From Propioniciclava flava (GTDB lineage Bacteria > Actinomycetota > Actinomycetes > Propionibacteriales > Propionibacteriaceae), in assembly GCF_004126535.1 (NCBI RefSeq), contig NZ_PPCV01000003.1:248001-312000 (forward strand): DNA of 64,000 bases, written 5' to 3'. Below the pieces are notes generated by a model. It made no database searches. It had not been told where the DNA came from and saw only the letters and a list, made by a program, of their open reading frames with translations. Position numbers and translations under genes: made by a program. Positions 1-64,000 of this stretch are shown piece by piece. The first letter of the stretch is position 1; every line of letters starts with the position of its first letter.

Positions 1-1
1 C

Positions 2-517
2 ATCCTGCGCCCCGTCATCGCGCGCTATCGCGAGCGCGCCATCGACCCCGATCGCTGGCGGGCCCAGATCACCGACCTCAGCACCGCGCAGTACGACCTC
101 GTCCGGGATCACCCCTGGCTACCGCTGGCCACCTCGGAGGCCGTCAACCAGATCACCCCCTCCGGCGCTCACCTCGCCATCATCGCGGCCTGGGACCGCA
201 CGGGTGCGCTGCTCCTCGCTGCGGGACTCTCCCCCCTGGAGGCCTTCCACGCCACCACCGCGATCAGCAACCACCTCATCGGCATGGGCGCCAGCGCCTC
301 CCGAGCGGCGGCGGCGCAGCGCGCGGGCGCCGACCGCGCCGAGGTTTTGCGTCAGACTTCCGAGCACATGCTGGCGCTGGCCGCTCGCAGCAACGAGACG
401 ATGCCCTACCTGATCGCCACGGCGCCGGTCCTGGCCGATCACGACGAGCGCGAACAGTTCATGGGCGCTCTCAACCTCATCCTGGACGGCGTCGAGCAGC
501 GCGTCCGGCACGACTGA
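2..517 (+). CDS. TetR/AcrR-family regulator, C-terminal part
   Basis: An open frame enters from the left edge and stops at 517 with no start in the window, so only the last ~171 residues are present. The segment is all-helical, rich in Ala and Leu, and contains a stretch (WDRTGALLLAAGLSPLEAFH) followed by ISNHLIGMGAS, typical of the TetR ligand-binding and dimerisation domain. The N-terminal helix-turn-helix lies outside the window. It is followed after 58 nt by a metal-sensor gene with its own operator and promoter, so it is probably a separate unit. TetR C-terminal domains diverge strongly, so the ligand cannot be inferred. Confidence 0.65.
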   Translation: MLRPVIARYRERAIDPDRWRAQITDLSTAQYDLVRDHPWLPLATSEAVNQITPSGAHLAIIAAWDRTGALLLAAGLSPLEAFHATTAISNHLIGMGASASRAAAAQRAGADRAEVLRQTSEHMLALAARSNETMPYLIATAPVLADHDEREQFMGALNLILDGVEQRVRHD

Positions 518-548
518 CGTAGGCGACCCGACCAGGCCCCTCACATTC

Positions 549-569
549 ATCGCCGATTGGCGATAACAT
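549..569 (+). promoter_or_regulatory. Operator and -10 of the ArsR-type metal sensor gene
   Basis: A perfect inverted repeat ATCGCC-GATT-GGCGAT spans 549-564. It runs directly into a TAACAT -10 hexamer (564-569) placed 6 nt before the ATG at 576. This arrangement predicts a leaderless mRNA and autorepression by the ArsR-type protein binding over the promoter. No clear -35 hexamer is visible. Confidence 0.55.
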
Positions 570-575
570 CGCTGT

Positions 576-956
576 ATGACGACAGAGAAGGTGATGCCGG
601 AGGCGGCCGTCGCACGCCCGGGCCCCGAGATGGCGACCCTGTTCCACGCCTTGTCTGAACCCACACGCCTGGAGATTCTCACCCACCTGGAAAGCGGCGA
701 GCACCGCGTCCGGGATCTCGTGGAGCACCTCGGGCTGGCCCAGTCCACCGTGAGCAAGCACCTCGCCTGCCTGCGTGACTGCGGCCTCGTCGGCGTGCGC
801 CCCGAAGGCCGGTCCTCCTGGTTCTTCCTCGCCGCCCCCGCCCTGCTGGCCGACCTGCTCGGCGCGACGGACGCCTTCGTCCGCGGCACCGGAATCGGCC
901 CCTCGCTGCGCACCCACCACGATGCGCCAGACCCCACCCTCGAACGGAGCGCGTGA
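576..956 (+). CDS. ArsR/SmtB-family metal-responsive repressor, CmtR-like
   Basis: 126 residues with a winged helix-turn-helix over residues ~20-95. The recognition helix carries KHLACLRDCG with Cys65 and Cys69, the same CxxxC placement used by mycobacterial CmtR to bind Cd(II)/Pb(II). CmtR also uses a third Cys near the C-terminus. Here the tail has no Cys but contains His113-His114, so the metal site may differ. The stop overlaps the start of the CDF exporter gene by one base (TGATG), which indicates translational coupling. The likely role is derepression of the pair by a thiophilic metal. Family assignment is firm; the metal is inferred. Confidence 0.88.
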   Translation: MTTEKVMPEAAVARPGPEMATLFHALSEPTRLEILTHLESGEHRVRDLVEHLGLAQSTVSKHLACLRDCGLVGVRPEGRSSWFFLAAPALLADLLGATDAFVRGTGIGPSLRTHHDAPDPTLERSA

Positions 957-1894
957 TGAGCGCCGGACACGACCACGGACATACCCACAGCCACAACCAC
1001 GCCGCAGGCAGCAACCGCGTCAGGCTCGCCCTTGCGTTCACCCTGACCGCCGCGATGGTGGTGATCCAGTTCGTCGGCAGCATCCTGACCGGCTCCCTGG
1101 CGCTACTCACCGACACCGCACACGCACTGACGGACGCGTCCGGCCTGCTGGTGGCGCTCATCGCCGCCTCACTGATGCTGCGTCCCGCCGACGCCCGCCG
1201 CACCTGGGGGTTCGCGCGGATCGAAGTGATCGCCGCACTCGGCCAGGCCACGATCCTGCTCGCCGTCGGCCTGTACACCGCCATCGAAGGCGTCCGGCGG
1301 CTCTTCAACCCGCCCGAGGTTCCGGCCGGGGAACTGCTGCTCTTCGGCGTCCTGGGACTCATCGCCAACGTGGCCGCCATCGCCATCCTGGCTGGCAATC
1401 GGGGCTCCAATCTGAACATGCGCGCCGCCTTCTTGGAAGTGCTCAACGACGCGCTGGGCTCCCTGGGCGTCATCGTGGCCGCCATCGTCATCGCGACGAC
1501 CGGATTCGAGCGGGCCGACGCGCTCGCTGGCCTGTTCATCGCCGCGCTGATCGTGCCCCGCGCGTTCACGATCCTCAAAGAGGCGTTCTCCGTCCTCATG
1601 GAGACCGCGCCCGACGGCGTCGACCTGGACGAGGTGCGCCGCCACCTGGGCGACCTCGACGGGGTCGAGGCGGTCCACGACCTGCACGCGTCCACCATCG
1701 GCACGGGGCTGCCCGTCGTCACCGCGCACCTGGTCGTCCCCGAGCAGGCGTTCACCGATGGCCGGGTTACTGCGCTGCTGGTGGAGGCCCACGACTGCCT
1801 GCGGGAACACTTCCCGGTGTGCTTCGAGCACGCCACCATCCAGATCGAGACCGACGCGTTCAGCGTGAGCGAACCCGACGCGCTCCACGCTTGA
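956..1894 (+). CDS. Cation diffusion facilitator (CDF) metal exporter, CzcD/ZitB type
   Basis: 312-residue inner-membrane antiporter, about six TM segments followed by a cytoplasmic metal-binding domain (residues ~215-300). The N-terminus is His-rich (GHDHGHTHSHNH). TM2 carries the canonical site-A motif HALTD (His56, Asp60). In the equivalent TM5 motif, where Zn-type CDFs have HxxxD, this protein reads EVLND (Glu151, Asp155). ATG at 956 is chosen over GTG at 953 because GGAG (946-949) is better spaced and the TGATG overlap fits. Co-transcribed with the metal sensor, it probably exports Zn, Cd or a related ion. The Glu substitution makes the ion uncertain. Confidence 0.92.
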   Translation: MSAGHDHGHTHSHNHAAGSNRVRLALAFTLTAAMVVIQFVGSILTGSLALLTDTAHALTDASGLLVALIAASLMLRPADARRTWGFARIEVIAALGQATILLAVGLYTAIEGVRRLFNPPEVPAGELLLFGVLGLIANVAAIAILAGNRGSNLNMRAAFLEVLNDALGSLGVIVAAIVIATTGFERADALAGLFIAALIVPRAFTILKEAFSVLMETAPDGVDLDEVRRHLGDLDGVEAVHDLHASTIGTGLPVVTAHLVVPEQAFTDGRVTALLVEAHDCLREHFPVCFEHATIQIETDAFSVSEPDALHA

Positions 1895-1941
1895 CCGCAC
1901 GCCGACCCGACTGTCCTGCACCGATTGCGGACGCCCGTCGG

Positions 1942-1947
1942 TAGGGT
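1942..1947 (+). promoter_or_regulatory. -10 hexamer TAGGGT of a leaderless gene
   Basis: TAGGGT lies 6 nt before the ATG at 1954, and no Shine-Dalgarno sequence precedes that ATG. The same hexamer and spacing occur before the gene at 18509. No good -35 is seen. Confidence 0.45.
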
Positions 1948-1953
1948 GGGGCC

Positions 1954-2709
1954 ATGGCCAAGCCCGAGAAGCCGAAGCCGGAGAAGCCGCTCGAAGGCGG
2001 CAACATGACCCCCGTGTCCCGCGCGGGGGATCAAGTGTTCCGTGAAGCCGGCCCCTGGACCCCGACCATCCAGCGACTCCTGGCGCATCTGCGCGACCAG
2101 GGCCTGGCCTGGGTTCCCGAGCCGCAAGGGTGGACGAAGGACGGTCGCGAGGCGCTGGCCTACCTCAAAGGCAAGGTCCCGACCTATCCGCTGGCGACCT
2201 GGGTGTATGACGAGGCGGTCCTCGTCCAAGCAGGGCGCTGGCTACGTGAGTTGCACGACGCGACCGCCGACTACACCGATCCCGAGGCCACCTGGCGCGG
2301 CATCCCCCGGCAACCTCACGAGGTCATCTGTCACAACGATTTCGCGCCCTACAACATGGTGTTTCGCGACCATGAACTCATCGGCGTCATCGACTGGGAT
2401 TTCGCCGCCCCTGGCCCCCGCCTGTGGGATCTGGCCTACCTGGCCTATCGGATCGCCCCGCTCATGCGTCCGGAGAACCCCGACGCTCCCACCATCTCCA
2501 TCGACCTGGGCGCACGCCTGACGATGCTGTTGGACGCCTACGGTTCCACCGCGTCCGTTCCCGAACTCCTGAGCACCATCGTCGCCCGCCTGGAGGAACT
2601 GGCCAGCTTCACCCGCACCCACGGCACGGCCCGCAAGAACGACAAGCTCCTGGCCGACGCCGAGAACTACCGCCAAGACGCCGCCTATCTCGCCGGGCTG
2701 CTGCGCTAA
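1954..2709 (+). CDS. APH-fold phosphotransferase (aminoglycoside phosphotransferase family)
   Basis: 251 residues. The C-terminal half has the kinase signature of the APH/choline-kinase superfamily: HNDFAPYNMVF (catalytic HxDxxxxN) and, after it, GVIDWDFAAPGP (metal-binding IDxD-like motif) with LWDLAYLAYR. The N-terminal lobe is short and begins with a Lys/Pro/Glu repeat (KPEKPKPEKP). The protein would transfer phosphate from ATP or GTP to a small hydroxylated substrate. Nothing in the sequence or context specifies an aminoglycoside, so resistance should not be assumed. It is transcribed alone and ends before a strong hairpin shared with the convergent SHOCT genes. Confidence 0.85.
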   Translation: MAKPEKPKPEKPLEGGNMTPVSRAGDQVFREAGPWTPTIQRLLAHLRDQGLAWVPEPQGWTKDGREALAYLKGKVPTYPLATWVYDEAVLVQAGRWLRELHDATADYTDPEATWRGIPRQPHEVICHNDFAPYNMVFRDHELIGVIDWDFAAPGPRLWDLAYLAYRIAPLMRPENPDAPTISIDLGARLTMLLDAYGSTASVPELLSTIVARLEELASFTRTHGTARKNDKLLADAENYRQDAAYLAGLLR

Positions 2710-2809
2710 CACTCCACGACAGGGCCGACCTCCGCTCGCCTCTTCCAGGAGGCAGACGGCGGTTCAGCGCGCCGCGATGCGTACGCGAGTGGTGACGCCC
2801 AACGACGAA

Positions 2810-2843
2810 GCGGCCGCACGGTGGAGAGCCACCGTGCGGCCGC
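2810..2843. terminator. Bidirectional hairpin terminator
   Basis: Perfect 15-bp G+C-rich stem (2810-2824 pairing with 2829-2843) with a 4-nt AGAG loop, between the convergent APH gene and SHOCT genes. There is no T-tract, as is common for actinobacterial terminators. Confidence 0.8.
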
Positions 2844-2856
2844 GCCGTTCCAGACG

Positions 2857-3171
2857 TCAGCGGCTGTGGATGAGGCTGAGCCGCTCCAGGTAGTCGTCTG
2901 GGCTGATCTGCCCGTCGGCTAGCCGGTGAGCGAGGATCCGCTCGGGATCCGGCCGGAAGCTCATCGTGGGGCGGGCGCCGCAACCGGGCTCACGTTCGCC
3001 CTCATCGGATGCCGTGACGGGGGCGACGTTCCCCTCGGGCAGAGAGGCGCCGTGGTGCATCCACGGCGGCGGGCCGAAGCGTCGCGGAGGGCCAGCCCAC
3101 ACGAAAGGCCCGATCCGTCCGAACCGCGACAAGGCGAAGAGGAACACCAGCGCAAGCAGCAGCACACCCAC
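2857..3171 (-). CDS. Small SHOCT-domain membrane protein
   Basis: 104 residues. One N-terminal TM segment (residues ~2-16, LLLALVFLFAL) is followed by a Pro/Gly-rich linker and a C-terminal SHOCT motif (DPERILAHRLADGQISPDDY, then LERL). SHOCT is a short helical oligomerisation domain whose partners are usually unknown. The start is GTG, preceded by GGAAGGAG, and lies 3 nt after the stop of the other SHOCT gene, so the two form an operon. The pair diverges from the histidine kinase gene. Function unknown. Confidence 0.8.
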   Translation of the reverse strand: MGVLLLALVFLFALSRFGRIGPFVWAGPPRRFGPPPWMHHGASLPEGNVAPVTASDEGEREPGCGARPTMSFRPDPERILAHRLADGQISPDDYLERLSLIHSR

Positions 3172-3174
3172 GGC

Positions 3175-3519
3175 TCACTCCTTCCCGGACGGTGCGGACG
3201 GGTCGGTCGGGGTCGAGCGACGCAGGACGCTGCTGCGCTCCAGGTACTCCTCGGGCGTGATGTCGCCGTTGGCGAGACGTTCTGCCAGCCGGGCCAGCGC
3301 CTCGTCCTCGGCGGTGGGGTATCCGGAGCCGAAAGGTCGTCCGGCGGGGAAGGTGCGGCCGCGAGCACCGGGCGCGAAGCGGACAGGCCCGAGGCGCCCC
3401 TTGCGTAGCAAGAGGAACAGCGCCGCCCCGATCAGTAACAGGGGGATCAGCATGGGAAGGAAGAAGAATCCGGGGCCGCCCATGTGGAGCGGGATATGAG
3501 TCGGTGTCATGTCAACCAT
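3175..3519 (-). CDS. SHOCT-domain membrane protein, first gene of the pair
   Basis: About 114 residues with one strong TM segment (FFFLPMLIPLLLIGAALFLL) and a C-terminal SHOCT motif (ALARLAERLANGDITPEEY, then LERS). It parallels the downstream protein in architecture, so the two may be tandem paralogues that hetero-oligomerise through SHOCT. ATG at 3519 is preferred; an in-frame ATG at 3546 has no ribosome site, and ATG 3510 is also possible. The gene is divergent from the two-component system, whose target it could be, by position only. Confidence 0.75.
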   Translation of the reverse strand: MVDMTPTHIPLHMGGPGFFFLPMLIPLLLIGAALFLLLRKGRLGPVRFAPGARGRTFPAGRPFGSGYPTAEDEALARLAERLANGDITPEEYLERSSVLRRSTPTDPSAPSGKE

Positions 3520-3590
3520 GGAACGCGACGCCAGCCTCGCAACCATCGGGACAGGAGCTGAACTTCACACCTGCCTCGTACGTACCGGTG

Positions 3591-3659
3591 CGTAGGCGCG
3601 CTACGTCAGGGGGCGTAGTCGCCTGGGCCGATTCGCTCGCGCGCGTGGCGTCGTAGGCT
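3591..3659 (+). promoter_or_regulatory. Divergent control region of the SHOCT pair and the two-component system
   Basis: Inverted repeat CGTAG-GCGCG-CTACG at 3591-3605, then TAGGCT (3654-3659) 6 nt before the ATG of the histidine kinase, consistent with a leaderless kinase mRNA. The inverted repeat is a candidate site for the response regulator. This is inferred only from position. Confidence 0.4.
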
Positions 3660-3665
3660 GCCCGC

Positions 3666-4844
3666 ATGAGTCGTCGCGTCGGCCCCTGGATAGGGCACGT
3701 CGTCGCGGGCATGGCGTCTGCCGCCTCGTTGATCGGCGCCGCACGGCTCGGCACCCGGGGCATGGTCGGCCCGCGCGGACGGCTGGGCCCGATGATGCTC
3801 GAACCGCTCGATCCTCGCCTGGGTGTGGCCGCGCTCATCGTCGCGGTGAGCATCGTCGCGATGCGCCGGTGGCCCCGGGTGGCGTACGACGTAGCGGCGC
3901 TGGCCCTCCTGGGCTACGGGGTGGTGGGGGGCCCTGCAGGGGGGCTGTACCTTCCCACCGTCGTGATCACCTCGCTGCTGGTCGGACGCCTCGGCCTGCG
4001 GGACGCCGCGGTGTACCTCGTCGCGGTGCCGGTGGTGGTCGGGGGCGCTGGGTTGACCTCGAAGGAGCTGCTGGCCGATGACCTCCGCTCCTGGTGGCTG
4101 CTGATCTCGGGGATCGTCTGGGCGCTGCTCCCGGCTCTCGGCGTCGCCGTTCTGGACTCCCGTAAGCGTGCGGCACGGCGCGAACACGAGGATGCGCTGG
4201 AGCGCGCCGCCGCCAACGAGCGGCTGCGGCTCGCGCGGGAAATCCACGACGTGGTGGGGCATTCGCTATCGATGATCTCGCTGCAATCGGGGGTTGCGCT
4301 GCGGGTGCTGGACAACGATCCCGCCCAGGTGAGGGCCTCCCTGGAGGCGATCCGTGGGGCGTCCAAGGACGCGTTGACCGAACTGCGCCACACGCTGGGG
4401 GTGTTTCGTGGGGACGGTGTCCGCTCCGACGTCGACGATGCTCCCCGCACCCCCACCCCCACGATCCCCGCGCTGGGCAGGCTGGTGGATGAGGTGAGCG
4501 CGGGCGGGGTCCGCGTCACCCTCGCTCCGCTGCCGGACGCCTCGGGGATCGGCGCCGCCGAGCAGGCCGTCACGTTTCGGATCGTCCAGGAGGCCTTGAC
4601 CAATGCGGTGCGTCACGCGCCCGGCCAGCCGGTCTCGGTCGGGGTCCGCCGCGAGCCCGACAGCCTCATCATCACGGTGGAGAACGCGCTGCCCACGGGC
4701 GACCCCGCACCGGTCGTGGAGGGCGGCGGGCTATGGGGCATGCGGGAGCGAGTGTCGGCGCTGGGTGGCACGCTGGTGGTGCAGCGGCGTCCCGCGAGTT
4801 TCGTGGTGACCGCGACGCTCCCCGCCGCCAGGAAGGACGCATGA
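3666..4844 (+). CDS. Sensor histidine kinase, HisKA_3 (DesK/NarX-like) family
   Basis: 392 residues. About four to five TM segments fill residues ~10-165 with very short loops, so the stimulus is probably sensed in or near the membrane. A coiled linker (RREHEDALERAAANERLRLA) leads to the dimerisation/phospho-acceptor box REIHDVVGHSLS with His194. The HATPase domain follows: N-box (VQEALTNAVRHA) and G-box (GGGLWGMRERVSALGG). The stop overlaps the response-regulator start by 4 nt (ATGA). Family assignment is clear. The signal is unknown; this class often responds to membrane or cell-envelope state. Confidence 0.95.
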   Translation: MSRRVGPWIGHVVAGMASAASLIGAARLGTRGMVGPRGRLGPMMLEPLDPRLGVAALIVAVSIVAMRRWPRVAYDVAALALLGYGVVGGPAGGLYLPTVVITSLLVGRLGLRDAAVYLVAVPVVVGGAGLTSKELLADDLRSWWLLISGIVWALLPALGVAVLDSRKRAARREHEDALERAAANERLRLAREIHDVVGHSLSMISLQSGVALRVLDNDPAQVRASLEAIRGASKDALTELRHTLGVFRGDGVRSDVDDAPRTPTPTIPALGRLVDEVSAGGVRVTLAPLPDASGIGAAEQAVTFRIVQEALTNAVRHAPGQPVSVGVRREPDSLIITVENALPTGDPAPVVEGGGLWGMRERVSALGGTLVVQRRPASFVVTATLPAARKDA

Positions 4845-5569
4845 GCGACAAACCCCAGCCGAGGACGGCTGCCTCCACCCCGCTCGACCCGGCCCCGAGC
4901 GAGTCTCCTGCGGCGGAGATCGGCGTCCTACTCGCGGACGACCAACCCCTGGTCCGCATGGGGTTGCGTGCGCTGGTGGCGTCCGAACCGGGCATGCGGG
5001 TCGTGGGGGAGGCGTCCGACGGCGACGAGGCGATCGCCGCAGTACGGCGGCTGCACCCTGAGGTGGTGCTGATGGACATCCGGATGCCCGGCACCGACGG
5101 GTTGACCGCGCTGCGCACCCTCACCGCCGACCCGTCCTTGGCGAGCACACATGTGGTGATGCTGACGACCTTCGAACTCGACGAGTACGTGTTCTCTGCC
5201 CTGGAGGCGGGGGCGTCCGGGTTCCTCATCAAGGACGCCGACCCTGAGGACATCGTCCGGGGCATCAAAGCGGCCGCGTCCGGGGAGAGTCTGCTGTCGC
5301 CGACGGTGACCCGTCGGGTCATCGCCGCGTTCGCGCCGGGACGCCGCCGCTCAACCGCCGCGCCTCACCCGGGGCTCGCCGACCTGACCGACCGCGAACG
5401 CGAAGTGTTGAGCCTGGTCGGCCAGGGCCTCAACAACGACGAGATCGCCGGGCGGCTCTTCATCACCAAGGCGACCGCCCGCACCCACGTCAGCCACATC
5501 CTGCTCAAACTCGGCGCCCGCGACCGCCCTCAACTCGTCGTGATCGCCTTCCAATCCGGCTTGGCCTGA
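4841..5569 (+). CDS. Response regulator, NarL/FixJ family
   Basis: 243 residues. The receiver domain has Asp33-Asp34, phospho-acceptor Asp79 (VVLMDIRMPG), a Thr109 switch residue (MLTT) and Lys131 (FLIKDA). A LuxR-type helix-turn-helix (LTDREREVLSLVGQGLNNDE, then IAGRLFITKATARTHVSHIL) ends the protein. A ~25-residue Pro/Ser-rich extension precedes the receiver. ATG 4841 is chosen because it has GGAAGGA upstream and overlaps the kinase stop. It is the cognate partner of the preceding kinase. Targets are unknown, with the divergent SHOCT operon the nearest candidate. Confidence 0.95.
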   Translation: MSDKPQPRTAASTPLDPAPSESPAAEIGVLLADDQPLVRMGLRALVASEPGMRVVGEASDGDEAIAAVRRLHPEVVLMDIRMPGTDGLTALRTLTADPSLASTHVVMLTTFELDEYVFSALEAGASGFLIKDADPEDIVRGIKAAASGESLLSPTVTRRVIAAFAPGRRRSTAAPHPGLADLTDREREVLSLVGQGLNNDEIAGRLFITKATARTHVSHILLKLGARDRPQLVVIAFQSGLA

Positions 5570-5617
5570 ACTCATCGACATTTCGTGGCGGTTCCCCTAG
5601 ACGCCCCTCCATGCCGC

Positions 5618-5639
5618 TAGATTCACCCTGAAAGGGTGA
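5618..5639 (+). promoter_or_regulatory. Candidate -10 and inverted repeat before the STAND gene
   Basis: TAGATT (5618-5623) fits a -10 hexamer. It abuts the perfect inverted repeat TCACCCT-GAA-AGGGTGA (5623-5639). The right arm contains AAAGGG, the likely ribosome-binding site for GTG 5645, so a hairpin here could mask it. No -35 is evident. Confidence 0.4.
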
Positions 5640-5644
5640 TTCCC

Positions 5645-8332
5645 GTGGGCAAAGGCGTGTCGATTGCGGCTGCGGCGGTGCCGTGGGTATTAGCGGCGTT
5701 CGGTTTTCCGTTGCCCGTCGTCGTGACCGGGGGGCTAGCTACCCTCAACGCGGTCCTCAACGCGCTTCCCCCGCGCGAGAAGGCCTTGAAAGACTTTGTG
5801 GCGAAGGCAGCCAGCGACCTCGACAACTCCTGCGCAGACGAGTTCCGCGCCCTCGGCGAAGCGGACAAAGACATCGTTCACGAATGGTTGATCGCCCGAT
5901 TCGAGTCGGTGGATCGTGAGGCCACGCTCGGCGCCGCACTCCTGGGGCGAGACCAGTTCAGCGCCGCGCTGCTGGGCGAGTCGCTCCCTCACTGGGATGC
6001 GGACCGGCTCGGCTACCTACACGCCGTCGCTACGCAGGTGCATAGCGTGGTGTTGCAGTTCGCGCAGAGCCGCGACGTGCTGGGCAAGGCGACGACAGCG
6101 GCTTTACGGATGATCGTCTACGCGTTGGCCACTCGCCCCACCCATGACGAGGTGCGCCGCATGATCGAGCAGGCGGTTATGGGCGAGTTGGCCTTGCGCC
6201 CCATCATCGCGGGGTCGCGCCCACGCCTGGCTGCCGGTTTCGTGGCGCGCGACGAGATGGCAGCGCTCCGGAGCGCCTTGGGCGAGGGCGGCGTCGCGAC
6301 GATCTGCGCGCTCGCGGGCATGCGGGGCGTGGGGAAGTCCCAGCTCGCGAGCGCTTTCGCCCAGGAGGCCGAGGAGGCCCGGTGGCCCTTCGTGGGCTGG
6401 GTGTCGGCCGAGTCACGCACCCAAGTGGTCAGCCAGTTGGCGGACATTGCGCTGACCAGCGGAGTGTCCAAGGAAACCGAGCCGGAGAAGGCAGCGAAGG
6501 CCTTGCTGGTCTGGCTGAACGGCCAATCGGGGGATCGGCTGCTGGTGTTCGACAATGTGGAACGCCAAGACGACCTGGAAGGGTGGTTGCCGCGCGGCCC
6601 AGGCATGCGCGTGATCGTGACCTCGACCGCCCACACGCTCACCCTGGGCACGCCCGTCCCGGTGGAGGTGTACTCCCCCGATCAGGCCGTGGAGTTCCTG
6701 CTCGACCAGACACGCCTCGATGACCGCGTGGGCGCTGCCACCCTGGCCGAGGATCTAGGACGCCTGCCCGTAGCCCTCACCCAGGCTGCTGCTGGGATCC
6801 GGCTCTGGGGTCTGGATTTCACTTCCTACCAGGAAGAGTTGGCCCAACAACCACTCGACGGCGTGATGCTCCGCAGCCGTGGCGAGCCCTACCCCAGCAA
6901 GGTCGGGGCGGCCCTCCACCTGGCCTACACTAAAGCCGTTCAACGCATCGCCGACGACCACGGCCCATCCGCGGCAGACGCGGCCAGCGCCATCTTGGCC
7001 GCGATGACACTGTTGGCCGATTCCGGGGTGCCGCGCGCATGGGTCATGCACGCCACCGAAGACACGCGAAGCGCACGCACGGCGGTGGGAGCGCTGCTGG
7101 AGAACTCGATCCTGACGTTGTCCGAGGATGGGTCCCTGGTGGCACTCCATCGGCTGCAAAGCCAAGTGATCCGCGAGGACCTAGATTGCGGCGGCTCCTC
7201 CTCAGCGCCCCAGGAGGCCGCACTCCGCGTCTTGTGCTCCGCCAAGCTGGACGCCGGCGGATACCCAACCCAGCGCGAGACGCTAGCGCTTCTAGCCACA
7301 CAGTTGTTGTCCATACTTGCCCAGCCAAACTCCCACGCATGGGCCGAGTCACCAGCGATCTTAAGTCTGGCCGCCTCAGCGATATACCAGTCCAATCAGC
7401 TCGTCTACCCCAACGTGGCGATCGAACTCGCTGAGTTTGTGGACGTTACCGCCCGGGTCCTGGGACCAAACCACTATGGCACTCTAGCCAGCCGCCATAA
7501 TCTCGCAAGTGCTTATGAAGCAGCCGGACAATACGCCCTCGCGATTCTCCTCCACGAGACCTTGGTCACCGATACCGAAGAGTTCCTCGGGCGCAACCAC
7601 CCGGACACTCTCACTTCTCGCAACAATCTCGCCTGCGCGTACCAAGCGGATGGGCGGTTCGATGCAGCCATTTCCCTCCACAAGACCACACTCTCGGACC
7701 GGTCCCGCACGCTCGGGGCAGATCACCAAGACACCCTCACCAGTCGCCACAACCTCGCCTTCGCTTATCAGGAGTCCGGCCAGCCTGACGTTGCTACACC
7801 GCTATACGTCTCTGTTCTTGCTGACCGCATCCGTGTGCTAGGCCGCCGCCACCCCGACACCCTCTCCACCCGCAACAACCTGGCCAACACATACCAGCAA
7901 TTCGGAAAATTAGATCGCGTCATTCCCCTCCTTGAGAGCACCGTCAGTGACGCCGAACACGTCTTCGGACACAGTCACCCATATACCCTCACCAGCCGGA
8001 ACAATCTCGCTGTCGCCTACGAGACGGATGGTCAACTCAGCCTTGCCGTGCCCCTCTACGAGGCGACCCTCCGTGACCGGATATCTGTCCTTGGACACAG
8101 CCACCCCGAAACCTTGACCAGCCGCAACAACCTTGGAATTGCCTACTGGAAACAAGGCCTTCATACCGAGGCGTTGCTGTTGTTGGAGGAAGCGGCCAGC
8201 GTGGCGGAACGCGTACTCGGTTCAGCTCATCCCCTCACCACCCAGTTCATCAGCAACAGGGACAATGCGCGTCAGGCGCTGACGCAGGGCGACTCCGATG
8301 ACCGCAGCTGGAACATCGACTCCTCCCCGTGA
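5645..8332 (+). CDS. STAND (NB-ARC-like) NTPase with C-terminal TPR array
   Basis: 895 residues from GTG 5645 (AAAGGG 8 nt upstream; GTG 5636 has no ribosome site). Residues 1-35 are hydrophobic (IAAAAVPWVLAAFGFPLPVV) and could insert in a membrane. Residues ~40-210 form an unassigned helical domain. The NTPase core has Walker A GMRGVGKS (Lys231), Walker B LLVFDNVE (Asp303), MRVIVTSTAHT and LGRLPVAL (the GLPL-type motif). Residues 606-895 are TPRs of the kinesin-light-chain type. STAND proteins oligomerise after ligand binding, and many prokaryotic ones act in antiphage defence or signalling. No separate effector gene adjoins it. The defence role is inference. Confidence 0.85.
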   Translation: MGKGVSIAAAAVPWVLAAFGFPLPVVVTGGLATLNAVLNALPPREKALKDFVAKAASDLDNSCADEFRALGEADKDIVHEWLIARFESVDREATLGAALLGRDQFSAALLGESLPHWDADRLGYLHAVATQVHSVVLQFAQSRDVLGKATTAALRMIVYALATRPTHDEVRRMIEQAVMGELALRPIIAGSRPRLAAGFVARDEMAALRSALGEGGVATICALAGMRGVGKSQLASAFAQEAEEARWPFVGWVSAESRTQVVSQLADIALTSGVSKETEPEKAAKALLVWLNGQSGDRLLVFDNVERQDDLEGWLPRGPGMRVIVTSTAHTLTLGTPVPVEVYSPDQAVEFLLDQTRLDDRVGAATLAEDLGRLPVALTQAAAGIRLWGLDFTSYQEELAQQPLDGVMLRSRGEPYPSKVGAALHLAYTKAVQRIADDHGPSAADAASAILAAMTLLADSGVPRAWVMHATEDTRSARTAVGALLENSILTLSEDGSLVALHRLQSQVIREDLDCGGSSSAPQEAALRVLCSAKLDAGGYPTQRETLALLATQLLSILAQPNSHAWAESPAILSLAASAIYQSNQLVYPNVAIELAEFVDVTARVLGPNHYGTLASRHNLASAYEAAGQYALAILLHETLVTDTEEFLGRNHPDTLTSRNNLACAYQADGRFDAAISLHKTTLSDRSRTLGADHQDTLTSRHNLAFAYQESGQPDVATPLYVSVLADRIRVLGRRHPDTLSTRNNLANTYQQFGKLDRVIPLLESTVSDAEHVFGHSHPYTLTSRNNLAVAYETDGQLSLAVPLYEATLRDRISVLGHSHPETLTSRNNLGIAYWKQGLHTEALLLLEEAASVAERVLGSAHPLTTQFISNRDNARQALTQGDSDDRSWNIDSSP
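7460..8215 (+). repeat. Six tandem 42-codon TPR repeats
   Basis: Six consecutive 126-nt units encode 42-residue repeats of the form LGxxHPDTLTSRNNLA-xAYxxxGxxDxAI. A seventh, degenerate unit runs to the stop. The protein copies are very alike, while the DNA copies differ at many third positions, so this is an old protein-level array rather than a recent expansion. This half uses visibly more A/T-ending codons than neighbouring genes. Confidence 0.9.
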
Positions 8333-8338
8333 AGCACA

Positions 8339-9109
8339 TCAAGCAGTCACCGCCAGGAACTCCAGGACGCTTCCGGTGATGGCGACCTCGGCGTCGGCGC
8401 GGGAGACGGTGGGGACGCCGTCGCCGGATTGGGGGCCGTAGCGGCCGAAGAAGGAATGCACGGCGCCCGGGACGACGACCTCGCGGCTACCGGAGGGGAG
8501 CAATGCCATTCCGGCGGTGACCTTGGCTGCGTCCGCGACGCCGTCGTGTTCGGCGCGCAGGCTCAGCGTCCGCAAGGAGGCGCCGGTGAGGTCGGCGCCG
8601 TCGGGTGGGTAGGACGCCTCCAAGATGAGGCCCGCGGCGGGTTGGCGTCCGGAGCGGAGTTCGTCGGCGAGGTACTGGGCGGCCATCGCGCCGCCCAGAG
8701 AATGCCCGGCGAGCACGACCTGCTGGCCCGCCCCGTAGCGCTCGATAAGGGCCGTCGCGCGGCCCGAGTTGGTGACGGCTAGGTCGAATGCGAACTCCGG
8801 GATGACCGTCGTGTAGCCGTGGGTCGCCAGGACGCGGGCCTGCCATTCGTAGGCCTGCGGGCGGACCAGGCCACCCGGATAGAACACGATCAGGACGTCG
8901 CGGGACGGCGTCCCCGCGGGCGGGCGCACCACGATCACCGGGCCCGACGCGTCCTCCAGGGTGGGCGTCACGGCGACCGTGGCGGCGTCGGTGATGGCGT
9001 CCTGACCCAACACGAGCGGCGGGCGCACCAGGATCGGCCACGCCCACCCGACGCCGAACGCCAACCCGACCACCAGCAGCAGGCCGACCCACCGCAGCGG
9101 GCGCCTCAT
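8339..9109 (-). CDS. Membrane-anchored or secreted alpha/beta hydrolase
   Basis: 256 residues. An N-terminal hydrophobic segment (WVGLLLVVGLAFGVGWAW) acts as signal anchor. The fold shows VLIVFYPGG (oxyanion-hole region), nucleophile elbow GHSLGG (Ser137), Asp189 (AEHDG) and His218 (GAVHSFFG), giving a complete catalytic triad. It resembles the alpha/beta-hydrolase-5 group, dienelactone-hydrolase-like. The gene starts 16 nt after the ilvD stop, so it is probably read through from ilvD. Its stop faces the STAND gene with only 6 nt between. Substrate unknown. Confidence 0.85.
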   Translation of the reverse strand: MRRPLRWVGLLLVVGLAFGVGWAWPILVRPPLVLGQDAITDAATVAVTPTLEDASGPVIVVRPPAGTPSRDVLIVFYPGGLVRPQAYEWQARVLATHGYTTVIPEFAFDLAVTNSGRATALIERYGAGQQVVLAGHSLGGAMAAQYLADELRSGRQPAAGLILEASYPPDGADLTGASLRTLSLRAEHDGVADAAKVTAGMALLPSGSREVVVPGAVHSFFGRYGPQSGDGVPTVSRADAEVAITGSVLEFLAVTA

Positions 9110-9125
9110 CGGTGCGTCGCCCGCC

Positions 9126-10988
9126 TCAGTCGAGCTGACGCCGTGCCGCGCCCTTGTCGGCGGACAGTGCCAGGGACGCGTAGATCTTCAGCGCATTGCT
9201 GACCACGCGCTCCCGATTGACGGGCTTCCAGCCGCGCTCGTCCTGCTCGGCTCGCCGCACCGCCAGCTCTTCATCGGTCAGTTCCACGTTGATGGAACGA
9301 TCCGGAATCGAGATCGAGATGATGTCGCCGTCGCGGATCAGGCCAATCGCGCCCCCCGCGGCCGCCTCCGGGCTGATGTGCCCCAACGACAGACCCGAGG
9401 AACCCCCCGAGAACCGGCCGTCGGTGATCAGCGCACATTTGGGCCCCAGCCCCACACCCTTGAGGTAGGAGGTGGGGTACAGCATCTCCTGCATGCCCGG
9501 GCCGCCCTTGGGGCCCTCGTATCGGACGACGACCACATCACCGGCGACGATCTTCCCGCCGAGGATCATCTCCACGGCCTCGTCTTGGCTTTCGGCGACC
9601 TTCGCCGGTCCCGAGAACACCCACTGATCCTCGGGGACGCCCGCCGTCTTCACGATGGCGCCGTCCACGGCGATGTTTCCCTTCAGCACTCCCAGGCCAC
9701 CATCGACGGTGTAGGCGTGCTCGGCGTCGCGGATGCACCCGCCAGCGGCGTCCAGGTCGAGGTCGGCCCAACGGTTCGTGGACGAGAACGCCACCGTGGT
9801 GCGGACGCCGCCCGGCGCCGCGAACCACAGGTCGGCGGACTCGGCGGTGGCGTGCCCGCCGCGGATGTCCCAGGCGTCCAGCCAGGCGTCCAGCGACGGC
9901 GCGTGCACCGCGTGGACGGACTCATCCAGCAGGCCGCCGCGGCGCAGTTCACCCAAAATGGCGGGCATGCCGCCCGCCCGGTGGACGTCTTCCATGTAGT
10001 AGTTGGTCGTGTTCGGCGCCACCTTGCACAGGCATGGGGTGGTGCGGGAGAGGGCGTCGATGTCGTCCATGGTGAAGTCGACCTCAGCCTCGCGGGCCGC
10101 CGCCAGGATGTGCAGCACGGTGTTCGTGGAGCCGCCCATCGCCACGTCCAGGCGCATCGCGTTGCTGAACGCCGCCTTGGTCGCAATCGAGCGAGGCAGG
10201 ACCGAGTCGTCGTCGTCCTCGTAGTAGCGCTTCGCCAGCCGGACGGCGAGGCGTCCGGCCTCTTCGAACAGGCCCTTCCGGGCGGACGCCGTCGCGAGCG
10301 TCGACCCGTTGCCCGGGAGCGACAGGCCCAGCGCCTCGGTGAGGCAGTTCATCGAGTTCGCGGTGAACATGCCCGAACACGAACCACACGTCGGGCACGC
10401 GTTCTGCTCGATCGCCATGATCTCTTCATCGTTGACCGAGGAGTCGACGGCCTTGACCATCGCGTCGATCAGATCCAGGCGCACCGAACCGCCCTCATCG
10501 GGAGCCCCCGACACGATCCGGTCGCCGAGCATCCGGCCCGCCTCCATGGGGCCGCCCGAGACGAACACGGTCGGGATGTTGAGCCGCAGCGCCGCGAGCA
10601 GCATGCCGGGGGTGATCTTGTCGCAGTTGCTGATGCAGATCAGCGCGTCGGCCTGGTGGGCGTTGACCATGTACTCCACCGAGTCGGCGATGACCTCGCG
10701 GCTCGGCAGCGAATACAGCATCCCCGAGTGACCCATGGCAATGCCGTCGTCGACGGCGATCGAGTTGAACTCCCGACCCACGCCGCCCGCTTCGGCGACC
10801 GCGCCCGCGACGAGCTGGCCCATGTCCTTGAGGTGGACGTGCCCAGGGACAAATTGGGTGAAGCTGTTGGCGATCGCGACGATCGGCTTCCCGAAGTCAC
10901 TCTCGGTCATCCCGGTGGCGCGCCACAGGGCGCGCGCACCGGCCATGTTGCGGCCGTGCGTGGTGGTGCGGGAGCGGAGCTGACCCAT
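9126..10988 (-). CDS. ilvD: Dihydroxy-acid dehydratase
   Basis: 620 residues, the usual length for the long IlvD form. It dehydrates 2,3-dihydroxy-isovalerate and 2,3-dihydroxy-3-methylvalerate to the 2-keto acids in valine and isoleucine synthesis, using an Fe-S cluster and Mg. Visible signatures are the start [20 protein letters not shown], the [11 protein letters not shown] motif (Cys122, Lys124) and [18 protein letters not shown] (Cys198, Cys201, Cys204). ATG 10988 has AGGAGG 5 nt upstream. Longer in-frame sequence upstream lacks a start signal and family similarity. No other ilv gene is nearby. Confidence 0.98.
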
Positions 10989-11055
10989 GAAAACCTCCTG
11001 GTGGTAACTCCCCCAGATTAGTCCGGACGCCGTCAGGCACGCAGATGCGTCCGGT

Positions 11056-11577
11056 CTAGTCGCGGCGTTTGGCGGGGCTGATCCAGATCGTGATGTCGCA
11101 GTGGACCGATTCCACACCTGCGGCGTCCACCAAGGAGACGGGCACGACAACCTCGACCCCGGAGGTGATCGTGGCGAAGTCGGGCAGCGGATCCACCGTG
11201 GCGGTCGCGGTCAGCCCTCCTGTCGTCTTGGCGAGGTAGCGAGCCTGCATCGCTTTGGGAATCCAGCGGTGCGTCGTGGGAACGGACGCCTCCGCGAGCA
11301 TCCCCATGGCGACCTCGGCGAGGTTGCAGGCGGCGATCGCGTGGAAGGTGCCGATGTGGTTGCGCATCCACCACCAGCGTGCCGCCGTGACGACGCAGCG
11401 GCCCGGCTCCAGCACGCGGACGTGTGGCAGCACCGTGACGAAGTAGGGGGCTTTGAGGGCTGCGGCCACCGAGAACAGCCGGGTGCCGAGCGGTCCGGGC
11501 AGCGCGGTCAGCCGCTGCCACAGCCGGTAGGTGTCGCGCCGATCCTCGTCGATCGGGCGTCTGCGGGTGCGTCCCAT
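11056..11577 (-). CDS. Hotdog-fold protein, DUF4442 type
   Basis: 173 residues with the hotdog features of DUF4442/PaaI-like proteins: the long helix region [20 protein letters not shown] and the following beta-rich half ([14 protein letters not shown]). Such proteins resemble acyl-CoA thioesterases, but a catalytic role is not established for this branch. The start is ATG 11577, with a -10 TAGCCT only 6 nt upstream, so the mRNA is probably leaderless. It diverges from serB across a 59-nt gap. Function is not determined by context. Confidence 0.75.
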
Positions 11578-11583
11578 CGATCC

Positions 11584-11589
11584 AGGCTA
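11584..11589 (-). promoter_or_regulatory. -10 hexamer TAGCCT of the hotdog gene
   Basis: TAGCCT on the minus strand ends 6 nt before ATG 11577, with no Shine-Dalgarno sequence. On the plus strand, CAGGAT (11624-11629), 7 nt before the serB GTG, is a weaker mirror-image candidate. Confidence 0.45.
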
Positions 11590-11636
11590 ACGGGCAGCCA
11601 AACCATCCGAACCCCCAACCTGGCAGGATCAGGGCC

Positions 11637-12821
11637 GTGCAGGATCGGCTCACGCTCTCAGCGACACTCACCGGACCCGACCGCCCCGGCATCACCCAGG
11701 CGCTCATGAGCGCCATCGCGGGTCTGGGCACCGAAGTCCTCGACCTCGAGCAGGTCGTCGTCCGCGGACAGGTGACCATCGCCGTCCTGCTCGGCTCGCT
11801 GCCCGCCGACCTCGACACCCTGGAGGACCGGCTCGCCGGGACGTGCGCCCGGCTGGGCTACCGGCTCAGCATCGACGAGGGCGTCGGCGACAACCCACCC
11901 CGACTCAAGCGCGTCGTCGTCACCATCCTGGGACGCCCCCTGCGCGCCACCCACCTGGCCGCCGTGTCCAGCGTCATCACCGAGCACGGCGGCAACATCG
12001 ACCGCATCCGACGGCTCTCCCGTACCCCGCTGACCACCCTCGAACTCGTCGTCTCCGGCACGGACGTGGCGCACCTGCGTCCGGCACTCGCCGCGACCGC
12101 CGCCGAGACCGGCTTCGACGTGTCCGTCTCCCCCGCAGGGCTCGCCCGCCAGGGCCGCCGCCTCGTCGTCATGGACGTCGACTCCACACTCATCCGCGAC
12201 GAGGTGATCGAACTCCTCGCCGCGCACGCAGGCAAACAGGACGAGGTCGCCGCCGTCACCGCCGCCGCGATGCGCGGCGAACTCGACTTCACCGCCTCCC
12301 TGCATCAGCGCGTCGCAACGCTGGCCGGGCTACCCGTGTCGGTGTTCGACGAGGTCCGCGACGACATCCGGCTCACCCCCGGTGCCCGCACCCTGGTGGC
12401 AACGCTGCGCGACCTAGGTTTCGCGATCGGCCTGGTCAGCGGCGGATTCATCGAGGTGGTCGGACCGCTGGCGGCGTCCCTGGGCATCGAGCACGTCCGC
12501 GCCAACGCCCTGGAGGTCGTCGAGGGGCACCTCACCGGACGCGTTGAAGGTCAGGTCGTCGACCGTGCCGTCAAGGCCGAAACGTTGAAGGACTTCGCCG
12601 CGGCGGAGGGCCTCCCGTTGAGTCGCACGGTCGCCGTCGGGGATGGCGCCAACGACCTCGACATGCTCGCCGCCGCGGGGCTGGGGATCGCGTTCAACGC
12701 CAAGCCAGCGGTGCGCGCCTCCGCGGACACCGCCCTCAACCTGCCCTACCTGGACGCCGTCCTGTATCTGCTGGGATTCAGCCGCGAAGAGGTCGAGGAC
12801 GCCGCCGCGCAGCGGCTGTGA
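11637..12821 (+). CDS. serB: Phosphoserine phosphatase with tandem ACT domains
   Basis: 394 residues. Two N-terminal ACT domains (residues ~1-80 and ~95-170) precede a HAD phosphatase domain with DVDST (nucleophile Asp180, acid Asp182), SGGF (motif II) and VGDGANDLDML (motif IV). This is the SerB2 layout known from mycobacteria, where serine feedback acts through the ACT domains. It performs the last step of serine synthesis. The GTG at 11637 has no clear ribosome site; CAGGAT 7 nt upstream may be the -10 of a leaderless mRNA. It converges with the DUF1304 gene (2-nt gap). Confidence 0.95.
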   Translation: MQDRLTLSATLTGPDRPGITQALMSAIAGLGTEVLDLEQVVVRGQVTIAVLLGSLPADLDTLEDRLAGTCARLGYRLSIDEGVGDNPPRLKRVVVTILGRPLRATHLAAVSSVITEHGGNIDRIRRLSRTPLTTLELVVSGTDVAHLRPALAATAAETGFDVSVSPAGLARQGRRLVVMDVDSTLIRDEVIELLAAHAGKQDEVAAVTAAAMRGELDFTASLHQRVATLAGLPVSVFDEVRDDIRLTPGARTLVATLRDLGFAIGLVSGGFIEVVGPLAASLGIEHVRANALEVVEGHLTGRVEGQVVDRAVKAETLKDFAAAEGLPLSRTVAVGDGANDLDMLAAAGLGIAFNAKPAVRASADTALNLPYLDAVLYLLGFSREEVEDAAAQRL

Positions 12822-12823
12822 CG

Positions 12824-13210
12824 CTACAGCGCGAGCGCGAGGATGACCGCCAGCACACCCAGGGCGGGCAGGAGGCCCTGCTTCAGCGCGGCGCCACGGT
12901 TGTTCGGGCTCGTCACGAACAAGACCAGCGCGGCGGACGCCATCGATCCGGCACCGGCCAACACCAAGGTCGCGCCGACGTCCAGGCGACCGACGGCCAC
13001 GAGCACAATCCCGAGCGCAACCAGGATCGCAAGGAACAGGTTGTAGAAGCCCTGATTGAACGCCATGCTGCGCGTGGCCTCGGCCTCCTCCTGCGTCGTG
13101 CCGAAGGTGGCGCGGGTGCCCGGACGCGTCCACGCGAAGGACTCCAGGAAGAAAATGTAGACGTGGATGAGGGCCGCCACCCCCGTGAGCACGAGACCTG
13201 CGATGAGCAT
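12824..13210 (-). CDS. DUF1304 integral membrane protein
   Basis: 128 residues with four TM segments. Family marks are the opening LVLTGVAALIHVYIFFLESF and the conserved NQGFYNLFLAI segment. ATG 13210 is taken as start because GGAAAGGA lies just upstream, and the in-frame sequence before it is Arg-rich non-coding-like. DUF1304 proteins are common small membrane proteins with no assigned function. The gene sits downstream of, and is co-directional with, the truncated AraC gene. Confidence 0.88.
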   Translation of the reverse strand: MLIAGLVLTGVAALIHVYIFFLESFAWTRPGTRATFGTTQEEAEATRSMAFNQGFYNLFLAILVALGIVLVAVGRLDVGATLVLAGAGSMASAALVLFVTSPNNRGAALKQGLLPALGVLAVILALAL

Positions 13211-13295
13211 GGTGCTGATGTCCTTTCCGCTACGCGCCTGCCGAACGAACAGCCGTCGATAACGGCGTGTCGGCGCAACGCACGATACTCGGGCT

Positions 13296-13766
13296 TCAGG
13301 TGCGCAGGTGGTGCGCCTCGCGGCCGGGCGTGACGCCAAACTCGGCCCGGTAACGGGCGATGAACGTCGAGGGCGTGTAGCCACAGGCCTGCGCGGCTTG
13401 GCTGACGCTGGCACCTTCGCGCAAATGCCGAGCCCCGGCGATCACCCGGCTCCTGGCTCGCCATTGACCAAACGACAGGCCCGTCTCCCGCAGGAACGCG
13501 CGCTGCACGGTGCGGACGCTCACCCCCGCCGCAAGAGCCAACTCGTTGAGCGATTCGGGGGCAGCGGGGTCGGACAGGATCTGGTGGGCGATACGTCGGG
13601 CGCGGGGCTCCTCCGGCAGGGGCGGCGGCGCAGTGCGCACCCAGGGCAGGAGGGCCGCCATCAGGTCGGACATCGCCGCCCCCACCCCGTGCCCTGGTTC
13701 GGTGAGCGGCGCCGCGAGCCGGTTGAGTTCCTCGGTGCGCGGCAAGGTGAGGGCTCGCGGACCCAT
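13296..13766 (-). CDS. AraC-family DNA-binding domain protein lacking its sensor domain
   Basis: 156 residues. The C-terminal ~100 residues form a complete AraC double helix-turn-helix (LNELALAAGVSVRTVQRAFL, then CGYTPSTFIARYRAEFG). Related regulators with an N-terminal cupin are ~250-270 residues, so about 90 residues are missing. In another frame immediately upstream, a short peptide looks like the start of such a cupin. TGA lies 9 nt before ATG 13766, so the frame cannot extend. Either it is a DNA-binding stump still expressed or a decaying gene. It diverges from the siderophore-interacting gene. Confidence 0.6.
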   Translation of the reverse strand: MGPRALTLPRTEELNRLAAPLTEPGHGVGAAMSDLMAALLPWVRTAPPPLPEEPRARRIAHQILSDPAAPESLNELALAAGVSVRTVQRAFLRETGLSFGQWRARSRVIAGARHLREGASVSQAAQACGYTPSTFIARYRAEFGVTPGREAHHLRT

Positions 13767-13846
13767 GCCAACTCATCGACGGCGTGCGCCTTCGCCAACG
13801 GCCGTAGCCGCAAGCGGGGCTGTTGCCCTCGATGCTGTTGGTTCAT
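13763..13846 (-). pseudogene. Possible N-terminal remnant of the AraC regulator
   Basis: From ATG 13846 a 28-codon stretch in a different frame from the AraC stump ends in a His/Asp/Glu-containing segment (HAVDELAW) resembling the first strand of AraC cupin domains (HxxxQLAWA-type). It meets the stump at a point where the rest of the cupin would be expected, as a deletion with frame change would leave. The similarity is short, so this is tentative. Confidence 0.3.
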
Positions 13847-13899
13847 GTCGCATCCCCCGCATCATTGTCAGGCCTCCACCATGAGGCATGCCTTATCGT

Positions 13900-13920
13900 T
13901 TAGGCAAGGTTAACGTTGCC
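13900..13920 (+). promoter_or_regulatory. Iron-box-like palindrome overlapping the promoter of the siderophore-interacting gene
   Basis: GGCAAGGTTAACGTTGCC (13903-13920) is palindromic at 8 of 9 base pairs. The 19-mer at 13900-13918 agrees with the DtxR/IdeR consensus at about 13 of 19 positions. TAACGT (13911-13916) inside it is a good -10, 7 nt before ATG 13924. Repression by an iron-loaded DtxR/IdeR-type protein would therefore block the promoter directly. Confidence 0.5.
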
Positions 13921-13923
13921 GAT

Positions 13924-14769
13924 ATGTCCACCGCTGTCGCGCCCGCAGATCCTCGTCGCGGGGTTTCGACCGTCCTGCATCCCTTGGCCGCCCGCGTCCT
14001 CGACGTCGTCCACGTGGAGGACCTTAGCCCGCTCATGCGCCGCGTGGTGCTGAAGGGCGATCAGGTTGCCTCGTTGCCCTTCCTCCCCTGGGCGGCCACC
14101 GACCACATCAAGATCGTGCTGCCCGACGCGGACGGACACGTCGCCGTGCCGCGCATCGAAGACGGGCGCGCCCACTGGGACGACTTCACCGGCATCACAC
14201 GGGACTACACCGTCCGCACGGTCAATACCGTCACGAACGAACTCACTCTCGATGGCGTCGTCCACGCCCACGGCCCGGCCGGACGATGGTTCCTCAATGC
14301 CGCCCCCGGGGCACGCCTCGGCGTTCTCGGGCCTCGCGGCAGCCACCTGTACCCACCCGGCTACGGTCACTACATCCTCGTCGCGGACGAGACGGCGCTG
14401 CCCGCGCTCGGTCGCTGGCTGGACCAACCCGGCCTGCGCACCCATCTGACGGTGATCGCGGTCGCCTCGACGCCGGATCCCTACCCGTTGCCCCAGCCTG
14501 GTCGTCGCTCCACCGTCGACTGGCGACCGCACGTGCTCAGCGATCCCCTCAAGCGCGGGTCGTTGTTGGCTCATGAGGTCACCGAAGCGCTCCGCACCAG
14601 CCCGTGCCCCCATGACGTGTTCGTGTGGGCTGCCGGAGAGGCCGGAGCCATGAGGTCCGTCCGGGGGGCGCTGCGCGACGCCGGCCTTCCCCGCTATGCC
14701 ATGGATGTGGACGGGTACTGGCGGATCGGAACCGCCAACCTGGACCATCACGCGGAGCGTGCCGACTAA
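13924..14769 (+). CDS. Siderophore-interacting protein, FAD-dependent ferric-siderophore reductase (ViuB/SIP family)
   Basis: 281 residues. The N-terminal FAD-binding barrel carries RDYTVRTV (the RxYTxR flavin motif, ~residue 93). The C-terminal SIP domain includes LVADETALPALGRWL and the FVWAAGEAGAMRSVR segment for nicotinamide binding. It reduces Fe(III) in imported siderophores to release Fe(II) in the cytoplasm. ATG 13924 is favoured over ATG 13888 because the promoter and iron-box-like palindrome lie between them. The downstream MFS exporter converges on it. No siderophore synthesis or uptake genes lie in the window. Confidence 0.92.
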   Translation: MSTAVAPADPRRGVSTVLHPLAARVLDVVHVEDLSPLMRRVVLKGDQVASLPFLPWAATDHIKIVLPDADGHVAVPRIEDGRAHWDDFTGITRDYTVRTVNTVTNELTLDGVVHAHGPAGRWFLNAAPGARLGVLGPRGSHLYPPGYGHYILVADETALPALGRWLDQPGLRTHLTVIAVASTPDPYPLPQPGRRSTVDWRPHVLSDPLKRGSLLAHEVTEALRTSPCPHDVFVWAAGEAGAMRSVRGALRDAGLPRYAMDVDGYWRIGTANLDHHAERAD

Positions 14770-14790
14770 GGCCAGGATCGACATAACGCG

Positions 14791-15999
14791 TCAGGTGGAC
14801 GCGGCCGCCCCGGGCGCGGAGGGCCGCCCCACGCGGTACCACGGGATGATGCTCAGCAGCAGCGTCGCCCCGGTCAGGAAGAACGCCCACCCGAAGCCGA
14901 AGGCGTCCGCGATGAACCCGGCCAGCAGCGTGCCGACGATGGCGCCCAGATCACCGGCCATGGAGAACACCGACAGCGCCTGACCACCGTTGCGGTTCGA
15001 GCCGATGATGTCGGCCATCATGGCTTGGGAGGCGGGCTGGATCATGGACGCGCCCACGCCCCCGACCAGCGACAACCCGACGAACACCGGCAGCATTTCG
15101 GCCCACCCGAACACCAGCGTGCTGAACCCGCTGATCAGCAGGCCAGTCATCAGCACCGGACGCCGACCCACCGCGTCCACCATGCGTCCGGTGAACTGTT
15201 GCCCGATGACGTTGCCGATCGCGAACAAGGTGAGGGCGAACCCGGCCATGGGCGCGCCGAGGGTAGGCAGTGCGGACGCCATCAACGGCACCAGCGCGAT
15301 CCTGACGCCGAACGTCGACCAGCCATTAGCGAAACCGGACGCCAGCAGCGCGCGATAGTGAGGCAGTTGCCACACCTCGTGCAAGGTGACGCGAGGCCGG
15401 GCATCGTCGGAGGACTCTGCTGCTGCGGGATCCCGCAGGAACAGCACGACGACAAGGATCGCGATGCTCACCGAAACGCCGTAGATGAAGAGCGCCAGGC
15501 GGTAGCCGAACCCCACCAGGAACGACCCCAGGATCGGGCCGCAGATGTTGCCGATCAGGAACGCTGATCCATACAGAGCCGACATGCGCCCGCGCGCCTG
15601 GACCGGGGAGAGCCGCACCAAGAGGCCCATGGACGCGACGCTGAACGTTACTGACCCGATGCCACCCAGGCCTCGCCACACCAGAAGATCCCAATAGCCT
15701 TGCGCGGCCGCGCACAAGAACGAGGACGCGGCGACGCCCGCCAGCCCGGCGATGTACATCCAGCGTTCGCCGAAGCGGGCGATCAGGGCGCCCGCGCCGG
15801 GCGCGAACAGCATCCGTGCGAGCGCGAAGACGGTCACGATGGCCGACGCGGCGCCATAGCCGACGTCAAAGCTCGCCGCGAACTGTGGCAGCACGGGGGC
15901 GATCAGCCCGAACCCGAGCGCGATCAGCAAAGCCGCGGCGACCAGCACCCAGATTTCGCGGGGGATCGGCTCGCGGGTTCGCCTGATGGCAGCGCTCAC
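14791..15999 (-). CDS. MFS transporter, drug/siderophore-export type
   Basis: 402 residues with twelve predicted TM segments. The loop 2-3 region (GALIARFGERWMYIAGLAG) matches MFS motif A-like sequence, and GGIGSVTFSVASMGLLVRLSP lies in TM5. GTG 15999 is the start, with AGGAGG 4 nt upstream; earlier in-frame sequence is not protein-like. It belongs to the DHA1-like exporters and might export a siderophore, given its convergent neighbour, or a drug. Substrate is not determined. Six nt upstream lies the end of the ABC permease gene, so the three may be co-transcribed. Confidence 0.85.
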   Translation of the reverse strand: MSAAIRRTREPIPREIWVLVAAALLIALGFGLIAPVLPQFAASFDVGYGAASAIVTVFALARMLFAPGAGALIARFGERWMYIAGLAGVAASSFLCAAAQGYWDLLVWRGLGGIGSVTFSVASMGLLVRLSPVQARGRMSALYGSAFLIGNICGPILGSFLVGFGYRLALFIYGVSVSIAILVVVLFLRDPAAAESSDDARPRVTLHEVWQLPHYRALLASGFANGWSTFGVRIALVPLMASALPTLGAPMAGFALTLFAIGNVIGQQFTGRMVDAVGRRPVLMTGLLISGFSTLVFGWAEMLPVFVGLSLVGGVGASMIQPASQAMMADIIGSNRNGGQALSVFSMAGDLGAIVGTLLAGFIADAFGFGWAFFLTGATLLLSIIPWYRVGRPSAPGAAAST

Positions 16000-16155
16000 G
16001 GCCCTCCTGTCTTGCGACGCTCGCGGCGTCCCTGTCGAGTTGTCACCCCGGTGGCGATGCTCACGCTCACCGACGGGGGAACATCTCCCCCATTGTGCCG
16101 TGTTGCCAATCGGCGTCCAGCAGTTGCCTCGCCATGCCCAGCGCGGCAAGTGGTT

Positions 16156-16875
16156 TCACAACTCGGCGCCGCGGAAAGCGAACCAGGACGCGACCACCGG
16201 CCCCACCGTGCACAGGGCCCACAGGGCGACCGCGCCCGCCTCGCCCACAGCCCCCAGCCCGGACAGACCACGCAACGCCATCACGATCACGGCCAGCGCC
16301 ACCACGATGAGCAGCACGACCATCCAGCCGCGACGGTTCCACCGCAGCAGCGCCACGACCGTGGCCATGACGCACGCCAGCAGGGGCAGGAGGTAAATGC
16401 TCAGCAGTGCCCAGGACGCCGTCGCCGCGGCGCCTTGCCCCGCTGGTGAGGACGACGTCCCTACCGCGAGGACGAGTGGCCCCTGCGGTCCCACGAGGGA
16501 GCGTTCGATCGACGCGCCGACCAGGTTCACGGCGTGCTGCCCATAGGGCGCGGCCATCGTGAGGAGCGTCGCCGCAACGAACACCGTGCCGCGCGTATGG
16601 CCGAGCGTGAGCGCGTAGCGGGCCCCACCCCACCACAGAAGCGGGACGCCGATCACCCCGCACAGCACCAGCACCCCGGCCGCCGAGGTGTCGAGGGGGG
16701 AACGGTCGGCACCCGCCGCGCCGATGCGCGCCACCGCGGCCGCCACCAGCCAGGCCACCAGCGGCCACCACAGCCGCCACCCGGCGCGTCCCGACACCGC
16801 CGCAAGGGCCGCCGCCAGCGTCCGCACGCGCCCAGGTGGTCGCCTCGACTCGGTCAGCGCGCCCGTGGTGCTCAT
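16156..16875 (-). CDS. ABC-type membrane protein, putative permease
   Basis: 239 residues with about six TM segments (for example GVLVLCGVIGVPLLWWGGA and WMVVLLIVVALAVIVMAL). No recognised family motif is visible. Its ATG overlaps the stop of the ATPase gene by 4 nt (ATGA), so it is probably the membrane half of that transporter. Architecture and size fit ABC-2-like permeases of actinobacteria that lack sequence similarity to named exporters. Substrate unknown. Confidence 0.65.
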   Translation of the reverse strand: MSTTGALTESRRPPGRVRTLAAALAAVSGRAGWRLWWPLVAWLVAAAVARIGAAGADRSPLDTSAAGVLVLCGVIGVPLLWWGGARYALTLGHTRGTVFVAATLLTMAAPYGQHAVNLVGASIERSLVGPQGPLVLAVGTSSSPAGQGAAATASWALLSIYLLPLLACVMATVVALLRWNRRGWMVVLLIVVALAVIVMALRGLSGLGAVGEAGAVALWALCTVGPVVASWFAFRGAEL

Positions 16876-17732
16876 CGTCCCTCCCAGTGGGTGTCCGTCA
16901 GCGCCGTGACAAGGTCGTCCAGGCCGAGGGAGTGCACGCGCCGGTGAGCCCCCGGCGGGACCGCTGCGACGGGGACGACAGCGCTCGAATGATCGTCCCG
17001 CCGATCCACAGGCCCCAGATGCGGCATCGCCACGAGCGCGTCGAAGTCTCCGTCCAGGCGCACCCAGCCCGCGCGCACCTCCTCCAGCGGCCCCGCGGCC
17101 ACCACCCGTCCCGCAGACAGGACGATCACCCGATCCACCAACCCTTCCCACGTCGCTATGTGGTCGGTGGCGATCACCCACGTTCGGGGCTGGCGTCCGT
17201 GCTCGTCGGCGAGCGCCTCCGCCAGGCGCGCACGCTGCGAGGTGTCCGCGACCGCGTCGGGCTCATCCAGCAGGGTGCAGCGCGCGCGGACGGCGAGCGC
17301 CAGGCAGGCGGAGGCGATCGACTGCTCTGCGCCACTGAGATGGCGCAGAGCGGTGCCGGGAGCAAAGCCCAGGCGTCCCAGGAGTTCGATGGCACGCACC
17401 GGATCAGCATGCGGCTGGACCCGAGCCAGGTCGCGCGCCATCGACGCCACGCTCGCACCGGTTGCCCCGGGCCAGCGCCCCGTCGAGAGATAGGTCAGCC
17501 CCGGATGGTCCCCCACCTGGGACGCTTCGACCCCGCCAACGCTGGCCGTCCCGCGGTAGCGCGGCAGGCGTCCAGCGAGCAATCGCACCAGCGTTGTGCG
17601 TCCGGCGCTCGCGCGTCCGAGCACCCCGACGACGCTGCCAGCAGGAACGTCGACGGTGATGTCATCGAGGGCGATCGTGCGTCCCCATCGCACGCCGACG
17701 TCCTGCAAGGTCAGTGCAGCGGCGGTCGTCAT
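16872..17732 (-). CDS. ABC transporter ATPase with an atypical Walker A
   Basis: 286 residues. Domain order is normal: Walker A region GVLGRASAGRTTLVRLLAG, signature LSGAEQSIASACLAL, Walker B RCTLLDEPDAV, and H-loop VIATDHIATWE. The P-loop reads GRASAGRTT, so the invariant Lys is Arg, the Q-loop is weak and the signature is LSGAE rather than LSGGQ. A ~65-residue C-terminal extension has no match I recognise. Such changes would weaken ATP hydrolysis in a canonical ABC protein. ATG 17732 is preferred over the GTG/ATG 36 nt earlier. It is coupled to the membrane protein gene. Confidence 0.8.
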   Translation of the reverse strand: MTTAAALTLQDVGVRWGRTIALDDITVDVPAGSVVGVLGRASAGRTTLVRLLAGRLPRYRGTASVGGVEASQVGDHPGLTYLSTGRWPGATGASVASMARDLARVQPHADPVRAIELLGRLGFAPGTALRHLSGAEQSIASACLALAVRARCTLLDEPDAVADTSQRARLAEALADEHGRQPRTWVIATDHIATWEGLVDRVIVLSAGRVVAAGPLEEVRAGWVRLDGDFDALVAMPHLGPVDRRDDHSSAVVPVAAVPPGAHRRVHSLGLDDLVTALTDTHWEGR

Positions 17733-17790
17733 GAGGGGTAGGGTTCCCGGTCCGGGTGAGCGGCGCAACCCCGGGCGTGCCGCACCGGCG

Positions 17791-18414
17791 TCAGACGACG
17801 GCGTCCTCAGGCACTACCGCGACGACGGGTTCAGCGTTCTTGATGCGCGTCAGCCACAGCGCCAGGTTCACGACCCCGATCAGGCCGATGGCCGTCGAGC
17901 AAATCTGGGTCGAGAGGTCGCCGACCGCCGCACCCCAGCTCAGCCACATCACCTGAATGACCACGGCGATGATGATGTAGCCGCCCGACAGCCCGGTGAT
18001 GTCAGGGGCACGGATCAGGTCGCGCGTTTGGCCGACCATGCCGACGGCGGCAGGGATCACAGCCAGCACGCCGAACCAGCCCGGAGGGGCGACCAGTTCG
18101 ACCCCGATCATGATGACGCCGACGACCAGCCCCCAGGGCCACACCTTGACGGTCGGGAGGCGACGGTCGCGCTGCAGCATCACCAAGACGCAGGCGGCGA
18201 ACACTGCGCCCATCACGTTCGGCACGATGATGTTGGGGTGCCCGACGTTGATGCCGTGCGCCGTCCAGCCGATCCCGGCACCCAACAGCAGTTGCCACAT
18301 GAGCAGCGAAACTCCGCTGCTCGTCCCAGCCCGCAGGAGGCGTACCACCTGAGGCAACGAACCGAACATGCCGACGAGGGCACATATCCAGCCCCAGACC
18401 ACCACCAACCCCAC
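17791..18414 (-). CDS. PQ-loop (SWEET/MtN3-like) membrane protein
   Basis: 207 residues with seven probable TM segments. The N-terminal repeat shows the PQ-loop GSLPQVVRLLRAGTSSGVSL; the second repeat reads GMVGQTRDLIRAPDITGLSG, with the Pro lost. PQ-loop proteins include sugar uniporters (SemiSWEETs, half this length) and amino-acid carriers; two repeats in one chain is the longer layout. The start is GTG 18414, 8 nt after a TAGGCT hexamer, probably leaderless. Substrate unknown. Confidence 0.78.
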   Translation of the reverse strand: MGLVVVWGWICALVGMFGSLPQVVRLLRAGTSSGVSLLMWQLLLGAGIGWTAHGINVGHPNIIVPNVMGAVFAACVLVMLQRDRRLPTVKVWPWGLVVGVIMIGVELVAPPGWFGVLAVIPAAVGMVGQTRDLIRAPDITGLSGGYIIIAVVIQVMWLSWGAAVGDLSTQICSTAIGLIGVVNLALWLTRIKNAEPVVAVVPEDAVV

Positions 18415-18422
18415 GACTCACC

Positions 18423-18428
18423 AGCCTA
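18423..18428 (-). promoter_or_regulatory. -10 hexamer TAGGCT of the PQ-loop gene
   Basis: Minus-strand TAGGCT, 8 nt before GTG 18414, with no ribosome site. It lies in the divergent gap shared with the ACT-domain gene. Confidence 0.4.
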
Positions 18429-18496
18429 AGAGCCGAAGGGGTCTCCGGGTCAGACCGGAGCCATCGGTTGCCATAGTCGTGCGGGTATCACGCAAC

Positions 18497-18502
18497 TAGG
18501 GT
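18497..18502 (+). promoter_or_regulatory. -10 hexamer TAGGGT of the ACT-domain gene
   Basis: TAGGGT, 6 nt before ATG 18509, identical in sequence and spacing to the element at 1942-1947. No Shine-Dalgarno sequence is present. Confidence 0.5.
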
Positions 18503-18508
18503 GGCGGC

Positions 18509-19015
18509 ATGAGCATCCTGGTGATCACCGTGATCGGAACCGATCGCGCCGGCCTCGTGAGCGCCCTGGCGGGCGTCGTGGCCGACCATGGGGGCAACTG
18601 GACGCGCAGCCAGCTTGCCGAACTCGCGGGCGCGTTCGCGGGCATCGTCGTCGTGGAGGTCCCCGACGCCCACGTGGACGCCTTCACCGCCGACGCGCTG
18701 GCCATCGACGGCCTCGAGGTCGTCGTCCAAGGCGGCCACGAAGCAGAGGCTGCTCCCCGGCAGGTCACCCTCGAGGTGCTGGGCAACGATCGACCCGGCA
18801 TCGTGAAGGAAATCTCCCGGGTGGTGGCGCGTCACGGGTTGTCGATCCTGGAACTGACCACCGACACGCGCGAGGCCCCGATGACGGGCGGGCGACTCTT
18901 CGAGGCGCGACTCGTCGTCGAGGTCACGGATCCGGCCGACCTGGAGCGCGTCCACGACGATCTGGAGCAGATCGCCGCCGAGTTGATGGTGGACCTGTCG
19001 TGGGGTGAAGCGTGA
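18509..19015 (+). CDS. Tandem ACT-domain protein, GcvR-like regulator
   Basis: 168 residues made of two ACT domains: VITVIGTDRAGLVSALAGVV (residues ~5-24) and VTLEVLGNDRPGIVKEISRV (~91-110). Each has the GxDRxG turn typical of amino-acid-binding ACT modules. The layout matches GcvR, the glycine-cleavage regulator, and similar small actinobacterial proteins. The ligand is probably an amino acid. The stop overlaps the pirin start by 4 nt (GTGA). No gcv genes are in the window, so the target pathway is open. Confidence 0.85.
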   Translation: MSILVITVIGTDRAGLVSALAGVVADHGGNWTRSQLAELAGAFAGIVVVEVPDAHVDAFTADALAIDGLEVVVQGGHEAEAAPRQVTLEVLGNDRPGIVKEISRVVARHGLSILELTTDTREAPMTGGRLFEARLVVEVTDPADLERVHDDLEQIAAELMVDLSWGEA

Positions 19016-20007
19016 GCGTCGTCCTTCTGGCGCCGACTACAACCCTGGCCGGCGACGGCAGCACGACCGTGTCGCGGACGCTCCCGCAGCGCGGACACTT
19101 GGGCGTGGGGCCCTGGTGGTTCGTTGACGCGTTCGGTGGCACCCAACATGACGGGGATTCCGACGGCGGGGGTTCCGGCGGCGGCGGATCAGGCGGTGGG
19201 CGTTTCGACGGCGGCGGATCTGCTGGCCACCCGCCCGGCGGGGCGCCGCACGGACACGCGGGCATGCAGTCGATGACGTGGCTGTTCAGCGGGGCGCTGC
19301 GCCACACCGACGGGCTCGGCACGGACGCGGTGGTGCGCGCCGGTCAGGTGCTGATGTTCACGGCGGGCGACGGTGCCGTGCACACGGAAACGCCGGTGGG
19401 TGAGGAACCCGCGCGCGGCGTCGCGTTGGGGTTGGTTCTGCCGCCGCACGAGCGACACCGGGCTGCTTCGGTCGAGGAGTTTTGGCCCGAGCCGGTGCGG
19501 TTCGGGGATCACGAGGTGGCGATCTTCGTCGGGGAACTGGGCTGGGAGGACTCCCCGGTTGAGGTGTTTTCCCCGGCAGCGGGGGCGGAAGTGCGCTTCG
19601 CCTCGCATGACCCGTGGACAGTGCCGATCCCCGAACGGTGGGAGTTCGGCGTCCTGGCCTTGGACGATCCCGTGTGGGTGGATGGCATTCAGGTTCCCCC
19701 CGGTCACCTGGCGCTCGTCTCGGGGCAACCGTCCTTCGACGTCAGCGCTCAGGCCGATGCTGGCACTGTTGTCCCGGCGCTGGTCCTCGGCGGGGAGATC
19801 CCCGAACCCTTCGTCCCCTGGTGGAACTTTGTCGGCGCCGACCACGATGAGATCGCCTCGTGGTGTCGCGACTACGAGGCAGCCAGGGGCCTGGGCGACG
19901 GGAATGCGGCCCGTTTCCCGCTGCCACCTGGGGTCACTCCCGCTGACCTGATCCCCGCGCCCCCGCTGCCCGGGGTCCGCCTGCTGCCCAAGCACCGCGA
20001 TCAGTAG
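19012..20007 (+). CDS. Pirin-family bicupin protein with a Gly-rich insertion
   Basis: 331 residues, versus ~230-320 for most pirins. Cupin-1 features are visible (LGVGPWWFVDAFGG near residue 30, then HAGMQSMTWLFSGALRHTDG and HTETPVGEEPARGVALGLVL). Pirins bind one Fe or other metal through three His and one Glu, and some have quercetinase-like activity. Between residues ~48 and 80, where relatives have a short loop before the HxHxG metal motif, this protein has a run of Gly/Ser/Asp (GGGSGGGGSGGG). The motif itself appears as HGHAG. It is translationally coupled to the ACT protein through the GTG start. Confidence 0.88.
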   Translation: MSVVLLAPTTTLAGDGSTTVSRTLPQRGHLGVGPWWFVDAFGGTQHDGDSDGGGSGGGGSGGGRFDGGGSAGHPPGGAPHGHAGMQSMTWLFSGALRHTDGLGTDAVVRAGQVLMFTAGDGAVHTETPVGEEPARGVALGLVLPPHERHRAASVEEFWPEPVRFGDHEVAIFVGELGWEDSPVEVFSPAAGAEVRFASHDPWTVPIPERWEFGVLALDDPVWVDGIQVPPGHLALVSGQPSFDVSAQADAGTVVPALVLGGEIPEPFVPWWNFVGADHDEIASWCRDYEAARGLGDGNAARFPLPPGVTPADLIPAPPLPGVRLLPKHRDQ

Positions 20008-20192
20008 CCTCCGTTCTCTCAGTGGCTGCACCGGACGCTAACCTCCGCTCCCTGGGTGGCCAGCGCGGAGCACTCCCCTCCACCCCTCAACGCGAGCCGC
20101 ACACCGATCGGTTACCCCCACGGGTGTTGGCGCCTAGCGGCTGCACACCCGCCTGAGCTAGAAGCATTCGCCTCTGGGTCAACGGCAGGGGG

Positions 20193-23100
20193 TCAACTGC
20201 GGGCGCGTAACCGTCCCTCCACCGCCTCCTGGCACGCGTCTACGGTCTCAGGTAGGAGGTCAATCCCCAGCGTGCGCGCGGTACGCGTCACGCTGTGCAC
20301 AAGCCGACGCACATCATCGGTACGGCCCGCCTGCTGCTCGGTCTTGATCCGCTCCACCATCAACAGTTCGTCCTCGGGGGCGGCCACGAGTGCTCGACTC
20401 GCCGCCCAGCGGGCCGTCTCCACGTCACCCACGGCGCGCGCCTTGCGCGCCGCGACGACACCGACATCCCGGATGAGCGCCCCCGCGTCCGCGCGCAACT
20501 CCTCCGCCCAGCCCCACTGTCCGGGCGCGGCGTCCGCCAAGGGGGCTCCCCGCACCATGCGCAGCGCCGCCAGCAAATGCTCCAGCCCAAGACCGTTCAC
20601 CCCGGGGGCAGTCAGCACAAGGAGGTCCCCCCAATCGGAGGAGACGTCATCGGCGAGTTGAATGCGTCCGGAGTAGGCGTCCGGCAAGAACAAGGACCCC
20701 TCGGGCCCGGCTCCGAGCCACGTGCGCAGCCGACTCATGTTCGAACGGCGCGTCCCCTCGGCAACCAGAAGCGCACGCCCCATCTGCTGCGGGGAAGAGC
20801 CCGGATGGAGGTGCAACCAGGCGCAGTACTCGACGCACTGCCGCAGCGCCCGAGTGGGCGCCTGCCCGGCGCATCCGGTCAGTTCGATCGGGCCAAGGAG
20901 GTGCAGGCGCGGGAGGTCCCCACACGCGCCGGTCTCGGGCTCCGGTGGGACTTGCGTCCCCCAGCGCACATCGGCTTCCTGACGTGCCCCGTCATTGCCG
21001 GGTCGCAGCGACACGATGTCCATGGGGTCCCCTTCTCGCCACCAGGGCGCAGGTTCTGTGACGGAAGTGGTGGCGAGGGCGAACAGGTCGGTGATCGCTT
21101 CTCGCGTGTCGGCGCTGATGGTTTGCGGTCGCACCGTCCGCTCCCCCACGTGGACGGCAGGGCAGGCGGGCGGTTCCACCGCCGCGTGAGGCGCACCCCC
21201 AGCCGTCACCTCGGGCGTCCAGTCAAGACGCCAGTCGGCAGCAGAACTACTCTCCTCCAGGCCGAGAACGGCCGCGATGCCGTCCTCCTGCCCATCGACA
21301 GCCGTCCGGACGCGTTCTTGTTCCGCTTCGCTCAGGGACCGCTCAAAGAGCCACACCTGGGGTGGCCAGATTCCCGCCAGGTCAGGGTCGAGATGCCGCT
21401 GCCGCCACGGACGCGCATCCTCCGCTGCCGCTCGCGCTGAGGCTGCGCCCTCTAGAGCACGCAGCGCTTCCGCGACATCGCTGTGCGCCGTGATCCGCGC
21501 CGACCCCGAGGCAGCGACGAAGGCGGGATCGTCGGTCATCACGTGCAGATCGAGTTCGTCAGCCCAGGGCGCGCACCCCAGTTCGATCAGCAGGGAGGAC
21601 AACACTTCGTCTCGGCCCTGCCCGGCTTCACACGCGATGGCGAGCACTCCCGACTCCAAGGCGTCGAGCATGACCACCCCGGATTGCCTGTCCCGCCCCA
21701 CCGTCACGAGGGCCGGGAAGGCGACCGGCCCATCACCGTCGGCGACCCCCGACAACGTTGCCCACGAGATCACCAGCGCCGTTCCGATGCGAGCGAACCC
21801 GTCCGGCGCCGAGGAGGGATCCTCAGTGAAGTCGAAAGTAACTCCCGTCTCGTCCAAGGTTGCCGATGCAAGGTTCCTGACCTCGCCGGGGGCCCCGCGC
21901 CAATGAGCCGCGATCTGGCGCATGGCTCGCGTCAGGAGGACGTCCTTTCGAGCGGACGCCACACCGCCAGGCAGGTTCGTGAGTGCCGCTGCGTCGCGCC
22001 GGATCACCGGCGCCGACGGATCGCCGCCTGCCCTCACAGCGGGCAGGGGCGCGGCCACAGCAGGCAGAGGCGCGGCGGCGACGTGCTCCAACGCCGTGGC
22101 ATACCGGCTGAGGTCCGCCCCCGGCTGCACGAATCGTCGACCAACCGGGCGCGACTGGCGCTGAAGGCGACGCGCCAGCGCCACACCACCCAGCACCGCA
22201 GCCGCCGAGATGGCCGTCAGCCCGCCAGCCAACTCCTGAGTTGAGGGAACACGGGAGACCTCGCTCGCGGCCGGCGTCACCGTCGCCGAGGGGGTCAGTG
22301 ACGGTGTTGTCTCGGCAGTGCCATCCGCCCCCGGGGTGGTCGCTGTGGCCTCACCTGTGGTGGATGCCGCGGCCTCACCTGTCGTGGGTGCTGCCCCCTC
22401 TCCTGACGTGGGCGACGACGTCTCCGTTGAGGGGGGCACTGCGGTCGTCTCGGAGGTGGGCGACGCGGGAGCTTCCGCGGTCTCAAGGCCCACTCCCTCA
22501 CGCCCCGACCCATCAGTCGTCTGCTGGACCGTTGGGCTCCAGGGCAGACGCAGGGTCCAGCCGATGTCGATCTCATCCGGGTCGTGGATCCGATCGGCGT
22601 TCAGGGCGCGGATTTCTGGCCATCGATGTGCATCACCCAAATGGCGCTGCGCCAGCTTCGACAGGGTGTCCCCGCGCTGCACCGTGATCAGCGTGACGGG
22701 ATCGGGGATCTCCAGATCGGTTCCGCTGACCAGTTCAGCGAGAGGATCTGCGCCCAGCACGGCGTTCGCGGCCGCGATCTGACGCCACTGCACGCCCTCT
22801 CCGTAGTACTGCTCAGCGAGACTCCACAGGTCATCACCCGCCACCACGCGGTGGACCACAGCCGGCTTAGCAACAGTCGGTTCCGCCGCCTGTAGCGAGC
22901 GTGACTGCGGTTCGGCTGTCACCGAAACCGCGGATGCCGGCGCCACAACTGGCGCTGCCTGCGCCGGAAGGTTCACCGCAGTGAAGGCAACCGTCAACAG
23001 GCCTGCGGCAAGGGCGCGCGGGAAGCCGAGGCCGACCAACCGAACGTGAGGCCGCCACCCTGAGAGCCGAATGACGACCTCGATGAGCACCGCCAAGCTC

Positions 23101-23279
23101 CACCATGCCCACGCCAGCCACGCAGCGGCCGTCATCACGAGCAAGGCAGGCCGGACGTCGGACAGGCTCCACACCGCTATTGCTGAGACATCGGTGAAGC
23201 CGAGCCTGAGGAGAGCAAGCGGCGGCCCCACCGCGAGAATCACCAAGGTGGCGACGGCCAGCAGTCGACGCATCATCAT
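20193..23279 (-). CDS. LysM and BTAD-domain membrane protein of the Tad locus
   Basis: 1028 residues. About three TM segments lie in residues 1-120, then two LysM modules (~137-187, VVHRVVAGDDLWSLAEQYYG; ~197-246, ITVQRGDTLSKLAQRHLGDA), a Thr/Ser/Pro-rich linker (~255-340), another TM segment (~346-370), a long cytoplasmic-like domain, and a C-terminal bacterial transcriptional activator domain (~793-1026) made of helical repeats. LysM binds peptidoglycan. BTAD usually follows an OmpR-type DNA-binding domain, which is weak or absent here. Similar proteins occur at the ends of actinobacterial tad operons. ATG 23279 overlaps the preceding stop by 4 nt. Role in pilus assembly or sensing is inferred. 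Confidence 0.82.
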   Translation of the reverse strand: MMMRRLLAVATLVILAVGPPLALLRLGFTDVSAIAVWSLSDVRPALLVMTAAAWLAWAWWSLAVLIEVVIRLSGWRPHVRLVGLGFPRALAAGLLTVAFTAVNLPAQAAPVVAPASAVSVTAEPQSRSLQAAEPTVAKPAVVHRVVAGDDLWSLAEQYYGEGVQWRQIAAANAVLGADPLAELVSGTDLEIPDPVTLITVQRGDTLSKLAQRHLGDAHRWPEIRALNADRIHDPDEIDIGWTLRLPWSPTVQQTTDGSGREGVGLETAEAPASPTSETTAVPPSTETSSPTSGEGAAPTTGEAAASTTGEATATTPGADGTAETTPSLTPSATVTPAASEVSRVPSTQELAGGLTAISAAAVLGGVALARRLQRQSRPVGRRFVQPGADLSRYATALEHVAAAPLPAVAAPLPAVRAGGDPSAPVIRRDAAALTNLPGGVASARKDVLLTRAMRQIAAHWRGAPGEVRNLASATLDETGVTFDFTEDPSSAPDGFARIGTALVISWATLSGVADGDGPVAFPALVTVGRDRQSGVVMLDALESGVLAIACEAGQGRDEVLSSLLIELGCAPWADELDLHVMTDDPAFVAASGSARITAHSDVAEALRALEGAASARAAAEDARPWRQRHLDPDLAGIWPPQVWLFERSLSEAEQERVRTAVDGQEDGIAAVLGLEESSSAADWRLDWTPEVTAGGAPHAAVEPPACPAVHVGERTVRPQTISADTREAITDLFALATTSVTEPAPWWREGDPMDIVSLRPGNDGARQEADVRWGTQVPPEPETGACGDLPRLHLLGPIELTGCAGQAPTRALRQCVEYCAWLHLHPGSSPQQMGRALLVAEGTRRSNMSRLRTWLGAGPEGSLFLPDAYSGRIQLADDVSSDWGDLLVLTAPGVNGLGLEHLLAALRMVRGAPLADAAPGQWGWAEELRADAGALIRDVGVVAARKARAVGDVETARWAASRALVAAPEDELLMVERIKTEQQAGRTDDVRRLVHSVTRTARTLGIDLLPETVDACQEAVEGRLRARS

Positions 23280-23767
23280 CGTCTCCCTCGAAAGCGGTCG
23301 AGCGTGGAGAAGGAATCGCCCTGGATCGGGATCTCGCCGGGGACTCCGGGTAACAGCAGATCCGCCACCGGCACGCGGCAGGTGACCGACGCACGGACCG
23401 CGCCTTCCTGTCCGAGTGGCGCGGCAAAGGCAGATACGTCCAGGCGGAGGTTCCAGGTGGGTCGGCACCGGACCCCTGAGGCGCGGGCGTCCCCCTCCAG
23501 GACGGTCTGTGCCTGGGATCTCGCTGAGCTGGCGTCCCGAGCTAAGGAAGCCGTTCGTGCGGCAGAATCGGCCCACTGACGCACCGCGATCTGTGTCGTG
23601 GCCAGCCGTCCGGCGAACAGCATCAGCCCGGCGACCAACAGCAGCGCCGGCACCATGATCGCGAATTCGACCGTTGCGGCGCCTCCGTCGCCTGTCCGAC
23701 ACCCGACCCGTCGGGTAACCGGGCGCAGGCGCGCCCGTCCAGCGACGAACTCATGCCTCACCGTCAT
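23276..23767 (-). CDS. TadE-family pseudopilin-like protein
   Basis: 163 residues. The family motif is GAATVEFAIMVPALLLVAGL, with Glu at +5 of the presumed processing region, then a periplasmic/extracellular domain with two Cys (Cys100 region and ASVTCRVPV). TadE proteins are minor pilins needed for Flp pilus assembly. The start overlaps the preceding gene's stop by 4 nt, and its own stop overlaps the next start, so the order is tightly coupled. Confidence 0.88.
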   Translation of the reverse strand: MTVRHEFVAGRARLRPVTRRVGCRTGDGGAATVEFAIMVPALLLVAGLMLFAGRLATTQIAVRQWADSAARTASLARDASSARSQAQTVLEGDARASGVRCRPTWNLRLDVSAFAAPLGQEGAVRASVTCRVPVADLLLPGVPGEIPIQGDSFSTLDRFRGRR

Positions 23768-24135
23768 GGTTGGGTCACGCGCTCTTTGGGTCGGGTCGCC
23801 TGGTGGCTCACCGCAGTTTGGCCTAGGTCAACGAACGTGGGCATCGTTCCGCGCACCGTCACGCTCACGGCGGTGGGGCTCGCCGTGAGATGGACGTCGA
23901 CGCCCATCAGCCCTCCCGCAGCGGCGACACGGTTCGCCGTAGCCTTCGCGTCATCAACCGTTGCGTCGGCAAGGGCTCCGCGCTCCGCGCCCGCGATCGC
24001 GGCGTTCGTGGCGACTGTTGTGCCGTGCGCCCAGAGCCCGACCTGGAGGATCCCGAAGACTGTCAGCAGGATCACCGGCAAGAGGATCGCCCACTGCACC
24101 GAATCGGTGATCCCCCGCTCGCTGCGGCTGGTCAT
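23764..24135 (-). CDS. TadE-like minor pilin protein
   Basis: 123 residues with the opening RSERGITDSVQWAILLPVIL, an N-terminal TM segment positioned as in TadE, and a helical region (TNAAIAGAERGALADATVDD) that is a hallmark of TadE-like proteins. The canonical Glu of the TadE motif is replaced by Asp/Ser-Val-Gln. It probably acts as a second minor pilin alongside the next gene. The start overlaps the stop of the pilin-like gene by 4 nt. Confidence 0.8.
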   Translation of the reverse strand: MTSRSERGITDSVQWAILLPVILLTVFGILQVGLWAHGTTVATNAAIAGAERGALADATVDDAKATANRVAAAGGLMGVDVHLTASPTAVSVTVRGTMPTFVDLGQTAVSHQATRPKERVTQP

Positions 24136-24335
24136 CCGGGGATGGTGGCGAGCTTGTTGTGGACCAACGCCGTCACCACTCCCACGATCGCGAGCGCAAC
24201 CGCTGCGGCGCAGGCCAGCAGGATGGCCTGTTCGGTCGACTGCGAGACGCCGCGCTCCCCACGACGATGCGCCTGCCCGTCGGTGGGCAGGAGCAGCAAA
24301 GCGAAGCTGAGAAGACGGTAGAAGGAAAGGGTCAT
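24132..24335 (-). CDS. Small Flp-pilin-like membrane protein
   Basis: 67 residues, the size of Flp pilins. An N-terminal leader (TLSFYRLLSFALLLL) and Arg-rich stretch (HRRGERGVSQSTEQ) precede a single TM segment (AILLACAAAVALAIVGVVTA) ending in HNKLATIPG. Flp pilins have a Gly/Glu-containing cleavage region, a TM helix and a short C-terminal tail, as here. AAGGAG lies 7 nt before ATG 24335. Position between tadC and the TadE genes supports it being the main pilin, but the unusual hydrophobic leader leaves some doubt. Confidence 0.7.
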   Translation of the reverse strand: MTLSFYRLLSFALLLLPTDGQAHRRGERGVSQSTEQAILLACAAAVALAIVGVVTALVHNKLATIPG

Positions 24336-24361
24336 GGTTGTTCTCCTTGGGGGTGGGTGGA

Positions 24362-25240
24362 TCAACCGCTGGTCGCGAGTGTGAGCAGCGGGGGTACGAG
24401 GAAGAAGAGCCCCAAAACGAGGCTGGGAAGGACCATCCACACAGTCATCCGCTCCGACAACTGCGTGGCAGCCACCTTGGCTTGCGTGAGGTGCGCATCA
24501 CGCAACTCACGGACACGCGCGCGCAGTGTCCGTGCCAACGAGGCGCCCGCCTCATCGAGGCGCATGACATCAACGAGGTCGGCGAGCGCGGGTAGTTCTA
24601 GTTCGCGTGACAATCGGGTGAGATCCGCGTAGGGAGCACGTTGCTCGAGCCTGGCCCGTTCCAACACCAAACGAATCGAGCGGAACAGGGGGGCATCGGA
24701 GAGATCTGCTGCGGCGTGCAAGGACTGGATCGCCGAGCGGTTTGCCAGCCGCTCCAACGTCACCAGATCGAAGTAGGTGAGCAGAGCTTCACCGGCGTCG
24801 TCGCTGATGCCTCGTCCGGCTCGACGCAACGCCACGTCCGGCAACAGGTAGCCGGCGACCACTCCCACGGGAGCGAGAAGGGCAGGCAGTGCAGGGGGAG
24901 CATCGGCCAGGAGCCACAGCAGTGCCCCCACCAGCATGGGGAGCAGAAGCCCGACGAGCGCTCCCACCACCTTCAGGCTGTAGTGCGTGCTCACAGAACG
25001 CCCGCTGAGCAGGAGTTGACGCTCGCGCACCGGATCAACGGCTACACGCCGCACGCGCATCCACCAGGCGCCTGCGCGATCCAGGCCTTCGGGCTCGGTG
25101 GTGGTCGCCGCGGCAGGTCGGACCTCGAGCGCCGACAGTGCATCAGCCAGGCGTGCATGCTGAGGCCTGAATGCCATGACGCAGATGACCAGGCCTAAGG
25201 CGATGAGGGCACCGGGCAAGACCGCGATGAGCGTCGTCAT
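24362..25240 (-). CDS. tadC: TadC-like type II secretion F-domain membrane protein
   Basis: 292 residues. N-terminal TM, a pair of TM segments near the middle (LVGLLLPMLVGALLWLL; ALLAPVGVVAGYLLPDVAL) and a C-terminal TM around the T2SSF domain (residues ~150-270; LLTYFDLVTLERLANRSAIQ, LVDVMRLDEAGASLARTLRA). TadC partners TadB as the inner-membrane platform of the Tad pilus machine. The start overlaps the tadB stop by 4 nt. Confidence 0.9.
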   Translation of the reverse strand: MTTLIAVLPGALIALGLVICVMAFRPQHARLADALSALEVRPAAATTTEPEGLDRAGAWWMRVRRVAVDPVRERQLLLSGRSVSTHYSLKVVGALVGLLLPMLVGALLWLLADAPPALPALLAPVGVVAGYLLPDVALRRAGRGISDDAGEALLTYFDLVTLERLANRSAIQSLHAAADLSDAPLFRSIRLVLERARLEQRAPYADLTRLSRELELPALADLVDVMRLDEAGASLARTLRARVRELRDAHLTQAKVAATQLSERMTVWMVLPSLVLGLFFLVPPLLTLATSG

Positions 25241-26097
25241 GCTTGACTCCGCAGAATGCGCGCCCGGTGACGCGGGATGGTCATGCGTTTGAGTTGCAGC
25301 AGGGAACCCGCATACAAGGCGACGAGCGCAATCAGCACCGCTTGCCCCGTGGGTGTGCCGTAGGGACGAAAGAAGTCACGCCCGAACACGAGGGCCGCCC
25401 CCAAGACCACCACGGTAATCAGCGTGACTTGGCGGACGACGTAGCGCGGCTTTGCTCGTTCCGCCTCGATCTCGCGCATCACCTTGAGGCGCTCCTGAAT
25501 CGAATCGGCCAAGGCAGCCAGCGTTGTCACAGCACCTTGCCCCCCGCGCTGAGTTGCCAGGATCAAGCTGGCCAAGACGGCGTCCGCGTCAGGTGAGTCG
25601 AGTTCGTCGGCCATGCGCAGGAACGCTGCGGGGGCCGACCAGCGGTCGTCGAGCCGTTGCACCATGCGGATGAGGGTGTCTTTCAAGCGTTCGGGCGGGT
25701 TCCGAGCGCTGGCCCGCACCGCGTCCGCGATCGAACGACCGGCTCCCATGGTGGCAGCCAGCCCCCGCACCCACCGATCCAACGATTCCAGCAACTCGAT
25801 GTCGCGCGCGGGGGGAGCGCGCAGCAAGGCAGGGATCCCGATCACCGCGACGGGCATGATGACCACCATCACCGGCCACCCGGTCCACAAGGCCGCCCCT
25901 CCCGCCAATACGACCGCGACGAGCAGGAAGACCCATGTTCGGGGGTTCGTCCCCCGGAGTTTGTCCACAGCTCTTGTCCACAGACCTGTGGATGAGTGAG
26001 CTGCCGGAGCTTGGGTCAGAGCCCCCGCACCGACGGCGAAGAGGACAACCACGCCTGCGACGGCGAGGCAGGCCCCCAGAACTCCCCAGATGATCAT
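25237..26097 (-). CDS. tadB: TadB-like type II secretion F-domain membrane protein
   Basis: 286 residues. Two N-terminal TM regions, the T2SSF domain (LESLDRWVRGLAATMGAGRS, then RMADELDSPDADAVLASLIL) and C-terminal TM segments. It forms the inner-membrane platform with TadC. ATG 26097 is chosen because it overlaps the tadA stop by 4 nt, like every other junction in the operon; ATG 26118 is an alternative. The region 25950-26010 encodes LWTRAVDKLRGTNPRTW between TM segments. Confidence 0.9.
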   Translation of the reverse strand: MIIWGVLGACLAVAGVVVLFAVGAGALTQAPAAHSSTGLWTRAVDKLRGTNPRTWVFLLVAVVLAGGAALWTGWPVMVVIMPVAVIGIPALLRAPPARDIELLESLDRWVRGLAATMGAGRSIADAVRASARNPPERLKDTLIRMVQRLDDRWSAPAAFLRMADELDSPDADAVLASLILATQRGGQGAVTTLAALADSIQERLKVMREIEAERAKPRYVVRQVTLITVVVLGAALVFGRDFFRPYGTPTGQAVLIALVALYAGSLLQLKRMTIPRHRARILRSQA

Positions 26098-27506
26098 CGC
26101 GCCCGCCAATCGGACCAAAAGGGCTCAAGTTCGGCCCACAGGCGGGTCTCGGGGTGGACGGCCGCGTCCTCACCGGCGCGGTAGACCATGTGTGTCACCG
26201 GACGGTCGTTCTCCAAAGCCCCCGTCAGGGCAGCCACTTCAGCGACGGCTCGCGTCCGGATTCCACCACGCCACGTGTCGTCTTGGAGACGCACGTAGAC
26301 GATCAACGCCACATGGTGCGCGATCTGTCGGTACGCCTCGGCCATGCTGATCACGCCACCTTGGGCCACACGCGAGGCGAGTCGATCGATCGTGGACTCA
26401 GCCGAGTGCGAGTGCGTCGTGCTCATCGTGCCAGCACCGGACTGCATCGCCTCGAACATGGCGCCCGCTTCCGCGCCTCTGACCTCGCCGACGATGAGCC
26501 GCGAGAGATTCTGTCGCAGAGCTTCCGGGATGAGTTCGGCGATCGTGAACTCACCCACGTGACGCCCGTCCGCCACTTCGCCGAGCCCAACGCGAGCCTG
26601 GAGCGCGAGAATGTTGCGACGCCCTGGCTGTAAGTGGGTGAGGAGTTCGTAATCGGTCTCCAACGTGCCGAACCGCTCGTTGTCGGGGATGGAGGCGATG
26701 AGCGCTCGCAGCAGCGTGGTCTTGCCCGCGCCCTGATCCCCGGCCACCACGAGGGACTTACGCCCCAGCACCGCCGCGTGCAGTAGGCGGCCAACATCCT
26801 CTGGCATCATCTGCGCGTCAACCAGATCAGGGAGCGTGACGCTGGTGAGGATGTGCTGGCGGATGGTGATGGAAGGTCGATAGGAGAGCCCGAATCCAAT
26901 GGCATGGAGGCGGTGCGAGTCGCCCAGGGCCACCGTCATGGTGGGATGGGCGTCATCAAAGGGGCGCGGTGGCGTGACCGATTCGCCGAGGAAGCGGACC
27001 GCCTCCACCAGTTCCTCATCGCTATCGGCCACGGGAGCCAGCGCCTCACGATGTCCATCGCCATATTGGGCGACGACGCTGTCGAAACCGTGGATCTCCA
27101 CATTCTCTGCGCCGGGGAGCGTGAACAGCGGTTGCATGCGGCCGAACCCGAAGATCGCGTCCTCGAGGGCTGAGGTGTAGCGCTGCTCACGATCGACCGT
27201 CCACAGATCGCCGAGTTGGCTGCGTTCCTCCGCATGTTCGCGGACGACGCGCCTCAGCACCGCTCGCGCCATGAGCCGTCGATCGGCGTCCCCTAGGGGC
27301 ATCCCCGTGCGTTCCGCATGCGCCTGGGCGGCCTGGGCCACCTCATCGGAAGCGCGGCGGCGCAAAGTGACGACAAGGCCCCAATCCACATCATCGCGGC
27401 TCGGGCTTTCCGCAACCCGCCGAGCGGGGGGCACAGCGACCGCGAAATCGGGACGTTCCTGTAGCAGTGGGACGTCCGCCAAGCGCCGCAGCGAGGTGTC
27501 ACTCAT
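26094..27506 (-). CDS. tadA: TadA/CpaF pilus-assembly ATPase
   Basis: 470 residues. The N-terminal domain is followed by the secretion-ATPase core: Walker A GDQGAGKTT (Lys262), Asp box with LETDYELLTHL, Walker B LIVGEVRGAEA, and His box MSTTHSHSAESTIDRLASRV. It forms the cytoplasmic hexamer powering Flp pilus extension. The start overlaps the tadZ stop and the stop overlaps the tadB start, both by 4 nt. Confidence 0.96.
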   Translation of the reverse strand: MSDTSLRRLADVPLLQERPDFAVAVPPARRVAESPSRDDVDWGLVVTLRRRASDEVAQAAQAHAERTGMPLGDADRRLMARAVLRRVVREHAEERSQLGDLWTVDREQRYTSALEDAIFGFGRMQPLFTLPGAENVEIHGFDSVVAQYGDGHREALAPVADSDEELVEAVRFLGESVTPPRPFDDAHPTMTVALGDSHRLHAIGFGLSYRPSITIRQHILTSVTLPDLVDAQMMPEDVGRLLHAAVLGRKSLVVAGDQGAGKTTLLRALIASIPDNERFGTLETDYELLTHLQPGRRNILALQARVGLGEVADGRHVGEFTIAELIPEALRQNLSRLIVGEVRGAEAGAMFEAMQSGAGTMSTTHSHSAESTIDRLASRVAQGGVISMAEAYRQIAHHVALIVYVRLQDDTWRGGIRTRAVAEVAALTGALENDRPVTHMVYRAGEDAAVHPETRLWAELEPFWSDWRAR

Positions 27507-28273
27507 GAGGCGACCGCCTGATCCCGACGCGCAAGGTGGCCGAAAAGGGCTTCCGCGGCCCTATCCACACTGACCGCGAACGCTGAGCGCGACCAACGAC
27601 GCCCCAATCCCCCAGGGCCTGCGTGAAGCTCGTCCGCTGCTACGGGATCCCACGCAATCTCGGCCAGGACCGGAACACCGAATTGTTCGGCGACCTCGTC
27701 AGCGGCATAGGGGCGCCGGGGGCCCACCAGGACGAGACCCGTGGCCCCCACTTTGGCGATCGCTGCCAGTGCAGCCAGGTGGGGCCGAAGCCCCGACAAG
27801 GCGATTAACGATGTTCGACACACCAGGACCACAAGGTCTGCTTCGCGCACGAGCGGATCGGGCAATCCCCGGTGCCCGGTGCGACCGGCGTCGATGATGA
27901 TGTCCGCCTCGACATTCATCTCAAACGCGTCCAGCAGCGGTGGCCACACCGGATCGAACAGGTCGATGGCTCCCAGATGGGTGAAGCCGGTCAGGAGCGC
28001 CCGCGGAGCCTCGTCCCCAGGAAGCGGGGGCAGCGGACGCACGATCGCTTTCAGTGCCTCGGGCAGCGCACTACGCTCCCGGTGCGCCTGCAGAATCGCT
28101 TCCAGCCCGGCTCCGGCTGCCTGCCCGTGTAGGTAGCCCGCCATGACCGTCGGAGTGGCAGCACGATCGGCGTCCACCAGCACGGATGCTCTCGGCCACG
28201 CCAAGGTCAGCCCCAGTGCGCTCGTCGTCACCCCTGGCGCACCGCTCGCACTGGTCAGCACGATGGAACTCAT
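27503..28273 (-). CDS. TadZ/CpaE-like P-loop-fold protein with a degenerate nucleotide site
   Basis: 256 residues with MinD/ParA-type fold features: an N-terminal strand-loop (VLTSASGAPGVTTSALGLTL), VLVDADRAATPTV, and IIIDAGRTGHRGLPDPLVRE, followed by LVVLVCRTS. In MinD-like proteins the loop is KGGxGKTT. Here both the deviant signature Lys and the Walker Lys are absent (SGAPGVTTS). TadZ/CpaE positions the Tad machine at a pole or focus, and known TadZ proteins can be atypical ATPases. Its position before tadA supports the assignment. ATP hydrolysis is doubtful. Confidence 0.78.
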   Translation of the reverse strand: MSSIVLTSASGAPGVTTSALGLTLAWPRASVLVDADRAATPTVMAGYLHGQAAGAGLEAILQAHRERSALPEALKAIVRPLPPLPGDEAPRALLTGFTHLGAIDLFDPVWPPLLDAFEMNVEADIIIDAGRTGHRGLPDPLVREADLVVLVCRTSLIALSGLRPHLAALAAIAKVGATGLVLVGPRRPYAADEVAEQFGVPVLAEIAWDPVAADELHAGPGGLGRRWSRSAFAVSVDRAAEALFGHLARRDQAVAS

Positions 28274-28893
28274 CGCGTTCCCCCTTGCTGGATGAGGGAG
28301 ATCCGCTCGGCGGCCGCCAGTCGCGTGACCATTTCTGCTTGATCGAGGGGCACGAAGAGGTCGAAGACCAGCGAGCCGTCCGGCTGGGGTGTGGGTGCGA
28401 TCACGAGGGTGGCTGGCACAGTTCCGGGCAGCTTTCCCTCCGCACCCGAGTCGGCCAGCGCCACGACGCTCACTGGCGTGCCTGGACGCAGATCACCGAC
28501 CGGGAATCGGCCCTGGGCGAGCCGCGCACCGACGCGGGCCATCCCCACCGGTTGCGTCGCGTCCGACCAACTCCCCTCGACGAGCAACCCACCAGCGGGC
28601 AGGTCGGTGACGGCCGCTCGGCCGGCGACCTCGCCGATGCGGGAGTCGGCGACGGAGCGAACGTCAACACCTGAGCCCACATGCACGACCGAAAAGTCAG
28701 TGGGGGCCAGGATCTCACCCCGGTAGACGGTCCGATTCACGCGCAGAACCGGTGTTGATTCCACTGCGCTGAGGTAGGCAAAGGCGGACAGCAACCCGCC
28801 TAGGCAGACCGCGACGATACCGAATGCCAACCAGCTGGGGCTGCGCCGCAGCCTCATGAGGGGGCGCGCCGGTGGAGTTTCCTGAGTCGCCAT
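28270..28893 (-). CDS. SAF-domain protein, CpaB/RcpC-like, first gene of the Tad operon
   Basis: 207 residues. A single N-terminal TM (WLAFGIVAVCLGGLLSAFAY) is followed by a SAF domain (VYRGEILAPTDFSVVHV, GRAAVTDLPAGGLLVEG). CpaB/RcpC proteins belong to the pilus base and, in diderms, assemble with the secretin; in a monoderm the domain probably contacts the cell wall. It begins the nine-gene minus-strand run. A TAAAGT hexamer on the minus strand (28935-28940) is a candidate -10; AGGA lies ~10 nt before ATG 28893. Confidence 0.82.
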   Translation of the reverse strand: MATQETPPARPLMRLRRSPSWLAFGIVAVCLGGLLSAFAYLSAVESTPVLRVNRTVYRGEILAPTDFSVVHVGSGVDVRSVADSRIGEVAGRAAVTDLPAGGLLVEGSWSDATQPVGMARVGARLAQGRFPVGDLRPGTPVSVVALADSGAEGKLPGTVPATLVIAPTPQPDGSLVFDLFVPLDQAEMVTRLAAAERISLIQQGGTR

Positions 28894-29221
28894 GGGGGGT
28901 GGTCCTCATCGTTGTCCGGGGGTGAACGATGCAGACTTTAGGGAACTCTTGGGTAATGGCGCCAGTTGTCACCACCCCGTCTGTGGACAACCGCTGTCGA
29001 CCGCACAAAGCCTGTGGAAGCCGACGACGCTAAACAGCGATTCCCCTGCCCAAAAAGCTGAGAATTCTGAGGCTTTCTCCACGTCGCTGAGCCCGGCGGT
29101 AGCGGGCCGAGAAGGCCATTCGCCAGGCCCGCGCCAGGATGCTCGACACGACAGTCCCACCCTGCGAACACTCGGCGATAGCGCTCGCGTCAACCACTTG
29201 CGGGTAACTATGCTCACGCGC
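28894..29221. other. Intergenic region between the Tad operon and the carbohydrate transporter, with an imperfect palindrome
   Basis: No gene is supported here. On the minus strand TAAAGT (28935-28940) may be the Tad-operon -10. An imperfect palindrome, AAAGC-TG-AGAATTCT-GAG-GCTTT (29054-29076), is built round the perfect 8-mer AGAATTCT and could be an operator for the downstream sugar transporter. AACTAT (29206-29211), 10 nt before ATG 29222, may be its -10. Confidence 0.4.
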
Positions 29222-30496
29222 ATGACACTCTCGCGACGCACCCTGTTCACCGTCGGTGGTGGGCTCACGGCAACCGCAGCCCTCACCGCGTGCGGCTCCA
29301 ACACCGGTCGGTCCGCCGCCCCCAGCGCAGGCGCCTCTGGTGCGCGGCCCACCCTCGCGAGTTGGTACCACAAGTACGGCGAGGACGGCGTGGAAGCTGC
29401 GCTGAAGAAGTGGGCCAGTGAGTACACCAGCGCCACGATTGACGTGAACGTCGTGGCCGCTGACTACGAGAGGGCCCTTTCTGCCGCCCTGCTGACCCCG
29501 ACCGCTCCCGACGTCTTCGAGTACGCCAATGGCCCCACACTGGACATGATCAAAGCGGGGCAGGTGGCCGACGTCACCGACGCTGTCGGCGCCGCTCGTT
29601 CCCAGTTCACCCCGACGGTTTTGGCGCGGATGACCTACCAGGACAAGATCTGGGCCGTCCCGCAAACGGTCGACATGCAACTTCTCTATTATCGAAAGTC
29701 TGTGCTGGCCGCGAAAGGTCTGCAACCTCCGTCGACACTCGAAGAGCTCACGCATGTGGCGAACAGCGTCGCCACCCCGGAAATGGGCGGCTTCTTCGCG
29801 GGTCAAGATGGCGGCGTCGGCGTCCTGGGGCTGCTCTTGATCTGGGCGGCTGGATTGTCCGAGCTCAACCCCGCCAACACGGCAGCAACGTTCAACGATC
29901 CCGCCTTGTATGCGTCGGTCGCCCAATACAAAACGCTGTTCGACTCGCCCGGTATGGTGAAATCTGCCTCCGCCGACTGGTCGGACGCCTCGCCCTTCAT
30001 CAATGGCGAAACCGCCCTGCAATGGGGCGGGCTCTGGGACCTGACGAAGGTTCTGGCCGCACATGGCGACGATGTCGGCGTGCTCCCCTTCCCCGCGGCG
30101 GGAACAGGCGGCACGAAGGTCGTCCCCTTCGGGGCGTTCAGCGCCTGCGTTTCCGCGCAAAGCGCGAATCTCACGGTCGCCAAGAACTACGTGAAGTGGC
30201 TGTGGGTCGATTCCGACGATCGCCAGGTCGAGTTCAGCAACGCTTTCGGCGTCCACCTGCCCGCCAAGCCCGCCCTCCTGCCGCGAGCCACGAAAGTAGC
30301 GGCAGGGCCTGGTCAGGATGCCGCCTCGTTCGTGACCGATTTTGGACGCGCCAACGCCCTATTTTGGACGTCCGCTTCCGGGGACGCCTATGCGACCGCC
30401 TTGTCGAACGTCGTGAAGAACGGCGCCGACCCGGCGACCGAGTTCGGTGCAGCCGCCTCCAAGGTGAACGCCGAACTCGCCCGCGTCAACGACTAG
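29222..30496 (+). CDS. Carbohydrate ABC transporter substrate-binding lipoprotein
   Basis: 424 residues. The N-terminus combines a twin-arginine motif (SRRTLF), a hydrophobic core and a lipobox (LTAC, Cys ~23), so it is probably Tat-exported and lipid-anchored. The mature part is an extracellular solute-binding protein family 1 fold (LASWYHKYGEDGVEAALKKW; VPQTVDMQLLYYRKSVL; WGGLWDLTKVLAAHGDDVGV). This family binds oligosaccharides or glycerol-phosphate-like ligands. ATG 29222 is chosen; ATG 29210 would add four residues. The two permease genes follow directly. The ligand is not evident. Confidence 0.9.
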   Translation: MTLSRRTLFTVGGGLTATAALTACGSNTGRSAAPSAGASGARPTLASWYHKYGEDGVEAALKKWASEYTSATIDVNVVAADYERALSAALLTPTAPDVFEYANGPTLDMIKAGQVADVTDAVGAARSQFTPTVLARMTYQDKIWAVPQTVDMQLLYYRKSVLAAKGLQPPSTLEELTHVANSVATPEMGGFFAGQDGGVGVLGLLLIWAAGLSELNPANTAATFNDPALYASVAQYKTLFDSPGMVKSASADWSDASPFINGETALQWGGLWDLTKVLAAHGDDVGVLPFPAAGTGGTKVVPFGAFSACVSAQSANLTVAKNYVKWLWVDSDDRQVEFSNAFGVHLPAKPALLPRATKVAAGPGQDAASFVTDFGRANALFWTSASGDAYATALSNVVKNGADPATEFGAAASKVNAELARVND

Positions 30497-30498
30497 GG

Positions 30499-31413
30499 AT
30501 GCGTCACTCACACGCGGGTTCCTCGCTGGCCCGCGGTAACCGGCGCTGGTTTTGGGTGTTCGTCACTCCGTTCCTCGCTGGACTGATCGTGTTCGTCTAC
30601 GTGCCGATGCTGTGGAGTCTGTGGCTGTCGTTGTTCGACGCGCGCAACACCGTCACCCCCACGTCGTTCGTCGGGCTCAGCAACTACGCGTACCTGCTGG
30701 GCGATCGGATGTTTCAGCAGTCGCTGGTCACCTTCGTGCTCTTCGCGCTGTTCATCGTTCCTTTGACGTTCGCGTGTTCGCTAGGCCTCGCGCTGCTCTT
30801 GCAGCGCATCACGGTGGCCCGCGCGTTTTTCCGCTCGGTGTTCTTCCTCCCGACCGCCGTCAGTTATGTCATCGCGTCGATGGTGTGGCGGATGTCCTTC
30901 TTCAACGGGGCCCGTTTCGGCTTGGCCAACACGCTGCTCAGCGCGTTCGGCCTCGCGCCCGTGAACTGGCTGGGCGGGGAGAACACCTGGTATTGGTTCG
31001 TGCTCGTGACGCTGCGGCTGTGGCTTCAGGTCGGCTTCTACATGATCTTGTTCATCGCCGGGCTGAACCGGATCGATCCGGAACTCTATGAGGCTGCCGA
31101 ACTGGACGGGGCGGGCGCCTGGGCGCGGTTCCGGTTCGTCACCTGGCCGCTCTTGCGTCCGACGTCGGTGGCGGTGTCCATGCTGCTGGCCTTCAACGCG
31201 TTCCAGGCCTTCGACGAGTTCTACAACACCCTCACCACCGCGAGCGGCTATCCGCCTTATGCCCGGCCTCCCCTGGTGTACCTGTATCTGGTGACGTTCG
31301 GTTCCGGCAGTCAGGATCTCGGCATCGGCTCGGCCGGAACCATGATCGTGACCCTGGTCATCGTGGCGTTCTCGCTCCTGCAGAACCGTTTGCTCGCGAT
31401 CGGCAGCCGCTGA
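30499..31413 (+). CDS. Carbohydrate ABC transporter permease, MalF/UgpA type
   Basis: 304 residues with six TM segments and the cytoplasmic EAA loop EAAELDGAGAWARFRFVTWP, which contacts the ATPase. The first TM follows a short N-terminus, as in UgpA-like permeases. It starts 2 nt after the binding-protein stop and its own stop overlaps the next start (TGATG). An ATPase would be needed; none of the MalK/MsmK type is encoded nearby. Confidence 0.93.
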   Translation: MRHSHAGSSLARGNRRWFWVFVTPFLAGLIVFVYVPMLWSLWLSLFDARNTVTPTSFVGLSNYAYLLGDRMFQQSLVTFVLFALFIVPLTFACSLGLALLLQRITVARAFFRSVFFLPTAVSYVIASMVWRMSFFNGARFGLANTLLSAFGLAPVNWLGGENTWYWFVLVTLRLWLQVGFYMILFIAGLNRIDPELYEAAELDGAGAWARFRFVTWPLLRPTSVAVSMLLAFNAFQAFDEFYNTLTTASGYPPYARPPLVYLYLVTFGSGSQDLGIGSAGTMIVTLVIVAFSLLQNRLLAIGSR

Positions 31414-32240
31414 TGAACCGTCGACCCCGCGCTCACGTGGGCGCCTACCTGGCGGCCTCACTGCTCGCCGTCGTTTTCCTGCTGCCCTTCTATGTCATCG
31501 CCCGCAACGCGTTTTCCACGCAGCAGGCCGTCGTGGCGCCCGTATGGCGCTGGTGGCCGGACGCCCTCAACGGGGCCACCGTGACGGCCGTGCTCGGGGA
31601 TCCGAGTCTGGGGATCCTGCCCGCCTTGGTCACGTCCCTGGTGGTGTCCACCGTGCAGACTGCCGCCACCCTCGTCATCTCGCTGATGGCCGGATACGCG
31701 CTGGCGCGCTGGAGCACGACGGCGTCCCGCATCATCCTCGGGATGACGGTGTTCACGTTGATGGTTCCCGCCATGGTGACGTTCATTCCCACCTTCGTCA
31801 TGGTCAGTTCGCTGGGCTGGATCAGCACCTATCGCGGGTTGATCGTGCCCGTGGTGTTCTCGGCGTTCGCGACGTTCCTGTTCCGGCAGGGGTTCGTTGA
31901 CTTCCCCCAGGAGTTGGAGGAGGCCGCCGCGCTGGATGGGGCCAACACCTGGACGACGCTGTGGCGGATCGTCGTCCCCAACGCGGGCAGCAGCATTGCT
32001 GCGGTCGGCACCATCACGTTCATCGGCGCCTGGAACGCGTTCCTGTGGCCGCTGCTCATCGCCCAAGACCCGCAGTTGCGCACCATTCAGGTGGTGCTGA
32101 GCCAGTTCATGACCAGTCAGGGCACCCGCTACCCGGAAATGTTCACCGGCGCCCTCATCGGGATCATTCCCGTCTTGCTGGTGTTCTTGTTCCTGCAGCG
32201 GTGGCTCGTCCAGGGAGTTGAGGCATCGGGTCTGCGCTAG
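31413..32240 (+). CDS. Carbohydrate ABC transporter permease, MalG/UgpE type
   Basis: 275 residues, six TM segments, EAA loop LEEAAALDGANTWTTLWRIV. The C-terminus (FLFLQRWLVQGVEASGLR) is close to that of UgpE/MalG proteins, where it ends in a Gly-containing tail. Together with the preceding permease and lipoprotein it forms the membrane complex. There is a one-base start/stop overlap with the preceding gene. Confidence 0.93.
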   Translation: MNRRPRAHVGAYLAASLLAVVFLLPFYVIARNAFSTQQAVVAPVWRWWPDALNGATVTAVLGDPSLGILPALVTSLVVSTVQTAATLVISLMAGYALARWSTTASRIILGMTVFTLMVPAMVTFIPTFVMVSSLGWISTYRGLIVPVVFSAFATFLFRQGFVDFPQELEEAAALDGANTWTTLWRIVVPNAGSSIAAVGTITFIGAWNAFLWPLLIAQDPQLRTIQVVLSQFMTSQGTRYPEMFTGALIGIIPVLLVFLFLQRWLVQGVEASGLR

Positions 32241-32276
32241 CCCGGGGCGTTGGATCGCCATGCTTGGATGGTGGGC

Positions 32277-33194
32277 ATGACGAGCCCGTCGGTGATCGAG
32301 GTCCGGAACTTCTCCATGGTGCTCGGAGGCAAGCAGATCGTGGACGATCTCAGCTTCGAGGTGGGTCGCGGCGAGACGTTCGGGCTGCTGGGGAGCAACG
32401 GGTCCGGTAAGACGACGACGCTGCGCGCCCTCCTGGGCATTTACACCCCCACGAGCGGAGAACTGCTCGTCAACGGGGCCCCCTTCAACCCCGCGACCAG
32501 TGGCCCGCTGGGGTACCTCCCCGAAGAGCGGGGTCTGTATCGCAAGGAGAAGGTCATTGACGTCATGACCTACTTCGGGCAACTCAAGGGCATGGCGCGC
32601 ACCGCGGCGGCCTTGTGGTCGATGGGTTTCTTGCGCAGGGTCGGCCTCGAAGACCACGCCCGCGTCCGCTTGGACAAGCTCTCGGGGGGCCAGCAGCAGA
32701 AGGTGCAGGTCGGCGTCACGGTCATGAACAATCCCGACATCGTGATCCTTGATGAGCCGACCAAGGGGTTCGACCCGATCAACCGTCGGCTGTTGCTCGA
32801 CATCGTCGAAGACCAGCGACGCGCGGGAGCAACCATCGTGATGGTCACGCACCAGATGGAGGAGGTCGAGCGGCTGTGTGACCGCGTCCTGCTCTTGAAG
32901 GACGGCCGCGCCGAGGCCTACGGGACGGTGGAAGCGGTGCGCGAGTCCTACGGCGGCCACATGGTGCGCGTGCAGTATTCGGGGACGCTGCCCCCACCGC
33001 AGGGGTGGCAGGTGGTCACGGCTGAGCGGAACTACGCCGAGTTCGCGCTCGCCGATGGCACCGACGATCAACGCGTCCTGCGGACTCTGATGGACGCGGG
33101 GGTCACCGTCCATCGCTTCGATGCGACGACCGCCAGCATGGAGCAGGTTTTCTTGAGCATCTACGGCCACGCCCCCGAGGAGGCCAGCGCATGA
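32277..33194 (+). CDS. ABC-2 exporter ATPase, NatA-like
   Basis: 305 residues. Walker A GLLGSNGSGKTTTLRALLG, signature LSGGQQQKVQVGV, Walker B DIVILDEPTKGFDP, switch His in MVTHQMEEVERL. A ~75-residue C-terminal DUF4162-like domain follows. Its ATP site is complete. It energises the NatB-like permease whose start overlaps its stop by 4 nt. NatAB of Bacillus exports Na+, but related pairs export other compounds. ATG 32277 is used; TTGGAT 7 nt upstream resembles a -10. In-frame starts at 32250 and 32268 are alternatives. Confidence 0.9.
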   Translation: MTSPSVIEVRNFSMVLGGKQIVDDLSFEVGRGETFGLLGSNGSGKTTTLRALLGIYTPTSGELLVNGAPFNPATSGPLGYLPEERGLYRKEKVIDVMTYFGQLKGMARTAAALWSMGFLRRVGLEDHARVRLDKLSGGQQQKVQVGVTVMNNPDIVILDEPTKGFDPINRRLLLDIVEDQRRAGATIVMVTHQMEEVERLCDRVLLLKDGRAEAYGTVEAVRESYGGHMVRVQYSGTLPPPQGWQVVTAERNYAEFALADGTDDQRVLRTLMDAGVTVHRFDATTASMEQVFLSIYGHAPEEASA

Positions 33195-34426
33195 ACTCGC
33201 ACAACTTTGGCACGGTCCTCGCGTTCGAGTTGCGACGCACCTTGTTGCGCCCGATCTACTGGCTGACGACGCTAAGCGTCCCTGTGCTGATGGCGCTCAT
33301 CATGGCGTTGTCGTTCTTCAGCAGTTCCTCGGCGGCTGACCGCGCCAGCCAGGCCAGCGACGGGATCACGTTCCAGTACTCCGACGCGTCGGGCATCGTC
33401 CTGCCCGATGTCGCAACCCGACTCGGCGGCACCCTGACTGCCGCCCCTGCCGGCGCCGAGCAGGCCGTCCACGCGGGCACCTTGGACGCCTACATCGCGG
33501 TCCCCGCCCATCCGGGAACCGACCCTGTGCGCGTCGTCGCCCGCGACGAGGGCCTGCTCAACACGAGTCAGTGGTACTCGTTGGGGCGCCGGCTGGTGTC
33601 CGATTCAGCCGCCGCCCGGCTGGGCGATGATCGCCTGGTGTCGCTCACCCGTGACGTCCCTATGACGCTGGAGACGTGGAAGGACGGCCAACGCAGCACG
33701 GGGTTGTCGGGGGCGATCATCCCCGCCTTCTTCTTGATCCTGCTGTACGCGGCGATCTTGATGCTGGGTCAGCAAATGCTCAACATCACCGTGGAGGAGA
33801 AGGAGAACCGCGTCACGGAGATGATCTTGACCACGATCCGCCCGCGGGTGTTGATCTTGGCCAAGATCACGGCGGTCATCATCGCCGGGCTGGTTCAGGC
33901 GGCCGTCTTTGTGGTTCCTGCGCTCGTCTGGTTGGGCAGCACGGGTGGTCGTCTCATGGGCGGGGCATCCAGTTCGCCCCTCGCTGTGGCCGAGGTGACG
34001 CTTGATCCGTTCACCATCACGGTGGCCGCGCTGCTGTTCGTGGGCGGGTTTGGCATGTTCACCGCGTTGTTGGTGGCGATCGGATCGGTGGCGCCGACGG
34101 TCAAGGACGCAAGTTCTGCTTTCGGCGGCCTGGTACTGGTCATGTTCCTGCCGCTGTATGTCATGCCCTTGGTGGCCGGAGACCCCGGCTCGCCCTTGAC
34201 GCAGGTCTTGACCTATTTCCCGCTCACCGCGCCGATTGCCGCGCAGGTGCGCAACGCGACGGGAACGCTCAGCATCCCCGAGGCGGTCGCGGCCGTTGTC
34301 ATTTTGTACGCGACAACGGCGGCATTGCTGTGGGTGGCGGTCCGCCTGTTCGGGGCTGGTTCGATCTCTTACAACGCGAGGCTTCGGCTGTCGGCGCTGC
34401 GGCGTCCGCGTGCCGACGCCGCGTGA
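33191..34426 (+). CDS. ABC-2 exporter permease, NatB-like
   Basis: 411 residues. One N-terminal TM, a ~150-residue extracytoplasmic domain, then about five TM segments. The family stretch GQQMLNITVEEKENRVTEMI (residues ~195-215) and the following LTTIRPRVLILAKI are characteristic of NatB/YhaP-type ABC-2 permeases. Its gene is coupled to the ATPase. The substrate could be Na+ or a toxic compound and is not settled by sequence. A strong hairpin follows the stop. Confidence 0.9.
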   Translation: MNSHNFGTVLAFELRRTLLRPIYWLTTLSVPVLMALIMALSFFSSSSAADRASQASDGITFQYSDASGIVLPDVATRLGGTLTAAPAGAEQAVHAGTLDAYIAVPAHPGTDPVRVVARDEGLLNTSQWYSLGRRLVSDSAAARLGDDRLVSLTRDVPMTLETWKDGQRSTGLSGAIIPAFFLILLYAAILMLGQQMLNITVEEKENRVTEMILTTIRPRVLILAKITAVIIAGLVQAAVFVVPALVWLGSTGGRLMGGASSSPLAVAEVTLDPFTITVAALLFVGGFGMFTALLVAIGSVAPTVKDASSAFGGLVLVMFLPLYVMPLVAGDPGSPLTQVLTYFPLTAPIAAQVRNATGTLSIPEAVAAVVILYATTAALLWVAVRLFGAGSISYNARLRLSALRRPRADAA

Positions 34427-34463
34427 GCGTGGGCTGACGCCGCCCCGGCGTCCCAGGGCATGA

Positions 34464-34494
34464 CTGAGGGCCGGTCGCGATGACCGGCCCTCAG
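34464..34494. terminator. Bidirectional hairpin terminator
   Basis: Perfect 13-bp stem (34464-34476 with 34482-34494) and 5-nt loop GCGAT, between the convergent NatB-like and yceI genes. No T-tract. Confidence 0.85.
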
Positions 34495-34526
34495 GGACGT
34501 GCTCGACGCGTCAGCGTCGCGGGGGA

Positions 34527-35069
34527 TCAAGCCTTGATGGCCGAGACCTCGAACTCGAGGACGACCTTGTCGGCGACCAGGAAGCCGCCGGTCTCCAGGG
34601 CGGCGTTCCAGGTGAGGCCGAAGTCGGAGCGGTTGACCGTGGCGGAGCCCTCGAAGCCGACGCGCGTGTTGCCGAAGGGGTCCTTGGCTTCGCCGGTGAA
34701 CTCGAACGGGATCGCGATGGACTTCGTGACGCCGTGGATCGTGAGGTCACCGGTCACGGTGACGGTCTCGTCGGCGACGGCGAAGTCGGTGGCCTTGAAG
34801 GTGATGGTGGGGTAGGTCTCGACGTCCAGGAAGTCGCCGGAGCGGACGTGGTTGTCGCGGTCCTCGTTGCGGGTGGAGATGCTGGCCGCCTGAATGGTGA
34901 CCTCGAGGCTGGAGGTGGACGGGTTGGCGCCGTCGACCGTGGCCGTGCCGGAGAAGTCGCTGAAAGAGCCGCGCACCTTGGTCACCATGGCGTGACGGGT
35001 GACGAAACCGATCTCGCTGTGGCTCGGGTCGAGCGTGAAGGTTCCCTTGAGTTCGTTGAGCTGGGTCAT
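34527..35069 (-). CDS. YceI-family lipid-binding-like protein, no signal peptide
   Basis: 180 residues with the YceI lipocalin-like barrel: GTFTLDPSHSEIGFVTRHAM at the start, then VRSGDFLDVETYPTITFKAT and the closing DLTIHGVTKSIAIPFEF. Related proteins bind isoprenoids or amphiphiles. There is no signal peptide, so the protein is cytoplasmic, unlike E. coli YceI. It has AAGGAG 7 nt before ATG 35069 and a textbook promoter with an overlapping operator about 90 nt upstream. Actinobacterial YceI genes are often controlled by MarR-type regulators. Confidence 0.93.
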   Translation of the reverse strand: MTQLNELKGTFTLDPSHSEIGFVTRHAMVTKVRGSFSDFSGTATVDGANPSTSSLEVTIQAASISTRNEDRDNHVRSGDFLDVETYPTITFKATDFAVADETVTVTGDLTIHGVTKSIAIPFEFTGEAKDPFGNTRVGFEGSATVNRSDFGLTWNAALETGGFLVADKVVLEFEVSAIKA

Positions 35070-35137
35070 GCTGGTTCTCCTTGGTCGGGGCTGGACCCTT
35101 CCAGACTAGGAAGCGTCCGTGCTGCGTTACAGGCATT

Positions 35138-35167
35138 ACTGTAGACCCGTCTAGTTGAACTGTCAAC
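35138..35167 (-). promoter_or_regulatory. Consensus promoter of yceI with overlapping GTTGA-N4-TCAAC operator
   Basis: On the minus strand TTGACA (35161-35166) and TACAGT (35138-35143) are separated by exactly 17 bp. The inverted repeat GTTGAACTGTCAAC (35154-35167) covers the -35. Its half-site matches that bound by MarR-type repressors such as MexR (GTTGA). The same GTTGA-N4-TCAAC arrangement occurs at 56406-56419. Confidence 0.7.
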
Positions 35168-35201
35168 CAAAGCGTGTTCGTTCACTCTTCCCCAGTCGAT
35201 G

Positions 35202-35207
35202 TAGGGT
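35202..35207 (+). promoter_or_regulatory. Candidate -10 (TAGGGT) for citrate synthase
   Basis: TAGGGT lies 59 nt before the gltA ATG. A -35 is not obvious. The leader between it and AAGGAGGAG has no hairpin I can see. Confidence 0.35.
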
Positions 35208-35266
35208 GACCGCAACTGGCACGCGTTCCCTAGCTGCGCCACGACACGGTCTCAAGGAGGAGTTCT

Positions 35267-36550
35267 ATGCCGGATCCTGCAACCCTCAATACGGGGGAGA
35301 ACAACCTGGAACTGCCGTTCGTTCAAGCCACACAGGGCAACAACGGCTACGACATCAGCAAGCTGCTGGCCGCCACGGGTGACACCACCTACGACGTCGG
35401 CTTCGCGAACACTGCTGTCTGCAAGTCCGCCATCACCTACATCGATGGCGAGGCGGGCATCCTCCACTACCGGGGCTACCCGATCGAGCAACTGGCGGAG
35501 AAGTCCACCTTCATGGAGACGTCCTACCTGGTGCTGTACGGCGAACTGCCGACCGCCGAAGAACTGGCGACGTTCACCGAGAAGATCTCGCGGCACATGG
35601 TCATCGATGAGCGGCTGCGTGAACTGTTCCGCATCTTCCCGCGCCGCTCGCACCCCATGCCCGTCTTGTCGGCCGCGATCACAGCGCTGTCGACGTTCTC
35701 GCGCGACACCATCGGTTTCGAGCCCGACCAGATCGAGGCGGCCACCCATCAGTTGATGGCGAAGGTACCCACGCTGGCGGCCTACTCGTTCAAGAACTCG
35801 ACCGGCTCCCCCACGCTGTGGCCGGACTACAGCCTGTCCTACATCGAGAACTTCATCCGCATGTCGTTTGGCACCGTCACCGAGCCCTACCAGTTCGACG
35901 ACGCCATCACGCGCGCCCTCGACGTCTTGCTCATCCTGCACGCCGATCACGAACAGAACTGTTCGACGTCGACCGTGCGCTTGGTGGGCAGTTCCCAGGC
36001 CAACATTTACGCCTCGGTCTCGGCAGGCGTCCACGCTCTGTCCGGCCCGCTCCACGGCGGGGCGAACCAGGCCGTGTTGGAGATGCTGCGCTCGATCCGC
36101 GATGACGGCGTCAGCGTCCAGGACTACCTGAACAAGGTCAAGAACCGTTCCGATCTCACCAAGCTGATGGGCTTCGGGCACCGGATCTACAAGAACTACG
36201 ATCCGCGCGCGGCCATTATCAAGAAGCACGCCGACGCCATCCTCAAGGCCCGGGGCGGCACCGATCAGCTGCTCGATATCGCCCTCGAACTTGAAGAGGC
36301 CGCGTTGTCGGACGACTACTTCGTCGAGCGCAAGCTGTACCCGAACGTCGACTTCTACACCGGCCTGATCTATCAGGCGATGGGGTTCCCGGTCGAGATG
36401 TTCACGGTGCTGTTTGCTCTGGGACGCCTCCCCGGCTGGATCGCCCAGTGGCGCGAGATGGTCTCGGATCCGACGAACAAGATCGGCCGTCCGCGGCAGA
36501 TCTACGTGGGTCACACCCAGCGCGACTATGTGCCGGTGACCGAGCGGTAG
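35267..36550 (+). CDS. gltA: Citrate synthase
   Basis: 427 residues, type II hexameric citrate synthase length. It condenses oxaloacetate and acetyl-CoA at entry to the TCA cycle. Catalytic signatures are present: HADHEQNCSTSTVR, GPLHGGANQAVLEML (active-site His), MGFGHRIYKNYDPR (His) and PNVDFYTGLIY (Asp). The N-terminal extension with AVCKSAITYIDGEAGILHYR is typical of bacterial GltA. AAGGAGGAG lies 6 nt before ATG 35267. It stands alone, divergent from yceI. Confidence 0.98.
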   Translation: MPDPATLNTGENNLELPFVQATQGNNGYDISKLLAATGDTTYDVGFANTAVCKSAITYIDGEAGILHYRGYPIEQLAEKSTFMETSYLVLYGELPTAEELATFTEKISRHMVIDERLRELFRIFPRRSHPMPVLSAAITALSTFSRDTIGFEPDQIEAATHQLMAKVPTLAAYSFKNSTGSPTLWPDYSLSYIENFIRMSFGTVTEPYQFDDAITRALDVLLILHADHEQNCSTSTVRLVGSSQANIYASVSAGVHALSGPLHGGANQAVLEMLRSIRDDGVSVQDYLNKVKNRSDLTKLMGFGHRIYKNYDPRAAIIKKHADAILKARGGTDQLLDIALELEEAALSDDYFVERKLYPNVDFYTGLIYQAMGFPVEMFTVLFALGRLPGWIAQWREMVSDPTNKIGRPRQIYVGHTQRDYVPVTER

Positions 36551-36629
36551 AGCTCAGACGAGGCGGCGTGGGCCCTGGTGACGCGATCGCCCGGGTCCAC
36601 GCGCGTCTCCGCCTCCTGGCCGCCCCCCC

Positions 36630-37145
36630 TTACTCGGAGGGGTCGTGGATGGATCGTCCGGCCGGGGCGGGGCGGCGTCCGGGCCACAGGCGTTCGACCC
36701 ACCCCATGACCTGTCGCGCCGCCCGGGCGACCCAGGTGGTCCGCCACAGATCGAGCCGCCATTGGGCGCCGGGAACGGACTCGACGAAACCCACGGCGTC
36801 CAGGAAGCCCGCCGGGAGGTGTCGGCAATCGGGGACGCCATGCGTCCCACCGGACACCAGGTAGCGGACGCGTTCCGGCGCCACTACCGCGGCCACCTTC
36901 TGCACGAGCTGGCTGCCGACGAGTTCGCCCACATGCTCGGGGCTCACCCACAACTGGGTGATGACGACGGAGGACTGCGGATAGAACCCGCCCAGTTCGT
37001 CGGACGCCGAGCAGGCGAGCAGCCCCACCACCTCGTCGTCGCGCAGCACTTTGAAGCCGAACGACGACCTGGGCGCTCCGCGACCGCACCACGGACAGAC
37101 CACGGTGGCGAAGTCGTGGCTGTCCAGCGCAATCAGCGACCTCAT
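36630..37145 (-). CDS. Uncharacterised protein, possibly GNAT-like
   Basis: 171 residues. ATG 37145 is supported by AAAGGAGGT 5 nt upstream. The N-terminus has a CPWC motif (VVCPWCGRG), then VLRDDEVVGLLACSASDELG, VVITQLWVSPEHVGELVGSQ and VGFVESVPGAQWRLDLWRT. The order of a substrate-facing strand, the QLWVSP strand and a following helix, and the closing AVGFV resembles a GNAT acetyltransferase. The usual Q/RxxGxG/A pyrophosphate loop is poor, so acetyl-CoA binding is unproven. It diverges from the aminotransferase gene. No function is assigned. Confidence 0.6.
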   Translation of the reverse strand: MRSLIALDSHDFATVVCPWCGRGAPRSSFGFKVLRDDEVVGLLACSASDELGGFYPQSSVVITQLWVSPEHVGELVGSQLVQKVAAVVAPERVRYLVSGGTHGVPDCRHLPAGFLDAVGFVESVPGAQWRLDLWRTTWVARAARQVMGWVERLWPGRRPAPAGRSIHDPSE

Positions 37146-37192
37146 GGGCCACCTCCTTTGGACTGCCCCCGCTCTGGTGGGAGACTGAGACG

Positions 37193-38503
37193 GTGAGCTC
37201 CCTCGAACCTTCCCGCCGCGACACGCGGCTGGACTCGTACATCGACCAGTATGCAGACCGCACGGCATCCATGACCGTGTCTGCAGTTCGAGCTCTCTTC
37301 TCCGTCGCTAACCGCCCCGAGGTTGTGTCGTTGGCTGGCGGTATGCCGAACATTGCGGATCTCCCCCTCAAAGACTTGGGTGCGTCCTTCGACCAGCTCA
37401 TCCAGACCAAGGGCATCCAGGCGATGCAGTACGGCTCGGGGCAGGGCGAGTTGTTCATGCGCGAGCACATCGTTGACGTGATGGCGGAGGAGGCAGTTCA
37501 CGCGAACGCCGACGATGTCGTCATCACGTGTGGCTCTCAGCAGGCACTGGATCTCGTCACCCGAATCTTCGTCAATCCGGGCGACGTCGTGTTGTGCGAG
37601 GCGCCCAGCTATGTCGGGGCACTGGGCACCTTCAACGCCTATCAGGCCGACATTCATCACGTCGCGATGGACGAGCATGGGCTCATCCCGAGCGCGATTC
37701 GGGACGCGGTCACCGCGCTGCGGGCCGCTGGGAAGCACGTCAAGTTCCTCTACACGATCCCGAACTTCAATAACCCCACCGGGATCACGCAGCCGGTGGA
37801 ACGCCGCAAGGAGATCCTCGCGGTCGCCCAAGAGCTCAGCCTGCTGATCGTGGAGGACAACCCGTACGGGCTGTTGACGATCGAGGGCGAACCGCTGCCG
37901 GCCCTGCGATCCATGGATCCTGGCGTCATCTATCTGGGGTCGTTCAGCAAGACGTTCGCCCCCGGGTTCCGGATCGGTTGGGTTCTCGCGCCGCACGCCG
38001 TCCGTGAGCGCCTCGTCATCGCACAAGAGGCCGCCGTCTTGTCGCCGCCGGTGTTCAGCCAGTTCGCGATCGCGAACTACCTGGAGAACTTTGATTGGCG
38101 CGCCCAGATCGTCAACTTCCGGGAGATGTATCGCGCCCGCCGCGATGCAACGTTGCAAGGGCTGGCCGATCACATGCCGCCCACCGCCACGTGGACCCAT
38201 CCCACGGGTGGCTTCTTCGTGTGGCTCACCCTGCCGGAGGGGCTCGACTCTCAAGCGCTCCTGGCCCGCGCGGTGAATGAGCGCGTCGCTTACGTGCCAG
38301 GCAACGCCTTTTATGCCGACGGCTTCGGCAGCCGCAACATGCGTTTGTCCTACTGCTTCCCCACCCCGGAGCGGATCTACGAGGGGACGCGCCGCCTCGG
38401 CAAGGTGATCCGCGACGAGTTGGAGATGCGGGAGACGTTTGGCCTGCCCGCCACGGACACGCCCCACACGCCGGTGATCGGACCGGCCCCCGACCTGAGC
38501 TGA
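37193..38503 (+). CDS. PLP-dependent aminotransferase, fold type I (class I/II)
   Basis: 436 residues. PLP-binding Lys is in GSFSKTFAPGFRIGW. Other class I marks are SLAGGMPNIADLP near the N-terminus, ITCGSQQALDLVTRIFVNPG, TIPNFNNPTGIT and the C-terminal MRLSYCFPTPERI (Arg for the carboxylate). It resembles the MocR-like/2-aminoadipate or aromatic aminotransferase branch without the helix-turn-helix domain. GGGAG lies ~9 nt before GTG 37193. The next gene, 19 nt downstream, encodes a D-Ala-D-Ala-ligase-like protein, so the amino acid may be a peptidoglycan precursor, but that is only a guess from position. Confidence 0.88.
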   Translation: MSSLEPSRRDTRLDSYIDQYADRTASMTVSAVRALFSVANRPEVVSLAGGMPNIADLPLKDLGASFDQLIQTKGIQAMQYGSGQGELFMREHIVDVMAEEAVHANADDVVITCGSQQALDLVTRIFVNPGDVVLCEAPSYVGALGTFNAYQADIHHVAMDEHGLIPSAIRDAVTALRAAGKHVKFLYTIPNFNNPTGITQPVERRKEILAVAQELSLLIVEDNPYGLLTIEGEPLPALRSMDPGVIYLGSFSKTFAPGFRIGWVLAPHAVRERLVIAQEAAVLSPPVFSQFAIANYLENFDWRAQIVNFREMYRARRDATLQGLADHMPPTATWTHPTGGFFVWLTLPEGLDSQALLARAVNERVAYVPGNAFYADGFGSRNMRLSYCFPTPERIYEGTRRLGKVIRDELEMRETFGLPATDTPHTPVIGPAPDLS

Positions 38504-38522
38504 ACGAGGAAGCGAGAGCATC

Positions 38523-39503
38523 GTGTCGAACAACGTCATCGTCTTGGCAGGCGGCCTCTCTCACGAAAGGGACGTCTCTCTGCGTTCCGGACGCCGGGTG
38601 GCACAGGCCCTGCGGGAAACCGGCCACACGGTGGTGGAGGCGGACATCAACGCGTCCCTGATCGACACCATCGCGTCGCTGGATGAGCCCGTCGTGTTTC
38701 CGGTGCTGCATGGTGGCGCCGGCGAGGACGGGGCTCTGCGTGAGGTGTTCGATCTTTTGGACATCGCCTATGTCGGGTCGACAGGGTCGGCGTCCCGGAT
38801 CGCGTTCGACAAGGCCGTCATGACCCCAACGGTTGCTGCCGCAGGGATCGCGACGCCGCAGCAGTCGGCGCTGCCGACCGACATGTTCCGCGAGTTGGGC
38901 GCAGGGAACCTCGTGGGCGCACTCGCCACCAAGATCGGCTTCCCGATGATGGTCAAACCCGCCCGCAGCGGTTCGGCTCTTGGGAGCGCCAAGGTCGATG
39001 ACGCCAGCGCGCTGCCTGCGGCTGTGGTGGGCGCCTTCAGCTACGGCGATGTGGCTATCGTCGCGGAGTTCATCGAGGGCACCGAGGTGGCTGTCTCGGT
39101 CATCGACCTGGGGGATGGCCCCGTCGCGTTGCCCGCGGTCGAGATTCGCCCCAGTTCGGGGGTGTACGACTACACCGCGCGCTACACCGCAGGGGCCACC
39201 CGCTTCTTGGCTCCGGCACCCATGGACGCCGACGTTGCGGCTGCCTGCGCTCAGATGGCGCTCAGCGCGCATCGCGCCTTGGGTCTGCGGGATCTGTCCC
39301 GCACGGACATGATTGTCCGCGACGGGGTCCCCTATTTCCTTGAGGTGAACGTCGCACCCGGCATGACGGAGACGTCCCTGCTTCCGCTCGCGATTGAGGC
39401 ATCCAGCGCTCGGTTTGCTGATGTCTGCGCTGCGCTGGTCGGGGTCGCTCGAGCGCGGTCCTTCGGCGAGGACGGCGTCGCTGACGGAGATGCGTCTGCA
39501 TGA
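38523..39503 (+). CDS. D-alanine-D-alanine ligase-like ATP-grasp protein
   Basis: 326 residues, slightly shorter than actinobacterial Ddl (~350-375). ATP-grasp marks are GGLSHERDVSLRSG at the N-terminus, VFPVLHGGAGEDGALREVFD, the Lys of MVKPARSGSALGSAKV and the metal-binding FLEVNVAPGMTETSLLP. Canonical Ddl has NEINTMPGFT; here the segment reads EVNVAPGMTETS, so it may make a different dipeptide or D-Ala-D-X. GTG 38523. The stop overlaps the SURF1 start by 4 nt, so the two are co-transcribed although unrelated in function. Confidence 0.82.
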   Translation: MSNNVIVLAGGLSHERDVSLRSGRRVAQALRETGHTVVEADINASLIDTIASLDEPVVFPVLHGGAGEDGALREVFDLLDIAYVGSTGSASRIAFDKAVMTPTVAAAGIATPQQSALPTDMFRELGAGNLVGALATKIGFPMMVKPARSGSALGSAKVDDASALPAAVVGAFSYGDVAIVAEFIEGTEVAVSVIDLGDGPVALPAVEIRPSSGVYDYTARYTAGATRFLAPAPMDADVAAACAQMALSAHRALGLRDLSRTDMIVRDGVPYFLEVNVAPGMTETSLLPLAIEASSARFADVCAALVGVARARSFGEDGVADGDASA

Positions 39504-40255
39504 GCACTCGTCTGAAGCAGGTCCTGATCGTGAGCGTCGGCGCACTGGCCGCCGTGGTCATGATCGTCCTGGGCCTGTGGCAGATGCAGGTGTTCGTGGA
39601 CAAAGGCAATCGCTCCGTGGAGGATCGGGCCGCGCAACCCGCTGTACCGCTGATGGATCACGTCGCTACCGATGGCGCCGTGGGCGATATCTACGGCAAG
39701 CAGGTCACCTTCACTGGCGACTATCTCCCCGATCAGACGATCTTGATCCCCACGGGTGAAGGGGTGCGCGTCCTGACAGCGGTGCGACTGTCCGATGGCC
39801 GGGTCTTGCCCGTCGTGCGGGGGCTGAGTGGCGCTCAGGAACAGTTCGTTACTCCCCCGGCGGGTACGGTCACCGAGACGGGGCTGTTCCTGCCTGGTGA
39901 GGGTGACCCCGATGGAGTCGTGCCGGATGGAACGCTGAGGAGCGTCAGGATGCCGTTGCTGGCTCAGCAGTGGCCCCAACAACTGATTCCGGGGTTTGTG
40001 ACGCTCACCGCGGAGGAGTCTGCCGCCCAGGGTATGCGTCATGCACCAGTGAGCTTGCCCTCCGGCGAAGGCTCGGCCCGCAACAGCGGGTACGCCCTGC
40101 AATGGTGGGTTTTCGCCGCGTTTGCCCTCGGTATGGCCATCAAGTTGGCCCACAGTCTTGGAGCAAGGCAGCGCACCCTGGAGGAGGGCGTCACCCTCCC
40201 TCATGACGACGAGGTGGCGGTCGACGCGACCACGACAAAGGAGCAGAACCTATGA
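39500..40255 (+). CDS. SURF1-family cytochrome oxidase assembly protein
   Basis: 251 residues. Two TM segments bracket an extracytoplasmic domain: VLIVSVGALAAVVMIVLGLW (residues ~8-27), followed by GLWQMQV, and WWVFAAFALGMAIKLAH near residue 205. The lumenal domain has the GxY/FL...LIP pattern (GDYLPDQTILIPTGEGVRVL) and VVRGLS. SURF1 helps insert haem a into subunit I of cytochrome aa3 oxidase. Presence implies aerobic respiration with an aa3-type oxidase. Start and stop both overlap neighbours by 4 nt. Confidence 0.9.
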   Translation: MSTRLKQVLIVSVGALAAVVMIVLGLWQMQVFVDKGNRSVEDRAAQPAVPLMDHVATDGAVGDIYGKQVTFTGDYLPDQTILIPTGEGVRVLTAVRLSDGRVLPVVRGLSGAQEQFVTPPAGTVTETGLFLPGEGDPDGVVPDGTLRSVRMPLLAQQWPQQLIPGFVTLTAEESAAQGMRHAPVSLPSGEGSARNSGYALQWWVFAAFALGMAIKLAHSLGARQRTLEEGVTLPHDDEVAVDATTTKEQNL

Positions 40256-40635
40256 GCATGTCGGTCGACGACACCCCGCTTGAGCCCGAGGACGTCCCGG
40301 GGATCAAGAGCGCGCTGCTGCGCTACCGGTTGATGGCGTGGATCGTCGGGGTGCTGCTGGTCGTCCTCGTCGTGATCGGCATGCCGTTGAAGTACTTCGG
40401 TGGCAACGACCTCGTGGTCACTGTCGTTGGTTCGCCTCACGGCTGGCTCTACATGATCCTGCTCATCACCGCCTACGATCTTGGACGCCGAGTGAAGTGG
40501 CCCTGGATGCGGCTTCTCCTCATCGCCCTGGGCGGGACCGTGCCGTTCATGTCCTTCGTGGCGGAATACTACGCCACCAAGGACGTCAAGCATCGCCTCG
40601 CCGCCGTGGAGGAGGGGGCACCGGAGGTGTCCTGA
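40252..40635 (+). CDS. DUF3817 membrane protein
   Basis: 127 residues with three TM segments. The family pattern is LLRYRLMAWIVGVLLVVLVV, then GSPHGWLYMILLITAYDLGR and the closing MSFVAEYYATKDVK. Such proteins are common in actinobacteria and are occasionally associated with cytochrome oxidase genes; function is unknown. Co-directional and overlapping with SURF1. The C-terminal 15 residues are acidic. Confidence 0.88.
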   Translation: MSMSVDDTPLEPEDVPGIKSALLRYRLMAWIVGVLLVVLVVIGMPLKYFGGNDLVVTVVGSPHGWLYMILLITAYDLGRRVKWPWMRLLLIALGGTVPFMSFVAEYYATKDVKHRLAAVEEGAPEVS

Positions 40636-41250
40636 GGGGCGCCTTCACCCCTGGCCCCTGGCCCCTCGCCCAGCACCTTCACCTCTCGGCTCTCGGCTCT
40701 CGGCCGAACTTGAGCAGGTTCTAGCCGACCTCTCCGTGAGCCAGGACCTCCCCCCAAATTTCGGCCCCCTTCCGCAAGGCCACGGTTCCCCCCCCCGAGC
40801 ACGCGTGGGATCCCCCGCGGGACTGTCGCAGGACGCCTGGTCGCCAGCGACGCCTCCTCACCCGACAAGGCCTCATTGGCGGTCCTGCAGGAGCAGGGCC
40901 ACGCAGCACACATGGTTTGCTGGATTCCCTGAGAAGGGGTGCCGCTCCCCGCGCCCACCTCAAAAGAGAGGAATGCAAGCCGCTGGAAAGACCAACACCC
41001 CGGCGGCCTCAGCGAGCGACACAGGCGCCCTGAACGAGTCATATGAGGGGCGTCGTGTTACGCGCTGTCGGGACTATCGAAGGCCCAGGCCCAGGCCCAC
41101 TGACCGCAGGCGAACGTGGACCCTCCGCGCAGGCGTGGATCGTGCGCACGTGCATGGAGTCCGGTGAGGCGACCACGTCACCCAGGGTCTCGATCGCGGC
41201 ACGGGTGGCCAAACCACTACATCAGTTTAGCCCGAAATATATTTGTCGCT
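40636..41250. other. 615-nt intergenic region with short repeats, no supported gene
   Basis: Open frames exist on both strands, but they have Arg/Pro/Ser-rich, non-protein-like composition and no ribosome sites. Three tandem copies of CTCTCGG (40683-40703) and a nine-C run near 40788-40796 are visible. The last 30 nt are A+T-rich (GAAATATATTTG near 41238-41249), unlike the rest, and lie at the 3' end of parB. Confidence 0.6.
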
Positions 41251-42210
41251 TTATTGCTCAGTCGCTACACCCTCACGTAGGACGACCAGGATCCTGTCGA
41301 GGTCATCCTCCCCGGCGAACTCGATCGTGATCTTGCCCTTGTTGCGGCCGATCTGGACGTTGACGCGGGTATCGAGGCTGTCGGTGAGCGATTGCGTGAG
41401 TGCCGTGGCGCGAGGTGAGGGCTCGCGCGTAGCGGGTGAACGTCGCCGACGCGTTTCGCTGTGCTGCGTCAAGGCGATGATCTCTTCGACCGTCCTTACG
41501 CTAAGGCCCTCTGCGACGATGCGTTGAGCGAGACGCTCCTGCTCGACCGGATCGGACAAGGTGAGCAATGCGCGTGCGTGCCCTGCCGACAACACCCCCG
41601 CCGCGACGCGGCGTTGGACGGGCGCCGGGAGCCGGAGAAGACGGATGGTGTTGGAGATTTGGGGGCGCGAACGCTTGATCCGAGTGGCGAGTTCATCCTG
41701 GGTGCAGCCGAAGTCGTCCAGCATCTGCTGGTAGGCCGCCGCCTCTTCGAGGGGATTCAACTGGACACGGTGGAGGTTTTCGAGGAGCGCGTCGCGCAGG
41801 AGGTCGTGATCAGCCGTTTCGCGGACGATGGCGGGGATGACCGACCGGCCCGCCGCCTTGGTGGCGCGCAGCCTCCGCTCCCCCATGACAAGTTCGTAGC
41901 CCTGACCAAGGGGTCGCACGACGATGGGTTGCAGGAGTCCGACCTCGGAAATGGACTCCACCAGCTCAGCAAGCTCCTCGTCATCGAAGTATTGACGTGG
42001 CTGCTTTGGATTGGTGGTGATGCTCGCGACGGGGATCTCCGCGAATGACGATCCCTGCGGGGCCGCGACGAGCTCCGGGGCTCCGGAAGTCTGTGCGACC
42101 TCCGTCCTGGGCTCATCCGTTCGCTCATCGGTATTTGATTCTGGCCCCGTGGGGCGGATGAGGTCTCCTAGACCACGCCCCAGGCCAGTTCGCTGCCGCG
42201 GTGCCGCCAT
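41251..42210 (-). CDS. parB: Chromosome-partitioning protein ParB (CTPase, parS-binding)
   Basis: 319 residues. Order: N-terminal [12 protein letters not shown] box that stimulates ParA, then the ParB/Srx CTPase domain ([32 protein letters not shown]), the helix-turn-helix ([20 protein letters not shown]) and the C-terminal dimerisation region ([16 protein letters not shown]). ATG 42210 has AAAGGAG 5 nt upstream. ParB loads at parS and spreads as a clamp to organise the origin. It is the second gene of the parAB operon, 19 nt after parA. Confidence 0.97.
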
Positions 42211-42229
42211 GACTTCTCCTTTGTTGTGG

Positions 42230-43144
42230 TCAGATCGTTGGCGTGACGCCACGCGCGGCGATCTCCTCGGCCGCTCGGACGTAGGCCTGCGCGCCGACGG
42301 ATGAGTAGTGATAGGTCAAGACCGTCTGCCCAAACGAAGGCGCCTCGGCGATCCGCACCGATCGCGGGATCACCGTCTCCAACGTCTCACGTTCAAAGTG
42401 CGTCCTGACTTCTTGGGCCACCTGGTTAGCGAGGTTCGTTCGGGCATCGAACATCGTCAAGAGGACAGTAGAGAGAGTCAGATCGTCATTCAATCTGCCC
42501 TTGACTAGGTCAATCGTTCGCAGTAGCTGGGTTACTCCCTCCAGTGCGTAGTACTCACACTGGATGGGGATCAACAGTTCCTGTGCGGCCACGAGGGCAT
42601 TGAGGGTGAGGAGCCCGAGCGATGGGGGGCAGTCGATGATGACGTAGTCGACGTAGTAGTCGCGGAAGAAGTGGTGTAGCGCCGTGCGCAAGCGCGTTTC
42701 ACGTGAAACGGCTGCGACCAGTCCGATCTCAGCTCCGGCCAGGTCGATCGACGCGGGAAGTACCCACAATCCGGGTACCTCCGGACACCGCATGACCGCG
42801 TCAATGATCGGGAGTTGATCGACGAGGACCTCATAGGTCCCGATCGTGCCCTCCTCATGGGGGACATTCAGAGCCGTGGACGCATTCCCCTGCGGATCAA
42901 CATCGATCACCAGGACGCGCAGCCCACCCTCCGCAAGCGCTGCGGCAATGTTGACCGCAGTGGTCGTCTTGCCGACGCCGCCCTTCTGGTTTGCAACGAC
43001 CATGATTCGTGGCGAATCAGGATGCGGCAGTGAGCCCGTTTCACGTGAAACATCGACGGACAGATCATCCGGCACATCAGGACGAAAAGGCTCGTCGTCC
43101 GGCGTCAGGAGAACCCTGCGCGGTCTCGTTACGGAATCAGGCAC
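42230..43144 (-). CDS. parA: Chromosome-partitioning ATPase ParA (Soj)
   Basis: 304 residues. Deviant Walker [21 protein letters not shown], Walker A' region [16 protein letters not shown], Walker [19 protein letters not shown], and a ~45-residue N-terminal extension. ParA segregates the ParB-bound origin. The start is GTG 43144 with GAGGAG 8 nt upstream. Two parS sites sit within the coding strand, encoding VSRET in both cases (residues ~32-36 and ~144-148), as seen in other actinobacteria. Confidence 0.97.
42695..42710. promoter_or_regulatory. parS site 1 (inside parA)
   Basis: CGTTTCACGTGAAACG, a perfect 16-bp palindrome with the universal parS core GTTTCACGTGAAAC. It is within the parA coding region. 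Confidence 0.93.
43037..43052. promoter_or_regulatory. parS site 2 (near the parA start)
   Basis: CGTTTCACGTGAAACA, carrying the full 14-bp parS core, close to the parA 5' end. Confidence 0.93.
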
Positions 43145-43421
43145 GATGAAGACTCCTCATTGGCGACTGCTGAACGAGTCTAACCCGCGCATCCGACAAG
43201 AAGCCCCTGCGAACGCGCTTCCAGCGCGTCGATTCTGCACCTCAGTCGGGATTTCCCCTGAACTCTCGACGCGGGGTAGAGACCCAGCGCGCATCGGTAG
43301 ATCAAGGGGGATGCGGACCAGGGGACTCTCGCTTCCACCAGCGCTCGGGACGAGGCATGAAGCTGGGTCCTCCCCTACCGAGGGCAGTGGGCCGGATGAT
43401 CGCTCCGCCGAAACGCCCAAC

Positions 43422-43437
43422 GTTTCACGTGAAACAT
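43422..43437. promoter_or_regulatory. parS site 3 (upstream of parA)
   Basis: CGTTTCACGTGAAACA, the same core, in the gene-poor spacer about 280 nt upstream of parA. Spacings between the three sites are ~342 and ~385 bp. Confidence 0.93.
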
Positions 43438-43834
43438 CAGCCCCGAAAGGGCCGCCCCCCCCCCCACGGATCAGCCTCGAAACCTCGGCAACGCAACCCG
43501 AGCGACCAGGACCCAAAACCACGGGCACCACCGGAAGCACCGAAGGGCTTCGCGGCCGACATATCGGGCCCCGCCAGCAAACACCACAGCCCCCTCACCG
43601 CGCGCACTCCCTAGGCGAAGGCCCCAGCTCCACCTAGAGCCCTCGGGCACCTCTGACAGCGGGGGCTGCGAACCGGTGGATCCACCTCATGGGAGGTGAG
43701 TGAACTCCCCAACGCCCGAAGTCTTGCACCCGACAACCTGACTACCGGCAGCCCGGCACCCGCTCTTGCGATACCCCCAACCGTGACCCCAGCACGCGCA
43801 ACACGGAACCCGACAAGCCCAGGCACCCCGCAAC

Positions 43835-43906
43835 CCAGCACCAGCACCAGCACCAGCACCAGCACCAGCACCAGCACCAGCACCAGCACCAGCACCAGCA
43901 CCAGCA
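43835..43906. repeat. Hexanucleotide microsatellite (CCAGCA) x 12
   Basis: Twelve uninterrupted CCAGCA units, 72 bp. Translated, it gives only Ser-Thr or Val-Leu dipeptide runs, in frames that are not credible genes. Confidence 0.97.
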
Positions 43907-43983
43907 CAACATATCCCGTGCCCGTGACTCGCACCCGGCACCCCGCATTGGGCACCCCGCACCGAAAAGTCCACACCTGGCAG

Positions 43984-44018
43984 CCCGTAGCCCGTAGCCC
44001 GCAGCCCGCAGCCCGCAG
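43984..44018. repeat. Five tandem 7-bp units, CCCGTAG x 2 then CCCGCAG x 3
   Basis: Uninterrupted 35-bp array of CCCGYAG units. A 7-bp unit length also occurs in the CTCTCGG triplet at 40683-40703. Confidence 0.93.
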
Positions 44019-45081
44019 CCACATCATCACCGCATCACACTTGAGTGGAAGGCCGCCAAGCACCACAAGGCCAGGACTGCAAAGCAGCCACCGGAACGTC
44101 GCCCCCGACAATCACTCCACTCCCGACGGTGACTCCCAGACAACAAGCCTCACCCGACACCCCCAGCCCCCGAGGCGGGCGGCAGAAGCCAGAAGCACCA
44201 TACGAGCAGCCATGAGAGCAACGCCACAAGTGCACACTAAAGCGACAGACGACGACCCCCGGCGGTAGCGCTGGATAGCACTCGCGAGCGGCCGCTCACA
44301 GCGACGCCGGTATGCTCACGACTTGATCGTCACGAAGCGCCCAGGCGCCGGACAACTCAGCGCCCCAGCTGCCTTCGCGACGATGAGCCCCTCTGACCCA
44401 TAAAGCGACGGTGGCGAGGTAGGCAGCGGCACGGCCAAGCGCGCCCCAGCGCCGCGCAAGGCAAGCTCGCTCCGCAACACCAACAGAGACAGCCCAAAGC
44501 CGGATAGGGAGATCACATCCCTCTTTATCGACTTACCGTCTTATTGTTCTATCTCGTTAGCGATACGCGGTCGCACCCTAAGGAAACCCCGGAGGAAGAT
44601 CCCCACCATTATCGGCCTGGCCATCCAACACACAGAAGTCATCTCGGCCCCCCTAACGTGAGGGTGTGCCCCACCCCACGCCGGGTGAACTCCTCCATAG
44701 CTAGGGGCACTCACCCGCGTGACGCGGTGCGCTCTCCCGCAGACACCACTCCCACTGCGGCACTGCGAAAACCCCCACCCCCAAGCAGGAACGCGGATTC
44801 ATGTAAACCTCGTCCGTATGTGCAGCCTCAGCCCCATCGCGGGCCTCCCTATCGCGGGCCTCGTCCCACACTGCGGCGCCTAGGGCGACAAACCACAGAG
44901 GGTGGCATCGGGCCCCGACCTTCGCCGCGTCCAGCCCGCCCCTGGCGGACCCGGCGGCAGCCCGAGGAGATTCCCATGGAGTTCCGAACCGGCGTCCGCA
45001 CCGGCGGCGAGCAACCCGCGAGAGAAACCACCCCCGGGCGCGTCACGAAGGCACGCAAGGCCTACGAAGAACTCCGAGCGG

Positions 45082-45723
45082 TCAGCGAGCGTCGCGCTGG
45101 CACAACACCAGCCAGGTGGGCTCTGCGCCCGGGTAGGCCACCTCTTGATGCACGGACGCCTTCAAAGCCCGCTTACGCAGGACGCCACGAGCATCATCGA
45201 CCTCTTGTTGAGCGGAGGAGCCCTTCAACGCCACGATGCGTCCCTCGCGCCCCATGAGCGGCTCACACCATTGCACCAGCTTTGCCAGGGCCGCCACGGC
45301 TCGCGACGTGACGACGTCGTAGCGACCACGGTGGACCAGCGGATCGTGGTCCGACGCCTGTGAGGCCCTGCCGCGCACCACCGTGACGCGCTCAGCCAGC
45401 CCAACCTCCGCAACCACCTCGCTGAGGAACGTGGCGCGTCGCTGCAGGGGCTCCAGCAGGGTCACCTGAAGGTCCGGACGAGCGATAGCCAGGGGAATGC
45501 CCGGAAGGCCCGCCCCAGACCCCACATCGACCACACAAGCCCCCTGAGGCACCAAAGCGGATACGGCCACACTGTTCAGGACGTGACGCTCCCAGATCCG
45601 CTCCACCTCGCGAGGCCCGATCAGCCCCCACTCGACCCCGCGCGTCGTCAGCAGATGCGCGTAGGCGGACGCCATCGCGGCGTCCGCCCCAAAGAGGTCA
45701 CCGGCGACCGCCGGCATCTCCAT
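45082..45723 (-). CDS. rsmG: 16S rRNA (guanine-527-N7)-methyltransferase RsmG
   Basis: 213 residues. SAM-dependent methyltransferase fold with motif I VVDVGSGAGLPGIPLAIARP, the preceding ERIWERHVLNSVAVSALVP, and YDVVTSRAVAALAKLVQW. It modifies G527 of 16S rRNA; loss gives low-level streptomycin resistance in several bacteria. It is third from the origin on the minus strand, after yidC and jag, the standard order. ATG 45723 lies 3 nt after the jag stop with AAGG within jag as a weak ribosome site; ATG 45717 is the alternative. Confidence 0.96.
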   Translation of the reverse strand: MEMPAVAGDLFGADAAMASAYAHLLTTRGVEWGLIGPREVERIWERHVLNSVAVSALVPQGACVVDVGSGAGLPGIPLAIARPDLQVTLLEPLQRRATFLSEVVAEVGLAERVTVVRGRASQASDHDPLVHRGRYDVVTSRAVAALAKLVQWCEPLMGREGRIVALKGSSAQQEVDDARGVLRKRALKASVHQEVAYPGAEPTWLVLCQRDAR

Positions 45724-45726
45724 CGC

Positions 45727-46287
45727 TTAGGCCTTCGGCAGCACGACCACGCGCCGACGGGGCTCCTCGCCCTCCGACTCGCTCGACAACCCGGCCGCAG
45801 CGACAGAGTCGTGAACGATCTTGCGCTGATACGGGTTCATGGGGCTCAAACGCACCGGCTCGCCGGAGTTCTGCACGTCAGCGATCGCGTCGGCGGCGAG
45901 ATCCTGGAGCTGGCGACGCTGCTTGTCCCGATACCCGGCGATGTCGAGCATCAGGCGGCTGCGGTGACCGGTCTCGGTCATGACCGCCAGGCGCGCCAAC
46001 TCCTGCAGCGCGTCCAGGACCTCGCCCTCCTTGCCGACCAGGACATCGCCATCCGTGATGACGGAGACGTGAGCCCGGCCGGACTCGTTGAACGTGTCGA
46101 TGTCCCCATCGAGATCCGCGATGTCGAGCAGTTCCTCCAAGTAGTCCGCTGCGATCTCGCCCTCGTTGTTCAGGGCCTCCTCGCGCTTGCTCACCTTGGG
46201 GGCGTCCGCGTCCTCGTCGACGGGCTCTTCGATCGCGACATCCTCGGCCTCGACGACCTCGGACACGACGGATTGATCCTCACTCAT
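45727..46287 (-). CDS. jag: Jag/KhpB RNA-binding protein (KH and R3H domains)
   Basis: 186 residues. A ~55-residue acidic N-terminus (EDQSVVSEVVEAEDVAIEEP) precedes the KH-like domain (VSVITDGDVLVGKEGEVLDA) and a C-terminal R3H domain (LSPMNPYQRKIVHDSVAA). The N-terminal Jag domain of Firmicutes is absent, as usual in actinobacteria. It binds RNA, probably with a KhpA partner encoded elsewhere, and affects cell division and envelope genes. Thirty nt after yidC. Confidence 0.93.
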   Translation of the reverse strand: MSEDQSVVSEVVEAEDVAIEEPVDEDADAPKVSKREEALNNEGEIAADYLEELLDIADLDGDIDTFNESGRAHVSVITDGDVLVGKEGEVLDALQELARLAVMTETGHRSRLMLDIAGYRDKQRRQLQDLAADAIADVQNSGEPVRLSPMNPYQRKIVHDSVAAAGLSSESEGEEPRRRVVVLPKA

Positions 46288-46317
46288 GTTCGCTCATTTC
46301 CTCGTGGGGGAGGGTCC

Positions 46318-47403
46318 TCAGGAACGGGGCCCCTGCTTGCGGGTGGCGCGTGAACCCTTGGTCGGCTGCTGCCGACGGACGCGCTGCTTACTCAATCCGT
46401 CGCCCGACTCCGACGCATCGGAATCAGCGGATGCAGGATCGACGTTGGTGTTCGTCGCGGTCGTGCCCTGACGCGCGACCTTGGTCGGATCGCCAGCCAC
46501 CGGACTTGCCTTGGTCTTGCGCATCTTCGCGCGGCGCTCAGCCAAGATCGCGTCGGGATCCTTGCCGCGGGCGCGCATCCGATCCTGCCAATCGATGAAC
46601 GCGGGCGTCCCAGGCGTCGGGTTGTTGTGGATCAGGATGTACTGCTGCCCCAGCGTCCACAGGTTCGAGGCGAACCAGTAGATCATGACGCCGATGGGGA
46701 AGTTCACGCCGGTGAACAAGTAGATCGCCGGGAAGAGGTACAGCATCATCTTCTGCTGCTGCGCCATCGGGCCCGTGAGTGCCTCCGGCGGCATGTTCTT
46801 GCGCGTCATCTGCAACTGCGTGATGAACAAGGTCACCGTCATGCCGATGATGAGGAAGACCGTCACGAAGAACGTCGAGTTGAAGTTCGTCAGGCCGTTG
46901 TTGCTCAAGGTGGCGGAGATCTCCGCACCGAAGACGCGAGCATGCTGCAGCGAGGTCACCAGGGCAGGGTTCTGCTCGAAGAAGTAACCCTTCGGCTGCC
47001 CGTGAGCTGCACCGTTGAGCACGTAGAACAAGCCCAGGAAGATCGGCATCTGGATCAGCAAAGGCAGACACGACGCGGCGGGGTTAACCCCCTCCTCGCG
47101 GTACAGCTTCTGCATCTCTTCGGCGAGCTTGTTGCGATCGCTGCCGTACTTCTCCTGCAGCGCGCGCGTCTTCGGCGCAACCAACTGCATCGAGCGGGAA
47201 CTGTTGATCTGCTTGACGAACAGCGGAATCATCAGCATCCGGACGACGACGGTCAGCGACACGATCGCCAACGCCCACGTCCAGCCCGACTCGCTGTCGA
47301 GTACCTGGCTGTAAAGCCAGTGGAAGCCGACCAGGATGCCGGACATCGCGGCATAGATCGGCTGCATGATCAGGTCCAGGAAGCCGAGAATCCCGTCAAA
47401 CAC
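46318..47403 (-). CDS. yidC: Membrane protein insertase YidC
   Basis: 361 residues. Five-TM core: VRMLMIPLFVKQINSSRSMQ (with the conserved hydrophilic-groove Arg), LPLLIQMPIFLGLFYVLNG, FFVTVFLIIGMTVTLF and the paired C-terminal TM (PAIYLFTGVNFPIGVMIYWF). A ~100-residue Lys/Arg/Ser-rich tail may contact ribosomes. GTG 47403 overlaps the yidD frame by 8 nt and has AAGG ~8 nt upstream. It inserts membrane proteins with or without SecYEG. Confidence 0.96.
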   Translation of the reverse strand: MFDGILGFLDLIMQPIYAAMSGILVGFHWLYSQVLDSESGWTWALAIVSLTVVVRMLMIPLFVKQINSSRSMQLVAPKTRALQEKYGSDRNKLAEEMQKLYREEGVNPAASCLPLLIQMPIFLGLFYVLNGAAHGQPKGYFFEQNPALVTSLQHARVFGAEISATLSNNGLTNFNSTFFVTVFLIIGMTVTLFITQLQMTRKNMPPEALTGPMAQQQKMMLYLFPAIYLFTGVNFPIGVMIYWFASNLWTLGQQYILIHNNPTPGTPAFIDWQDRMRARGKDPDAILAERRAKMRKTKASPVAGDPTKVARQGTTATNTNVDPASADSDASESGDGLSKQRVRRQQPTKGSRATRKQGPRS

Positions 47404-47635
47404 GCTGCACCTTCTGTGCGTCAGTGGTCGGCACGGGGTCAATGCCCCCGAGCGACCAGGGATGGCAGCGCACGAGGCGCTTCATGGTCAACCACGTGCC
47501 TTTTACGGCGCCATGGATCCGGACGGCGTCCAGAGCGTAGGCCGAGCACGTGGGATGAAACTTGCAGACATCCCCATACAGGGGGCTGATGACGGCGCGA
47601 TAGGCCTTCAGAAGGCCAATCAGGACGTACTTCAT
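47396..47635 (-). CDS. yidD: YidD, membrane protein insertion efficiency factor
   Basis: 79 residues. The family sequence is plain: LLKAYRAVISPLYGDVCKFH, then PTCSAYALDAVRIHGAVKG and RLVRCHPWSLGGIDPVP, with the conserved Cys residues. ATG 47635 overlaps the rnpA stop by 4 nt, and the 3' end overlaps yidC by 8 nt. It assists YidC/SecYEG in membrane insertion. Confidence 0.96.
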   Translation of the reverse strand: MKYVLIGLLKAYRAVISPLYGDVCKFHPTCSAYALDAVRIHGAVKGTWLTMKRLVRCHPWSLGGIDPVPTTDAQKVQRV

Positions 47636-47973
47636 CGAAACGACCCGAGCTTGCCCAACGCAGAATCCCACGCGGGCACCATGTCGTCTCGGAGGCACCC
47701 CGTCGCTGCCGACGGCAGCGCTCGCACCACAACGTCCACCCCGTCAGGGACGCGAGCAATCTGCTGCGCGACGAGGTGGCGGAGTTGTCGCTTCACGCGG
47801 TTGCGGGTGACGGCATTGCCGACCGCCTTGGAGACCACGAAGCCAGCCCGGGACGGTTGTGCCCCTGTAGCCAGCGCGTGGACCACCAAGGTATGCCGCC
47901 CAGCCCGGACACCCTGACGCACCACGGAACGGAACGCGTCCGAGGTGCGCAGTCTGTGTTCGGCGGGCAGCAC
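47632..47973 (-). CDS. rnpA: Ribonuclease P protein component
   Basis: 113 residues from GTG 47973. It begins LPAEHRLRTSDAFRSVVRQG and contains the RNR motif region VSKAVGNAVTRNRVKRQLRH that binds the P RNA. It processes the 5' end of tRNA precursors. The start lies 19 nt after the rpmH stop; a ribosome site is not clear, so coupling is likely. In-frame sequence upstream belongs to the rpmH region and is not part of the protein. Confidence 0.93.
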   Translation of the reverse strand: MLPAEHRLRTSDAFRSVVRQGVRAGRHTLVVHALATGAQPSRAGFVVSKAVGNAVTRNRVKRQLRHLVAQQIARVPDGVDVVVRALPSAATGCLRDDMVPAWDSALGKLGSFR

Positions 47974-47992
47974 CGCTGCGGAAGTTCTGTGG

Positions 47993-48130
47993 TCAGCCAG
48001 CGAGGCGGACGCGGCCCTTGCGGCGGCGCGCGGCCAGAATGCTGCGGCCGGCGCGCGTCCGCATGCGCAGGCGGAAACCATGGGTGCGGCTGCGACGCCG
48101 GTTGCTCGGCTGGAAAGTGCGCTTGCTCAC
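47993..48130 (-). CDS. rpmH: 50S ribosomal protein L34
   Basis: 45 residues translated from GTG 48130: [20 protein letters not shown], then [20 protein letters not shown] and RLAG. This is unmistakable L34. GGGAG lies 8 nt before the start. It heads the rpmH-rnpA-yidD-yidC-jag-rsmG operon running away from the origin. Confidence 0.97.
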
Positions 48131-48453
48131 GCCTGTTCTCCCTCGTGATCACGGTCTGATCGGATCGACTGGACCCACAGTGGACCCAGGCATCGCCAAG
48201 ACGACGACTACCCAACGATACGCGGACGCGTCCCCATCGAGCAAACCGGAGCGTTCACAGGTGGCAAGTCGAGCCGACACGCCGGTCGCTCGTCGATTCG
48301 ATCCTCGCCATTTGCCGGTCGTCACGACACAGGACTAGCGTGGCTCCCCACGACATGGCACCGCCAGCCGCCGTCGTCGTGTACGTTGTCCACACCTGTG
48401 GATGACGATTGTGGACACGTCGTCCCCAAAACCGGCGTATTGAGGAGAGTGTG
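48131..48453. other. rpmH-dnaA divergent intergenic region with DnaA boxes and a dnaA promoter
   Basis: Three DnaA-box-like 9-mers cluster at 48386-48394 (TTGTCCACA, perfect), 48398-48406 (minus, TCATCCACA) and 48410-48418 (minus, GTGTCCACA), just upstream of dnaA. TTGCCG (48312-48317) and TAGCGT (48336-48341), with an 18-bp spacer, form a plausible dnaA promoter. The boxes lie downstream of it, fitting DnaA autorepression. Confidence 0.6.
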
Positions 48454-49842
48454 ATGGCCGACGACGCCACCCTCGCCTCGGCATGGGCGCATGTGATCGA
48501 CTCCGCTCCGACACCGGTCAAGGTGTGGGTGAAGGCAGCCAAACCCTTGGCTTTGCACGAGTCGACACTGCTGGTCGCCGTCCCCAACGACTTCAGCCGC
48601 GAACGCATCGCCTCGCGCAACCGAGACATGATCGAAGGCGCCCTCACTGCCTTCTATCGACGCCCCATTCACATCGCGGTCAGCGTGGATTCCTCCCTCG
48701 AACCCGACGACACCGACACGGACACCGTCGCCCCCGAACTCCCATTGGAGGTGACCTCGCACGGCCTCGGAGCCTCACACGTCAGCGCCACCTCGAACAT
48801 GTCGGGGGACCGGCTCAACCCGAAGTACACCTTCGAGAACTTCGTCATCGGCAGTTCGAACCGGTTCGCTCACGCGGCCGCGGTCGCCGTCGCCGAGGCC
48901 CCCGGCAAGTCGTACAACCCCCTGATGATCTATGGCCCCTCCGGCCTGGGGAAAACTCACCTTCTCCACGGCATCGGGCACTACGTTTTGCAGTACTTCC
49001 CGCAGGTTCGGGTCAAGTACGTCTCGACCGAAGAGCTCACCAACGACTTCATCAACGCGATCTCGGAGAACCGGACGGTCGAGTTCCGGCGCACCTACCG
49101 TGACATCGACGTGTTGCTGATCGACGACATCCAGTTCCTGGAGAGCAAGATCCAGACCCAGGAAGAGTTCTTCCACACGTTCAACACTTTGCACAACGCG
49201 CAAAAGCAGATCGTGATGACGTCGGATCGCCCGCCCAAAGCCCTCGAAGCGCTGGAGCCGCGGCTTCGCAGCCGCTTCGAGTGGGGTCTGCTGACCGACA
49301 TCCAACCGCCCGACCTCGAGACGCGCATCGCCATCTTGCGGAAGAAGGCGTCAGCGGAGCATCTCATGGCCACACCGGAGGTCCTGGAGTTCATCGGCGG
49401 CAAGATCGCCACCAACATCCGCGAACTCGAAGGCGCACTGATCCGCGTCACCGCGTTCGCCTCGCTGAACCACCAGCCGGTCGATCTGCGCCTGGCCGAG
49501 GAGGTCCTCAAAGACCTCATCCCCGAGGGCCTGGAGACCCAGATCACGCCGCCGCTGATCATGACCCAGACCGCGAACTACTTCAACATCACCATCGACG
49601 ACCTGTGCGGCCCGGCCCGCACCCACGTCCTGGTCACCGCCCGGCAGATCGCCATGTACCTGTGTCGTGAACTGACGGACTTCTCCCTGCCCGCGATCGG
49701 GCGGCTGTTCGGGAACCGCGACCACACCACGGTGATGCACGCCAACAAGAAGATCCGCCAGCTCATGGCCGAGCGTCGGACGATCTACAACCAGGTCACC
49801 GAACTCACCAACCGCATCAAACAAGCCGCCTCCGCCCACTAG
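48454..49842 (+). CDS. dnaA: Chromosomal replication initiator DnaA
   Basis: 462 residues. Domain I (residues ~1-80), a short acidic domain II, AAA+ domain III (Walker [14 protein letters not shown] with Lys167; Walker [12 protein letters not shown]; sensor region [20 protein letters not shown]) and DNA-binding domain IV ([20 protein letters not shown]). ATG 48454 has GAGGAG ~8 nt upstream. It binds the boxes on both sides and opens oriC. A hairpin follows the stop. Confidence 0.98.
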
Positions 49843-50391
49843 CGGCACACCCTCGCATCTCGGCCCCTCCGGCGAGCTCGCGCTTTCCGCAGCGTCATGG
49901 GGCCCCCTTCTCGTGGTCGAGAGGGGGTCCCGTCGATGCGCCTTCGCCCCGTGTCGCCTCCACGATGTGGACAGGTCGGCACCGCGTCACCCCCAGGACA
50001 CGGACGCGTTACCCGCAGGCGAGTTCTCCCCAGGAAGGCTGTGGACAAGTACCTCAAACTGTGGACAGAGTGGATAACGTCACGGTTAACCACAACGCAT
50101 CCCCGGCCTACGGTTGGTTCTCCACAGCATCACCGGGGGCGAAACACCGCCACGATCAGGCGATTCGATCGCCATCCACGGTATGCACAGGGGTGATGAC
50201 GACCGAGAAAGGTTAGACATCTCCCTCTCCTCTAAGTCTGCGGATGGGCATATGTGGGTAACGCCCATGCCGCCCACGATGCAGGCGTCCCTGAACTGCC
50301 CTTGCCGCTACCACCCTCAACAGGGGACACCTCCCGACCGCCCGGTCTGGATATGATCGCTATGCAGCCAATCCACGATCGGGGAGCATCA
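49843..50391. other. oriC (dnaA-dnaN intergenic region)
   Basis: 549 nt without a gene. DnaA-box-like 9-mers: 49966-49974 (minus, CTGTCCACA), 50040-50048 (minus, perfect TTGTCCACA), 50060-50068 (minus, CTGTCCACA), 50069-50077 (minus, TTATCCACT), 50118-50126 (plus, TTCTCCACA) and 50253-50261 (minus, TTACCCACA). The densest cluster is at 50040-50126. A+T-rich unwinding DNA is not obvious, though GGTTAACCACAA (50084-50095) and 50205-50235 are locally richer in A+T. TATGAT (50352-50357) may be the dnaN -10. Confidence 0.88.
49900..49931 (+). terminator. Hairpin downstream of dnaA
   Basis: 14-bp stem with two mismatches (49900-49913 with 49918-49931), loop TGGT. It would end dnaA transcripts before the DnaA-box cluster. 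Confidence 0.6.
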
Positions 50392-51552
50392 GTGAAGATT
50401 CGAGTCGAGCGCGACGTCCTCGCGGACGCCGTCCAGTGGGTAGCCCGTAGCTTGCCGAACCGCCCCAGCGTCCCGATCCTCGCTGGTCTGCGCATCGAAG
50501 CGTCCGGTGCTGAGGTTGTCTTGTCGACGTTCGACTACGAGACGTCGGCGAAGGCCACGGTTCCGGCCGAAGTGAAGGACGACGGGGTCGCGCTCGTCTC
50601 CGGACGACTGCTGGCCGACATCGCCCGCAGCCTCCCGGCCAAGCCCGTCGATCTGAGCTCCGATGATTCGCGGTTGGAGATCACCTGCGGCAGCGCCCGC
50701 TTCACGCTGCAGTTGCTGCCTGTTGGCGAGTACCCGGATCTGCCCGCCATGCCCGCGTCCACGGGCACCCTGACCCCCGACGTCTTTGCTCAAGCCGTTT
50801 CGCAGGTGGTCGTCGCCGCCGGCCGTGACGAGCTGTTGCCCGTGTTCACCGGCGTCCGGTTGGAGATCGAGGGCGACACCTTGTCGCTGCTGGCCACCGA
50901 CCGCTACCGCATGGCGTTGAAGGAACTCCCTTGGAGCCCCACCAGCCGCATCGGCGACGCGGCCGCGCTGGTGCCCGCACGAGTGCTCTCCGAGTCGTCC
51001 AAGTCGATGACCGCAGGGGAGAAGATCTCCTTGTCGCTGGCGACGGTTGAGGCTGGCGACGGCCTCATCGGGTTCGAGGGCGAGGGCGGCAACGGCGTCC
51101 GCCAGATCACCACGCGACTGCTGGATGGTGAGTTCCCCAAGGTCCGGCACCTCATGAACGTTCAGCCGACGCTGACCGTCCGCGCCAACACCTCCGAGGT
51201 GGTTGCTGCGGTGAAGCGCGTCGCCTTGGTGGCTGAGCGCAACACGTCGCTGCGGATGATGATCGAGGCTGATCACCTGACCTTCGAGGCCGCGACGGGC
51301 GACCAGGCTCAGGCCGTCGAGGCCGTCGAGGCCAACGTGGTCGATGAGACGGGCAACGGGCTGGCCATGAACGCCGCAGGCTTCAACCCGCACTACCTGC
51401 TGGACGCGCTGAACGCCCTCGACACCCCGTACGTGAACTTCGCCTTCACCGCGCCGGGCAAGCCGTGCCTGCTGACGCCGCTGGTCGAGATCGACGGGGA
51501 GCCGTCGACCGACTACAAGCACGTCATCATGCTCATGCGCCTGCCGCAGTGA
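50392..51552 (+). CDS. dnaN: DNA polymerase III beta sliding clamp
   Basis: 386 residues, usual length. It starts [20 protein letters not shown] and has the three clamp domains, with [16 protein letters not shown] and the C-terminal [12 protein letters not shown] (the MP/MRLP end). GTG 50392 has GGGGAG 5 nt upstream. It tethers polymerase III to DNA. First gene on the right arm; recF follows 19 nt downstream. Confidence 0.97.
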
Positions 51553-51571
51553 CCCGGGCGCGTCGAGCGCA

Positions 51572-52834
51572 GTGTTCCTCACCCATTTAAGCCTCGCGGA
51601 CTTCCGCTCCTGGCCGTTCGCCGAACTCGAGTTCGGGCCCGGCGTCACGACGCTGACCGGACGCAACGGTCAAGGCAAGACGAACCTGGTTGAAGCGGTG
51701 GAGTACCTGGCCACCCTCGGTTCGCATCGGGTGGCCTCGGATGCTCCGCTCATCCGTTTCGGATCGCCACGGGCACTCGTGCGGGCACGCGTCCAGGCAG
51801 GCCTCGATGACGCGCGGACCCTGGCGCTCGAGGTGGAAATCAACGCTGGCAAGGCTAATCGCGCGTCGCTGAACCGGGGCCCGCTGAAACGTCCTCGTGA
51901 TCTGCTGGGCGCGCTACGGGTGGTCTTGTTCGCCCCCGACGACCTCGCTTTGGTGAAGGGTGACCCGTCGGACCGGCGTCGGTTCCTCGACGATCTGGTC
52001 ACCCAGCGCTGGCCGCGCCTGGCGGGAGTACGCGCCGACTATGACCGCGTCCTGCGGCAGCGTTCGGCGCTGCTGAAGTCTTTGGGCGGACGCCGCGGAC
52101 CGGTGGGCCCCGACGTGGCCGCCACGCTGGAGGTGTGGGACGAATCCCTGGCCGGTTTCGGCGGCGAACTGCTCCACGCCCGACTTCAAACGCTGCGCGA
52201 CCTCGCCGAACCCGTCGCGCAGGCCTACCTGGCGATCGCGCCCTCGAACAACGTCGCCGCGCTGGCCTACAAGTCCAGTTCGCTAGGTCTGGATCCTCGC
52301 CCGGGCGACACGCTGGACGGCCTTGCCGCAGCGCGCCAGGCCGACGACGAGGCGAGTGCGGACGGCTCGCTGCTCGACGCGTCCCCGGCCGAGTTGGCCG
52401 CGCTCCTGCGCGCTCGTATGGAGCACCGACACCGAGAAGAGATCGCGCGCGGAGTCACCTTGGTGGGCCCGCACCGCGACGACCTGGTCTTATCGCTGGG
52501 GGAGTTGCCCGCCAAGGGGTATGCGTCGCACGGGGAATCCTGGTCGTTCGCGTTGGCCTTGCGGCTGGCGGCCTACGCGCTCCTGCGTGCCGACGGTGTG
52601 GAGCCGGTCCTCATCCTGGACGACGTGTTCGCCGAACTGGACGAGGTGCGGCGTTCCCGGCTCGCCGAACGGATCGCCGAGGCAGAGCAGGTGCTCATCA
52701 CCGCCGCCGTGGCCACCGATGTGCCCGCTGCGCTGGCCGGGCGTCGCTATGTGATCGCCGAGGGGCAGGTGCGTCGCGTGGCTGAGGCTGACGACGCCAC
52801 CGATGTGACAGCGGGGGAGCCCGACGATGCGTGA
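51572..52834 (+). CDS. recF: Recombination/repair protein RecF
   Basis: 420 residues, slightly long for RecF (~360-400). SMC-like ABC ATPase: Walker [21 protein letters not shown], signature-like [20 protein letters not shown], Walker [21 protein letters not shown]. It acts in gap repair and restart of stalled forks with RecO/RecR. GTG 51572 has no strong ribosome site, so expression may rest on coupling to dnaN. The stop overlaps the dciA start by 8 nt. Confidence 0.96.
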
Positions 52835-53396
52835 CCCACACACCCCTGACGTCGAACCCTCGGGAGACCCGGAGGATCCCGCTCCCCGGCAGGAGGTCGA
52901 GTTCGACGAGGTGGCGTTCAATCCCACCGGGCTCGACCTTGCGCGTCAGATCGCTGAAGCCGCAGGCAGGACGGTCCCCGCGCCGCCGCCTCGGCCCAAG
53001 AAGCGGCGGCGTCCCGGACGCCGGGCGCGGGAAGAGCGCCGCGGGGATCCCATGCCCTTGGGGGACGCCTTGGAGCGGGTCATCGAGCAACGGGGCTGGT
53101 CCGCCGACGTCAACGTCCATCTGCTGATGGGACGCTGGGCGGAACTGGTGGGCCCTGTGGTGGCCGAGCACAGCACCCCGGAGGCGTACACCGACAAGGT
53201 CTTGGTGGTGCGCACCAGTTCGACGGCCTGGGCCTCCCAACTGAGACTGATGGCCCCCCAGCTCGTGGCCAAGATGAACGCGTCGCTGGGCGATGGAACG
53301 ATCCTGCGCGTCCAGATCATCGGCCCGAGTGCGCCGAGTTGGAAGCACGGGCCCCGCTCGGTGAAGGGGCGAGGCCCGCGCGATACGTACGGCTAA
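52827..53396 (+). CDS. dciA: DciA-family (DUF721) replicative-helicase operator protein
   Basis: 189 residues. The C-terminal DUF721/DciA domain reads [40 protein letters not shown] and [20 protein letters not shown]. The N-terminal half is acidic then Arg/Pro-rich and disordered. DciA loads DnaB in bacteria lacking DnaC/DnaI. GGGGGAG lies 7 nt before ATG 52827. In most actinobacteria gyrB follows; here the next gene is convergent and its stop overlaps. Confidence 0.92.
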
Positions 53397-54064
53397 CCGG
53401 CGTCGACCGGGCGCAGATCTACGGTGAAGACCCGCAGGAAGAACTGCACGAGCGGGCCGATCGTGAGCGCGTACACGATGGTGCCTAGGCCGAGCGTTCC
53501 CCCGAGCAGGAAGCCGGACGCCAGCACGATCACCTCGATCCCCGTCCGGGTGAGTCGTACCGACCAACCGGTCCGTCGGACCAAGCCGGTCATCAGGCCG
53601 TCGCGGGGACCGGGGCCGAGTTGGGAGCCGATGTAGAGGCCGCCGGCGATCCCGTTGAGGACGATCCCGCCGATCAAAAGCGGGATCCGACCCGCGAGCG
53701 AGTCCGGCACCGTGAGGAGGGCGAGGCTGACGTCGGTGGCGACGGCGATGACGACGATGTTCGCGATCGTCCCAAAGCCTGGCCACTGCCGCAGCGGGAT
53801 CCACAACAGCAGCACCCCGACGCCAACCAGGAACACGATCGTCCCGAAGGAGGCCCCGGTGCGCCGGGTGAGTCCCTCGTGGAATACGTCCCAGGGGTCG
53901 AGCCCGAGCGTGCTGCGCACCTGCATCGCCATGGAGAGGCCGTAGAGGATCAGGCCGATCATTAGTTGGGTCATGCGGCGAGGCAGGCGGCCTGCGCGGA
54001 GTTGTTCGCCGGGGGTCAGGGCGAGCAGGGGAGCGCCTGAGGGACGCGAAACCAGAACGGACAT
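53393..54064 (-). CDS. YczE/YyaS-family membrane protein
   Basis: 223 residues with five TM segments. Family marks are LILYGLSMAMQVRSTLGLDP (with WDVFHEGL following) and GGLYIGSQLGPGPRDGLMTG. Such proteins are usually next to a MocR/PdxR regulator, as here, and are suspected transporters of a vitamin or amine. The start is ATG 54064, 6 nt after a GACAGT -10, so it is probably leaderless. The stop overlaps that of dciA. Confidence 0.9.
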   Translation of the reverse strand: MSVLVSRPSGAPLLALTPGEQLRAGRLPRRMTQLMIGLILYGLSMAMQVRSTLGLDPWDVFHEGLTRRTGASFGTIVFLVGVGVLLLWIPLRQWPGFGTIANIVVIAVATDVSLALLTVPDSLAGRIPLLIGGIVLNGIAGGLYIGSQLGPGPRDGLMTGLVRRTGWSVRLTRTGIEVIVLASGFLLGGTLGLGTIVYALTIGPLVQFFLRVFTVDLRPVDAG

Positions 54065-54070
54065 GGCACC

Positions 54071-54118
54071 ACTGTCACGTCAAGTGGACTGGTGAACAAT
54101 AGCCACTTTGGTGATACT
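54071..54118. promoter_or_regulatory. Overlapping divergent promoters of the yczE/mocR pair with an inverted repeat
   Basis: Minus strand: TTGTTC (54094-54099), 17-bp spacer, GACAGT (54071-54076), 6 nt to ATG. Plus strand: TGGTGA (54090-54095), 17-bp spacer, GATACT (54113-54118), 7 nt to ATG 54126. The inverted repeat AAGTGG (54082-54087)/CCACTT (54103-54108), centres 21 bp apart, overlaps both and is the candidate MocR-type operator. Confidence 0.55.
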
Positions 54119-54125
54119 GGACTGC

Positions 54126-55595
54126 ATGAGCCTCCGCATCCCCGCAGCGAAGCTGGCACCCCTGAAGGACCTCCCGGTCGAAGGGACCGCCGCCTATCGC
54201 GTCCTCGCAGGCGGGATCCGCGATTGGCTCATGGACGGTCGGCTCGTCCCCGGGACGGTGCTGCCCAGCGAACGTGCCCTCACCGCAACGCTCGGCGTCA
54301 GCCGCACCACCGTGACGCGCGCCTACCAGGAACTCGTCAAAGAGGGCTACGCGGCCACCCGCCGCGGCTCGGGGACGGTCGTCCGGTTCCCGGGAGCGGG
54401 TCCGCGTCGACTGAGCCCGTTCGGCCCCCAACTCACCGACCCGACCGACGACCAGGTGGACTTCACCTGCGCGGCGTCCGCGGCCCCGCCAGGACTGATG
54501 GGGGCCGTAGAGGCTGCGATGTGCGAACTCGGCGCGCACGCGCGCGGGATCGGCTACCACCCGCGCGGGATGCCCGCGCTACGTGAGGCCGTCGCCCAGC
54601 GCTACCGCGACCGAGGCGTCCCGACCAGTGCCGAGAACATCCTGATCGTCCCGGGAGCGCTCGCCGGGGCGGCGGTGGTGGCCCGAGCCCGGGTCCGTGC
54701 CGGTGATCGGGTGCTCATCGAATCCCCGACGTACCCCAACGTCACCGAGGCGCTGCGCGCCGAACGCGCACGTCTGGTGGGGATCGGCGTCGCCGGGGGC
54801 TGGCACGGGGCCGAGATCGCCCAGGCCGTGGCGCGGACGCGTCCGCGACTCGCCTTTCTGATCCCCGACTATCACAACCCGACGGGGACGCTGATGGACG
54901 ACGCCACGCGCGCGGAGATCGCGCAGATCCTGGATGCGGGGGAGAGCACGGCGGTCATCGACGAGACCATGGCCGAACTCGATCTGAGCGGCGACGACGG
55001 CCTGGCGCGTCCGGCGCCCTTCGCCGCCTACAGTGCCTCTGCCCTCACCATCGGGAGCATGAGCAAGTCGTTTTGGGGTGGCATCCGCGTGGGCTGGATT
55101 CGTGCGCCACGTCACGACATGGAAGCGCTCCATGCCGCCTCATTGACCTTCTCACTAGGGTGTTCGGCACTCGACGAACTCGTGGCGGTGCACCTGCTGG
55201 CCGACGCCGAACACATCGTGGCCGCGCGTCGTGCCGCGCTGCGGCAGGCGCGCGACTCCTTGGCCGGTCTCCTCCGCACACACCTGCCGACCTGGGAGTT
55301 CACCCTTCCGCCCGGCGGGCTGACGCTGTGGTGCCGCTTGCCCGAGCCGGTCGCGGTGACGGTGGCTGCCGAGGCGGAACGGCTGGGGGTCTACGTCGTC
55401 CCCGGGGTCCGGTTCGCCGTGGGTGGCGGGATGGCGCACCACGTCCGCCTACCGTATGCGGGCGATCCGGCGACGTTCCTCGGGGCGGTGGAGCGGCTGC
55501 GGAGCGCCTACGATGCCGCACTCAGGGCGCCGTCCTCGCTCCCGACGCCACGCGATCCCGTGACGCTGGGGGAGCGGGACGCCCTGATCGCCTGA
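54126..55595 (+). CDS. MocR/PdxR-family regulator (GntR helix-turn-helix fused to aminotransferase domain)
   Basis: 489 residues. N-terminal GntR winged helix (VLPSERALTATLGVSRTTVT, then RAYQELVKEGYAATRRGSGT), then a fold-type-I aminotransferase-like domain with the PLP Lys in SMSKSFWGGIRVGW and PDYHNPTGTLMDD. MocR regulators sense PLP or a PLP adduct and often control a divergent transporter or metabolic gene, here the YczE-type protein. ATG 54126 is chosen since a -10 sits 7 nt upstream; ATG 54108 lies inside that promoter. The ligand is unknown. Confidence 0.92.
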   Translation: MSLRIPAAKLAPLKDLPVEGTAAYRVLAGGIRDWLMDGRLVPGTVLPSERALTATLGVSRTTVTRAYQELVKEGYAATRRGSGTVVRFPGAGPRRLSPFGPQLTDPTDDQVDFTCAASAAPPGLMGAVEAAMCELGAHARGIGYHPRGMPALREAVAQRYRDRGVPTSAENILIVPGALAGAAVVARARVRAGDRVLIESPTYPNVTEALRAERARLVGIGVAGGWHGAEIAQAVARTRPRLAFLIPDYHNPTGTLMDDATRAEIAQILDAGESTAVIDETMAELDLSGDDGLARPAPFAAYSASALTIGSMSKSFWGGIRVGWIRAPRHDMEALHAASLTFSLGCSALDELVAVHLLADAEHIVAARRAALRQARDSLAGLLRTHLPTWEFTLPPGGLTLWCRLPEPVAVTVAAEAERLGVYVVPGVRFAVGGGMAHHVRLPYAGDPATFLGAVERLRSAYDAALRAPSSLPTPRDPVTLGERDALIA

Positions 55596-55608
55596 CGCAC
55601 GGCGCCTT

Positions 55609-56392
55609 TCAGGCGCTCACGCGCACGAGGTTGCCCCACGGATCGTCCAACTCGACGGTGGCGCCGTCTTCCCGGGTCTGGATGCCGTGAGCGCGAGCGC
55701 GGGCGTCGAGGTCAGCCACGTCGTCGGGGGTCGGGACGACGATGTCGACGCGTCCCAGCCCCAGCGCCGGGGCACGCAGGCCCACGCCCTGGGAGGTCCA
55801 TGTGTTCATGGCCATGTGGTGGTGATAGCCCCCCGCGGACACGAATAGGGCGCCGGGGAGTTCAGCGGTGACGTCGAACCCGAGGGTGCCTGCGTAGAAG
55901 TCCTTCGCGCGGGCGGTGTCGCCGACTTTGAGGTGGACGTGGCCGAGGATGGTCTGATCTGGCAGCGATCCACGGCGTCCCGGGGTGGTGTCGACGACGT
56001 CGCGGGCGGTCGTAATACAGTTCGACGCCATTGCCCTCGGGGTCGTCGAGGTAGAACGCCTGGGAGACGAGGTGATCCCCGGAGCCGGTGTAGAGGCCGG
56101 GTCGGGCTTGGGCGAAGGACGCCAGCGTGGTGGCCAGGGCGGTGGGGCCGTCATGGAGGATCGCGGTGTGGAACAGTCCCGCCGTGCGTCGTTCTCCGCG
56201 TGGGAGCCCTGGTCGATGACGCAGCCTCACCAAGACATCGGTGCCGCGACCCAGGTCGACGGTGTCCCCGTGTGCGCTGATCTGGTCCAGCAGCAAGACG
56301 TCGCGGTAGAAGGCCGTCAAAGCGTCGAGGTCGGCCACGTCGAGGACGACGCTTCCCATGTGCGTCGAAGCGGGCAGTGTCGCGGTGTTCAT
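55609..56392 (-). pseudogene. VOC-family (glyoxalase/extradiol-dioxygenase-like) gene split by a frameshift
   Basis: Two overlapping frames on one strand together make a complete two-module VOC protein of ~260 residues. Module 1 reads HMGSVVLDVADLDALTAFYR through FYLDDPEGNGVELYYDRP; module 2, one frame over, reads TILGHVHLKVGDTARAKDFY through VELDDPWGNLVRVSA. Removing one base in or near the GGG at 56004-56006 (CCC on the coding strand) joins them as YYDR-RDVVDTTPG. CatE-like ring-cleavage enzymes and related hydrolases have this layout. It is either a real mutation or a sequencing error in a short G run. GGGAGG precedes ATG 56392. Confidence 0.8.
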
Positions 56393-56405
56393 GATCCTCC
56401 CAACA

Positions 56406-56419
56406 GTTGATGAATCAAC
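56406..56419 (-). promoter_or_regulatory. GTTGA-N4-TCAAC operator upstream of the VOC gene
   Basis: GTTGATGAATCAAC is a perfect palindrome (GTTGAT-GA-ATCAAC). It overlaps a minus-strand TATGGT that could be a -10 and lies 14 nt before ATG 56392. Same half-sites and spacing as the yceI operator at 35154-35167. Confidence 0.6.
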
Positions 56420-56529
56420 CATATTCCGGGGGAGTTTCTAGGATCGCATTCGTTGCTACTCTGACGCGCGGGGTTTGAACATCTTCCAACGACCGGCGAC
56501 CGCCCCAACCGCCGTGGGGGTACTCGTTC

Positions 56530-59500
56530 ATGGCGGGACTGCTGCGCAAACAACGACGCGGCATCGCAGCGCTGCTCGCGATCGCGGTGGTCATGGCGCT
56601 GCTGGCAGCGCTCCACCCCGGGGTTCCGGCGCGCCAAATGCAACTCAATGACGGCGGCATCTGGGTCACCAACCAAAACCTGCGCCTCGTCGGTCACCTG
56701 AACTACCCCTCACGCACCCTCGACGGCGCCGTGCGGACCACCACGCCCACGTTCGACGTCTCGCAAGCAGGCGACACCGTCTTCGTGGAAGACGCCGTGA
56801 ACGCGCGCACCAGCAGCGTCGACACAGCCGCGTTCACCATCGACCAAGGTGCCGAGCACGGCAAGAGCGTCGTCTTCAGCCACGCCGCCAACACCACCGC
56901 CTTCGCGGACGCCCAGGCGGGCCGCGTCTGGGTCATGGACGCCTCCCAGGCCAGCGGATTCAGCACCACCGCAGAACCCACGTTGGAAGACGTCCCGGGC
57001 GCGCGCGCCATCGTCGGCACCGACGGCGTCGCGAACATCGTCCTACCCAGCGGCGCGGTCAAGCGCGTCGAACAGCGCGAAGTGAAAGACGTCGGCACCA
57101 TCCAGGGCCTGAAGGATCTGGCGTCCGGGGACATCACGATGGTGGGGGACACCCTGGTCGTGTTGGATCGTGCCTCGTCCATGGTGCGCACCGTGCACGG
57201 GTCAACCCCGGTCGATTCCCCCCAACGAATGGTGCTGCAGCAGCCTGGTCCGGCCGCCGAGACGGTCCTCGTTGCGGGAGAAGACAGCTACCTGGCCGCG
57301 CCGTTGACGGGCGGCGACGTCGCCCCGACCCCGGTGCAGGGCAAGGGAAAGCCTGCGCGCCCGGTCCTCCTGCAAGGGTGCAGCTATCTGGCCTGGGCAG
57401 GCACGGGCAACTACGTGCGCACCTGCGGCAAGCCCGCCGACAGCAAAGCCGAGTCGGTGGAAGCGCTGCGCGGATCCACCGAGTTGGCCTTCCGCACCAA
57501 CCGAGACGTGATCGTCCTCAACGACACGGCGTCCGGCCGGCTCGTCATGGTCAACCAGAACATGCAGGTCGTCGACAACTGGGAACAGATCAACACCCAA
57601 AACAAAGAAACCCAAGACGACACCCTTTCCGACACCGAAACCACCGACCAGATGTCGGTGGACAAAAACAAGTCCGACACCAAGCCCGACGCGCTCGACG
57701 ACGAGTACGGCGTCCGCCCTGGCAAGTCGTTCACCTTGCCCGTCCTCGAAAACGACGTCGATCCCGACGGTGACCTCCTGCTCGCCTCGGTCAAGACCCA
57801 GCCCAAGGGGGCCACGGTGTCGCGGGCGCGCGGCGGGGAGGCGCTGAGCATCGACGTCCCGGCCGATGCGCCACCCTCGATGTCGTTCCAGTACACGGCC
57901 GACGATGGGCGCGGGGGAACCGACGACGCCAACGTCCGCATCACCGTGTTCGGCCCTCAGGTGAACAAGGAGCCGTTCCAGCGGCGCAACTCCGAGGTCC
58001 GCGTCGGCTCCCGCGGCGAGGCCAGCTACGCGATCCTCAGCGACTTCCGCGACCCCGAAGGCGACGCGATGTACGTCCAAGGCGTCAGCGGCACCAAGGA
58101 CCTCTCGGTGGAGTACCGCCCCGACGGCGTACTGACCATCAAGGATCTCGGCACCGCGGCGCCCGGACCGCAGAAGGTGCAAGTCAGCGTCAGCGACGGG
58201 GTCAACGTGGGCACCGGCACGTTGACCGTCAACATCTTGGAACCCAACCAGCCGCCCATCGCCAATGCCGACCACGTGACGGCGTTGAAGGGGCAGAAGG
58301 TCACCGTCCAGCCGCTGGCCAACGACAGCGACCCCAACGGCCGCGGGCTACGGCTCACCTCAGTCGACCCGGCTCCTGCCGGGATGAGCATTGCCCCGGA
58401 CTTCAGCACCGGCACGGTGCAGTACTCCTCGGAGACCACCGGGACGTTCTACCTGGGCTACCAGGTGGCCAACGAGTCGCCCACCGTCGCCACCGGGTGG
58501 ATTCGCGTGGACGTCGCCGAGCCGGTCGAAGGCCGTCCGGTGCCCTCCGACGACCTGGCCATGCTGCCCGCAGGCGGGGCGACCATCGTGGATGCACTCG
58601 CCAACGACACCGACCCCCAGGGCGGGGTGTTGATCCTGAAGTCGGTGAAGGTTCCCGACCAGTCCGGGCTCGCGGTCGAGATCATCGACCACAGCCAGGT
58701 CAAGATGAGTTCACCGGCCGGGCTGAGCAAGCCCGTCGACGTCACCTACACCGTCTCCAACGGCAGCGGTGAGGCGACCGGACGCATCACCGTGGTCCCG
58801 TTGCCCGCCAGCGCGACCCTCCTGCCGCCGCGCGCCACCGACGATGAGGCGGTCGTCCGCGACGGTGACATCGTCAGCATTCCCGTGCTGCGCAATGATT
58901 TCTCCCCCTCGGGGCTGGCCTTGGCGATCGATCCGAACGTCACCATCGAGGGCGGCGACACGACCTTCGGGGACGCTTTCGTCTCCCGCGACAAGGTGCG
59001 CTTCCGGGCCAAGAAGCCCGGAACGTTGCGGCTCAACTACACCGTGCGCGACACCGCGGGGAACTTCGACACCGGGCAGGTGGTGCTCACCGTCAGGCCG
59101 CTGACCGGGGCCGAAACCAACAGCCCGCCCGTCCCGCAACCGTTGGAGGGGCGCGTGCTCGCGGGCGCGACCGTGACCATTCCGGTCCCCACCGACGGCA
59201 TCGACCCCGAGGGCGACTCGGTGAGCCTGGTGGGCTTGGCGAGCGGTCCCGTGCTGGGCACCGCGACGGTCGAGGGCTCGACGATCGTCTACACCGCGTC
59301 GGGCTCCTCCGTGGGCACCGACACGTTCTCCTACGCCGTCGCCGACCGGTTCGGCGCGACCTCGACGGCCTCGCTGCGGGTGGGCGTCGCGACGCCGAAC
59401 GCCACGAATCAGGCCCCGTTCGCTGTGCCCGATGACGTGTCGATGCGCCCCGATCGTCGCCTGAGCATCAACCCGGTCGCTAACGACGTGGACCCCGACG

Positions 59501-62500
59501 GCGACAGCCTGTCGCTGGTGGCCGACAGTGTCGTCCCGACCGACTCGACGACCACGGTTCCGGCGAGCGTCGAGAAGGGGCAGATCACGCTGCGTTCCCC
59601 GCGTGAGGCGGCCACCCTGCGGTACTACTACGACGTCACCGATGGACGCGGCGGCACCGCCCGAGGCGTCCTGACCGTCCACGTCAGCCCCGATGCCGAG
59701 ACCAAGCCTCCCGTGGCGATCGACGACCTGGTGTCCACGGCGTCCATCGGCGAACGCACCTCAGTCGAGGTGGACGTGCTAGCCAACGACTACGACCCCG
59801 ACGGCAGCACCAAGGATCTGACCGTTAGCACCAAGGATCCCGGGGCGACCGTCACGAACGGCACGATGGTCACCGTCCAACTCACCGACCAGCGTCAGGT
59901 GGTGCTCTACTCGATCACGGACCTGGACGGGCATGTGGGGCAAGGGGCGATCATCGTGCCGCCGCTCGACTCGGGCGTCCCGTACCTGGATCTGACGAAG
60001 ATCCCGCTGCGGGTGAAGGCCGGGGAGATGCTCGACGTGCACCTGCGCGACATCGTCATCGTGCGGCCCGGGCACAGCCCACGGCTCACCTTCGCCGACA
60101 CGGTGCGCGTCGGAGCCGGGGCCGACACCACCCAGCCCGTCCGCGACGATGTGACGTTGCAGTACCGATCGTTGCCGGAGTTCACGGGCGCCAGCTCGAT
60201 CACCTTCGAGGTCACCGACGGGGCGAACGCGGACGACCCGAAGGGCCGCCGCGCCATCTTGTCGGCGCCGATCATCGTCGAACCCTCCACCTCCCATCAG
60301 CCGGTGTTCACCCCATCGGAGGTGTCGGCTGCTGCGGGCGAGACGCGGACGGTCGATCTGAAGCAGATGGTCACCGACCCTGATGAGGGCGACATGGATC
60401 GTCTCCGGTTCACCTTGGGGGCCGTGCCAGCAGGATTCACCGCACGGCTGGACGGTTCTTCGCTCGTCGTCGAGGCCGCCGCCGACGTGGCGCCCGGAAC
60501 CCGAGCACCGCTCCCGGTGACCGTCACCGACGGGTCGACGGCACCCGTCAGCGGCACCATCACCTTGACGGCGACCGCGTCCACCCGACCGCTGATGACG
60601 ATCCGCGCCGTGTCGATCAACGACGGCAAGGCGGGGCAGCCGTCGGTGACCGATCTGTCGACCGCAATCTCTAACCCGTTCTCCGATCAGGGCAAGCCGG
60701 TCACGATCGCAGGCGGACCGGAGTCGACCGTCCCGGGGACGCGGATCGAGGTGACCGGGCTGCGAATGTCCATCACGCCCCCCGCGGGCTACCACGGTCA
60801 ACTGGTCGTCACCTACACCGCCGTGGACGCCACCGGCTCGCCTTCTCGGTCCGTCAAGGGCACCGTCACGGTGACGGTGCGCGACAAGCCCGACGCTCCG
60901 ACCGCAGTGACCGCCGAGACGCATCTGTCCCGGACGGCCACGGTCAGTTGGACGGCGGGGGCGAACAACGGCGCGCCCATCACCGACTTCACGGTGTCGT
61001 GGCGCAGCGCGGACGGCGGCGCCAACGGCAGCCGCAGCTGCGGTGCCGTCACCACCTGCCTGATCACCACGCTCAGCAACAACGCGTCCTACACGTTCAC
61101 GGTGACCGCCACCAACGAGGTGGGGGAGAGCGATCCGTCGGCGGCGAGCGCGGCGATCCGTCCCGACGTGAAGCCGAACCCGCCCGGTACCCCGATCGCC
61201 GAGTTCGGCGACAAGCAGGCGAGCCTGTCGTGGGCTGCTGCTGAGGTTCCCGACGGCGGCTCCCCGGTGCGCACCTACACGGTGCAGGTGAGCCCCGGCG
61301 GCGCGACCCAGCAGGTCAGCGGGACGTCCATGGTGTGGAGCGGGCTGACGAATGGGACGGCCTACACGTTCCGGATCCAGGCGCACAACGACGACCCGAA
61401 CCCGTCGGACTGGTCGGCCAGTTCGGTGCCGGTCGTCCCGGCCGGGGTGCCGCTGCAGCCTGCCGCCCCGCAGGCGGTGAAGGACGCGGCGAGTCCCCTG
61501 CCGCCCTCGGTGACGGTGCGATGGGGGGCGCCAGGGGGCAACGGGGACGACAACCTGACCTACGAGATGCGTCGCACCGGAACCGAGTCCGTCCTCTACA
61601 GCAAGTCGGGTCTGTCGACCAAGGTCACCATGAGCGTCTCGGAAAGCAACCAGAGCTTCGAGGTGCGCGCTCGGAACAAGGCGGGCTGGGGAAACTGGTC
61701 CCCGGCGTCCAACGGTGTCCGAGGGTGGCAGACGCCCGGCGCGGTGACGGGGCTGTCCTCGGAGGCTACGGGGGCGAATGGCCAAGTCAAGATCACCTTT
61801 GGGGCGGCTAACGGCAACGGCGCGACCGCCTCAGAGATGAAGTACTACTGGCTCGCCAACGGGATTACGGGAACGCTCAACCCCGGCACCACCACCGTCA
61901 CGAACGGTGCGGCCTTCCCGAACGGGAGAAACACGTCCGTGGCCGTCTATGCGGTCAGCACCGTGAACGGGGAGTCGGTCCAGGGTGCCTCCACCTCGAC
62001 GACAGTGAACCCGTACGGGCCACCGACCAGCCCATCTATGTCGTGCAGTGCCTCCGGAACCAGCCTTACCTGCTCGTGGAGTGGCGGGAACGACAACGGC
62101 CGTTCGACCAACTTCCAGATCTCGGGTGATTGGTCCACCGGCGATGGGGGAGCATCCGGTACGCATGGGTTTGGGGACATCGGCTACTCCGCGAGCCGGT
62201 CCCTGTGCGTCCAGGCAGTCCAGGCTGGTGGCGCGACGGGCGCACGGAACTGCAACAGCGCCACGACGCAAGCGCGACCCAAGACGGTCGAGATCCTCAA
62301 GTACGGCAACGCCTACACGTTCCCGGATTGCACCGACCGGTCCTGCCAGTACATCACCATCAGAACCCAGAACTTCGATGGCAACGTCCAATGCACGCTG
62401 CAATGGGAGTATCCGCGCGGGGTGATGTCCGACTGGCGTACCTACACGATCGGGCCCAATGCCAGCTACCAGACCCGCGACTTCTACGGCATGCCGGGCG

Positions 62501-62550
62501 GCCGGGTGCAGGCCAACTGCGGCGGCGTTGTCGGCGGCATCAACTGGTAA
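56530..62550 (+). CDS. Giant cell-surface protein with cadherin-like/Big and Fn3 domains
   Basis: 2006 residues. Basic N-terminus and one TM (IAALLAIAVVMALLAAL, residues ~12-29), then a ~350-residue beta-propeller-like region (DTVFVEDAVNART; VVLDRASSMVRT). From ~385 to ~1450 come about ten cadherin-like/Big repeats, many with a V-x-xNDxDPDGD turn (VLENDVDPDGD, VANDVDPDGD, VLANDYDPDGS) that may bind Ca2+. Five Fn3-like modules follow (~1454, 1550, 1641, 1735, 1831) and a Cys-containing C-terminal domain (~1919-2006). It is encoded just ahead of MoxR and DUF58 genes, as fn3 is in the bifidobacterial PFNA cluster. The role, adhesion or envelope sensing, is inferred. Confidence 0.9.
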   Translation: MAGLLRKQRRGIAALLAIAVVMALLAALHPGVPARQMQLNDGGIWVTNQNLRLVGHLNYPSRTLDGAVRTTTPTFDVSQAGDTVFVEDAVNARTSSVDTAAFTIDQGAEHGKSVVFSHAANTTAFADAQAGRVWVMDASQASGFSTTAEPTLEDVPGARAIVGTDGVANIVLPSGAVKRVEQREVKDVGTIQGLKDLASGDITMVGDTLVVLDRASSMVRTVHGSTPVDSPQRMVLQQPGPAAETVLVAGEDSYLAAPLTGGDVAPTPVQGKGKPARPVLLQGCSYLAWAGTGNYVRTCGKPADSKAESVEALRGSTELAFRTNRDVIVLNDTASGRLVMVNQNMQVVDNWEQINTQNKETQDDTLSDTETTDQMSVDKNKSDTKPDALDDEYGVRPGKSFTLPVLENDVDPDGDLLLASVKTQPKGATVSRARGGEALSIDVPADAPPSMSFQYTADDGRGGTDDANVRITVFGPQVNKEPFQRRNSEVRVGSRGEASYAILSDFRDPEGDAMYVQGVSGTKDLSVEYRPDGVLTIKDLGTAAPGPQKVQVSVSDGVNVGTGTLTVNILEPNQPPIANADHVTALKGQKVTVQPLANDSDPNGRGLRLTSVDPAPAGMSIAPDFSTGTVQYSSETTGTFYLGYQVANESPTVATGWIRVDVAEPVEGRPVPSDDLAMLPAGGATIVDALANDTDPQGGVLILKSVKVPDQSGLAVEIIDHSQVKMSSPAGLSKPVDVTYTVSNGSGEATGRITVVPLPASATLLPPRATDDEAVVRDGDIVSIPVLRNDFSPSGLALAIDPNVTIEGGDTTFGDAFVSRDKVRFRAKKPGTLRLNYTVRDTAGNFDTGQVVLTVRPLTGAETNSPPVPQPLEGRVLAGATVTIPVPTDGIDPEGDSVSLVGLASGPVLGTATVEGSTIVYTASGSSVGTDTFSYAVADRFGATSTASLRVGVATPNATNQAPFAVPDDVSMRPDRRLSINPVANDVDPDGDSLSLVADSVVPTDSTTTVPASVEKGQITLRSPREAATLRYYYDVTDGRGGTARGVLTVHVSPDAETKPPVAIDDLVSTASIGERTSVEVDVLANDYDPDGSTKDLTVSTKDPGATVTNGTMVTVQLTDQRQVVLYSITDLDGHVGQGAIIVPPLDSGVPYLDLTKIPLRVKAGEMLDVHLRDIVIVRPGHSPRLTFADTVRVGAGADTTQPVRDDVTLQYRSLPEFTGASSITFEVTDGANADDPKGRRAILSAPIIVEPSTSHQPVFTPSEVSAAAGETRTVDLKQMVTDPDEGDMDRLRFTLGAVPAGFTARLDGSSLVVEAAADVAPGTRAPLPVTVTDGSTAPVSGTITLTATASTRPLMTIRAVSINDGKAGQPSVTDLSTAISNPFSDQGKPVTIAGGPESTVPGTRIEVTGLRMSITPPAGYHGQLVVTYTAVDATGSPSRSVKGTVTVTVRDKPDAPTAVTAETHLSRTATVSWTAGANNGAPITDFTVSWRSADGGANGSRSCGAVTTCLITTLSNNASYTFTVTATNEVGESDPSAASAAIRPDVKPNPPGTPIAEFGDKQASLSWAAAEVPDGGSPVRTYTVQVSPGGATQQVSGTSMVWSGLTNGTAYTFRIQAHNDDPNPSDWSASSVPVVPAGVPLQPAAPQAVKDAASPLPPSVTVRWGAPGGNGDDNLTYEMRRTGTESVLYSKSGLSTKVTMSVSESNQSFEVRARNKAGWGNWSPASNGVRGWQTPGAVTGLSSEATGANGQVKITFGAANGNGATASEMKYYWLANGITGTLNPGTTTVTNGAAFPNGRNTSVAVYAVSTVNGESVQGASTSTTVNPYGPPTSPSMSCSASGTSLTCSWSGGNDNGRSTNFQISGDWSTGDGGASGTHGFGDIGYSASRSLCVQAVQAGGATGARNCNSATTQARPKTVEILKYGNAYTFPDCTDRSCQYITIRTQNFDGNVQCTLQWEYPRGVMSDWRTYTIGPNASYQTRDFYGMPGGRVQANCGGVVGGINW

Positions 62551-62591
62551 CACCACCTACCTGACCACCCACGGACGAAGGAACACACACG

Positions 62592-63563
62592 ATGGAGCTC
62601 ACCCCGCAGAACGCGGCCTGGTTCGCTGAGACGTTCGCCAAGCTCACCGACAACGTCGGCCAAGCGTTGCTGGGCAAAGCGCCCGTGATCCGGCTGGCGC
62701 TCACGTGCATGCTCGCCGAGGGGCACCTGCTGCTGGAGGACGCGCCGGGCACGGGCAAGACCGCGCTGGCTCGCGCCCTTGCCGCGACCGTGCAGGGCAC
62801 CCATAGCCGCATCCAGTTCACGCCCGACCTGCTGCCCTCCGACATCACCGGCGTGACCATGTACGACCAGAAGACGTCCCAGTGGGAGTTCCACAAGGGG
62901 CCGATCTTCGCGTCCATCGTGCTGGCCGACGAAATCAACCGCGCCTCACCGAAGACACAGTCGGCCCTGTTGGAGGTCATGGAGGAGTCGCAGGTCACCG
63001 TGGACGGCACCCGCCACGAACAGGGCCGCCCCTTCATGGTGATCGCCACCCAGAACCCGGTCGAGCAGGCGGGAACCTACCGGCTCCCCGAGGCGCAGTT
63101 GGACCGGTTCTTGATGAAGTCGGCCGTCGGCTACCCCGACCGGGCCGCCGCCCTGCAGGTGCTCGCCGGCTCCGCCAACCCCGACCGCGCCAAGGGTCTG
63201 CGCCCCATGATCGCCACTCACGCCGTCGCCGAGATGGCCGACATGGTGAAGACCAACTACGTCAACGAAGCCGTCTTGGACTACGTGCAGCGCCTCGTGG
63301 AAGCCACCCGTGAGGACGCCGACACCACCCTGGGCGTCTCGACGCGTGGGGCGATCGCCATGGTGCGCGCCGTGCGCGTCTGGGCGGCCGCCCATGGTCG
63401 CAACTACGCCGTCCCGGACGACGTCAAGCAACTCGCCGCCCCGGTGTGGACGCATCGTCTGGTCATGTCCCCCGAGGCCGAGTTCTCCGGGGCCACCGCA
63501 ACCCAGGTCATCGCCCGGGCGCTCGACAATGTGGAGCCGCCGAAGGAGCGCCAGGGCCAGTGA
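62592..63563 (+). CDS. MoxR-family AAA+ ATPase
   Basis: 323 residues. Walker A LLLEDAPGTGKTALARALAA, Walker B IVLADEINRASPKTQSALLE, sensor 1 VIATQNPVEQAGTYRLPEAQ and Arg-finger/sensor 2 region (LGVSTRGAIAMVRAVRVWAA). MoxR proteins act as chaperones for metal-cofactor or envelope complexes with DUF58 and VWA partners. GAAGGA precedes ATG 62592 and the stop overlaps the DUF58 start by 4 nt (GTGA). It is 41 nt after the Fn3 gene, so one operon is likely. Confidence 0.95.
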   Translation: MELTPQNAAWFAETFAKLTDNVGQALLGKAPVIRLALTCMLAEGHLLLEDAPGTGKTALARALAATVQGTHSRIQFTPDLLPSDITGVTMYDQKTSQWEFHKGPIFASIVLADEINRASPKTQSALLEVMEESQVTVDGTRHEQGRPFMVIATQNPVEQAGTYRLPEAQLDRFLMKSAVGYPDRAAALQVLAGSANPDRAKGLRPMIATHAVAEMADMVKTNYVNEAVLDYVQRLVEATREDADTTLGVSTRGAIAMVRAVRVWAAAHGRNYAVPDDVKQLAAPVWTHRLVMSPEAEFSGATATQVIARALDNVEPPKERQGQ

Positions 63564-64000
63564 GCGACGAGCAGCAGCGGCGCCAGACCTTAGGGTCGGG
63601 GGTGCGCCACCTCATCGACGCAGGGGGGCAGCTTGGTTCGGTCCTGCGCCGGGCCGGGCAGCGCGTGGGGGAGGCCCTTCGACCGATCACGCGTGCGATC
63701 GCCCGCCGCACCGATCCCGTGGTGCGCACCGTCTCCCCGCTGGGGTGGGTCGTGATCGGCAGCCTGCTGGTGGGCGGCGCCTTGGGTTGGCGCTACGGCT
63801 GGATCGAGTTGCGCACCCTGGCCGTGCTGTTGCTGATCCTGCTGCTGGTTGCCGTCGCGTTCACGTTCGGACGCTGGAACTACGACGCCGCGATCGAGTT
63901 GGGCAACCGCCGCATCCGCGTCGGACAGACGGCGCTAGGCCGGGTCGTGCTGCACAACACGTCCGGGCGGCCCGCGGCGTCGTCCATCCTGGAACTCCCC
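63560..64000 (+). CDS. DUF58-family protein, N-terminal part (runs off the window)
   Basis: 147 residues visible from GTG 63560, open at the right edge. A ~55-residue charged cytoplasmic N-terminus is followed by two TM segments (LGWVVIGSLLVGGALGWRYG; LRTLAVLLLILLLVAVAFTF) and the start of the extracytoplasmic/domain region (ELGNRRIRVGQTALGRVVLH) typical of DUF58 proteins before their DUF58 core. DUF58 proteins pair with MoxR. In the PFNA cluster a transglutaminase, PP2C phosphatase and FHA protein come next, which would be beyond 64 kb. Confidence 0.82.
   Translation, partial: MSDEQQRRQTLGSGVRHLIDAGGQLGSVLRRAGQRVGEALRPITRAIARRTDPVVRTVSPLGWVVIGSLLVGGALGWRYGWIELRTLAVLLLILLLVAVAFTFGRWNYDAAIELGNRRIRVGQTALGRVVLHNTSGRPAASSILELP

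Follow-up and report, generated by a model that had tools for sequence, protein, structure and literature searches.

A LysM-bearing membrane protein with a predicted C-terminal SARP module closes a Tad operon in Propioniciclava flava

In Propioniciclava flava, a Tad operon ends in a gene for a 1028-residue membrane protein that, judged from its sequence, appears to join two wall-binding LysM modules to a complete SARP transcription-activator module. The gene lies in the window, by which we mean the whole 64,000-nucleotide stretch that was analysed (contig NZ_PPCV01000003.1, positions 248,001 to 312,000). We consider a peptidoglycan-tethered, membrane-bound SARP transcription factor to be the best explanation of this protein, with about an even chance of being right. 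The domain order, the SARP homology, the conserved recognition helix, the absent P-loop, the operon position and the family-wide retention on which we draw were computed. The preliminary description of this DNA had given the open reading frame its proper bounds; its strand we corrected to minus (23279..20193). The protein has the following features.

20193..23279, minus strand: LysM - TM - pseudo-FtsK/EccC - SARP membrane protein, 1028 aa (ORF)
22959..23264, minus strand: three N-terminal TM helices, residues about 6-107 (hydropathy)
22542..22856, minus strand: two LysM modules, residues about 142-246, predicted outside (Pfam LysM, 55.9 bits)
22236..22532, minus strand: Thr/Ala/Ser/Pro-rich linker, residues 250-348 (composition)
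22176..22232, minus strand: fourth TM helix, residues 350-368, C-terminus predicted inside (hydropathy)
21045..21962, minus strand: predicted FtsK/EccC-type ATPase fold without Walker A, residues about 440-745 (structure comparison)
20601..20912, minus strand: OmpR-type winged helix, residues about 790-893 (profile and structure comparison)
20712-20753, minus strand: recognition helix, residues 843-856 (comparison with AfsR)
20214..20600, minus strand: BTAD half, seven-helix, TPR-like, residues about 894-1022 (profile and structure comparison)

A BTAD-like C-terminal domain had been recognised earlier, with no DNA-binding domain evident. The first point held, even though the Pfam BTAD model gave no match to the window protein at E≤10. 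The second did not, as an OmpR-type winged helix directly precedes the BTAD half, and on profile comparison residues about 790-1022 are a complete SARP module. Profile-profile alignment with hhalign gave SARP homology at a probability of 99.4% (E 1.6e-21) over 229 columns spanning both winged helix and BTAD, against 0.1-0.4% in three control pairs. Homologues L009 (40.4 bits) and L010 (33.3 bits) did pass the Pfam BTAD cut-off and L012 fell just short of it; at E≤1 the model matched 3/11 members of alignment A1. Pfam, NCBIfam and PDB sequence searches with the whole protein returned LysM and LysM-like matches only, and profile searches of the PDB gave eight weak, unrelated matches for A2 and none for A3. 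The top Foldseek matches of the C-terminal domain were EmbR (2fez, E 2e-4) and AfsR (8k60, E 7e-4), with TM-scores of only 0.46-0.54 and rmsd of 6.8-10.2. Among its best 50 matches for the C-terminal model, VIA-align found general TPR proteins only (Z 11.3-13.3, model residues ~99-249) and neither EmbR nor AfsR, and the winged-helix half was barely tested there. AlphaFold (AF2) confidence was low for that half, with pLDDT mostly below 50.

The available parts of PMC10936776 place the DNA contacts of AfsR in the R87, T88, S91, R92, R94, K95 region of its recognition helix. These contacts are mostly retained in the LysM-SARP family: R845, S849, R850 and R852, equivalent to R87, S91, R92 and R94, were identical in 54/54 family sequences, and S846 replaced T88 in 53 of the 54. 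R852 was kept in 97/97. The K95 equivalent was not conserved (T853 in the window protein), and at position 838, taken as AfsR W74, tryptophan was not conserved in Propionibacteriaceae but was present in 26/27 other-class sequences. Across 26 full-length sequences the recognition helix had a mean information of 3.96 of 4.32 bits, the highest conservation among the segments compared; the other eleven ranged from 1.26 to 3.10, the last value being that of the winged helix, which contains the recognition helix. We predict that the SARP module binds DNA in vivo.

Hydropathy bore out the earlier account of N-terminal TM segments (three, at about 6-24, 48-70 and 86-107) and of a further one after the linker. 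In the aligned sequences, TM1 to TM4 were found in 10/11, 11/11, 10/11 and 10/11. The two LysM modules were likewise borne out, Pfam LysM scoring 55.9 bits in two stretches (cut-off 20.9) and matching 11/11 members of alignment A1, and they are predicted to bind peptidoglycan. The linker had been called Thr/Pro-rich; it is Thr-rich, but with 24 T, 16 A, 13 S and 11 P in its 99 residues it is better described as Thr/Ala/Ser-rich. TM4 is followed by a K/R-rich stretch (6 K/R within 15 residues), a positive-inside pattern, and in nearly all of 11 homologues the predicted topology puts LysM on the outer and the C-terminal module on the inner side of the membrane. These predictions suggest a LysM-out, SARP-in arrangement. 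The stretch 534-552 was borderline by hydropathy, and similar middle-domain stretches in homologues also exceeded the threshold; we rejected it as a TM segment, and its counterparts with it, because they sit inside the predicted globular fold.

In the middle region, for which a domain search had been proposed, the preliminary description missed an ATPase-type fold without a P-loop at residues ~440-745. Structure comparison of the predicted model (mean pLDDT 65.7) found an FtsK/HerA-type fold, with FtsK the best match and TcpA and EccC/EssC among the closest. Individual comparisons gave Z 14.4 for 6t8o_D (rmsd 7.8, 247 aligned), Z 14.2 for 2ius_A (rmsd 3.7, 220 aligned) and Z 13.2 for EccCb1-D2, 9jv8 (rmsd 3.4, 211 aligned). 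By hhalign, the middle-domain profile matched EccC at 86% (E 4.9e-6) and FtsK weakly, at 7%. The reference pairs gave 99.6% for EccC-FtsK, a true pair, and 82% for EccC-TadA, which share just a P-loop, so the fold call depends mainly on structure comparison. The Walker A motif G/A-x4-GK[S/T] was found in 0/93 members whose sequence ahead of the SARP module is 480 residues or longer, and the middle domain is therefore probably a catalytically dead ATPase fold.

The LysM-SARP gene closes a cpaB-tadZ-tadA-tadB-tadC-flp-tadE-tadE set, and the 4-nt overlap (ATGA) with the upstream tadE ORF reported earlier is present. The remaining genes of the set are these.

23276..23767, minus strand: second tadE-like minor pilin (Pfam TadE, 32 bits), with the 4-nt overlap with the LysM-SARP gene
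23764..24135, minus strand: first tadE-like minor pilin (Pfam TadE, 36.3 bits)
24132..24335, minus strand: small Flp-like pilin gene, 67 aa read from an inner ATG (position and sequence; no Pfam match above cut-off)
24362..25240, minus strand: tadC (T2SSF; Pfam 24.2 bits, slightly below the cut-off of 25.2)
25237..26118, minus strand: tadB (T2SSF; Pfam 42.2 bits)
26094..27506, minus strand: tadA ATPase (Pfam T2SSE, 74.8 bits)
27503..28273, minus strand: tadZ-like (assigned by position and conservation across family regions; nothing above the Pfam cut-off)
28270..28893, minus strand: cpaB/rcpC (SAF; Pfam SAF, 22.0 bits)

The usual place of the gene in Propionibacteriaceae genomes was last in the Tad operon. 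Tad genes lay upstream of the homologue in 28/32 chromosomal family regions and 13/14 plasmid regions examined, so the arrangement is not due to chance. The SARP module was present in 95/97 genomes of the family. Four LysM-SARP genes were orphans with no adjoining Tad genes (L005, L007, L083, L085), and in genome G012, which has no strong TadA (best E 1.9e-29), a bare 250-aa SARP ORF (L074) stands with no adjoining Tad. In G021, G043, G060, G089, G023 and G075 the best TadA was divergent and on another contig. Genome G032 had neither the SARP module nor a strong TadA, and G010 (71% complete) had a strong TadA and no SARP module. Because the protein is kept without an adjoining Tad operon, and once as the SARP alone, it appears to be more than a simple Tad assembly part. 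Among PLSDB plasmid records, 170 matched the window protein and 230 matched L009, some of the latter only via LysM; the 230 were typed as non-mobilizable (182), mobilizable (45) or conjugative (3). Family members, mostly annotated "LysM peptidoglycan-binding domain-containing protein", occur on more than 100 plasmid records, some from skin commensals; the viral_contigs search gave no homologue.

Upstream of many of these Tad operons there is a DnaA-box-like element, TTRTCCACA, which in the window is accompanied by a -10-like hexamer.

28982..28990, minus strand: DnaA-box-like TTGTCCACA, upstream of the operon
28935..28940, minus strand: -10-like TAAAGT, 41 bp downstream of the box

The exact box was missing from 10/26 cpaB upstream regions (L001 included). 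The P. flava genome itself had 14 exact sites against 11 in a backward control, hardly more, so it is the placing of the boxes and not their number that counts. Box pairs recurred in 56/97 family genomes (backward control, 0). A same-strand box with at most one mismatch and TANNNT at 38-42 bp, an interval picked post hoc from sequences already inspected, occurred at only 12/25 loci (L001 and L064, from the same organism, excluded), against 2.1% of positions. Of eight plasmid loci none had the exact box and one had a one-mismatch site; two of them offer only ~360 bp upstream. The identical 9-mer flanks dnaA within the window (48386 and 50040), the Tad locus lying ~20 kb from dnaA (48454). We dropped TTRTCCACA as the SARP's own site because of these dnaA-flanking copies, the plasmid loci lacking the exact box and the recurrent pairs; DnaA is a simpler candidate binder. 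No SARP-type direct repeat conserved across species was seen by eye between box and -10.

The earlier reading of the protein as a sensor linking peptidoglycan binding with a cytoplasmic domain survives as an inference consistent with the predicted topology, but its output, left as an unspecified signalling or assembly domain, would be a complete SARP module preceded by a pseudo-ATPase. The two LysM modules would hold the cell wall from outside, while the four TM helices would leave some 650 C-terminal residues on the cytoplasmic side. In this part the dead FtsK/EccC-type fold may relay the signal, mediate oligomerisation or dock partners, perhaps TadA/TadZ; the winged helix and BTAD at the very end would bind promoter DNA and recruit sigma/RNA polymerase. 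With a wall grip outside and a gene-activator module inside, the state of the wall or of pilus assembly may directly switch pilus and envelope genes. We infer here the signal sensed, the target genes and the relay through the pseudo-ATPase. More tentatively, and somewhat less likely than not, the protein could belong to an unnamed Actinomycetes wall-to-genome class, nearly universal in Propionibacteriaceae, that consists of LysM on peptidoglycan, a dead-motor relay and a SARP on DNA. The operon would be driven by a promoter whose -10 lies about 40 bp downstream of a DnaA-type box, so that replication state, entering via DnaA, would converge with wall or pilus state on one regulator.

The main rival to a membrane-bound SARP regulator is scaffolding of the FimV/HubP kind, which we think somewhat unlikely. 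LysM would pin such a landmark or assembly hub to the wall, its FtsK-like and TPR-like (BTAD) parts would dock TadZ/TadA, the pilus machine would be placed or stabilised, and the winged helix would be a relic or a protein-binding surface. The upstream Tad genes in 28/32 chromosomal and 13/14 plasmid regions and the joint absence of SARP and strong TadA in G032 fit a hub, but the conservation of the recognition helix exceeds that of all other segments compared, the SARP alone survives in G012, and the orphans adjoin no Tad genes. To our knowledge, FimV/HubP proteins have neither an FtsK-like fold nor a DNA-binding domain. The LysM-TM-cytoplasmic TPR order is the same as in FimV/HubP as outlined in PMC12918733, whereas Micrococcus luteus Flp pili from tad clusters are described, in the accessible portion of PMC4322843, without such a gene. 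Counted against a regulator were the location of the gene mostly within an operon of structural pilus genes, the low winged-helix pLDDT and the unconserved K95 and W74 equivalents. The missing SARP-type repeat, the low Foldseek TM-scores and the G032 and G010 patterns were counted in the same way.

FtsK carries a gamma winged helix, and its plan of TM segments, low-complexity linker, motor-like fold and winged helix is paralleled here with a dead motor. The protein might be a wall-to-DNA tether, with the winged helix anchoring specific chromosomal or plasmid sequences to the envelope, positioning DNA rather than acting in transcription. We regard this as improbable: FtsK is the best fold match, 170 plasmid records have a match and the window locus is ~20 kb from dnaA, but in several genomes that consist of a single contig the Tad operon is located well away from the contig ends, and in known SARPs the BTAD half serves to activate transcription (PMC10936776). 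Least probable, and in our view very unlikely, is a role in a DNA-transfer or secretion machine derived from Tad, as a subunit that is structural or recognises substrates, with the EccC/TcpA-like fold binding cargo signals and the SARP binding transferred DNA. The conjugation coupling protein TcpA and EccC/EssC rank among the nearest folds, and many carriers are plasmids; against this stand the absence of Walker A (0/93), near-universal presence in Propionibacteriaceae genomes and the mostly non-mobilizable PLSDB typing (182, with 45 mobilizable and 3 conjugative).

SARPs have been investigated as soluble proteins that activate antibiotic clusters. A SARP tethered to the membrane and binding the wall, if true, would link peptidoglycan or pilus assembly directly to transcription in Actinomycetes. 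It would be a candidate regulator for their Tad pili and would offer a testable function for a family found on more than 100 plasmid records and in almost all genomes examined from one bacterial family. The pseudo-FtsK/EccC domain would be one more ATPase fold recruited for regulation.

The pairing of LysM with BTAD in a Tad locus was already known, having been tabulated in 2013. Cutibacterium acnes PAGK_2369 of plasmid pIMPLE-HL096PA1, a family member (L008 homologue, 27% identity to the window protein) that like its plasmid homologues has LysM and BTAD and lies at the end of a Tad locus, appears as "LysM, BTAD" in Table 2 of PMC3666418. The table calls it a TadB homologue, and the consulted portion of that paper does not mention a winged helix, a pseudo-ATPase or topology. 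In the open-access literature searched no other paper stood out as a study of a LysM-SARP protein, and we found no earlier description of its winged helix or pseudo-ATPase, or of its decoupling from Tad.

Among known systems, FtsK, EccC, EssC and TcpA share the fold of the middle domain but are ATPases; the family described here lacks Walker A (93/93) and is probably not an ATPase. AfsR of S. coelicolor and EmbR of M. tuberculosis, both soluble proteins, have a winged helix followed by a seven-helix BTAD over ~230 residues, as here, whereas in LysM-SARP this module forms the C-terminal end of a membrane protein with four TM helices and LysM modules, and is too divergent in sequence for Pfam BTAD. 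ToxR and CadC are membrane-tethered winged-helix one-component activators with the sensor part outside; unlike LysM-SARP, they have an N-terminal winged helix and a single TM, and are not known to carry LysM or a BTAD half. AfsR carries its SARP at the N-terminus, followed by NOD and TPR domains, according to the part of PMC10936776 consulted. FimV/HubP polar landmark proteins, linked to pili in some species and compared here by description (PMC12918733, available portion), have LysM outside, a TM segment and a cytoplasmic C-terminal TPR-like domain, as does the protein of this operon.

The minus strand carries the LysM-SARP open reading frame, whose ATG shares four bases (ATGA) with the stop codon of the preceding tadE. 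With the Tad genes running in the same direction upstream of it, this confirmed the preliminary description of a gene that ends the operon and overlaps a TadE gene by 4 nt.

23279..20193, minus strand: LysM-SARP open reading frame, 1028 aa
Upstream of it, minus strand: cpaB/SAF, tadZ-like, tadA, tadB, tadC, a small Flp-like ORF and two tadE genes
18509-19015, plus strand: neighboring ACT-domain protein (Pfam)
29180-32240, plus strand: neighboring ORFs resembling an ABC sugar-transport set by eye; the first had no Pfam match at E≤0.01

The genome comprises 26 contigs (3.0 Mb). The closest named relatives found were Propioniciclava sinopodophylli (locus L001) and a Propionibacteriaceae MAG (L002), at 46% each over the best segment, and the genome family compared below is accordingly taken to be Propionibacteriaceae.

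LysM was the sole Pfam family over its cut-off in the protein (55.9 bits in two stretches), in keeping with the two LysM modules originally proposed. Hydropathy analysis likewise agreed with the several TM segments and one further TM after the linker that had been described, placing TM1 at residues ~6-24, TM2 at ~48-70, TM3 at ~86-107 and TM4 at 350-368. Among 11 aligned sequences these were recovered in 10, 11, 10 and 10, respectively, the TM1 count being affected by the late start with which L004 was entered. T, P, S and A made up 65% of the linker (250-348). In the same 11 sequences the distribution of K and R mostly fits the positive-inside rule, and the predicted topology places LysM outside and both termini in the cytoplasm.

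For the region 370-790, where a domain search had been suggested, structure comparison pointed to an FtsK/EccC-type fold. Residues 385-786 were modeled with AlphaFold from six sequences (pLDDT 65.7), and in Foldseek this model matched FtsK motor domains, TcpA, EssC and EccC (best E 2.6e-7, TM-score 0.40). The first 29 VIA-align rows were FtsK, TcpA, EssC, EccC or ESX complexes (Z 14.4-10.1), five of them titled only “ATPase”, with RecA-like proteins beginning at Z 9.5. Sequence profiles gave 86% for EccC (E 4.9e-6) and 7% for FtsK. The motif G/A-x4-GK[S/T] was found in 0 of 93 members having at least 480 residues ahead of the SARP module, and the natural reading of model and sequence is that the middle domain would be a dead ATPase fold.

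Profile and model comparisons indicate a complete SARP domain at the C-terminus. Pfam BTAD left the protein unmatched even at E≤10, and PF03704 had no match in its genome at E≤0.001. Among homologues, BTAD matched 3 of 11 sequences of the A1 alignment at E≤1 and 2 of 8 in the C-terminal domain alignment A2 at E≤10; L009 (40.4 bits) and L010 (33.3) exceeded the Pfam cut-off of 22.1, and L012 (21.2) fell below it. A second alignment, A5, of ten C-terminal domains, matched a SARP profile built from 12 segments (two partial) of 11 loci in the same genome family with a probability of 99.4% and E 1.6e-21, over 229 columns spanning winged helix and BTAD, while controls (A5 against TadA, TadA against SARP, middle domain against SARP) gave 0.1-0.4%. 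The AlphaFold model of residues 780-1028 (eight sequences, overall pLDDT 63) was confident for the TPR-like helices only, with pLDDT mostly <50 in the winged-helix half. Its top Foldseek ranks were EmbR (2fez, E 2e-4) and AfsR (8k60, E 7e-4), in alignments spanning 226-259 columns (TM-score 0.46-0.54, rmsd 6.8-10.2); the VIA-align matches listed were general TPR proteins only. The profile alignment and the EmbR and AfsR matches thus uphold the BTAD-like C-terminus of the preliminary description, but its statement that no DNA-binding domain was evident did not survive, since a winged helix precedes BTAD in that alignment.

Searching the 97 family genomes with A2, we found matches at E≤1e-5 in 95, mostly one strong match apiece. 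The two without a match were G010 (71% complete) and G032; G002 (a 53-aa fragment) and G092 had weak matches only. TadA reached at least 500 bits in 74 of the 97. At class level, at least 117 of 296 genomes matched at E≤1e-6 when nine candidates per genome were scored. In PLSDB, 170 plasmid records matched the protein and 230 matched its Streptomyces homologue L009, part of these through LysM only.

Tad genes lay upstream, with the LysM gene the last recognized, in 28 of 32 family regions fetched, including one with flp and tadE ahead of cpaB (L080) and two with no tadE recognized in the Tad locus (L068, L090). Of the remaining four, one was cut by a contig end (L077), two held an orphan LysM-SARP gene (L083, L085), and one held a SARP alone (L074). 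Among seven loci of relatives, Tad was present in L001, L002 and L004, absent in L005 and L007 (the L007 stretch covers <4 kb upstream), and cut in L003 and L006. Thirteen of 14 plasmid loci had Tad upstream, four with extra intervening genes; L021 had no Tad upstream. The free-standing SARP (L074 10359-11111, plus strand, 250 aa) is related to the LysM protein's module, scores 17.9 bits for BTAD (below cut-off), and has its own GTG and a Shine-Dalgarno-like GGAAGGA. It sits between a same-strand formate-tetrahydrofolate ligase gene and an oppositely oriented MFS gene in G012 (one contig, 2.0 Mb), a genome without a strong TadA (best match E 1.9e-29). In six genomes (G021, G043, G060, G089, G023, G075) the best TadA was divergent and on a different contig from LysM-SARP, and the divergent-TadA stretches fetched from them, two of which were cut by contig ends (L151, L154), held no SARP module of at least 60 bits. 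G032 lacked both SARP and a strong TadA, and G010 had a strong TadA only. Given the orphans, the lone SARP and the split genomes, the Tad association of the protein is habitual, not necessary.

Several family genomes carry this second, divergent Tad operon type (L150-L155), and similar-looking ORFs, judged by eye, follow it in L152 (4443-7055, 870 aa) and L153 (4100-6661, 853 aa).

Of 26 family loci, 16 had an exact TTRTCCACA element ≤320 bp upstream of cpaB. Across the 26 there were 22 sites in 8.84 kb of cpaB-upstream sequence versus 29 in 457 kb elsewhere; the reversed motif gave 0 and 1. The 3.0-Mb genome itself held 14 exact sites versus 11 for the backward control, and of the 14, three fall in or upstream of the tad operon and another two flank dnaA. 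On the opposite strand, directly upstream of the orphan LysM-SARP start, three loci carry twin exact CTGTGGATAA boxes with a spacing of 30-31 bp, and no other exact box occurs in these loci.

28982-28990, minus strand: box upstream of cpaB
25961-25969 and 25974-25982, plus strand: boxes inside tadB
L005 9430-9469, L007 3886-3924 and L083 8082-8121: twin boxes of the orphan loci

The orphan locus L085 and all 8 of 8 plasmid loci lacked an exact box. A same-strand box (≤1 mismatch) was followed by TANNNT at 38-42 bp, an interval chosen post hoc after looking at the sequences, in 12 of 25 loci versus 2.1% of positions. TTRTCCACA corresponds to the DnaA box, so control by DnaA would be the simple reading.

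L083 also contains parB. In the window, dnaA (start 48454, plus strand) and dnaN, both Pfam-confirmed, lie in 48386-51552, the probable oriC, and the Tad operon is ~20 kb away; TTGTCCACA stands 68 bp ahead of dnaA, with a second copy between dnaA and dnaN. TTRTCCACA pairs 15-45 bp start to start occurred at least once in 56 of 97 family genomes (backward control 0), at several places in many of them.

Domain identities, conservation and gene context are shown by the computational analysis; from these we infer, as the most likely mechanism, a membrane-bound regulator whose LysM modules would attach to the wall, with strain or crowding passing via the TM bundle and linker to the pseudo-ATPase, and with promoters being activated by the SARP module at the membrane. 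The main rival is a FimV/HubP-like hub, and the boldest is a tether from wall to DNA. LysM paired with BTAD in a protein that closes a Tad locus has already been published (PAGK_2369, in Table 2 of PMC3666418), and relatives carry the database names “LysM peptidoglycan-binding domain-containing protein” and “BTAD domain-containing putative transcriptional regulator”. A search of the open-licence PMC literature found no description for LysM-SARP of the winged helix, pseudo-ATPase, family-wide retention or box.

Bearing on the regulator reading, mean information in 26 full-length family sequences was 3.96 bits for the recognition helix, 3.10 for the winged helix, 2.87 for BTAD, 2.77 for the basic stretch after TM4, 2.54 for LysM1, 2.34 for LysM2, 1.64 for the middle domain and 1.26 for the linker, so the most constrained segment compared is the putative DNA-reading one. 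In the AfsR-DNA structure, as described in PMC10936776, recognition-helix residues R87, T88, S91, R92, R94 and K95 contact DNA; by our own alignment of the helix motif their equivalents here are R845, S846, S849, R850, R852 and T853. The comparison covered 97 members that differ in their C-terminal domains: 54 are Propionibacteriaceae sequences, 14 come from plasmids, 27 are other-class members and 2 belong to a second cluster type. R845, S849, R850 and R852 were present in 54 of 54 Propionibacteriaceae and S846 in 53. R852 was shared by all 97 members and residue 853 varied; plasmid and other-class members mostly have N where Propionibacteriaceae have R845.
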